Counted from the stretch's first letter, positions 1 to 39,887 are shown. The stretch: DNA of 39,887 nt from an uncultured Myxococcales bacterium (GCA_903923815.1 CAIXZC010000007.1:1-39887), one strand, 5' to 3'. The notes: a model not told the origin generated them from the letters alone. Translations and numbers: made by a program.

Positions 1-20
1 GGACGGCGCGCCCCCCCAGA

Positions 21-274
21 ATGGACATGATGGACATGATGGACGCCATGGACCCCATGGACTGGAAGACGACCGAGCCGGGGGGGCGCGCCATGGACAA
101 TGGACAAAGGCAACCCCAGCCGGCTCGGCCGTTTGTCCTTTGTCCATGGCAGCAACGCGCCGCTTTGCGGCGCGTTGCTGCCGGTCCATTGTCTTGGCGC
201 GCCCCATCCCGTCCATCGTGTCCATGATGTCCATGATGTCCATTGTCCATCCTGTCCATTGCCCCTGGCGCGCC
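21..274. repeat. Inverted mosaic of ATGGAC (left) / GTCCAT (right) hexamers, partly at 9-bp period, with four GGCGCGCC sites
   Basis: ATGGAC at 21,30,39,48,57,93,100; GTCCAT at 142,184,211,220,229,238,245,254; GGCGCGCC at 5,85,196,267. Confidence 0.85.
148..182. repeat. Perfect 16-bp inverted repeat (hairpin) with TTT loop
   Basis: GGCAGCAACGCGCCGC-TTT-GCGGCGCGTTGCTGCC. Confidence 0.9.
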
Positions 275-391
275 TGCTCCAGCGGTAGCGTGGGTCGCTT
301 GTGCACGCGTCCCACCTTTGCGCATGCATCCCCCCTCCAACATTTTTGACGCCCCCCAACACACGCTTAGTATGGTCCCCCGGGAGGTTCC

Positions 392-1061
<670 letters not shown>

Positions 1062-1075
<14 letters not shown>

Positions 1076-1973
1076 GCGCCTCTTCTACTTCCTTCGCCGG
1101 GGCCTCGCCAACCTGGTGGCCTCACCCCTGCTGGCCGTCATCACCGTCATGACCGTGGCCATGTCCCTGGTCCTGGTGGGCTTCATGGTCTTCGTCCTGT
1201 TGCGCGCTGACAGCGTCCTGGAGGAGGCCGGCGGCGGCTTCAAGATGACCGTCTACATGGACCCCACCCTGACCGTTCAGGAGTGCGAAGAGCTTGCCCG
1301 CGTCGTGCGCGAGCAGTTCCCCGAGGTGGACAGCGCCAGGGTCTTCTCGGCCCGGGACGACCTGGAGCGCAACCGCGCCCTGTTGCCCCCCGAGATCCTT
1401 GAAGGCCTGGAGGAGGACCTCATCCCCGCCCAGCCCTACCTGGAGGTCACCACCGACATCCGGCGCCTCAAACCCGAGCGCCTGGAGAACATGGTCGTCT
1501 GGTTCCGCTCCCTCAAACAGGTGGAGGGCGTGGACGAGATCCTGCTGGGCTCGGAGAAGCTTCGAGTGGCCTTCAGCCTCCTGGACTCCTTCCGCTACAC
1601 GGCGGTCTTCGTGGCCCTGGTGGTCACCCTCTCGGCCCTCTTCTTCATCTTCGCCACCATCCGCCTGTCGGCCCACGCCCGCCGGGAGGAGATGGACATC
1701 ATGCTGCTCATGGGCGCCTCCCGGGACTTCGTGCGCCTGCCCTTCTACATCGAGGGCGCCCTGGAGGGCGTCCTTGGCGGGGTCATCGGCTGGCTCATGG
1801 TGGCCGCCATGGAGCACCGCATGATCACCCGCCTGCGCACCGAGAACCTGCTGAACATCGACGGCACCATCATGCCGGGGCAGATCTGGGTGCTGTTCCT
1901 GCTGGGCGGCCTGCTGCTAGGCGTCCTCGGGGCCGCCATGGGGGTCGGCAAGTACCTCCGGCTCCAGTCATGA
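1062..1973 (+). CDS. ftsX: Cell-division permease FtsX
   Basis: MQLIERLFYFLRRGLANL start, FtsX-type extracellular domain and four TM segments; overlaps ftsE end. The ORF-track start at 999 is probably too early. Confidence 0.9.
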
Positions 1974-3082
1974 AGACGCTGCTGTTACTGGTGCTCATGC
2001 TCTGCTCCCAGGGCGAGCCCGCGCCCCCCCCGGTCCCCCCCCCTCACAGCCTGGGTGACGGCCAGTCCCTCCTGCTGATGGAGGTGATGGACATGCTGGC
2101 CGCGGAGGTCAAGCGCCTGGAGGAGGAGCGGCTGCGGCTGACCTCATCCCACGCCAAGGTCCAGGCCCGGCTGGCGGACATGGACTCCCACATCGAGGGG
2201 CTGGACCGCAAGGTGGCCGAGCAGCGGGACAAGGTGCGCAAGCTGATCCGCGCCGCCGTCCGCATGCGCGAGCCCTCCGAGTTGAACCTGCTGCTGTCTG
2301 CGGGCCGCTACCAGTCCTCCATGGTGTACCAGCGGGCCATCCGCAAGCTGCTGTCCCGGGTCCAGCACCGCATCGAGACCGTGGCCATCCAGAAGAAGCG
2401 CTGGGAGAACGCCAAGGCCAAGGCCGTGCGGGAAGCCCAGATCCTTCGCCAGGACGAGACCGAGGCGGCCCTGCGCCTGGCCGAGACCGAGAAGGCCCTG
2501 GAGAAGAAGAAGCGGCGCCTCAAGGAGCGCCAGGACAGCATAGCCGCGGTGTCCACGCTGTTCATGCTGGGCACGCTGGACGACGCCACCGGGCTGACGC
2601 CTCTTGCGCCCCCGGCCCCCGCCGGCGGCAGCGAGTTCGCCGAGCTGAAGAACCGCCGCCAGCTCAAGCTGCCCATCAGCCCCGGTCGCATCGCCAAGCA
2701 GTACGACCGCGCCCCCTCGGACGAACTGGGCACCGAGAAGATGGCCCGGGGGTGGATCATCACTCCCTACGTGGAAAAGGGGCGGCCCGTTCCCGACAAG
2801 GCCGCCATTCGGGCGGTTTTTGACGGGGTGGCGGTGTGGCAAGGAGAGATCCCTGGGTTTGGCATGACCCTGGTCCTCAAGCACGGCCCAATTCACCACA
2901 GTGTTTATGCAAATCTCTACAAGCTCTACATCGCCAAGGGCGCCCAGGTAAAGGCCGCCGACGAGATCGGCATGGTCAAGAGCCTGCGCAAGGGCAGCCC
3001 CCCTTACCTGTACTTCGAGGTCCGCGAGGATCGGGCCGCCGTGGACCCCAAGGGCTGGTTCCGGCTCCGCCCCATGAAGTAA
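1970..3082 (+). CDS. envC: EnvC-like murein hydrolase activator: coiled coil plus degenerate LytM (M23) domain
   Basis: Signal peptide, long coiled coil, C-terminal LytM-like fold (GMTLVLKHG...YANLYKL...PYLYFEVRE...VDPKGWF); ATGA overlap with ftsX. Confidence 0.8.
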   Translation: MKTLLLLVLMLCSQGEPAPPPVPPPHSLGDGQSLLLMEVMDMLAAEVKRLEEERLRLTSSHAKVQARLADMDSHIEGLDRKVAEQRDKVRKLIRAAVRMREPSELNLLLSAGRYQSSMVYQRAIRKLLSRVQHRIETVAIQKKRWENAKAKAVREAQILRQDETEAALRLAETEKALEKKKRRLKERQDSIAAVSTLFMLGTLDDATGLTPLAPPAPAGGSEFAELKNRRQLKLPISPGRIAKQYDRAPSDELGTEKMARGWIITPYVEKGRPVPDKAAIRAVFDGVAVWQGEIPGFGMTLVLKHGPIHHSVYANLYKLYIAKGAQVKAADEIGMVKSLRKGSPPYLYFEVREDRAAVDPKGWFRLRPMK

Positions 3083-3107
3083 TCGTCCGACCCCCCCTCG
3101 CATAATT

Positions 3108-3136
3108 TTGACAGACGCCCAAGGCCATAGGATTAT
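3108..3136 (+). promoter_or_regulatory. Predicted sigma70-type promoter for the pil operon
   Basis: TTGACA (3108-3113), 17-bp spacer, GATTAT (3131-3136). Confidence 0.55.
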
Positions 3137-3209
3137 TGCCCGCGAGAATGGGCAGGATTGTCGCAGCCAGGGACCACCCTTCTCTTGGCTTCGTTCCGGA
3201 GGGACTGAC

Positions 3210-4268
3210 GTGCTGGGAAACAAGAATCTGGTAGGTGTGGACATTGGCTCCCACTCCATCAAGATCTGTCTCCTGCGGGAAACGGCCAAGGGCCTGCATC
3301 TGCAGCGCTTCGACTTTGCGCCCCTGCCGCCGGAGGCCATGGTCGATGGGGCTGTGATGAACTTTGGCGCCGTGGTGGACCGCCTCAAGGACCTGGTCCA
3401 GGCCAACAAGCTGGGCGGCCACAAGGCGGCCCTGTCCGTGTCGGGGCACTCGGTGATCATCAAGAAGATCTCCCTGCCCGAGATGACCGACGAAGAGCTG
3501 GCCTCCTCCATCATGTGGGAGGCGGAGCAGTACATCCCCTTCGACATCAAGGAAGTGCACGTGGACGTACAGGTGCTGGACCCCAAGGCGGGCCAGGGCC
3601 AGATGGACGTGTTGCTGGTGGCCGCCAAGAAGGAGGTCATCAACGACCACGTCTCCATCGCCATGGAGGCGGGCCTCAACCCCGTCATCATGGACGTGGA
3701 TACCTTCGCCGTGCAGAACGTCTTCGAGCTGAACTATGGCTTCCCCCCCGCCGAAACCGTGGGCCTCATCAACATCGGCGCGTCCATGATCAACATCGAC
3801 GTGGTCAGCAACGGCATCCTCCAGTTCACCAGGGACATCTCCATGGGTGGCAACCTGCTGACCGAGGAGATCCAGCGCGAGCTTGGCGTGGGCTTCGAGG
3901 AGGCCGAACACTACAAGACGGGCGTGGGTGAGAGCGTCTCCTCCTCTGCCATCTTCCGCGAGGTCCAGCGCCTGGCCGAGCGCGTCTCCCACACCCTGGT
4001 CACGGAGATCCAGCGCTCCATCGAGTTCTTCAAGGCCACGTCCCTCTCCGGGGACTTGAGCCGCGTCTATCTGTCCGGCGGCTCCTGCCAGATTCCCGCC
4101 ATCATCAAGACCCTGGAGCAGCGCCTGGAGGTCAGCGTCGAGCTGATCAACCCCTTCAAGAACATCGTCATCGATACCAAGCGTTTTGACATCGCCATGC
4201 TGCAGCGGCTGGCCCCCTCCGCCGGGGTCTCCGTGGGTCTGGCCCTCAGAAGGAGGGGCGACAGATGA
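3210..4268 (+). CDS. pilM: Type IV pilus assembly protein PilM
   Basis: Actin-like ATPase: NLVGVDIGSHSIKICLL...; GTG start at 3210 after GGAGGG; start of the PilM-N-O-P-Q order. Confidence 0.93.
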   Translation: MLGNKNLVGVDIGSHSIKICLLRETAKGLHLQRFDFAPLPPEAMVDGAVMNFGAVVDRLKDLVQANKLGGHKAALSVSGHSVIIKKISLPEMTDEELASSIMWEAEQYIPFDIKEVHVDVQVLDPKAGQGQMDVLLVAAKKEVINDHVSIAMEAGLNPVIMDVDTFAVQNVFELNYGFPPAETVGLINIGASMINIDVVSNGILQFTRDISMGGNLLTEEIQRELGVGFEEAEHYKTGVGESVSSSAIFREVQRLAERVSHTLVTEIQRSIEFFKATSLSGDLSRVYLSGGSCQIPAIIKTLEQRLEVSVELINPFKNIVIDTKRFDIAMLQRLAPSAGVSVGLALRRRGDR

Positions 4269-4966
4269 TTCGCATAAACCTCCTCCACGGCGACAAGAAG
4301 AAGGCCAAGAAAGTAGCCGGGTCGAACAGCTCCCTTGGGGCCATGATCGTGCGGGTGCTGGTGCTGGAGATCATGGGCCTCTACTACTGGGGCCAGGTCA
4401 AGTCCTCCGCCCTGGAGGAGCAGCAGAAGATCCTCACCCAGGCCGAAAAAGAACTCAAGGAGACCGCCGAGCTCAAGAAGCAGCAGGAAGAGCTGCAGCT
4501 CAAGATCGACGAGCAGGAGACCCAGAATCAGATCTTCGAGACCCTGAAGAACGGCCGCGTGGGTGGCGCCAACCTGTTGCTGTATATGTCCTACATGCTG
4601 ACCAAACCCTCCCTGGAAAGCCGTGATGAGCGCGTGGTCCAGGAGCAGCTTGGCTGGACCACTGGCTGGGACACCGAGCGGGCCTGGTTCAACGGCATCA
4701 AGAACTCGGGCAGGGGCAGCATCGTCATCTCCGGTGAAGCCCTCACCCACAAGGACACGGATGAGGTCCTGAAGCGCCTGCGGGCCTGCATCTACCTGCA
4801 GAACCTGCGGCTGGTGGTGTCCGTCAAGAAGATCAACCGCGAGGAGTCCCCCGAGACCATCGCCTTCCGCTTTGAGGCCGTCCTCAACTACGACCCCAAT
4901 GTCGGCAAGGATCCCGAGGCCGAGGGCGACGGGGCCAGCAGCAAAGCCCCCACGGGGAGAGGTTAG
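4265..4966 (+). CDS. pilN: Type IV pilus assembly protein PilN
   Basis: MIRINLL N-terminus, TM segment, coiled coil; operon position. Confidence 0.88.
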   Translation: MIRINLLHGDKKKAKKVAGSNSSLGAMIVRVLVLEIMGLYYWGQVKSSALEEQQKILTQAEKELKETAELKKQQEELQLKIDEQETQNQIFETLKNGRVGGANLLLYMSYMLTKPSLESRDERVVQEQLGWTTGWDTERAWFNGIKNSGRGSIVISGEALTHKDTDEVLKRLRACIYLQNLRLVVSVKKINREESPETIAFRFEAVLNYDPNVGKDPEAEGDGASSKAPTGRG

Positions 4967-4968
4967 CC

Positions 4969-5616
4969 ATGGATAAGTTCAAGGCGCTCAAACCCGAACA
5001 GAAGCTCATTGTGGCGCTCCTCACGCTGGGCCTGCTGGCGGGCCTCTACTACGTCGCCGTCATCATGGACACGGACACCGAGCTGGCCACCGTCATCAAC
5101 GACATCTCCCGCAAGACCGCCGAGCGGGCCAAGTTCAAGGACTTCAAGGGTGCCTCCGAGGTCGAGGCCCTGAAGAACCGCTACGCCCTGGTCATGGCCC
5201 AGATTGAAGAGAACAAGAAGATCCTGCCCACCGAGGACCTGCTGGCCGAGTTCATCCACGGCCTGGAGAGCGACGCCGAGGACGCCGGGGTGCAGATCAT
5301 CTCCTACGAACCGGAGAACAAGGTCACCAAGGATTACTACGAAGAGATTCCCGTCCAGATGGAGATCCGGGGCACCTTCGTGGAGGTCGTGCGCTTCTTG
5401 AAGCTCATGGCCCTCCCGGGCAAGCGCCTTACGAATGTGGCCTCCATTGAGCTGTCCGTGGAGGAGAACAAGAAGAACCGTGAGGAGAGGCAGCGGCTGT
5501 TCCTGTTGGGTGCCGCGTCTCCCGAGCAGGAGACCATCCTGATCGCCAAATTTGTCACCACGGCCTTCACCTACACGGGCCTGGTCTCGGATCCGAAGAA
5601 AAAGAGGATGGAGTGA
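4969..5616 (+). CDS. pilO: Type IV pilus assembly protein PilO
   Basis: Short N-terminal region, TM segment, coiled coil, PilO-like C-terminal fold; operon position. Confidence 0.87.
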   Translation: MDKFKALKPEQKLIVALLTLGLLAGLYYVAVIMDTDTELATVINDISRKTAERAKFKDFKGASEVEALKNRYALVMAQIEENKKILPTEDLLAEFIHGLESDAEDAGVQIISYEPENKVTKDYYEEIPVQMEIRGTFVEVVRFLKLMALPGKRLTNVASIELSVEENKKNREERQRLFLLGAASPEQETILIAKFVTTAFTYTGLVSDPKKKRME

Positions 5617-5632
5617 GAGGAGGTAGCTCAAG

Positions 5633-6355
5633 GTGACGCCAAAACTCAGACGGGCCCTCCTGGTGCTTCTTCCCCTCGCACTCCTGGCGGGTTGCGGAGG
5701 CGAGGAGGCCAAGCCCATGACCATGGACCAGGCCCAGGGCACCCCTGCTGCCGCTGCCCCCGCCACCAAAAAGGGCGAGAACAAGCGCAAGGGTGATGGG
5801 GACTTCAAGGCCAACCCAGCCTGGGATAGGATCGCTCCACATTTCTTCGTGTTCGTTGGCACGCTTGACCGCGAACTCCACACGCGCAGCATGGAATGGA
5901 AGGCCCGGGATGCCTTCAAGAACAACTACGAGATCTTCTTCCCCCCCGAGCCCCCCAAGCCCACGGCCGCGGCGGAGAACAAGACCGACAAGCCGGAGGA
6001 GAAGAAGGGCCTGGTGATGGGCTTCTTCGACGCCATGAAGAAGGCCGGCGAGAAGCCCATGGAGCTTGAGTTGGAGGCCCGCAAGGCCAGCGAGGATCCC
6101 CTGGTGAAGAGGCCCCTGAAGGACTACCGCTTCCAGATCATCATGTCTGGGGTGGCCAACCCCGAGGCCCTGGTGGTGGACTCGGCAGGAATTACGCACA
6201 TGCTGCATGTGAACGACCGGATCGGTTCCGAAGGTGGCTTCGTCCAGGACATCCTCAAGAATGAGGTCCTGGTGAAGTTGCCTGAGGCGGAGGCGCCCGA
6301 GGTCATCTCGTTGGCACCCCCGGAAATGCCCGCTCAGCTGCGGTCTGCGCAATGA
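5633..6355 (+). CDS. pilP: Type IV pilus assembly lipoprotein PilP
   Basis: Lipobox LALLAGC; HQ-rod-like C-terminus (GITHMLHVNDRIGSEGGFVQDILKNEVLVKL); GTG start; operon position. Confidence 0.86.
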   Translation: MTPKLRRALLVLLPLALLAGCGGEEAKPMTMDQAQGTPAAAAPATKKGENKRKGDGDFKANPAWDRIAPHFFVFVGTLDRELHTRSMEWKARDAFKNNYEIFFPPEPPKPTAAAENKTDKPEEKKGLVMGFFDAMKKAGEKPMELELEARKASEDPLVKRPLKDYRFQIIMSGVANPEALVVDSAGITHMLHVNDRIGSEGGFVQDILKNEVLVKLPEAEAPEVISLAPPEMPAQLRSAQ

Positions 6356-6371
6356 GCGCTGGAGGAGAACC

Positions 6372-9300
6372 ATGAAAACGGTTCAATTTGCGATTCTGGC
6401 CATGTTGTTGCTTCCCCTGGCCCTGCAGGCGGCGCCGGACAACCGGCTCAAGGGCATCAGCGTGGAGGAGAACACCGAGGGCACCCTCATCACCATCGAG
6501 GGTTCGGGCACTCCCACCTTCAGCGCCTTCCGGCTGCAGGATCCCCCCAGGCTCCTGGTGGACATCGCCGGGGCTGAGGTGACGGGCCGGCAGGGCACCG
6601 TGGAGGTGTACAACGGGGTGGTGGCCCAGGTGGGCACCATCGCCTTCGGCAGCGGCGACAAGAAGACCGTTCGCGTCATCGTGACCTTCGAGAAGGATTC
6701 CCCCTACGACGTGCGCGCCGTGGGTCAACGGTTGCTGATTCTGGTGGATGGTGAGGGGCGCCGGGGAGCCGGTGGCGATACCCAGGTGGCCCAGCGCGAG
6801 AAGGAACACCTGGACAAGGCCATCTCCCGGGAGAAGACCCTGCTGGCCCAGCTTCAGACCGCCCGCGAAAAGGAAGAGACCCTGCGGGGCGAGGCCCAGA
6901 AGGCCCTCACCGAAGAGAAGAAGCTGCTGGACAAGGTGGCCGAAGAGAAGAAGCGCCTGGAAGAACTGCAGATGCAGGCGCGCCTGTCCCTGGCCAAGGA
7001 GCAGGAGCTGACCGAGCTGGCGAAGAACGCCACGGCCATGGCCGAGGAGCAGCGTGTCGCGGCGGCCCGGGCGGCGGAGTTGGAGCAGCAGAAGGTTGTG
7101 GCCCTCCAGGCCAAGCGCGTGAAGATTGAGGCCCTGAAGGCCGCCCTGGACAAGGAGCGGCTGGCGGCGGAAGAGGCCCGCGTGGCCCAGGAGAAGGCGG
7201 AAGAGTTGGCCCGCGCCCGGCGCCAGGCCATGGAGCAGGAGGCCAGCAAGGCCGAGGAGCTGCGCCAGGCCTCGGAGGAGGCCCTGCGGGAGCAGCAGAA
7301 GAAGCTGGAGATCGCCCGGCGCGAGGCGCTGCTGGCGTCCAATGAACAGGACGCGGCGGCCAAGTTGCGGGCCGAAGAGGAGCGTCAGCTCAAGCTGCTG
7401 GCCGAGGCGCGCAAGCAGCAGGAGGCCTTGCTGCAGCAGGCCACGGCGGCCCGGGAGGCTCAGGAGGCCACGGCTGCCAAGCTGCAGGACGAGAACCGCA
7501 AGATCGCCGAGCTCAACGAGCGCGTGAAGAGTGACTCCCAGCAGGTCGAGGCCAAAAAGCTTCGGGCTGAGGCGGAGGCCCGCAAGGCCACCCTGGAGAA
7601 GGAACAGCGCGAGCGGGAGGCCGAGGTGGCCCGGCTTGAGCGTCAGAAGGAAGAGGCGGCGGCCCGCGCCATCGAACAGGAAGCGGCGGCGGAGACGGCC
7701 CGGCTGGATGCCACCCGTACGGCGTCTGAGCGGGAGCAGGAACTGCAGGCCCAGGCCCTGGAGAAGCGGCGCAACGAAGAGGCCCTTGCGGCGGCCCAGC
7801 AAAGGCAGCTTGCGGCCACCGAGGCCAAGCTGGCGGCGGCCCGGGAGGCCCTGTCCAGCGAAGAGGCTCGGCGCAAGGTGCTGGCCGAGGCGGTGGAGCT
7901 TGACGCCAAGCGCGCTGAGGCGGCGGAGTCTGTGGCCAGGCTGCGGGCCGAGCACGACCACGCCATGGCCGAGAAAGAGCGCATCGAGCGCGAGGTCACC
8001 GAGACCAGGATCCAGTTGGACACCCTCAAGAAGGAGAAGTCCGAGCTGGAGGCCATGGTGGCCCAGCGCAAGTCCGAGGAGGCCAACCTCCAGACCATCC
8101 AGACGGACCGGAACAAGCTGGAGGAGGAGCGCTCCAAGCTGGAAGACGAGCGGGCCATGCTGGCCTTCCAGATCGACGAGAGCCGCATGAAGCTGGGCGA
8201 GTTTGACAAGGCCCGGGAAGCCAAGCGTCAGGAACTGAGCCGCATCGACGAGCGGATGAACCTGTCCTCCAAGGCCATCGACGAGGTCAATGCCCAGTTG
8301 GTGCTGGAGCAGGAGAACCTGCGGCGCATGGTGGATCAGCGCAAGGAAGAGGAGAAGCGGCTGGAGACCCTGCGGGAGAACATCCGGCAGCTTCAGGCCA
8401 ACAAGACCGCCTCGGACAACGAGACCGTGGGCAAGCTGCAGGGCGAACTGGCCACCAAGGAGCAGGCCCTGGCCGAGCGGGACAAACGTCTGGCCGAGCT
8501 GGAGACCCGCCTGGGCCGCCTGTCCGGGGAGCTGGACAGCACCCGCAAGCAGGCTGGCACCGAGTCCGACGAGACCGCCAAGCTGCGGTCCCGATTGGAA
8601 GAGCGCACCCGCGACTACGAGCGGCTGGACCGGGAGTACCGGGATGCCACGCGCCGTCTGGCCGAGCTGAAGGCCGGCCGGGACGAGGGCATGCGCAAGG
8701 CCGGGGAGCTGGAGACCAGACTGGAGGACAGCGTCCGGCGCATGGACGAGATCAACAAGGAGTACAACGGCCTGCTGGCAGAGCGCGAGCGCTGGGCCGA
8801 CATGAACAAGGCCGAGAAGCAGGAAGTCTCCAGGCTGAAGAAGGACCTGGCCAAGGGCCAGACCGAGTACGCCAAGCTGCTCAAGAGCAGGGAGGCCATG
8901 GAGAAGAAGCTGCTGGTCCTGTCCCGGGATCTGGCCCGCGCCGAAGAGGAGAAGGCCGGCCTGGAGCGTGGGCTGCAGGAGGCACAGCGGCAGTTGGAGG
9001 GCCAGCGGGGCGCCCTGACCGAGGCCCGGAAGCGCAGCGACGAACTGGAGCAGACCAGACAGGCCCGCGGCGAGGATCTGTTGAAGATCCAGGCGGACCT
9101 GGATGCCAGCCGGCAGGCCCTGGCGGGCTACGAGGCTGAGGTGGCCAGGCTGCGGCAGTCCGAGCAGCTTGGAGAAGCAGACAAGGCTCGCCTTGCGGAG
9201 ACCGAGCAGCAGCTGGAGGCCGAGAAGGGCCGCGGGTCCCAGTTGGACACCGAGAAGGACAAGCTGCAGCAGCTCATCGCGGCCCTGGGGGCCCAGCGTG

Positions 9301-12300
9301 AGGCGGAGAAGAACGAAGTGGAGCGGTTGGCGTTCCGGGTCAAGGAGCTGGAGGTCACCGGCAGCCAGGCCGACAAGGCCCTGCAGGACAGCGCCAAGAA
9401 GTTGGGCTCCCTGAAGGAGCGGCTGGACAAGGAACAGGCCCTTCAGGTGGAGCTGGTGGCCAAGATGGAGGCCAGCAAGGCCGAGGCCGCCGAGTGGAAG
9501 AACCGCTACGAGCAGCTGGTCGTGGCCAGCCAGAAGAATGATCAGGAAAAGAAGAACACCGAGGCTGAGGTCACGCGGCTGCGCGCGCACCTGGAGCAGC
9601 AGCGCAACGACCTGGACGCCCTGCGGCAGGTGACGGACCGCAACCGGACCTCCGGGGCGGAGACCACCGCCAGGTTCGAAGAGCTCCAGTCCCAGGTCGC
9701 CAAGGAGCGGGACCGGGCGGAGGCCGAGCGCAAGAATTCCGAGGCCCTCCAGGCCGAGCTGGCCAGCACCCGGGAGACCCAGGCCAAGGCCCAGATCGCC
9801 TGGAAGAACGAGCAGGCCCGCACCCTGGCCGAGTTGGAGACCCTGCGGGCCGCCGGCATGGCCCAGGAGTCCAAGATCAGCGAGCTGAAGGCCCAGTTGG
9901 CCAAGTCAGAAGAGAACCGCAACGGCGCCGAGGCCGAGGCTGAGGCGTTGGCCAAGGCCAAGACCGAGTACGAGCAGAGCCTGAAGGCCCGGGAGCAGGA
10001 AGTGGCCCGCCTGAAAGCGGAGCGCGACCTCGAGGCCCAGGCCGCCAGGGAGGCCCAGGACAACGCCCAGAAGGCCGACCAGGAGGAGCAGAACAACCTC
10101 CAGGCGCGGGAACGGGAGCTGGCCCGGTTGAAGGCCGAGCGCGACGCTGAAGCCAAGAGCGCCAAGGAGGCCCGGGAGAACGGCAAGCTGAGCCGCGAGC
10201 AGGAGACCAAGTACCAGGCCGAGCTGAAGCGCCGGGACCGGGAGCTCTCCCAAATGGAGGCCCAGATCGCCGACCTCAAGGCCAGCCAGGCGGCCCAGGA
10301 CAAGAAGAAGCAGGCCGAACTGGCCTCCCTCAAGAAGGAATATGACCGGACCCTTCAGGACCGGGAGAAGGAGATCGCTCGGCTGAAGGCCGACCGTGAC
10401 GCCGAGAGCGCCAAGGCAGCCAAGGCCCGGGACGGTGGCAAGTTGAACAAAGCCCAGGAGGCCAAGTTCCAACAGGAGCTCAAGCGCCGGGACGAGGAAG
10501 TGGCCAAGGCCGAGGCCGAGGCGGCCGCCCTCAAGGCCAGCTTTGAGGAAGCCAAGGCCCAGGCCCAGGCCGCCAAGGAGGAAGAGCTGGAGGCCGTCAA
10601 GACCGCCAAGGACGGCGAACTGCGGGCCCGAGAGGCCGAGATCGAGGTCCTCAAGGCCAAGCTGCTGGCGCAGAAGGTGGCGGAGCCCAAGTCCGCCGTG
10701 AAGGCCATAGACTTTGACGGCAGCAAGGGCCGCGCGGTGCTGAAGATCTCCGTGGACGGGCAGCCCAACTATCAGGTGGAGGCCCGCTCCGACAAGGACT
10801 ACCTGATGATCTTCGATGGCACCAGCATCCCCGCAGCCCTGCAGCGCACCCTGGACACCCAGGAGTTCGCCAGCCCCGTGGCCTGGGTCAGCAGCTACGA
10901 GGACCCGGGCCGCAAGGGTCGGACTGTGGTCTCCGTGCACCTCAAGGAGCCCGCCTCCAACAGCGTCATCAGCACCAATGGTTCGGTGCAGTGGTCCTTC
11001 AAGGGTGGGTCCGAGGCCGAGGGCACGGCATCCGCCGCGGCCCCCAGCGCCGGCGCCCAGACCGCCGTGGTGGGGCAGGCCAAGGGTGGCCCCCAGACCA
11101 ACGCCGCCGTGGTGACCGCTGGTCTGGCCAACCCCCAGAACCCCTTCGCCGTGGTGAACCCCAACCCCGGAAAGAAGAAGAAGAAGTACAGTGGCAAGCG
11201 CATCAACCTGTCCATCAAGGACGCGGACATCCAGCACGTGCTGGCCTTCCTGTCCCGGGTGGGTGGCGTAAACATCGTGACCAGCGAGGGCGTCCGCGGG
11301 AACGTGTCCTTCTACCTGGAGGACGTGCCCTGGGACCTGGCGCTGGACATGATCCTCAAGAGCTCCGGCATGGACTACGTGGCTGAGGAGGGCATCTATC
11401 GCGTGGCCCCCCAGGCAGAGATCCAGAAGGAGTACGAAGTCGCCCTGGACAAGCAGAAGAAGATCACCGAGCTCAAGCAGCTCCAGGTCAAGCTGATCCC
11501 CGTGAACTACGCCGACGCCGACGAACTGGCCAAGCAGGTCAAGAGCATCCTCAGCGACAAGGGCCAGATCAGCGTGGACAAGCGCACCAACACCCTTATC
11601 GTCAAGGACATCGAGGAGCACGTGGCGGCCCTGGATGATCTGGTGCGTCGCCTGGACGCCCAGACCCCCCAGGTCCTCATCGAGGCCCGCATCGTGGAGG
11701 CCTCCAACGACTTCACCCGTGAGGTGGGTGTCCAGTGGGGCGGCAGCCTCCAGGCCTCCCCCGAGTACGCCAACCAGACGGGCCTCATCTTCCCGTCGTC
11801 GGTGGGTCTGGCCGGTGGTTCTTCGGACCAGTCCTCCACCACCAACGGCCTGTTCCTCAACGGCAACCCCAACTACGCCGTGAACCTGCCCGCCGCCGCC
11901 GGCCAGGGCACCGGTGGTTCTATCGGCCTGAGCCTGGGCAGCGTGGGCGGGGCCGCCAACCTGTACCTGCGCCTCTCCGCCGCCGAGGCCGAGGGCGTCG
12001 TGAAGATCATCTCGGCGCCGCGCATCTCCACCGTGGACAACACCGCGGCCACCATCCAGCAGGGCGTGTCCTTCCCCGTCAGCGTGGTCTCCGCCCAGGG
12101 CGTCAACACTCAGTTCTTCGACGCCAACCTGAAGCTGGACGTGGTGCCCCACGTGACCCAGGACGGCAACATCCAGCTCAAGATCGACATCACCAAGAAC
12201 GAGCCGGACTTCTCCCAGGTGGGCGCCAACGGCAACCCCACCATCCGCAAAAAGGAAGCCCACACCGAGTTGCTGCTCAAGGATGGCGATACCACCGTCA

Positions 12301-12488
12301 TCGGCGGCATCTTCACCCGCAGCTCGTCCAAGAACTTCAAGAAGGTGCCGTTCTTTGCCGACATCCCCCTGCTGGGCTGGTTCTTCCGGTCCAACAAGGA
12401 GGCCGATCAGCGCTCCGAGATGCTGATCTTCATCACCCCGCGCATTGTGAATCGTCAGGCCGCGAGGGTGGACACCGTGGTGGACTGA
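6372..12488 (+). CDS. pilQ: Type IV pilus secretin PilQ with giant coiled-coil insertion (2038 aa)
   Basis: Signal peptide, N-terminal AMIN-like domain, approx. 1300-aa Glu/Lys/Arg/Ala-rich heptad region, second AMIN-like domain, STN (KRINLSIKDADIQHVLAFLSRVGGVNIV), N1, and secretin core (VPFFADIPLLGWFFRS, EMLIFITPRIV). Confidence 0.93.
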   Translation: MKTVQFAILAMLLLPLALQAAPDNRLKGISVEENTEGTLITIEGSGTPTFSAFRLQDPPRLLVDIAGAEVTGRQGTVEVYNGVVAQVGTIAFGSGDKKTVRVIVTFEKDSPYDVRAVGQRLLILVDGEGRRGAGGDTQVAQREKEHLDKAISREKTLLAQLQTAREKEETLRGEAQKALTEEKKLLDKVAEEKKRLEELQMQARLSLAKEQELTELAKNATAMAEEQRVAAARAAELEQQKVVALQAKRVKIEALKAALDKERLAAEEARVAQEKAEELARARRQAMEQEASKAEELRQASEEALREQQKKLEIARREALLASNEQDAAAKLRAEEERQLKLLAEARKQQEALLQQATAAREAQEATAAKLQDENRKIAELNERVKSDSQQVEAKKLRAEAEARKATLEKEQREREAEVARLERQKEEAAARAIEQEAAAETARLDATRTASEREQELQAQALEKRRNEEALAAAQQRQLAATEAKLAAAREALSSEEARRKVLAEAVELDAKRAEAAESVARLRAEHDHAMAEKERIEREVTETRIQLDTLKKEKSELEAMVAQRKSEEANLQTIQTDRNKLEEERSKLEDERAMLAFQIDESRMKLGEFDKAREAKRQELSRIDERMNLSSKAIDEVNAQLVLEQENLRRMVDQRKEEEKRLETLRENIRQLQANKTASDNETVGKLQGELATKEQALAERDKRLAELETRLGRLSGELDSTRKQAGTESDETAKLRSRLEERTRDYERLDREYRDATRRLAELKAGRDEGMRKAGELETRLEDSVRRMDEINKEYNGLLAERERWADMNKAEKQEVSRLKKDLAKGQTEYAKLLKSREAMEKKLLVLSRDLARAEEEKAGLERGLQEAQRQLEGQRGALTEARKRSDELEQTRQARGEDLLKIQADLDASRQALAGYEAEVARLRQSEQLGEADKARLAETEQQLEAEKGRGSQLDTEKDKLQQLIAALGAQREAEKNEVERLAFRVKELEVTGSQADKALQDSAKKLGSLKERLDKEQALQVELVAKMEASKAEAAEWKNRYEQLVVASQKNDQEKKNTEAEVTRLRAHLEQQRNDLDALRQVTDRNRTSGAETTARFEELQSQVAKERDRAEAERKNSEALQAELASTRETQAKAQIAWKNEQARTLAELETLRAAGMAQESKISELKAQLAKSEENRNGAEAEAEALAKAKTEYEQSLKAREQEVARLKAERDLEAQAAREAQDNAQKADQEEQNNLQARERELARLKAERDAEAKSAKEARENGKLSREQETKYQAELKRRDRELSQMEAQIADLKASQAAQDKKKQAELASLKKEYDRTLQDREKEIARLKADRDAESAKAAKARDGGKLNKAQEAKFQQELKRRDEEVAKAEAEAAALKASFEEAKAQAQAAKEEELEAVKTAKDGELRAREAEIEVLKAKLLAQKVAEPKSAVKAIDFDGSKGRAVLKISVDGQPNYQVEARSDKDYLMIFDGTSIPAALQRTLDTQEFASPVAWVSSYEDPGRKGRTVVSVHLKEPASNSVISTNGSVQWSFKGGSEAEGTASAAAPSAGAQTAVVGQAKGGPQTNAAVVTAGLANPQNPFAVVNPNPGKKKKKYSGKRINLSIKDADIQHVLAFLSRVGGVNIVTSEGVRGNVSFYLEDVPWDLALDMILKSSGMDYVAEEGIYRVAPQAEIQKEYEVALDKQKKITELKQLQVKLIPVNYADADELAKQVKSILSDKGQISVDKRTNTLIVKDIEEHVAALDDLVRRLDAQTPQVLIEARIVEASNDFTREVGVQWGGSLQASPEYANQTGLIFPSSVGLAGGSSDQSSTTNGLFLNGNPNYAVNLPAAAGQGTGGSIGLSLGSVGGAANLYLRLSAAEAEGVVKIISAPRISTVDNTAATIQQGVSFPVSVVSAQGVNTQFFDANLKLDVVPHVTQDGNIQLKIDITKNEPDFSQVGANGNPTIRKKEAHTELLLKDGDTTVIGGIFTRSSSKNFKKVPFFADIPLLGWFFRSNKEADQRSEMLIFITPRIVNRQAARVDTVVD
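9990..10530 (+). repeat. Intragenic repeated coiled-coil module in pilQ (three copies of RExEhARLKAxRDxEA)
   Basis: REQEVARLKAERDLEA (from 9990), RERELARLKAERDAEA (from 10107), REKEIARLKADRDAES (from 10362); the last two share downstream GKLxxxQExKxQxELKRRDxE. Confidence 0.8.
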
Positions 12489-12514
12489 AGGCCAGTGGAA
12501 TTGGGAGGTCTGCG

Positions 12515-13345
12515 ATGAAAAAGATGATGCTGATGCTGGCGCTGCTTCCGGTGCTGTACTCCTGCGCCCCGGAGGGAGTGAGCCAGTCCTTCGTGGTCAC
12601 CGGCTGCACGCTGGTGGACTACCGAAACCAGTGCAAGCTGTCCACCACCGGCAACGTGACGGAGCTGCGCTCGGTGGGCATCCTGGACCTGCTGTTCACC
12701 AATAAGTACTGGGTGGCCCCGGTCATCATGAATGACACCAACCCGCCCACCGATGGCTCCACCATTGGCGGCAAGGGCATCTCCGTCCTGGGGGCGCACC
12801 TGTCCTACCAGATCGGTCAGCTTGGCGGGCAATACGACACCAAGAAGGTCATCAAGCCCTACAAGGTCTTCATGCCCGCGTCGGGCTTCATCAAGCCCGG
12901 CGAAATCACCACCATCATGTTGGAAGGCATCCCCGCCGAGATCGGCGCCCTTCTTGACCGCGACATGGCCTTTGACGAGCGCTACTCCGGCGGCTACATC
13001 GCCGTGACCATCCAGCTTGAGGGCGTCATGACGGACGGTACCAGCGTCATGTCCAACAAGTTCGTGTACCCGATCCAGCTTTGCCGTGGATGCCTGCTGT
13101 ACTACCCGATCCCGCTGTCCCAGTGCTGCAACGGCACCATCGGCGAGGTCTACATCTGCTATCCCGGCCAGGACGACGGTATCCCCTGCGACCTGGGCTG
13201 CTCGGTCATGGACATGTACGACCGCTACGCGGAGAAGAAGGCCATGCTGCTGGGCACGATAGACTCCCTGGCGGACCCCATCCCCAAGATGCACCTGCTG
13301 GAAGGCCAGTCCGACGAATTCGGTATCATCCAGGGCCAGCCCTGA
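12515..13345 (+). CDS. Cys-rich lipoprotein immediately downstream of pilQ, unknown function
   Basis: ATG at 12515 after GGGAGG; lipobox LPVLYSC; about 276 aa; 26-nt gap from pilQ. Confidence 0.8.
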   Translation: MKKMMLMLALLPVLYSCAPEGVSQSFVVTGCTLVDYRNQCKLSTTGNVTELRSVGILDLLFTNKYWVAPVIMNDTNPPTDGSTIGGKGISVLGAHLSYQIGQLGGQYDTKKVIKPYKVFMPASGFIKPGEITTIMLEGIPAEIGALLDRDMAFDERYSGGYIAVTIQLEGVMTDGTSVMSNKFVYPIQLCRGCLLYYPIPLSQCCNGTIGEVYICYPGQDDGIPCDLGCSVMDMYDRYAEKKAMLLGTIDSLADPIPKMHLLEGQSDEFGIIQGQP

Positions 13346-14279
13346 GCCACGCCCTGAGGCTGGTCTTGGCCAGCCCCTCTGCCCCCAACCCCACCGCCAA
13401 TGCCCCCGCAGGCCCCCAGAGCCTGGCCTTTGCCAGCAGGTTCGCTGCGTTGTGGGCCACCGGCCGGGAGGAGCTGTGCAGCAACTCTTCCAGGGCCCGC
13501 TGGGCCAGCAGCAGGCAGGACACCAGGTCCTGGCGGTTGTGCTCCATCATGGCCTCCAGGCTGGCCTCGTCCCGGGTGTTCAGCCAGGAGAACCAGGCCG
13601 CCGGCATCAGCGCCCCCTCCAGCTCCCCCGGCCCCCGCGCCAGGCCCAGCAGCTCGCCCTCCAGGGTCCCCAGCCGATGGTTGGTCAGGGTGCCCTTCCA
13701 AAGCGCACGGCCGGTGTGCAACAGATCCAGGTGGGGCAGGGTCCGGGGCTCGGCCTCGGGGGCGGGCAGCAGGCCATTGATGATGAGACGGTTGCGCAGC
13801 ACCGCCAGGTCGTAGCTTTTTCCGTTATACGAGATGAGCAGGGGGCGGGACTCCAGTTGGTCCAGGAAGGCCTGCAGCAACTGGGCCTCCAGCCCCAGCG
13901 TCCGCAGAAAATATTGCTCCAGCACCACGGCGTCCGGGCCCAGGCGCACCATCCCCAGCAGGAACACCAGCGTGCCCGCCCCCCGGGACAGCCCCGTGGC
14001 CTCCACGTCAAACAGCAGCGCCCCTCGGTGGCCCTCCTGGGGGCTTCGCCGCAGCATGGCCCGCAGCACCGGCGGCAGGCCCCCAGCCTTCCGGGTACAG
14101 CCAAGCAGGGCCTTGAGGAGCCCCAGGTCCAGGTCCAGCACCTCCCGCCGCACCAGACACGGGTCTTCCTGGTGGGTCTTGGGAGGGGGCGCGGGGGGAG
14201 GGGTCATGGCGTTACCAGGCCCGGGCCCACCGGGGGCGCCGGCCAGATGGCCCTCCAGGCGTTTCAGCAGTCGACTCAC
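13326..14279 (-). CDS. mrfB: YprB/MrfB-like RNase H-fold (DEDD) exonuclease
   Basis: LLFDVEATGLSRGAGTLVFLLG, ISYNGKSYDLAVLRNR, HRLGTLE, NRQDLVSCLLL; GTG start overlaps the mrfA stop (GTGA). The ORF-track start at 15443 is spurious. Confidence 0.8.
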   Translation of the reverse strand: MSRLLKRLEGHLAGAPGGPGPGNAMTPPPAPPPKTHQEDPCLVRREVLDLDLGLLKALLGCTRKAGGLPPVLRAMLRRSPQEGHRGALLFDVEATGLSRGAGTLVFLLGMVRLGPDAVVLEQYFLRTLGLEAQLLQAFLDQLESRPLLISYNGKSYDLAVLRNRLIINGLLPAPEAEPRTLPHLDLLHTGRALWKGTLTNHRLGTLEGELLGLARGPGELEGALMPAAWFSWLNTRDEASLEAMMEHNRQDLVSCLLLAQRALEELLHSSSRPVAHNAANLLAKARLWGPAGALAVGLGAEGLAKTSLRAWLRAGPG

Positions 14280-16582
14280 GGGCGGTGCTCCAGGCGCTGG
14301 CCCAGCAGGCGCCCCAAGGTGAGGCTCAGCTCTTTGCGTTGGGGCCCCGCCCCCCCGGCCCCCGCCCCGATACAGGAGGGACAGCCCTCTGCGCAGGGGC
14401 AGTCCGCGATGAGGGTGCAGGCGTCCTCCAGGACCTCTGGAAAGAGGGTCCAAAGCCGGGGCGACAGGCCCACTCCGCCGGGGCGCCAGTCGTAGAAGTA
14501 CATGGCGGGGCTGAACTGGTCCGGGCTGGTGGCCAGGTCCGGCAGTTCGTGATGATCCACCACCGTGCTGCCCAGGTCCCGCAGGTCGCACATGAGGCGC
14601 AGCGAGGCCATGGCCTTGAGCACCCGGGTCAGGCCCCGCAGGGTGTCCATGACCAGGTCCGGGGTGCAGGGGAGGGTGGCCAGCAGGTCGGCGGGGGGCT
14701 GGAGCCAGGTGGTGGTGGTGTGCATGGTCAGCTCGGGCAGGTTGACCTCGCCGTAGCCGACGTTCTCGTTGGAGTAGAAGCGGATCTTCTTGTAGCCCAC
14801 TACGCGCTCGGTGACGGAGGCCTCGCCGTGGCCGCGCAGGGCCGGGCCTTCGTCTTCCCGGGAGAGGAGCTTGACCTCCACGTGGGTCTCGGCGTCCGTG
14901 TAGTAGTCGGTGACGGAGCGCTCTACGTAGGCCTTGCGGCCCGGGTAGTCCAGGCGCTTGACCAGGTACTGTTCGCCCTCGACGTTGTGGATGGCGCCCT
15001 CGTGGAGGACCGTGTGGGCGCTGACGAAGTCCACCTCGGCGACGATCTTCTCGCGGTCCTGGTCGATGACCACGAAGTTCTCTCCGGGGATGTTGCGCAG
15101 GCTGACGCTGGCCGCGGGGAAGACGTCGGAGGTCCAGGTGAAGCGGCCCCCGGAGTGGTGCAGCAGGCCCCCGCGGCGCAGCAACTCCAGCATGTCGGAG
15201 GTCTCCTGAACTTGATGGGGGCCGAAGCGGCTGCCGTCGTGGAAGGGCAGCTCGAAGGCGGCGCACTTCAGGTGGTCCATCAGGATGTAGGGATTGTCGG
15301 GGTCGATGAGGGCCAGCTCGGGGCGGCGGCCCAGCAGGAAGTCGGGGTTGCCCAGCATGAACTGGTCCGTGGCGGCGGAGGAGCCCACCAGCACGGACAG
15401 GCTGTCCGACAGGCGGCGGCCCGCCCGGCCCCACTGCTGCCACAGGCCCGCCTGGGTGCCCGGGTAACCCACCACCAGGGAGAGGTCCAGGCTGCCGATG
15501 TCGATGCCCAACTCCAGGGCGTTGGTGGTGACCACGCAGCGGATGGCGCCCTCACGGATGCCCTTCTCGATGGCGCGGCGGCGGTCCGGCAGGTAGCCCC
15601 CGCGGTAGGACTGGACCCAGGCCGGCGGCAGGCCGCGCTTCTCGGCCTCCTCCCGAAGGTACTTGAGCAGCAGCTCGACCTTCAGGCGGGAGCCCGCAAA
15701 GACGATGCTGGACAGGCCCGCCTCCAGGGCGTCCATGGCCAGGCGCCTGGCGTGGGTGATGGTGCTGCCCCGAAGGCCCAGCTCGCGGTTCACGATGGGC
15801 GGGTTGTACAGCAGGACGTGGCGCAGGCCCGAGGGCGAGCCGTTCTTGTCCACCAGGACGACGTCGTCGTCGATGAGGCCGGCGGCCAACTCGGCGGGGT
15901 TGCCGATGGTGGCGGAGCACAGGATGAAGACCGGCTTGCTGCCGTGGAAGGCGGCGATGCGCTTGAGGCGCCGCAGGACGTTGGCCAGGTGGCTGCCGAA
16001 GACCCCCCGGTAGCTGTGGACCTCGTCAATTACCACGTAGCGCAGGTTGGAGAACAGCTTCATCCAGGTGGCGTGGTGGGGCAGGATGCCGGAGTGCAGC
16101 ATGTCGGGGTTGGTCATGACCGCGTTGCCGTGTTCTTTCACCGCGGCGCGGGCGGCGGAGGGGGTGTCCCCGTCGAAGGTGTGGACCTTGGCGGGGATGC
16201 CGGCGGCCTCGGCCAGGCGCAGGAATTCGTGGTACTGGTCCTGGGCCAGGGCCTTGGTGGGGAACAGGTACAGGGCCCGGGCGCCGGGGTCGTCCGCGAT
16301 GGCCTTGAGGATGGGCAGGTTGTAGGCCAGGGTCTTGCCGCTGGCGGTGGGGGTGACCAGGCACACGTTGCGCCCGGCCCGGGCGGCGTCTGCGGCCTCC
16401 CGCTGGTGGGACCATAGCTGGGAAATACCGCGGGCTTCCAGGGCTAGGGCCAGCCCCTCGGGGGTCCAGGAGGGCAGGGGGCTGACGCTGGCGTCCCTGG
16501 CAGAAACGGTCCGATAGGCGCAAAGATTTGGCGCAACGGCCTTGTTGCTCCACCAGCGCTGCATCAGGTCTTGGGTCTTCAT
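14276..16582 (-). CDS. mrfA: YprA/MrfA-like DEAD/DEAH helicase with C-terminal DUF1998-type Cys cluster
   Basis: LVTPTASGKTLAYNLPI, VIDEVHSYRGVFGSH, LCSATIGNP, WGRAGRR; C-terminal CPCAEGCPSCIG. Possible alternative start at 16594/16603. Confidence 0.85.
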   Translation of the reverse strand: MKTQDLMQRWWSNKAVAPNLCAYRTVSARDASVSPLPSWTPEGLALALEARGISQLWSHQREAADAARAGRNVCLVTPTASGKTLAYNLPILKAIADDPGARALYLFPTKALAQDQYHEFLRLAEAAGIPAKVHTFDGDTPSAARAAVKEHGNAVMTNPDMLHSGILPHHATWMKLFSNLRYVVIDEVHSYRGVFGSHLANVLRRLKRIAAFHGSKPVFILCSATIGNPAELAAGLIDDDVVLVDKNGSPSGLRHVLLYNPPIVNRELGLRGSTITHARRLAMDALEAGLSSIVFAGSRLKVELLLKYLREEAEKRGLPPAWVQSYRGGYLPDRRRAIEKGIREGAIRCVVTTNALELGIDIGSLDLSLVVGYPGTQAGLWQQWGRAGRRLSDSLSVLVGSSAATDQFMLGNPDFLLGRRPELALIDPDNPYILMDHLKCAAFELPFHDGSRFGPHQVQETSDMLELLRRGGLLHHSGGRFTWTSDVFPAASVSLRNIPGENFVVIDQDREKIVAEVDFVSAHTVLHEGAIHNVEGEQYLVKRLDYPGRKAYVERSVTDYYTDAETHVEVKLLSREDEGPALRGHGEASVTERVVGYKKIRFYSNENVGYGEVNLPELTMHTTTTWLQPPADLLATLPCTPDLVMDTLRGLTRVLKAMASLRLMCDLRDLGSTVVDHHELPDLATSPDQFSPAMYFYDWRPGGVGLSPRLWTLFPEVLEDACTLIADCPCAEGCPSCIGAGAGGAGPQRKELSLTLGRLLGQRLEHRP

Positions 16583-16591
16583 GGGCGGCCC

Positions 16592-16615
16592 CATACTGAA
16601 CAAGTTTTCAGTATG
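16592..16615. promoter_or_regulatory. LexA/SOS-box-like operator
   Basis: CATACTGAA-CAAGTT-TTCAGTATG: perfect 9-bp arms; contains TACTG-N10-CAGTA. Confidence 0.7.
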
Positions 16616-16641
16616 CTAGCGCCACGATTTGCCGCTGGCAA
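16613..16641 (-). promoter_or_regulatory. Predicted promoter of mrfAB
   Basis: Minus strand: TTGCCA (16641-16636), 17-bp spacer, TAGCAT (16618-16613); -10 overlaps the operator edge. Confidence 0.55.
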
Positions 16642-16689
16642 GTTGTTTGAAAGTCAGCCCCGTAAGGGAGCCCCAGTGGCGCTTTCGGC

Positions 16690-16953
16690 TCAGGCCCGGC
16701 CTCCGCGCCCGGCGTTGATGGCTTTGCGAGGATCGGCCCCGCAGTGGGGACACTTCATGATGCCCCCGGCGATGGGCTTGTTGCAGGCGGGGCAGAGCGC
16801 CCGTTTATCCGGGCCCAGCGCCACGATGATCCAGGCCAGGGGGCCAAGGATCATGCCCGACAGCGCCCCGAAGCCTGCGCGGCCCTTGCGTTCCCCGAAG
16901 ATGGCGCCGACAAGAGCCCCAATCACGATCCATCCAAGAATCAGCTTGTTCAT
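16690..16953 (-). CDS. Small membrane protein with C-terminal zinc ribbon
   Basis: MNKLILGWIVIGALVGAIFGERKG...; CPAC...CPHC pair; AAGGAG upstream of ATG at 16953. Confidence 0.75.
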   Translation of the reverse strand: MNKLILGWIVIGALVGAIFGERKGRAGFGALSGMILGPLAWIIVALGPDKRALCPACNKPIAGGIMKCPHCGADPRKAINAGRGGRA

Positions 16954-17220
16954 GACGATACACTCCTTTGTTTGCAAACACAGTTTTAATTGACTCCAAC
17001 GACCAACTGCCATTCATACAATGATTCATTTTGTTTACTCCATTTACTCATTTACGGAGGCGCCCGAACGAGGAGCCCCATTGAGCCCGCAGGATAGGAA
17101 CGCCCGGTGCGTCAATGCAAGGGCTTTCGAAGGCCCCCCGGGGAAAAACCGCGATCCGCATGCCGGACTTGACCGGTGCCCCGGGGCGGGTTAGGCTTCG
17201 AACCCTGGAGTAGCCGCACC

Positions 17221-18159
17221 ATGAAGAAGATGACCGACGATACCACCAGGGTAACAGCCATGCACAACCTGTCGGATGGCGCATCCGACGCGGTTGATTG
17301 CCTGGTGCAGATCTATGGCAAGGCCCTGGGCAAGAAGTACGAGATGTTCGAGCCCCTGGTGACCCTGGGCCGGGATCCCCAGAACTCCATCGTGTTGGAT
17401 TCGGACTCCGTCTCCCGGCGCCACGCGGTGGTGGAGATCACCGACAAGGGCCGGGTGCTTCGGGACCTGGACTCCACCAACGGCACCTACCTCAATGACA
17501 TCCAGATCAAAAGCGCCGTCCTGTCCCAGAATGACCTGGTCAAGATCGGCGATACCATCTTCAAGTTCCTCAGCGGCAACAACATTGAGTCCCAGTACCA
17601 CGAAGAGATCTACCGCATGACCATCTGGGATGGCCTCACCCAGATCGCCAACAAGCGGCACCTCATGGATCACCTGGACAAGGAGTTCGCGCGCTGCCAG
17701 CGCTACAACCGCAACCTGTCCCTGGTGATGTTCGACATCGACTTCTTCAAGAACGTCAATGACACCTACGGGCACCTCACGGGGGACTACGTCCTGAAGG
17801 AGCTGTCCGATCTGCTGCGCAATCGCATCCGCCGCGAGGAACTGTTCGCTCGCTACGGCGGCGAGGAGTTCGCCATCGTCCTGCCGGAGTCCGACACCAA
17901 GGTTGCGTCCCGCTTTGCGGACATCATCCGGGCCAAGGTGGAGGACCACGTCTTTGAGTTCGAGGGCCAGCAGATCAAGGTGACCATCAGCCTGGGCGTG
18001 GCCTCCATGAACCTGGCCATGAAGACCGTCTCCGAGTTCATCGGGCAGGTGGACGCCGCCCTCTACGAGGCCAAGCGCCTTGGCAGGAATCGGGTGGTGG
18101 TGGCAGGAAACGTGGACGAACCCTCAGCGCCCATCAATCTGGACGAGCTTCACCCCTAG
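17221..18159 (+). CDS. FHA-domain diguanylate cyclase (FHA-GGDEF)
   Basis: FHA: VTLGRDPQNSIVLDSDSVSRRHAVVEI...DLDSTNGTYLN; GGDEF: MFDIDFFKNVNDTYGH and RYGGEEFAIVLP. Confidence 0.93.
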   Translation: MKKMTDDTTRVTAMHNLSDGASDAVDCLVQIYGKALGKKYEMFEPLVTLGRDPQNSIVLDSDSVSRRHAVVEITDKGRVLRDLDSTNGTYLNDIQIKSAVLSQNDLVKIGDTIFKFLSGNNIESQYHEEIYRMTIWDGLTQIANKRHLMDHLDKEFARCQRYNRNLSLVMFDIDFFKNVNDTYGHLTGDYVLKELSDLLRNRIRREELFARYGGEEFAIVLPESDTKVASRFADIIRAKVEDHVFEFEGQQIKVTISLGVASMNLAMKTVSEFIGQVDAALYEAKRLGRNRVVVAGNVDEPSAPINLDELHP

Positions 18160-18164
18160 ACGGC

Positions 18165-19367
18165 TCAAACCTCATCCAACAGGTGCCCCAGCTTGTCCTT
18201 CTTGGTCTTCAGGTAACGCTGATTGCTGTCCTGGGGGGCGATCTCCAGGGCCACCCGCTCGACGATCTCCAGGCCAAAGCCCCGGATGCCCACCAGCTTG
18301 CGGGGGTTGTTGGTCAGCAGCCGCACCCGGGTCAGTCCCAGGCGGCGCAGGATCTGCGCCCCCACGCCGTAGTTTCGCAGGTCCGCCGGGAAGCCCAGGC
18401 TGAGGTTGGCCTCCACCGTGTCCTGGCCCTGGTCCTGCAACTCGTAGGCCTTGATCTTGTTCAGCAGGCCGATGCCCCGGCCCTCCTGGCGAAGGTACAG
18501 GATGACCCCCCGTCCCTCGGCCTCAATCAGCTGCTTGGCCTTCTCCAGTTGCTGGCCGCAGTCGCAGCGGGCGGAGTGGAACACATCCCCCGTGAGGCAC
18601 TCGCTGTGGACCCTCACCAGGATGGGGCGTTCCCCCTCCAGCTCCCCCAGGATGAACACGGGGTGGCTGGTGCCGTCCATGGGGTTCTCGAAGACCCGCA
18701 CCTGCCAGCTGGCGTGCTCCGTGGGCAGTTGGGCGACGGCGGCCTCCCGCACAAAGGACTCGTGCTTCATGCGGTAGTCGATGAGGCTGGCGATGGAGAC
18801 GATCTTCAGGCCGTGCTGCTGGGAGAACAGCGTCAGGTCCTTCATGCGCGCCATGGAGCCGTCGGGGTTCATGATCTCGCAGATGACCCCCGCGGGTTCC
18901 AGGCCCGCAAGGCGCGCCAGGTCCACCGACCCTTCGGTCTGGCCAGAGCGCACCAGCACGCCTCCGTCCCTGGCGATGATGGGGAACACGTGCCCCGGGG
19001 ACACCAGATCCTCGGCCTCGGCGTTGGGGGCGATGGCGGCCCGGACGGTGATGGCGCGGTCCGCCGCGGAGATGCCCGTGCTGACCCCCTTGCGGGCCTC
19101 CACCGAGATGGTGAAGGCGGTCTCGAAGCGGGACTGGTTGTTCCGGGTCATGAGAGGAAGCTGCAGCCGCCGGGCGCGGTCCGCGGTGATGGTCATGCAG
19201 ATGAGGCCGCGGCCATAGGTGGCCATGAAGTTGATGTGCTCGGGGGTGACGAACTGGGCGGCCATGCACAGGTCCCCTTCGTTCTCCCGGTCCTCGTCGT
19301 CCACCAGGATGATCATCCGGCCGTTGCGGATGTCTTCAATCGCTTCTTCGATGCGGGCGAAAGCCAT
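18165..19367 (-). CDS. ribBA: Bifunctional DHBP synthase / GTP cyclohydrolase II
   Basis: Rib[16 protein letters not shown]; Rib[22 protein letters not shown] and [20 protein letters not shown]. Confidence 0.95.
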
Positions 19368-19402
19368 TGCCCACCTCCTTGAGTTGCTGTGTTGAGGAGT
19401 CT

Positions 19403-21619
19403 TCAGATTCTGCGGCGGGAGGACACCCGGAGGGTCGCCAGGCCCAGCAGCGCCAGGGCCAGCAGGAGGCCCGTGCTGGAGGAGGGCTGGGCCGCGGTGC
19501 TGCAGGAGCTGCCGCCCTTGCCACCGGTGGAGCTGCCCACGTCCTGGCCGCCCGTCTGGTCGCCCGTGGAGTCCGCGCCCTGGGAATCCGCCAGGCCGTC
19601 CACGCCATCCTTGTCCAGGGAAATATCGTCTCCGGGGCCCGCGCCATCGGGCGTGTTGATGGCGTCCTCACCTTCGCTGGTGTCGGTGGGCAGGACGGGG
19701 TCGATGCACTGGCCGTTCTCGCACTCCAGGCCCTCGGCGCAGGTGCCGCAGGAGAAGCCGCCGCCGTTATCGCCGCACTGCAGGCCAGCGCAGCCGGGAG
19801 GGAAGTCAAACTTGGGGTTGGTGCAGTCCTTGGGTTTGGTGCCGTCGGGGGCATTGCCCGAGCCACCGCAGCCGTACCAGCCGTCGGTGGACAGCCAGCC
19901 GCAGACACCGTCGCATTCGGTCACCACAAGGGTCTCTTCTTCGCAGTAGATCTCCACGTTGCCAAAGCAGCAGCCGTCGTAGGTGATGCCCACGCAGGGG
20001 TCCGCCACGCAGGCGCCCAGGGAGCACACGGTGCCGTTGCCGCAGGCGCAGTCCGTGGGGCAGCTGCTGCAGCTCTCGTCGTCGGAGCACTCGTCGTCGC
20101 CGCAGTTGTCCACCTTGCACACGCCGGCGCTGCACACCTGGCCGTCGCCGCAGCCGCAGTCCTGGGCGCAGTTCTGGCAGTTCTCGCCCTCGCCGCAGGT
20201 GTCGTCGCCGCAGCCGTTGGGCATGGGACAGGCACTGCAGTCGTTGCAGGCGCACTCCCACTTGGGGCCCCAGCAGCCGGGATCGGGCTGTTTGTCGGAG
20301 ATGCAGGCGCCGGTGTAGCCGCCCTCAGTGTTGTTGCAGGACCCGCCCACGCAGGTGCCATCCGGGACCCACTTCTCCAGGGGCAGGGCGGGGATGGTGC
20401 GGCTGATGCAGTGGATGGCGCCGGAATACAGCGAGATCTGATCCGAGTTGATACCCACGTGGGTCCAATCGGGCATGGCCTGCTTCCACACGGCCAGGGC
20501 CTGGGCCTCCCGGTCCTTGTCCACGGAGTAGATGGGCCAGAGGTTCAGCTTGGTGGTGCCGTCCGCGCTGACATACAGCGTGGAGTTGATGAAGGTGCGG
20601 GGGATCTCGCCGTAGCCGGGGTCGTCGCCGGGGTTGGGCATGACCATCCGGTACACCGTCATGGTGACGTCCTCGCCCAGGTCGATGCTCTTCAGCAGGG
20701 CCTCGTTGTCATCCATGCGCTTGGCGTTCTCCGAGTCATCCGCCACGTCGAAGTCGCCCAGGACGGCGCCATCCCTGGCGTAGAGCTTGAAGAACATGTC
20801 GATGTGGCCGGTGCCGTCGTTGGTGATGTCCTTGAGGATGATGGTCTTGTCGCAGGCGTAGTAGTCCTTGAAGATCTTGGACAGCTCGTCCCGGGAAAGG
20901 CCCGTGTTGGTCAGTTCCCGCTGGGTGGTGTAGCAGCGGCCCTCGCCGTCGGCCTGGAAGTTGCCGCCCTCGAGGGAGATGGGGGAGCGATAGGTGCTGG
21001 CACCAACCAGCCCGCCCAGGCGGGAGGGGATGGCGTCATCCAGGATGCGCTCGGGGTAGTAGACGAAATCGGCAAAGGCCACCTGATCGTCGTCGTTCAC
21101 CAGGGGCAGGGGGGCGTAGTCGATGGTCCAGATGGCGTCGTTGGGAAGCGTGAAGAACTTCAGCCTCTCGTCGATGGTGGCCTGGGAGGCCCCCAGGGTC
21201 TTGACCTTGCTGATCAGCGAATTCTTGACGGCGGTGCCCTCGTGGATGACCCATACCTCGCCGGCGGCCAGCGCGCCGTTGACCAGCTTGGCTTGGGTGT
21301 TGAAGACCTGGGCGTCGTCGGGCAGGTAGTCCGAGGCGGTCACGATCATGGCCTGCATGGGCTCCCACTCCTTCATGGCGCGGAAGGTGCCCGGGGCCGG
21401 CGGCTCGGTGATGGCGTACCACTGGGAATGGGAATCCCGATAGTCGCTGTAGTAGTCGGCCTTCTGGGCGGTCAGTTCACCAGCGGGCAGGGCGGTGGCG
21501 GGAAGGAACCCGGGTACGCGGCCGCCGGTAGCCACGGCCTCGCCGGGGGCATAGGCCTGCTCGGCACAGGACGCCAGCAGCAGAACGGCGCAGATGGAAT
21601 ACAGGGCAACGAGCTTCAT
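19403..21619 (-). CDS. Secreted lipoprotein of the peptidyl-arginine / agmatine deiminase family with Cys-rich repeats and MYXO-CTERM-like tail
   Basis: Lipobox [40 protein letters not shown]; repeats like [15 protein letters not shown]-terminal [37 protein letters not shown]. Confidence 0.82.
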
Positions 21620-21824
21620 GGGACCTCCCACCTTTTCGGGGCTGTTCTTCAAACGCGCGCAACACTAACTAGCGTGACCCGCTTTGGCAATAGATTATTC
21701 CCGGCGCGGCCCGTGGCCTGCCACAAGAAAGTCCTTGCCTTTTTGGGCTAGAAAAAGATACTTACCCGCGGTCTGCCGTCATCTGGCGGCACAGGAACCG
21801 AGTCAGATTGGAAGGAGTCAAACG

Positions 21825-21998
21825 ATGGCCAACACCAAGACCCTCACCCGCGAAGAGCGGAAGGCCAAGAAGCGGGTTCTCCGCCGTGGCTTGAAAGATT
21901 TCTACACGACCTTCACCGCCGTGGATCGCAAGAAGTTCCGCAAGGCCGTCAAGGGCGGGCTGCGCGGCTTCAAACTGGGAACCAACCAGGAAGATTGA
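21825..21998 (+). CDS. 57-aa highly basic protein, unknown function
   Basis: MANTKTLTREERKAKKRVLRRGLKDFYTTFTAVDRKKFRKAVKGGLRGFKLGTNQED; GGAAGGAG RBS; 7-nt gap to galU. Confidence 0.7.
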   Translation: MANTKTLTREERKAKKRVLRRGLKDFYTTFTAVDRKKFRKAVKGGLRGFKLGTNQED

Positions 21999-22005
21999 TG
22001 ACCCC

Positions 22006-22836
22006 ATGAAAGCGGTCATACCAGCGGCCGGTCTAGGCACTCGTATGTTTCCGCTTTCTCTGGCCTGTCCCAAGGAGATGCTGCCGTTGGGCAGGAAGCC
22101 CGCGCTGCATCATGTTGTGGAGGAGGCCGTGGATGCGGGGGTGGATACCCTCGTGCTCATCACCGCGCCCTCCAAGACCTCCATCACCAAGTACTTCTTC
22201 GAACCCCTGGAAGCGACGCTCCCGGCGGGCTGCCCGCGGGAAGCCATGGAGGAGATCCGCCGCCTCACCGACAAGCTGGACATCGTCGTGATCCATCAAA
22301 AGGGCGCCAAGGGCCTGGGCCACGCGGTCTGGTCTGCCCATTCGGTGGTGGGTGACGAGCCCTTCCTGGTCATGCTCCCAGACGACATCATCCGGCCCGC
22401 CATCACCAAGGACATGGTAGCCCTCGGGGGCGCCTCGGGCTTGGGCGTGCTGGTGGTCAAGGAGGTTGCCGAGGACGAGGTCAGCCGCTACGGCATTGTG
22501 GAATGCAGCGGCGACCAGCAGCCCCTTCGGATCACCGGTGCCATTGAGAAACCCCCGGTGCAGTTGGCCCCCTCGCGCAAGGCCATCCTGGGCCGCTACC
22601 TGCTGCCCGCCGGGACCATGTCCATGCTGGGCGGGGTGGGCACGGGGCACGGCGGCGAGATCCAGCTGACCTCCTGCCTGGATCTGATCGCCAAGCGAGA
22701 CGGGCTCCTGGGCATCACCCTGGATCCTGGCCGCCACCTGGACCTGGGCACCATGGAGGGCTACCTTGAGGCCAACACCCGCGTGGCCCTTGAGGAACCT
22801 GAGTTGCGTCGCAGACTGGGCCTCTCACTTCACTGA
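22006..22836 (+). CDS. galU: UTP-glucose-1-phosphate uridylyltransferase-like nucleotidyltransferase
   Basis: MKAVIPAAGLGTRMFPLSLACPKEMLPLGRKPALHHVVEEAVDAG; QKGAKGLGHAV; LPDDII. Confidence 0.88.
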   Translation: MKAVIPAAGLGTRMFPLSLACPKEMLPLGRKPALHHVVEEAVDAGVDTLVLITAPSKTSITKYFFEPLEATLPAGCPREAMEEIRRLTDKLDIVVIHQKGAKGLGHAVWSAHSVVGDEPFLVMLPDDIIRPAITKDMVALGGASGLGVLVVKEVAEDEVSRYGIVECSGDQQPLRITGAIEKPPVQLAPSRKAILGRYLLPAGTMSMLGGVGTGHGGEIQLTSCLDLIAKRDGLLGITLDPGRHLDLGTMEGYLEANTRVALEEPELRRRLGLSLH

Positions 22837-22852
22837 CCAGTACGGAGAAACC

Positions 22853-23980
22853 ATGGTTGAGGGCGTATTTGAACGCATAGCGAACCTGCGTGAGCGGATT
22901 GGCGCCCTGGACGAGGCCTTCGATCTGCAAGGCAAGCTTCGGGAACTGCAGCGCCTGGAGGACCTCAGCCAGGAGCCCGGCTTCTGGAACGACGCCGCCA
23001 CCGCCGCCAAGACCCTCAAGCACCAGGCCGCTCTGAAGCGTGTCGTGGCCGACCTGCGGACCACCCGGGGCCTGATGGATGACGCTGAGGTCCTGGCCAC
23101 CATGGCCCAGGAGGAGGGCGATCACAGCCAGGACGAGGAGATCGGCGGGCTGGTGGAGAAAAGCGAGGCCTCCGTCAAGCGCCTGGAGTTGCAGCGCATG
23201 CTGTCGGGCGAGAACGACGCCGGCAACGCCTTCCTGGTCATCAACGCCGGGGCCGGTGGTACCGAGTCCCAGGACTGGGCCAACATGCTCATGCGCATGT
23301 ACCTGCGCTTCTGCGATCGGCAGGGCTGGAAGTCCTCCATCTACGACGAGCAGGCGGGGGAAGAGGCGGGCATCAAGTCCGCGACGATCCTGGTGGAGGG
23401 CGAGAACGCCTTCGGGTTCCTCAAGGCCGAGATCGGCATCCACCGGCTGGTGCGCCTCTCGCCCTTCGATGCGGCCCATCGCCGCCACACCTCCTTCGTG
23501 GGGGTCTTCGTCTATCCCCAGGTGGACGACGACATCGACATCGTGATCGAAGAGAAGGACCTGCGCATCGACATCTTCCGGGCCAGCGGCGCGGGCGGCC
23601 AGAAGGTCAACAAGACCTCCTCCGCCATCCGCATCACCCACATCCCGACGAACATCGTGGTCCAGTGCCAGAACGAGCGCTCCCAGTACAAGAACAAGGA
23701 CATGGCCATGAAGGTCCTCAAGGCCCGGCTGTATGACCTTGAGCAAAGCAAGAAGGACGAAGAGAAGAGCAAGCTGGAGTCCACCAAGCAGCGGATCAAC
23801 TTCGGCTCCCAGATCCGCTCTTACGTGCTGCAGCCCTATCGTCTGGTGAAGGACCACCGCACGGGCCTGGGCATCGGTAACGCCGACGCCGTCCTGGATG
23901 GCGACCTCACCCCCTTCATCCAGGCCTTCCTGATGCGCCGCGCCGACGACCCCATCCCCACCGATACCGACGATTTCTGA
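22853..23980 (+). CDS. prfB: Peptide chain release factor 2
   Basis: SPF tripeptide (RLVRLSPFDAAHRRHTSF) and GGQ motif (ASGAGGQKVNKTSSAIRITHIPT); no in-frame UGA. Confidence 0.94.
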   Translation: MVEGVFERIANLRERIGALDEAFDLQGKLRELQRLEDLSQEPGFWNDAATAAKTLKHQAALKRVVADLRTTRGLMDDAEVLATMAQEEGDHSQDEEIGGLVEKSEASVKRLELQRMLSGENDAGNAFLVINAGAGGTESQDWANMLMRMYLRFCDRQGWKSSIYDEQAGEEAGIKSATILVEGENAFGFLKAEIGIHRLVRLSPFDAAHRRHTSFVGVFVYPQVDDDIDIVIEEKDLRIDIFRASGAGGQKVNKTSSAIRITHIPTNIVVQCQNERSQYKNKDMAMKVLKARLYDLEQSKKDEEKSKLESTKQRINFGSQIRSYVLQPYRLVKDHRTGLGIGNADAVLDGDLTPFIQAFLMRRADDPIPTDTDDF

Positions 23981-23985
23981 AAGCC

Positions 23986-24047
23986 AGCCCCCTCCCTTGC
24001 GGTCCGCACCCGGGCACCCTTTGGGCGCAGCCCCCTCCCTTGCGGTC
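23986..24047. repeat. 19-bp direct repeat AGCCCCCTCCCTTGCGGTC, two copies 43 bp apart
   Basis: Copies at 23986-24004 and 24029-24047, between convergent prfB and hflX. Confidence 0.85.
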
Positions 24048-24072
24048 GGGGTTCGGTTAATGTTTGGGTGGG

Positions 24073-25797
24073 TTACTCGTCCTCATCCAGGTCGGGCACC
24101 AGCTCCAACTGGGGCGGGCCCAGGGGCCTATCGGAATACTCCGGGAAGAATTGCAGGCGTTCCAGGGTCTCCTCCAGCAGCTTCACCAACGGTCGCAAAG
24201 TGGCCGGATCCCGGGCGCTGATGCCTATGCAGTCCTCGTCCAGAGGCAGGTTCATACCCTGGGCCGCGGGTTTGTCCAGCTTGTTGAACACGGTGAGGCG
24301 CGGCGTGGCCTCCAGCTCCAGGTCCTCCAGGATCTGCTCCACCGCCGCCTGCTGCTCCTCCCAGTGGGGGTTGGACACGTCCACCACGTGGAGGAACAGG
24401 TCCGCCTGGGCCAGCTCCTCCAGGGTCGCCGTGAAGGCCTGCAGGAGGGTCCGTGGCAGGTTCCTGATGAAGCCCACGGTGTCCGTGATTACCAGCTCCC
24501 GATCCCTGGGGAAGCGCAGCCGCCGACTGAAGGGATCCAGCGTGGCAAACAGCTTGTCCTCGGCGTCCGCCGTCGCCCCCGTGAGGCTGTTCAGCAGGGT
24601 GCTCTTGCCCGCGTTGGTGTAGCCCACAATGGAGACCACCGGCACCCCCGTGCGCTGGCGCCGCCGCCGCCGGGTCTCGCGCTCCGAGGACAGGGCCTCA
24701 AGCTGCTTCTCCAGCCGCAAGATGCGCTCCTTGATGCGTCGCCGGTCGATCTCCAGCTTGGTCTCCCCGGGGCCCCTCCCGCCGATGCCGCCCATGAGCC
24801 GACTCATGGCCAATCCCGCTCCCACCAGCCGGGGCAGGATGTGCCGCAGTTGGGCCAGCTCCACCTGGATGCGTCCGTCGTTGGACCGGGCCCGCTGGGC
24901 GAAGATGTCCAGAATCAGCTGGGTGCGGTCCATCACCCGCACCTCCGCCAGCCGCGAGATGTTGCGCACCTGGGCTGCGCTCAGCTCGGGGCTGAACACC
25001 AGCAGGTCCACGCCCTTGTGCATGGCCTCCTGGATCAGCGCGTTCAGGCGCCCCGAGCCGATGAAAGTCGCGGGGTCCGGCCGCCGCCGCTGCACCACCG
25101 TGTCCACCACGTCGATGCCGGCGGACCTGGCCAACTCCTGAAGTTCCGCCACGTCCCAGTCCCCGTGCCGGGAGTTGCCGTGGTCCAGGTGCACCAGGAA
25201 GGCCCGCTCACCCCGGTTGTTCTCTGGGCGCCGGTCCCGGGTCTCCAGTTGATCGTCCAGGTCTCCCATCAGCGCGGCGAAGTCCACCTTCACGTCTGCC
25301 ACGGGGCAGCGGGGGTGGACCTCAAACTTCTTCCCGGCCGGGTTTTCGGGCAGCACGTGGGCCCAGGAGATGGTGGTGGGTCGGCTGGGGGGCGCGGGGG
25401 GCCACAGCACCGCCACGGCGTCCAGATACAGCAGCCCCAGATCGGTGAAGTCGTCGTCGTCCAGCTCGTCCCCCGGCGCATGGACATGCACAAAGCGCAC
25501 GCCCCGCAGCTTCCCGGGGGCCCGGCGGAAACGGTCGAACTCGGGCAGCTTGATCCCCCGCGCGTCCCCCAGCACCACGTACTGCACTTGCCCCTTGCGG
25601 TCCAGCACCAGCCCCACCTGCCGGCCCAGCAGGGTGGAGGCCGCGGCCAGTTCGTCGGCCAGTTCGGGGGGGATCAGGGCCTCGGGCTGGCAGCGACGGC
25701 GGTACAGGCGCTCCAGGGCGGCGGCATGGGAGGCCTTCAGACCAGTGGTTTCTCCATAGATTCGGCGGGTAATGGTGCACCTCCCCGGGCAGGACAA
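24073..25797 (-). CDS. hflX: Ribosome-associated GTPase HflX, long form with N-terminal extension
   Basis: GGIGGRGPGETKLEIDRRRI, GYTNAGKSTLLN, TDTVGFIRNLP, NKLD. Start uncertain: TTG at 25797 or possible ATT at 25773. Confidence 0.92.
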   Translation of the reverse strand: MSCPGRCTITRRIYGETTGLKASHAAALERLYRRRCQPEALIPPELADELAAASTLLGRQVGLVLDRKGQVQYVVLGDARGIKLPEFDRFRRAPGKLRGVRFVHVHAPGDELDDDDFTDLGLLYLDAVAVLWPPAPPSRPTTISWAHVLPENPAGKKFEVHPRCPVADVKVDFAALMGDLDDQLETRDRRPENNRGERAFLVHLDHGNSRHGDWDVAELQELARSAGIDVVDTVVQRRRPDPATFIGSGRLNALIQEAMHKGVDLLVFSPELSAAQVRNISRLAEVRVMDRTQLILDIFAQRARSNDGRIQVELAQLRHILPRLVGAGLAMSRLMGGIGGRGPGETKLEIDRRRIKERILRLEKQLEALSSERETRRRRRQRTGVPVVSIVGYTNAGKSTLLNSLTGATADAEDKLFATLDPFSRRLRFPRDRELVITDTVGFIRNLPRTLLQAFTATLEELAQADLFLHVVDVSNPHWEEQQAAVEQILEDLELEATPRLTVFNKLDKPAAQGMNLPLDEDCIGISARDPATLRPLVKLLEETLERLQFFPEYSDRPLGPPQLELVPDLDEDE

Positions 25798-25966
25798 GCG
25801 GACCCCCTGGAGCCCGCGCGGCGCATCTTACTCCCACCCCCGCTGAATGCGCAACGGCGCGCCGCGTCAATGCATGACGGCGATGCAAGATTATTAGTTC
25901 CCGCGCTCGTCCCCAAGGTCCCATTTGGAGCCCTATCTCAAGTAGCCGCCACGCAAAAGTATTTGC

Positions 25967-25995
25967 TTGACAGGTCAGACCCCTTTCTCTAAAAG
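25967..25995 (+). promoter_or_regulatory. Predicted sigma70-type promoter for the 26067 gene cluster
   Basis: TTGACA (25967-25972), 17-bp spacer, TAAAAG (25990-25995). Confidence 0.5.
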
Positions 25996-26066
25996 GGAGT
26001 CTGCAAATCCGGAAGAGCCTGCATTTTTATGCAAGCCTTTGAAAGGTCTTTCGGGGGGAGGGATAC

Positions 26067-27095
26067 TTGAGAAACGCCAGATTTTTCTTTGTGGTGGCCC
26101 TGCTTCTAGCGTGCCCCGGACGGCTGTTTGCCCAGTCCAATGCATATCCATTAGCTCTTACCGAGGAGGAACGCATACTCCAGGAGGCCGAGAGCTACCA
26201 AGCGCCCTTCGGCGTGTCGGTGGGGCTGGGACAGACGCTGGGTGCGGCCACCTTCAACGACAACGCGGGCGTCCGGCGCCCCTCCCTGGACATGAGCATC
26301 TCCGTGTCCCCCTACTGGCGCCTCACCAAGCTGATGCGACTGACGGCGGGCATAGGCACCTCCGTGGCCCTCGTGGAGAGCTATGACACCAACACCACCA
26401 AGCAGCATCAGTGGTACCTGTCGGATCTGTCCTTGGGCCTCAGCCACGCGCAGCTTGCCAAGATTCCGGGGGCGGACATTGGCGTCAGCGGCCAGGTGTC
26501 CCTGGGCTTCCCCACCAGCCTCCAGAGCCAATACCGCGAGTTGATCATGGCCATGCGGGCAGGTCTGGGCTTCTCCCGTGCCTTTGGCCCCGTGTACGTG
26601 TCCTACGGCATCGGCGTGTTCAAGAACCTCAATCGCTACACCTCCCCGACCCTCAGCCGCGAGGAAGTGGGCGATCATGTCATCCTGTCCCACTACCAGG
26701 GCAACGAGAACCTGACCTCCGACCTGGTGGCCCTGGGCGGCAACAACACCAGCTTCGGCATCAGCAACAGCCTGCTGGTCAGCTATTACATCATTGATCC
26801 CCTGTCGTTCACCGTGGCCTACACCCTGTCCAACTCCTGGACCTACCGCTCCTACTCCAACGACGAGTACGCCTCGGAGTACGCCGACGGCGGCCGCGGC
26901 CAGCGGGACAGCCACTCGGGCGTGGTGGACATCACCTACCAGTTCAATGATGTGTACTCGCTGGGCCTGGGCGTCCAGACGGTGGCCGCCCCGCGGACGG
27001 CCGACAACAAGGGATGGACCTTTCCGTTCCTGAACTTTTCCAATGACTACCGCTCGAACACGGGAATCTATCTCGGGTTCAACGCGGCGTTTTAG
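26067..27095 (+). CDS. Putative outer-membrane beta-barrel protein
   Basis: Signal peptide RNARFFFVVALLLACPGRLFAQ; alternating aromatic/hydrophilic pattern; C-terminal Phe (GIYLGFNAAF); TTG start. Confidence 0.7.
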   Translation: MRNARFFFVVALLLACPGRLFAQSNAYPLALTEEERILQEAESYQAPFGVSVGLGQTLGAATFNDNAGVRRPSLDMSISVSPYWRLTKLMRLTAGIGTSVALVESYDTNTTKQHQWYLSDLSLGLSHAQLAKIPGADIGVSGQVSLGFPTSLQSQYRELIMAMRAGLGFSRAFGPVYVSYGIGVFKNLNRYTSPTLSREEVGDHVILSHYQGNENLTSDLVALGGNNTSFGISNSLLVSYYIIDPLSFTVAYTLSNSWTYRSYSNDEYASEYADGGRGQRDSHSGVVDITYQFNDVYSLGLGVQTVAAPRTADNKGWTFPFLNFSNDYRSNTGIYLGFNAAF

Positions 27096-27146
27096 TCCGG
27101 TTGGGGCTTTCATTGGCGACAACGGTTTTCTTCAGGAGGTAACTTG

Positions 27147-30100
27147 ATGAGGCGGGCAGGCTTTTTGACTTACGTTGCTCCGTTCCTCGCCGCCATGCTG
27201 TGGCTGACTTCTTGCGCCACAGAGGTGGGAGACATCGACCGGACCGATCCCAACAAGATCAAGAAGGCCGATCTGAGAGGCGTGTGGTACTACGTCTCCA
27301 CGGTCATCGATTCCCCCAACCCTTCGCCCTTCACCTTCAATGGTGAGATGAACTTCGGCGGCGGCTTGAAGGTGATCTTCGATGTCCAGGAGGACTACCT
27401 GGTGGCCTACCCCGTCACCGAGACCACCGCCGTGGGCGCGGAAGAGGGCTGGCACATCAGCACCATCCGCAACTACTGGGACGAGGGCAAGTCCGACCAG
27501 TTCATGGAGATGTACGTCGGGCAGCCCGTGGCGGCCTTCAAGATCGAAAAGCATTTCGATGTGATCCGCCAGTACAACCCCCAGACCGGCGAGCAGAGCA
27601 ACGTCATCGTCGAGGACACCGCCGACAAGCTCTGGTTTGAGCGCAGCTACCTGCGCGTCAACTGGACCGAGAACAGGGTCAAGGACCTGATGTTCCTGGC
27701 GGCCATCGAGGGTTCTCCCACGGACTACTACGTCCAGGAGTACGAAGAGGACAACCCCGATGCCTTCGAGATGACCGCGGACTCGATCAACTTCGTGAAC
27801 CGCATCTTCGCCCAGCCCGTGGGGCCCGAAGCCTGCAACATCTACGGCATCGGCGCGGCGGACTGCGCTGGCGCGGTCATCAAGATCCGCCACAGCTTCC
27901 GCAAGGCCGACCCCAACAACGACTACGTGGCGCTGTACTACCCGGAGACGGATCAGCAGGACAAGTTCGGCTTCTTCCTCACCGAGCACTACGGCTACGA
28001 CTACGACCACGGCGTGCTGCTGTCCAACAAGGTCTACCTGATCAACCGTTGGAACCTCTGGAAGAACAGCCGCGACGTGCAGGCCATCACCGACGCTGCC
28101 ACCGGCGAGAATGTCCCCTGCAAGGTCGACGCCGACTGCAAGGACCTGGCCCCCGAGGGCATCCACAACACCCACTGCTGGGTTGACAACGGCTGGTTCT
28201 CGGACGGCCACTGCGTGACCTGGGACTCCCTGGCCTACAAGGACCGGGAAGTGCAGCCCGTGGTCTACCATGTGTCGGCCCAGTGGCCCAAGGAGTTGGA
28301 GCGGGCCATCTACACGACCAACAACCAGTACTCCGAGGCCCTCAAGGACACCGCCGCGTGGCTGAAGCTTTACTCCGAGAAGGGCATCGCCGACCTGCGC
28401 TACTGCGACACCAACGCCGACTGCGCCGCCCACGCCCTCATCGACACCGAGATCGCCCACACCCACGGCCGCGTCTGCGCTGACGACGCTGCCTGCCAGG
28501 TGGGCGTGTCCGCTGACCAGAAGGCCCTGTACTCCTGCCCCGCCGGCTACTGCGTGAAGGCCGTGGCCTGCTCCGCCACCGCCCCCTGCGCCCTGGGCCA
28601 GACCTGCACCGCTGGCGTCTGCAAGGATGCCCAGGCTGCCTTGGTCGTGAACGAGGTGAAGGACACCGGCGCCTATACCTTCTATATGAACGTCGGCACG
28701 GACGGTGCCTTGAAGACCCAGGTCTCCGAGGACGACTCCTACCCCAAGATTCCTTCTGGCAAGGCCCTCATCCGCGTGGTCAACCTGAACACCGCCGTGG
28801 GCCCCGTGACCCTCAGCGACGAGAACGGCCCCCTGTGTGACGTGGACGTGCCCTTTGCCGCCACCGACGACGACTACCTGGTCCCCGGCAACTGCAACCT
28901 GGGCACCGCCACCACCATTCGCAACATCCAGGTCAAGGACCAGAGCGGCGCCCTGGTGGGCACCGTCAACGGCGTGCGCATCGCCAAGGACGCCATCATC
29001 ACCGTGGTGGTCTCCGGCAACGCCACCCTCAAGGGCGTCATGGCCTTCAGCATCACCGTCAAGTCCCTGGGCACCAAGGGCATCCGCTTCGTGCATGCCT
29101 TCCCCGGCAAGAGCGGCGTGGACTTCGCCCTCAACGGCGGCCTGCGCTCGTCTGACCTGCGCTTTGGCATGGCCAGCCCCTACACCGGCATGCGCAAGGG
29201 CAACAACCGCATCACCGTCATCAACCACGGCGAAGCGGGCGACGTGACCTGCTACAACAACAAGGGTGTGGGCACCTGCACCGGTTGGAGAACCGAACTG
29301 GACGACAAGGACCTCGCCCGGGTCAAGGAGATCAAGGCCACCCTCCCCGAGATGTTCGTGGTCTGCGACAACGTGTTCACCGGCGACGCCTGCGACCCCA
29401 ACGAGGCCGCCGCTGGCGCCCCTACGGGCAACGAGCAGGTGGACCGCGAGGCCCGCAATGACTGCCGTTACTGGTGGTTCGACAAGGCCGTCTCCAGCTG
29501 GCGCAACCCCTGCAAGGAAGTCCCCGGCGCCTACGACATCAAGAAGCACGGCGACATTCGCTACTCGTTCATCTACTGGGTGGGCGAGAACCAGGCCGCC
29601 TCCCCCCTGGGCTACGGCCCCTCCGCGGCGGACCCCAAGACGGGTCAGATCTACCACGCCTGCGCCAACATCTACGGCGCCGACATGCTGACCTACGCCC
29701 AGTACTCCCGGGATCTGCTCAAGCTCTCCACGGGCGAGCTGACCACCGAGAACATCGCCACCGCGGATTACATCAAGGAATACATCGAGAACAACCCCCC
29801 CGATAACGGTTACGGCAGCCTCTACGCGCCGCTGCTGGACAAGGCCCTGATTGACAAGAAGGCTGGGGAGAATCTGGCCAAGCGCCCCAACATGAAGCGC
29901 TTCTGGATGACCCCCGCCGAGCAGACCCGCGTCCTCCAGCAGATCAATGATCCGGTGGTGAAGCGCATGGCCATGGACCCCAAGTTCGCTTGGAAGAAGG
30001 CCGTGGACTCCCTGGTGGACGGGTTCAGCCCCGCCGCCGCCATCGCCCGCATGGGCCTCATCAAGGGCACCTGGCTGGAGAAGCTGCTGATCAACGAAGA

Positions 30101-32690
30101 AGTGAAGGCCGCCGTGGCCGGTGGCAGCAGCCTGCTGCACAACCACGATGCGGAGGATGCCGCCGCCGACAAGATGTCCCCCCTGTACTGGGGCAACCGG
30201 GACTTCAGCCGCAGCGAGCGTCAGCGCCTGGTGAACCTTGGCGAGAAGAGCTACTGCATGTCCGACAGCGACGAGCCCAACGTCCTGGGGTCCGCCCTGC
30301 GCATCGCCGAGTGGTGCAAAGACGAGGCCAACCGCGTGGACTACGGCGGGGATGAGGAGAACTGCATCTACTGGGAGATCACCCAGGAGATGTTCGAAGG
30401 CACCCTGCTGCACGAAGTGGGTCACACCGTGGGTCTGCGGCACAACTTCACCGCCTCCACCGACGTGTACAACTACTTCGACCCCTACTACACGAAGCGC
30501 GACCTGGACTACAAGAAGTGCACCATGGAGGGCTCCTACGGCTGCCTCTTCTTCGACCAGATCTGCAAGCTGATCTGCGCCTCCAATTCGGACTGCTACC
30601 AGCCCGGCAGCGTCTGCAAGTCCGTCGAGGTTGAGGGCCAGACCGTGAAGGCCTGCGTGGACGCCCGCGGCGACCTGGCCGGCACCTGCATGGACAAGGT
30701 CAAGGAGCGCAAGTACTGCAACACCTCCTCCGAGTGCGTCGATGCCCTCGGCCTGGAGGCCAAGAACGTCACCTGCCAGAAGGGCCCCGAGCAGGCCTCT
30801 GGCCTGTGCGCCACCCGTGGCGTACCCATGACCTTTGGTGGCACCTGCCCCCAGAACCAGATTGAGAAGAACGGCTACTGCCTGAAGAACGACAAGTGCG
30901 ACACCGCCGCCGGGGTCTGCGAGAAGGAAGGCGGCCAGGCCTGCGCCAAGGACGACGACTGCCAGATCACCTGGACGCTCTGGGAAGGCCCCGAGCAGAC
31001 GGTCCCCGTGAAGGGCTACATGCCTCGCCCCTACCTGACGGACAACGAGGCCAGCAACGGCCGCGTCGAGTACCAGTACTCCTCCCTCATGGACTACGGC
31101 GGGACCATCAACTTCGACCTTTACGGCCTGGGCAAGTACGACACCGCCGCCCTGCGCTTCGGTTACGGCGAACTGGTGGACGTCTACACTGACAAGCGCC
31201 ACCTCGAGCAGGCCCTGGTGAAGGTCCAGCGCGTGTGGTCCGGTGACACCCTGGAGCAGACCTCCAGCTTCGTGTACGACACGGAAGTCCACAGCCAGCT
31301 CATCTTCTCGCCCTACATGACCCTGTTCGACTTCATCGGCATCAAGGAGAACCTCTCCCGCGTGCCCGCGCCCTACCGGCAGGCCCGCCTGGAGAAGACC
31401 ATGAACCTCTCCAACGACCGCGGCCTCTACGACTCCACCTTCCTGATGGTGCCCTACAAGGCCAAGTACGACGGGTGGATGGGCTCCTTTGAGACCTACA
31501 TCTTCGACATCGGCGCGGACCTCACCGAGATCGTCGGTCACTCCTGGTCCAAGCTGCACGACTACTACGTCTACGATGCCTTCAAGCGGGACCGCCTCCA
31601 GGCCTTCCGCTACGGCAACCCCCTGGGCTACTACACCCGCATCCTCGAGCGCTGGCTGCCCCCCATGCAGGACGCCGGCCGCTTCTACGCCCTGTACTAC
31701 AACTCCCTGCGCGCCTATGCGGACGCCCGGGACCTGTACTTCAACAACATCCTGGCCTTTGGTCACCTGAAGGTGGCGTCGGACTACTCCGTGCAGAAGC
31801 TCACCGAGCTCATCGCCTCCCCGGCCCCCGGCTCCTACGCGTTCATGGACGACGGCGAGGGCGACCCCCGGTACGTGAACTTCAGCTTCAAGTCTGCCCA
31901 GCCCGGCAGCGAGCTGGACATCCCCATCGGCGACGGCAAGTTCCCCTTCACCACCTACTACGCCGACGCGGGCTACAACTACTTCTCCCACGCCGAGTGG
32001 ATCGGCTCCTTCTGGGAGAAGCTGGCCGCCACCCAGATCCTGACGGACTCCACCGGCTACTTCATCGGCGACTACATCGGCGAACAGATCGATGTGGGCG
32101 TGGGCGCCAGCGTGGGCTTCAACACCGTCTACTACACGGAGCTGACCAACCTGTTGGCCGGCATGATCGTGGGCGACCGCAACCGCTTCTCTCCCTACGT
32201 GGAAGACGGCCAGCTCAAGCCCTTCGACGTGCTGCACCCCTGGGAAGCCGACGGCAAGCCCCGGGTGGAGACCTCCATCGAGTCCATCACCATGAAGGCC
32301 TACCTGGCCCTCTACGGCTACGTGTTCATGGGCGGCGGCTTCGACCCCGGGTTCATCGACTCTCTGTACCTGTGCATCAAGGGCAGCGGCGACTGCTACG
32401 ACATCTCCACGGGCGCCCTGGCCCCCGAGGTCATCGAGTTCACCGACCCCTGGAGCAAGAAGACCTATCAGGCCCGCACGGCCAACTACGATCCCGCCCG
32501 CGTCAACGCCTCCTACGACTTCCTCACGAAGCTCAACGCCATCAAGGCCGAGTACGAGCAGTGGGAATGGGGCGAGTCCGCCGACACGGACGCCCAGAAG
32601 GCTACGCTGGAGAAGAAACTTCACGAACAGATTGAGCTGCTGGACCTCATGGTCTCGTTCAATCGCATGTTCGGCAACCTGAACTACTAG
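27147..32690 (+). CDS. Giant lipoprotein zinc metalloprotease (metzincin-like), paralog 1, with Cys-rich and DUF4397-like insertions
   Basis: Lipobox WLTSC; HEVGHTVGLRHN (30411); Met-turn-like YSSLMDYGG; Cys-rich segments; GIRFVHAFPGKSGVDFALNG. Confidence 0.85.
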   Translation: MRRAGFLTYVAPFLAAMLWLTSCATEVGDIDRTDPNKIKKADLRGVWYYVSTVIDSPNPSPFTFNGEMNFGGGLKVIFDVQEDYLVAYPVTETTAVGAEEGWHISTIRNYWDEGKSDQFMEMYVGQPVAAFKIEKHFDVIRQYNPQTGEQSNVIVEDTADKLWFERSYLRVNWTENRVKDLMFLAAIEGSPTDYYVQEYEEDNPDAFEMTADSINFVNRIFAQPVGPEACNIYGIGAADCAGAVIKIRHSFRKADPNNDYVALYYPETDQQDKFGFFLTEHYGYDYDHGVLLSNKVYLINRWNLWKNSRDVQAITDAATGENVPCKVDADCKDLAPEGIHNTHCWVDNGWFSDGHCVTWDSLAYKDREVQPVVYHVSAQWPKELERAIYTTNNQYSEALKDTAAWLKLYSEKGIADLRYCDTNADCAAHALIDTEIAHTHGRVCADDAACQVGVSADQKALYSCPAGYCVKAVACSATAPCALGQTCTAGVCKDAQAALVVNEVKDTGAYTFYMNVGTDGALKTQVSEDDSYPKIPSGKALIRVVNLNTAVGPVTLSDENGPLCDVDVPFAATDDDYLVPGNCNLGTATTIRNIQVKDQSGALVGTVNGVRIAKDAIITVVVSGNATLKGVMAFSITVKSLGTKGIRFVHAFPGKSGVDFALNGGLRSSDLRFGMASPYTGMRKGNNRITVINHGEAGDVTCYNNKGVGTCTGWRTELDDKDLARVKEIKATLPEMFVVCDNVFTGDACDPNEAAAGAPTGNEQVDREARNDCRYWWFDKAVSSWRNPCKEVPGAYDIKKHGDIRYSFIYWVGENQAASPLGYGPSAADPKTGQIYHACANIYGADMLTYAQYSRDLLKLSTGELTTENIATADYIKEYIENNPPDNGYGSLYAPLLDKALIDKKAGENLAKRPNMKRFWMTPAEQTRVLQQINDPVVKRMAMDPKFAWKKAVDSLVDGFSPAAAIARMGLIKGTWLEKLLINEEVKAAVAGGSSLLHNHDAEDAAADKMSPLYWGNRDFSRSERQRLVNLGEKSYCMSDSDEPNVLGSALRIAEWCKDEANRVDYGGDEENCIYWEITQEMFEGTLLHEVGHTVGLRHNFTASTDVYNYFDPYYTKRDLDYKKCTMEGSYGCLFFDQICKLICASNSDCYQPGSVCKSVEVEGQTVKACVDARGDLAGTCMDKVKERKYCNTSSECVDALGLEAKNVTCQKGPEQASGLCATRGVPMTFGGTCPQNQIEKNGYCLKNDKCDTAAGVCEKEGGQACAKDDDCQITWTLWEGPEQTVPVKGYMPRPYLTDNEASNGRVEYQYSSLMDYGGTINFDLYGLGKYDTAALRFGYGELVDVYTDKRHLEQALVKVQRVWSGDTLEQTSSFVYDTEVHSQLIFSPYMTLFDFIGIKENLSRVPAPYRQARLEKTMNLSNDRGLYDSTFLMVPYKAKYDGWMGSFETYIFDIGADLTEIVGHSWSKLHDYYVYDAFKRDRLQAFRYGNPLGYYTRILERWLPPMQDAGRFYALYYNSLRAYADARDLYFNNILAFGHLKVASDYSVQKLTELIASPAPGSYAFMDDGEGDPRYVNFSFKSAQPGSELDIPIGDGKFPFTTYYADAGYNYFSHAEWIGSFWEKLAATQILTDSTGYFIGDYIGEQIDVGVGASVGFNTVYYTELTNLLAGMIVGDRNRFSPYVEDGQLKPFDVLHPWEADGKPRVETSIESITMKAYLALYGYVFMGGGFDPGFIDSLYLCIKGSGDCYDISTGALAPEVIEFTDPWSKKTYQARTANYDPARVNASYDFLTKLNAIKAEYEQWEWGESADTDAQKATLEKKLHEQIELLDLMVSFNRMFGNLNY

Positions 32691-32702
32691 GAGGTTGGGA
32701 CC

Positions 32703-35700
32703 ATGAGGACCTTTGGAAAGCTTGTGATGAGAATCCTCCCGACCGTTGCCCTGCTTGGCCTGGTGGCCTCCTGTGCTCAGGATGTTGGGGAAATCGACCG
32801 GACCCAGAACAACATCGTCCAGAAGCAGGACCTGGAGGGCGAGTGGTACTTCCGCCAGACCACGGTGGAGACGCCCTACTCGTCTGCCTACTCCTTTGAG
32901 GGCGACACCTCCAAGATGGAGCGCGGCGTCTTCGAGATGCAGGAGAACAACCTGTTCTTCTACCGGACCTACGAGTTCCAGTACAACACCGAGACCATCG
33001 GTATGAAGGGTGACACGGACACCCCCTACCTGGGGTGGCTGCCCGGCGAGACCGCCAAGTACACCCCCAACCCGTACCAGTCTCGGGACCGCAAGTTCGC
33101 CGTGGGTCTGGAGGCCAAGGATGGCGAGGGCAACACCCTGGCCTGCGGCACCCAGAAGACCCCCCACGACTTCTGCCAGTCTGAACTGCGGGACCAGTAC
33201 CTCTACTGTGGCCATGCCTCCACCGCGGCCGCTGCCGACCGCACCAAGGACAACGCAGTCTGCGTGCACCCCACGCGCTTCGTGTACCGGGGCGCCCCCC
33301 TGGCCATCTTCCCCATCCAGGGCCACATCGACGTCATCTGGGAGTACAACCCCTCCACCGGTGAGAAGACCAACGTCCTCACCGAGAACTCCTCTGACCG
33401 CTTCTGGTACGAGCGGGACTACATGCGGGTGAACTGGGCCGAGACCCAGATCAAGAACTTCTCCATGACGCTCGCCTCTGTGCTGGACGAAGTTGCCATC
33501 ACCGTCTACGAGGGCGACGCCGCCCCCGAGGGCGAGAACTACCGGATGTTCCGGGATGATTCCGACAGCCCCAACTACTTCGACTACGTGGCCAAGTACA
33601 TCTTCACTGCGCCCACCATGGCCCTGGAGGGCTGGGGCGACGTGCCCATCTGCCTGTTCTACCCCTGGTACGTGGGCGGCATCTACGAGTGCACCTCCGA
33701 GCAGATCAAGATCCGTTCGGCCTTCCTGAAGGTTGACCAGAACGACACCTACCGCCCCTGGGACTACGACGACCACCTGCTGGGCAAGTTCGGCTACTTC
33801 CGCACCGAGCGCGCCAACTTCGACGACCGTTACGACGTCACCTACGGCGGCGTGTCCAACTACATCGACCGCTACGACCTGTGGAAGACCCACGTCTACA
33901 AGGCCGACGGCAGCGAGGACTTCGCCGCCATGGAGCCCGCCCCCATCGTCTACTACCTGTCCAAGGACTTCCCCCGGGAGTACGTCCCCGAGGCCATCGC
34001 CATCGGCAAGGCTTGGTCCAAGCCCTTCGAGGACACCGTCAACTTCCTCAAGCCCGGCGCGGCCGGCGCTGACAAGCCCATGTTCGTGGTTTGCGAGAAC
34101 AACAACACCGAGGCTCAGGTTGCTGCCGACGCGGGCCAGCCCGTGGCCGAGACCAACGCCGCCCTGTGTCGCGACATGGACTACGCCAAGCTGGCCGGCG
34201 ACCTTCGCTACAGCTTCATCGTGGCCATTGAGCGCCCCATGAGCGCCGGCCTGCTGGGCTACGGCCCGCCGTCCCCGGACCCCCTCACGGGCAAGATCAT
34301 CTCCGGCAACGCCCACATCTACATCGCCCCCATGACCCGTCAGGCCAACAGCGCCGCGGACCTCATCGAGTACGTCGTGGGTGCCAAGGACTACTCCTCC
34401 GTGGCCGAGGGCCTGGACAAGGCCGAGACCTTCTACGCCGACATGATCGGCGTGAACGCCAACCCCCCGCCCAAGGACGTGGCGGCCGCCCGCCAGCTCA
34501 TCGCCGGCTCCATCAAGCCCCAGACCCGGGCCCAGTTGCTGGCCAATGGCATGAAACCCCAGGACAGCGACTGGGTGTCCATGCGCATGGGCCTCATCTC
34601 CAGCAATCCCCAGCTTGAGGCCTCCCTCATCCTGCCCTGGTTCCGCTCCCTCTTCCGTGACCCCACGGTGGGCACCACCGAGACCCTCACCGGCGAGCGC
34701 GCCGAGGAGATGTCCCTCAAGAACTGGGCCAACTACAAGGGCTTCGAGCGCCAGATGGACCGCATCCGCTTCTACGCCAAGAACTTCATGACCCGCGAGG
34801 AGTTCATGGATGGCGCCATCATGGACGTGGTCAAGCAGTGGGAAGGCCGCTACAACGAGGGCATCTGCTCTGCCGTGGAGAACGCCATCGCTGACGGCAC
34901 CGAGCTGTCCTTCGACATGGCCGAGTTCGACATGGTCAAGGACGCCTGCACGGCCGCCGAAGAGGGCGCCGTCCGCCAGCGCGAGGACTACCCCATTCTC
35001 AGCAACGTCAAGCCCTACAACGCCGGCGTGGCCATGGCGGGCGACACCTGCCTCAAGGTCGAGCAGGGCGACGTCAACGGCTACTACTGGGTGAACACCT
35101 GCACCGTGGAGAAGCTGGGCCGTCAACTCTCCGCCCGCATCCTCGAGGCCGAGCAGTGGTCCTCCTACGCCTACTGGCCCCCCGCGGCCTGGTACTACAG
35201 CGTCAAGGAACCCAAGATGGCCGCCACGCAGAAGTTCATGAAGGATCAGTTTGAGGCCCTCCGCAAGGAGGTCATTGCGGACATCATGTCCCGCGAGTTC
35301 GACTCCCTGACCATTCACGAACTGGGTCACACCCTCGGTCTGCGCCACAACTTCGAGGCCACCACCGACGCCATGAACTTCCCCAAGGAATACTGGGCCC
35401 TGAAGCTGCCCGCCGAGGCCGGTGTGCCCGTGGACATCTTCGGTGCCGAGAAGACCTACCAGCGGGAAGGCGGCATGCGGGGCCTGCAGTACAGCTCCAT
35501 CATGGACTACGGCGCCAAGTTCAACTCCCTGTGGCATGGCCTGGGGCTCTATGACCACGCCGCCATCAAGTTCGGCTACGGCGGCATCATGGAGGTCTTC
35601 ACCGAGGCCCCCGACCTCAGCACCTACCAGGACTACCTGGCGGAGCCCGAGAACACCGGCACCCCCTGGCAGGTCCCAGCCGTCCGCCAGGATGAAAGCA

Positions 35701-37190
35701 AGATCGCGGCCCTGTTCAAGACCGTCCACTACACCAAGATCCCCGAGGTCTTCGGCGGCGTGGACAAGGTCTATGCCCGTAAGGATCTGCCCTGGACCGA
35801 CGTCGTCGGCAACCTGTGCAGCAGCGACGCGGACTGCGTCACGGACGGCGGCTGCGAGGGCTGCACCGTGTGCCGCGCCCAGCTTGGCAAGTCCTACTGC
35901 GGCGCCCCCGACAAGGTCGAAGTGCCCTACCGCTTCTGCTCCGACGAGTACGCCGGCCGCACCCCCCTGTGCAACATGTGGGACGAGGGCGTGGATCCCT
36001 ACGAGATCACCCGCAACACCCTGGAAGATTACTGGTGGTACTGGCTGTTCTGGGGGCACTGGCAGCAGAACCTGCTGTTCCACTATGAGAACTACTCCTG
36101 GCGCGTGATGTTCGCCTTCACCCGCGTCAAGCAGCAGTTCCAGTGGTGGGCCGTGAACTACGTGCGCTACAACACCGCGGACTTCTGGCAGAAGCGCTTT
36201 GGCATGCCCTGGGAAGAGGACCTCAACGGCGGTCTGGTTGGCGCCGTGGCCTCTCTGGAGGGCTTCAACGCCCTGATGTCCGTGTTCGCCATTCCCGATG
36301 GTGTCTACCCCGACACCCGGTACTACGGCTTCAACGCGGACAACAACCGCTATGAGACCATGACCGACTACAACCGGGACGCCCTGTCCAAGTTCTTCGT
36401 GTTGGAAGAGAACGCCGGCCGCTTCGGCGCCCGTCCCCTCTACCCGTCCTACATCTTCTATGGTGAGATGATGCAGCCCGTCACCGCCGGCGCCATCTAC
36501 GACCGCCTCAACGCCCTCACGGTGCTGTGCGATCCCATGACCAACTTCCTCAACATCGACGAGTTCCCCGATCACCGCAGCTACCTGGTGAACTACTACA
36601 ACTTCTTCCCCGACAAGATGATCCGCCTGCTGGGCGGCCTGACCACCCACCGCGCCGAGAACTACGCCCCCTGCGTGGTCGAGGACAACGCCGGCAACCC
36701 CCTGCGGCTGTCCCTGCGCACCTGGCAGAACATGGATGACGAGAACTTCTGCGCCTCTGGCCACTACCTCGAGCCCGAGCCCGTGGACTACGACTTCCCC
36801 ACCACCTGGTACCGTATCCCCATGCTGGCCGCCTACTTCGGCATGAGCCTCATGGTGAACAACTACGACCACCGGTTCCTGGACACCACCCGGATCTTCC
36901 TCAAGGGTCACGAGGACGCCATTGACATCCCCGCGGATGCCGAGGTCGTCGAGTTCCCCGATCCCTTCAGCGGCAAGACCTACGTGGCCTACAAGACCGG
37001 CGACAAGGAGACCTTCGACACGGCCTTCTACTTGGTCACTCAGGCCCTGGATCTGTTCTCCCAGTACAAGAACGTGGAGGACCTCCAGCAGGCCTACCAG
37101 TTCGAAGGCTACCTGCAGCGCATGGTGGGCCTGCTTGAACTCATCCGCTCCATGCACGCCGCCTTCGACTACACCAACATCGTTCTCTAG
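32703..37190 (+). CDS. Giant lipoprotein zinc metalloprotease (metzincin-like), paralog 2
   Basis: Lipobox LVASC; HELGHTLGLRHN (35316); YSSIMDYGA; shares VG(D/E)IDRT...DLxGxWY N-terminus with paralog 1. Confidence 0.85.
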   Translation: MRTFGKLVMRILPTVALLGLVASCAQDVGEIDRTQNNIVQKQDLEGEWYFRQTTVETPYSSAYSFEGDTSKMERGVFEMQENNLFFYRTYEFQYNTETIGMKGDTDTPYLGWLPGETAKYTPNPYQSRDRKFAVGLEAKDGEGNTLACGTQKTPHDFCQSELRDQYLYCGHASTAAAADRTKDNAVCVHPTRFVYRGAPLAIFPIQGHIDVIWEYNPSTGEKTNVLTENSSDRFWYERDYMRVNWAETQIKNFSMTLASVLDEVAITVYEGDAAPEGENYRMFRDDSDSPNYFDYVAKYIFTAPTMALEGWGDVPICLFYPWYVGGIYECTSEQIKIRSAFLKVDQNDTYRPWDYDDHLLGKFGYFRTERANFDDRYDVTYGGVSNYIDRYDLWKTHVYKADGSEDFAAMEPAPIVYYLSKDFPREYVPEAIAIGKAWSKPFEDTVNFLKPGAAGADKPMFVVCENNNTEAQVAADAGQPVAETNAALCRDMDYAKLAGDLRYSFIVAIERPMSAGLLGYGPPSPDPLTGKIISGNAHIYIAPMTRQANSAADLIEYVVGAKDYSSVAEGLDKAETFYADMIGVNANPPPKDVAAARQLIAGSIKPQTRAQLLANGMKPQDSDWVSMRMGLISSNPQLEASLILPWFRSLFRDPTVGTTETLTGERAEEMSLKNWANYKGFERQMDRIRFYAKNFMTREEFMDGAIMDVVKQWEGRYNEGICSAVENAIADGTELSFDMAEFDMVKDACTAAEEGAVRQREDYPILSNVKPYNAGVAMAGDTCLKVEQGDVNGYYWVNTCTVEKLGRQLSARILEAEQWSSYAYWPPAAWYYSVKEPKMAATQKFMKDQFEALRKEVIADIMSREFDSLTIHELGHTLGLRHNFEATTDAMNFPKEYWALKLPAEAGVPVDIFGAEKTYQREGGMRGLQYSSIMDYGAKFNSLWHGLGLYDHAAIKFGYGGIMEVFTEAPDLSTYQDYLAEPENTGTPWQVPAVRQDESKIAALFKTVHYTKIPEVFGGVDKVYARKDLPWTDVVGNLCSSDADCVTDGGCEGCTVCRAQLGKSYCGAPDKVEVPYRFCSDEYAGRTPLCNMWDEGVDPYEITRNTLEDYWWYWLFWGHWQQNLLFHYENYSWRVMFAFTRVKQQFQWWAVNYVRYNTADFWQKRFGMPWEEDLNGGLVGAVASLEGFNALMSVFAIPDGVYPDTRYYGFNADNNRYETMTDYNRDALSKFFVLEENAGRFGARPLYPSYIFYGEMMQPVTAGAIYDRLNALTVLCDPMTNFLNIDEFPDHRSYLVNYYNFFPDKMIRLLGGLTTHRAENYAPCVVEDNAGNPLRLSLRTWQNMDDENFCASGHYLEPEPVDYDFPTTWYRIPMLAAYFGMSLMVNNYDHRFLDTTRIFLKGHEDAIDIPADAEVVEFPDPFSGKTYVAYKTGDKETFDTAFYLVTQALDLFSQYKNVEDLQQAYQFEGYLQRMVGLLELIRSMHAAFDYTNIVL

Positions 37191-37204
37191 TCAGACCCCC
37201 TAGA

Positions 37205-37224
37205 CCCCGGCCTTCGGGCCGGGG
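37205..37224 (+). terminator. GC-rich hairpin with UUCG tetraloop; possible terminator
   Basis: CCCCGGCC-TTCG-GGCCGGGG, perfect 8-bp stem; no U-tract follows. Confidence 0.55.
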
Positions 37225-37243
37225 GATCTCGCAGGAGTCAAAC

Positions 37244-38974
37244 ATGCGTTTTTCCCGTTATCACATCCCCACCTTGAAGGAAGCCCCCCGCGACGCCGAG
37301 TTGGCTTCCCATGTCTTCCTGGTCCGCGGCGGCTACATGCGCATGATGGCCGCGGGCATCTACGACTTCCTGCCCCTGGGCCAGCGGGTCCTGCGCAAGG
37401 TGTCGGAGATCATCCGTCAGGAGCTGGACCGTGCCGGCGCCCTGGAGGTCCTGCTGCCCGCTGTGCAGCCGTCGGATCTGTGGGTCGAGTCGGGCCGCTG
37501 GGAGAAGTACGGCCCCGAGCTGCTGCGCTTCCGGGACCGTCACGACCGGGAGTTCTGCCTGGGCCCCACCCATGAAGAAGTCATCACCGATCTGGTGCGT
37601 CGGGACGTGCGCTCCTACCGGGACCTGCCCCTCAACCTGTACCAGATCCAGTTCAAGTTCCGGGATGAGATCAAGCCCCGCGGTGGCCTCATGCGTGGGC
37701 GAGAGTTCATCATGAAGGACGGCTACTCCTTCGATAAGAACGCTGACAGCGCCAAAGAGACCTACTGGGCCATGTACCACGCCTACGAGCGCATCTTCCG
37801 GCGCTGCGGGCTGCAGTTCGCGGCAGTCGAGGCCGACACCGGCAACATCGGCGGCACCATGTCCCACGAGTTCCAGGTCATGGCCGACACGGGCGAGGAC
37901 TACGTCTTCCAGTGCAGCTCCTGTGGCTTCACCGTGAACCAGGAACTGGCGCCCCTGCCCGAGGTGCCCCTGGCCCCCGCGCCCGCCGGGCTGCCCGCTT
38001 TCTCCAAGGTCTCGACCCCCGGCGCCCACACGGTTGAGCAGGTGGCCGAGTTCTTCAAGATTGCCGGCTCTGACCTCATCAAGACCCTCATCTACAACGT
38101 GGACGGGCAGGCCGTGGCGGCCCTGGTGCGTGGAGATCAGGAGGTTTCGGAGGTGAAGCTGCGCCGGGCCCTGGGCGCCTCCACCGTGGAGCTGGCCGAC
38201 GAGGCCACCATCCTCAAGGTCACCGGTGCCCCCGTGGGCTTCGCTGGTCCCGTGGGCCTGACCATCCCCATCATTGCAGACTTTGGCTTGACGGGCAGCG
38301 GCGCCATGGTCGTTGGCGCCAACGCCGACCAGCACCACCTGCGGGACACGGTCCTTGGCCGGGACTACCAGCCCAGCCGCTTCGCCGACATCCGCGAGCC
38401 CGTGGACCAGGACCCCTGCCCCCGCTGTGGCAAGGGCCTGTACCGCCTGTTCCGGGGCATCGAGGTGGGCCACGTGTTCTTCCTGGGCACCAAGTACTCC
38501 GCCCCCATGAACTGCAACTTCCTGGACGAGGACGGCAAAGAGCAGCACTGCGTCATGGGCTGCTACGGCATCGGCGTGACCCGCATCATGGCCTCCGCCA
38601 TCGAGCAACGACACGACGCCAAGGGCATCTGCTGGCCCGAGGCCATCGCCCCCTTCCAGGTCACCATCCTGCCCATGCAGATGAACGAGCCCCGCGTGGT
38701 GGAGGCAGCCGAGAAGCTGACCGCCGACCTGGAGGCTCTGGGCCTGGAGGTCCTGCTGGATGACCGGGATCTGCGCCCCGGCGTGAAGTTCGCCGATGCG
38801 GATCTGGTGGGCATTCCCTGGCGCATCATCATTGGCACCAAGCGCCTGGACGCCGGCGAGGTGGAACTGGTCCGCCGCCAGGGCGCCGAGGCCTCCGTGG
38901 TGTCCCTGGCCGAGGTCGCCGCGCTGGTGAAGGCCAACGTGCAGGCAGCCCTGGACGCCGGCCGCAGCGCCTAG
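37244..38974 (+). CDS. proS: Prolyl-tRNA synthetase (bacterial type with editing insertion)
   Basis: MRFSRYHIPTLKEAPRDAELASHVFLVRGGYMRMMAAGIYDFLPLG; RPRGGLMRGREFIMKDGYSF-type motif; YbaK-like insertion. Confidence 0.95.
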   Translation: MRFSRYHIPTLKEAPRDAELASHVFLVRGGYMRMMAAGIYDFLPLGQRVLRKVSEIIRQELDRAGALEVLLPAVQPSDLWVESGRWEKYGPELLRFRDRHDREFCLGPTHEEVITDLVRRDVRSYRDLPLNLYQIQFKFRDEIKPRGGLMRGREFIMKDGYSFDKNADSAKETYWAMYHAYERIFRRCGLQFAAVEADTGNIGGTMSHEFQVMADTGEDYVFQCSSCGFTVNQELAPLPEVPLAPAPAGLPAFSKVSTPGAHTVEQVAEFFKIAGSDLIKTLIYNVDGQAVAALVRGDQEVSEVKLRRALGASTVELADEATILKVTGAPVGFAGPVGLTIPIIADFGLTGSGAMVVGANADQHHLRDTVLGRDYQPSRFADIREPVDQDPCPRCGKGLYRLFRGIEVGHVFFLGTKYSAPMNCNFLDEDGKEQHCVMGCYGIGVTRIMASAIEQRHDAKGICWPEAIAPFQVTILPMQMNEPRVVEAAEKLTADLEALGLEVLLDDRDLRPGVKFADADLVGIPWRIIIGTKRLDAGEVELVRRQGAEASVVSLAEVAALVKANVQAALDAGRSA

Positions 38975-38990
38975 TTATAGGAGGTTCCCC

Positions 38991-39734
38991 TTGCGTCTCA
39001 GTGTGGATGGCCTTTCCCGGGTCCTGGAGTGTCTGGCTGCCGGCGCCGGTGGCCTGGGTGCCGTGGTCATCTGCGAGGGTGCCCTCTCCCGGGAGGAACT
39101 CCAGCGCCTGGAGGGCCAGGCCCAGCACGCCAAGGTGCCCACCCAGGTCCTGCCCCGGGACCGCTTCCTGGCCCACCCTGCCTGCCCCGCCGGCTGCCGC
39201 AGCACCTTTGCCCTGCTGGACTACGAAGAGACCGAAGGGCTGGACGACCTGCTGGAACTACCCGTCGCCAACCGCGGCATCCTGGCCCTGGACGGCATCA
39301 CCGATCCGGGCAACCTGGGTGCCATGATCCGCTCGGCCGTCTGGTTCGGCATCACCGATCTCATCCTGCCCAAGAACAACGCCGCGGCCCTGAACGAGGC
39401 CGTGCTGCTGCGCTCCGCCGGGGCCCTGGCCCACGCCCGCATCTACCGGGTCAACAACCTGGTTCGGGCCCTGGAACAGCTCAAAGAGGCTGGCTACTGG
39501 ATCCTGGGCACCTCCCTGGGCGCCAAGGAAGAGCTGGCCGGCGCGGACCTGTCCGGCCCCCTGGTCATGGTCATCGGCAGCGAGGGCAAGGGCATGCGCC
39601 GCCTCGTCGAGCAAAGCTGCGACCGGTTGGTCAAACTCGGCGCCCCCCAGTCCCCCATCGGGTCCCTGAACGCCTCCGCCTTCACCGCCGTGCTGCTGTA
39701 CCAAAGATGGCTGTCATGCGCCGGCAAGAAATAG
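38991..39734 (+). CDS. SpoU-family RNA 2'-O-methyltransferase (RlmB/TrmH-like)
   Basis: LDGITDPGNLGAMIRSA, VMVIGSEGKGMRRL, SPIGSLNASAFTAVLLYQ; TTG start after GGAGG. Confidence 0.88.
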   Translation: MRLSVDGLSRVLECLAAGAGGLGAVVICEGALSREELQRLEGQAQHAKVPTQVLPRDRFLAHPACPAGCRSTFALLDYEETEGLDDLLELPVANRGILALDGITDPGNLGAMIRSAVWFGITDLILPKNNAAALNEAVLLRSAGALAHARIYRVNNLVRALEQLKEAGYWILGTSLGAKEELAGADLSGPLVMVIGSEGKGMRRLVEQSCDRLVKLGAPQSPIGSLNASAFTAVLLYQRWLSCAGKK

Positions 39735-39747
39735 AACTTACTCATTT

Positions 39748-39873
39748 GGCCGTCCAAGCCGCGCACGTAGCGCAGCAGTGGAGACGACGGCGCGAGGCCG
39801 TCCAAGCCGCGCACGTAGCGCAGCAGTGGAGACGACGGCGCGAGGCCGTCCAAGCCGCGCACGTAGCGCAGCG
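39748..39873. repeat. 48-bp tandem repeat, about 2.6 copies
   Basis: GGCCGTCCAAGCCGCGCACGTAGCGCAGCAGTGGAGACGACGGCGCGA starts at 39748 and 39796; partial copy at 39844 diverges after about 29 bp. Confidence 0.92.
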
Positions 39874-39887
39874 CAGTAAGCGGATCC

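Follow-up and report, generated by a model that had tools for sequence, protein, structure and literature searches.

The window analysed here is a stretch of DNA of 39,887 nucleotides from an uncultured Myxococcales bacterium, which contains a pilMNOP-pilQ cluster in which PilM and PilO were recognised by Pfam and PilN and PilP by orthology or position (Table 1). The protein encoded by the last gene of the series matches TIGR02515 (NCBIfam) with 421.9 bits against a cut-off of 284.35. Its closest solved chain is PilQ of Myxococcus xanthus (3jc8, E 2e-154), and a Foldseek search with the C-terminal part of its AF2 model returned PilQ of Vibrio (6w6m, E 8e-29) and of Pseudomonas (6ve2, E 3e-22). 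On the strength of this score, the closest chain and the fold matches, the ORF is a true type IVa pilus secretin PilQ. A gene for an uncharacterised lipoprotein, conserved across the phylum, lies at a distance from directly 3' to about 1.7 kb 3' of pilQ. Long antisense ORFs in the window, e.g. those at 6303-9590 (-) and 27132-37157 (-), were attributed to the high GC content of sequence that codes on the opposite strand. Elsewhere in the genome, a homologue of TsaP was found (G000:C80, 9e-52 to M. xanthus TsaP), as was one further secretin with a frame of 915 aa (C445), which is taken to be the secretin of a type II secretion system.

Table 1. Features of the pil locus and of the PilQ chain, with positions counted from the first nucleotide of the window
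Feature	Coordinates	Strand	Basis
pilM	3108..4268	+	Pfam PilM_2, E 1.7e-72
pilN	4265..4966	+	Position; no Pfam match
pilO, 215 aa, normal length	4969..5616	+	Pfam PilO, E 3e-15
pilP, lipoprotein, 240 aa, normal length	5633..6355	+	Position and orthology
pilQ, 2038 aa secretin with giant coiled-coil linker	6372..12488	+	No internal stop
Predicted signal peptide, MKTVQFAILAMLLLPLALQA	6372..6431	+	By eye from the translation; not a lipobox
AMIN1, residues 27-123, distal tip domain	6450..6740	+	Pfam PF11741; own profile
Linker, residues 124-1442 (1319 aa), coiled coil	6741..10697	+	Own AMIN profile; periodicity
Zone 1, residues 138-515, Ala/charge-rich, very likely helical, weak heptads	6783..7916	+	Sequence pattern
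Zone 2, residues 516-1185, strong canonical heptads	7917..9926	+	Autocorrelation at 7/14/21/28
Zone 3, residues 1186-1430, weaker heptads, 85-residue internal duplication	9927..10661	+	Periodicity, repeat analysis
AMIN2, residues 1443-1539, proximal, immediately C-terminal to the coil	10698..10988	+	Own profile; AF2
Flexible stretch of about 50-60 aa from AMIN2 to N0	10989..11174	+	pLDDT about 31-47
N0, N1 and secretin domain, residues 1608-2027 (TIGR02515 span)	11193..12452	+	TIGR02515, Foldseek, 3jc8
Uncharacterised lipoprotein	12515..13345	+	Conserved in the phylum

A Pfam scan placed AMIN twice in the protein, followed by GspD-like N0/STN, Secretin_N and Secretin; the AMIN family (PF11741) scored 57 bits against a cut-off of 20.5 over the two stretches, and the limits of AMIN1 and AMIN2 were set with a profile built in this analysis. 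After a likely signal peptide that ends, as judged by eye, near residue 20, the order along the chain is AMIN1, the 1319-residue coiled coil, AMIN2, N0, N1 and secretin. An earlier, sequence-only reading of this DNA had described an uninterrupted ORF of 2038 residues with two AMIN domains ahead of the secretin domains, and Pfam, TIGR02515 and the new profile bear this out; the order of AMIN, STN and Secretin that it had proposed to check by profile search was likewise recovered, and its limits for the coil (6785-10680) fall inside the linker as now mapped. In the AF2 models, AMIN1 is an all-beta domain with pLDDT mostly between 70 and 87, and AMIN2 is a confident beta-sandwich (pLDDT >90) that a long helix runs straight into.

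The linker is made up of 42% D/E/K/R and 18% A, with 1 Pro, 0 Cys and 36 Gly. Its hydrophobic period peaks at 3.50 residues with z 19-21, relative to shuffles that preserve local composition, and the secretin region of the chain gives no 3.5 peak in this test (z 0.7). The heptads are unevenly distributed. Zone 1 has no proline and carries i/i+3 and i/i+4 salt bridges; from this pattern it is very likely a helix, though not surely a coiled coil. One or a few heptad registers are held over long stretches in zone 2, which contains 26 glycines. The AF2 model of residues 21-1200 consists of AMIN1 and otherwise of helix only, at a confidence (pLDDT of the coil about 60) too low to tell a hairpin from an extended form or to inform on oligomer state, with short helix breaks located in low-confidence stretches, and heptad analysis along the linker showed no clear central hinge. 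The claim of about 1300 residues of uniform heptad sequence therefore holds in part: the linker of 1319 aa has the coiled-coil period, but only about 670 of its residues are strongly heptad. With 0.1485 nm for each residue, the full linker would extend over about 196 nm, and its strongly heptad part over about 99 nm; this arithmetic agrees with the earlier view that the coil is much too long for a normal periplasm.

The same order of AMIN, linker and AMIN was observed in all 29 orthologues of the class for which the positions of both AMIN domains were established, the window included, with linkers of 376-2035 residues (median 1345); the longest open frame among the PilQ orthologues of the class measures 2830 aa. 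Secretins with more than 1000 residues between the AMIN domains, for which the sequence-only reading had suggested a search, are thus present in the class. Among 38 PilQs from other classes of the phylum, which were chosen partly for long frames and so do not give a census, the linker has 242-959 residues in 26 and 17-71 in 12. Linker lengths across the phylum sample are accordingly bimodal, at most 71 or at least 242 residues. A heptad z of at least 5 was found for 45 of the 55 long linkers, and for 28 of 29 within the window's class; the ten below this value include very Ala-rich helices and one linker of non-helical composition (L074). A search of named genomes yielded, besides two near MAG contigs, only a 662-aa secretin that is not a PilQ. 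PilQ of Bradymonas sediminis FA350 (L089, G058), encoded in a single-contig genome, has a linker of 283 residues with a heptad z of 22.6. B. sediminis is a cultured, piliated predator and belongs to a class other than that of the window; since it is a member of the phylum compared here, that phylum is taken to be Myxococcota. In the secretin tree, the short-linker form falls mainly in one clade of families (f18, f22, f45, f52 and f54) and in scattered rows besides; this fits an ancestral coil that was lost in the short-form lineages, a quick tree being no proof. The long coil is thus real but no unique case, since it is the rule within the class and common in the phylum. As judged from the orthologues compared, the window PilQ exemplifies a phylum-wide variant that is present in the entire class and, with milder linkers, in much of the phylum; to that extent the sequence-only reading is partly supported.

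Ten close pairs, independent of one another, were compared. The coil had a dN/dS of 0.09-0.29 in nine of them and of 0.48 in the tenth, while the range for the secretin part was 0.05-0.23. The low values in the coil indicate that it is translated and selected. Gaps of at least 5 residues in the coil were collected from independent close pairs, and 16 of 27 were multiples of 7 (p 8e-8). Longer changes in the linkers trace to internal duplication, with units of 25, 94, 117 and 199 residues detected; L063 carries the 199-residue one (56% identity), L049 has repeats of 94 residues and L047 has repeats of 25. Comparison of the sequences indicates that the coil is under purifying selection, that its indels favour multiples of seven and that it grows by internal duplication. 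A random low-complexity stretch is ruled out by the periodicity, indel and dN/dS tests. The length of the linker differs by 218 residues inside one genus, and between orthologues the identity of the coil drops faster than that of the secretin, as is expected for a structural rod. Between families, AMIN1 is conserved at 40% and AMIN2 at 30%, which suggests that the distal end has a job.

In parallel in-register coils, position g of one chain lies opposite position e of the partner's next heptad, and in a homo-oligomer this g-e' pairing was scored from the single sequence as i to i+5. Control positions gave a mean charge product of about +0.07; for g-e' the mean was -0.29 within the class and -0.37 for the other classes, and the attraction was mostly absent at equal spacing elsewhere in the heptad. 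When registers were assigned from hydrophobicity alone, g-e' was attractive in 36 of 38 sequences and 13 of 14 families. The window's own linker gave -0.06, against +0.09 at the control. A canonical SMC was sought as antiparallel control and gave no matches, and its place was taken by RecN and by an SMC-like protein of divergent sequence; RecN gave +0.18, and the antiparallel SMC-like protein gave -0.11, a weaker effect in the same direction as for the PilQ linkers. Over the set as a whole, though not for the window's sequence by itself, the charge pattern thus argues, with moderate and not decisive force, that neighbouring PilQ chains pair in parallel.

While the architecture is well supported, its function is a matter of interpretation. 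The N-terminal parts of secretins such as PilQ face the periplasm, and PilO and PilP connect the inner membrane to PilQ. Across the loci compared, the lengths of PilO and PilP show no increase with the length of the PilQ linker, and the coil would accordingly be expected to run along the envelope or fold, not to cross it. The reading tentatively preferred, although it falls somewhat short of being probable, is a long-range anchor to the peptidoglycan, in which parallel coiled-coil arms carry the outer AMIN1 along the envelope. In an assembled ring of 12-15 chains, adjacent linkers would pair or bundle as parallel in-register coiled coils, and AMIN2 would fix the base of each arm to the peptidoglycan beside the ring. 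The arms might then extend along the envelope between the membranes and the wall, by up to about 100-200 nm, and set AMIN1 on distant peptidoglycan. Such a radial anchor could share the load of pilus retraction across a large patch of the wall, and AMIN binding could help to hold the pilus machine at its site. It is assumed here that AMIN1 of the window PilQ binds peptidoglycan, by analogy with the binding reported for AMIN of M. xanthus PilQ and E. coli AmiC (PMC10653833). A scaffold linked to cell-wall sites, as the sequence-only reading had proposed, still offers the best account of a coil too long for the periplasm, in so far as a role may be deduced. The long coil would supplement the usual anchor, since TsaP is present, and the idea that it substitutes for an absent TsaP is ruled out for the same reason. 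The presence of TsaP also weakens the anchor reading, an extra anchor not being obviously needed, as does the weakly heptad character of zone 1. It is unlikely, if conceivable, that AMIN-tipped radial parallel arms of up to about 200-300 nm form, around every basal body, a peptidoglycan-bound web that may couple adjacent machines, with a length tunable through heptad-preserving duplication.

The normal length of PilO and PilP, from which a normal periplasm would be expected, is also what would be seen if the coils turned back in cis or between neighbours to make a compact helical cage or collar with AMIN1 near AMIN2. The short helix breaks in the AF2 model and the glycines of zone 2 could serve such folding, but the breaks lie in low-confidence stretches, a clear central hinge is missing and the g-e' charges favour in-register parallel pairing, with the reservation that the SMC-like control is partly similar; a folded-back arrangement is therefore considered rather unlikely. 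The reach of the arm might, alternatively, serve mainly to let PilQ monomers find septal or polar peptidoglycan before assembly, with load being secondary. The AMIN domains of M. xanthus are indeed required for recruiting PilQ to the septal and polar wall (PMC10653833). In that organism, however, a single AMIN domain without a coil is enough (PMC10653833), which would make a coil of 300-2000 residues unnecessary, and a role chiefly in localisation appears distinctly unlikely.

Permissive drift, in which any soluble helix serves and length wanders by internal duplication without a length-dependent function, could account for the range of 376 to 2035 residues in the class, for the spread within one genus, for the duplications and for the faster fall of coil identity. 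It is nevertheless improbable, because no class member with both AMIN domains placed has lost the coil, and because of the bimodal lengths in the phylum, the purifying selection and the heptad-preserving indels. A spacer across an unusually thick periplasm has a precedent in SlpA of Deinococcus, a 28 nm coiled coil from the outer membrane to the wall in a periplasm of 121 nm (PMC9388160), yet here PilO and PilP would have to bridge the same gap and are not lengthened, and linker length varies several-fold among close relatives, so that this explanation is very improbable. The chance that an assembly or annotation error joined separate genes, which the sequence-only reading had named as a ground for withdrawing its claim, is practically negligible: the genome is a fragmented MAG with an estimated contamination of 7.5%, but the same single-ORF architecture is present in 28 other class assemblies, and also in single-contig genomes such as that of B. 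sediminis, by which a fusion of genes is ruled out.

A survey of PilQ architecture in ten species reported the number of AMIN domains and no coiled coil (PMC10653833), and a description of a coiled coil in PilQ was not found in the literature searched, which comprised full text and left most subscription papers outside its scope. Within that incomplete coverage, the earlier statement that no PilQ of this architecture is described agrees with the search, and a PilQ with a giant coil between its AMIN domains is apparently undescribed. How the wall resists the pull of type IV pilus retraction is an open mechanical question, and a built-in tether that is class-wide, variable in length and also present in cultured Bradymonas makes it testable through the linker length of one protein.

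Among known systems, the coiled-coil proteins SMC and Rad50 show a weak similarity to the window PilQ (SMC_prok_B, E 7e-13) that reflects coil composition only; identity with them is ruled out by a score of 47 bits against a cut-off of 567 and by the lack of an ABC ATPase head. PilQ of M. xanthus (901 aa; 3jc8; PMC10653833) shares the phylum, the secretin, N0/N1 and the AMIN parts with the window PilQ, but it has three AMIN domains (PMC10653833) and no long coil, only 316 residues of its chain being N-terminal to the aligned part. As M. xanthus, the standard model of the phylum, carries the short-linker form, its basal-body tomograms may be unrepresentative of the phylum. Pseudomonas aeruginosa PilQ with TsaP (6ve2) is also a T4aP secretin with two AMIN domains, and a TsaP homologue is likewise present here; at 731 aa, however, that PilQ is too short for a long coiled coil between them. 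PilQ of B. sediminis FA350 has the same series of AMIN, coiled coil, AMIN and secretin, with a linker of 283 as against 1319 residues. In the SlpA/OmpM connectors of Deinococcus and its relatives, an outer-membrane protein is likewise tied to the wall by a long periplasmic coiled coil (PMC9388160). No match to an SLH or OmpM domain was obtained in the Pfam scan of the window PilQ, and these connectors differ from it as homotrimeric beta-barrels with an SLH domain and a 28 nm coil (PMC9388160), the likeness being one of arrangement and not of homology.

The gene that follows pilQ (see table) encodes a lipoprotein with no family match in Pfam or NCBIfam. Its homologues (E as low as 1e-76) were found with long- and short-linker PilQ alike; throughout the phylum, the gene adjoins pilQ or lies at most about 1.7 kb downstream of it. 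This lipoprotein may be a partner of PilQ or a pilotin. In family f6, no pilMNOP genes were seen adjoining pilQ at the loci whose upstream stretch was covered (L039-L044, L047, L050, L051, L053 and L057), yet at these same loci the lipoprotein gene is still found beside pilQ.

On the other side of the pil genes, the EnvC-like M23 protein has a helical N-terminal portion; among the fetched stretches of relatives, no homologues of FtsE, FtsX or this protein were found beside pilQ. The FHA-GGDEF protein is a putative diguanylate cyclase. The two giant proteins are encoded by neighbouring genes.

Features of the window other than pilMNOPQ
Feature	Position	Strand	Remark
FtsE, FtsX, EnvC-like M23 protein	392-3082	+	shortly 5' of pilM
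Lipoprotein	12515-13345	+	immediately 3' of pilQ
FHA-GGDEF protein	17176-18159	+	downstream of pilus genes
Giant protein, 1848 aa	27144-32690	+	short DUF4953 Met-zincin match; also DUF4397
Giant protein, 1495 aa	32703-37190	+	short DUF4953 Met-zincin match

One PilQ orthologue of the same family (L112; G003:C37) carries a single in-frame TAA shortly before the N0-secretin part, reflecting either a broken gene or an assembly error.

Canonical SMC was not found in 36 class genomes (TIGR02168, E 1e-60, among 14 candidates scored per genome), in a search where positive controls did give matches; some families have an SMC-like ATPase (L124-L133), about 940 aa long, whose hinge is divergent. In family f5, which has the longest PilQ coils, PilN frames (L056, L058, L061, L063, L064, L067, L068 and L070-L072) measure about 340-390 aa, as against about 210-270 aa in most other families.
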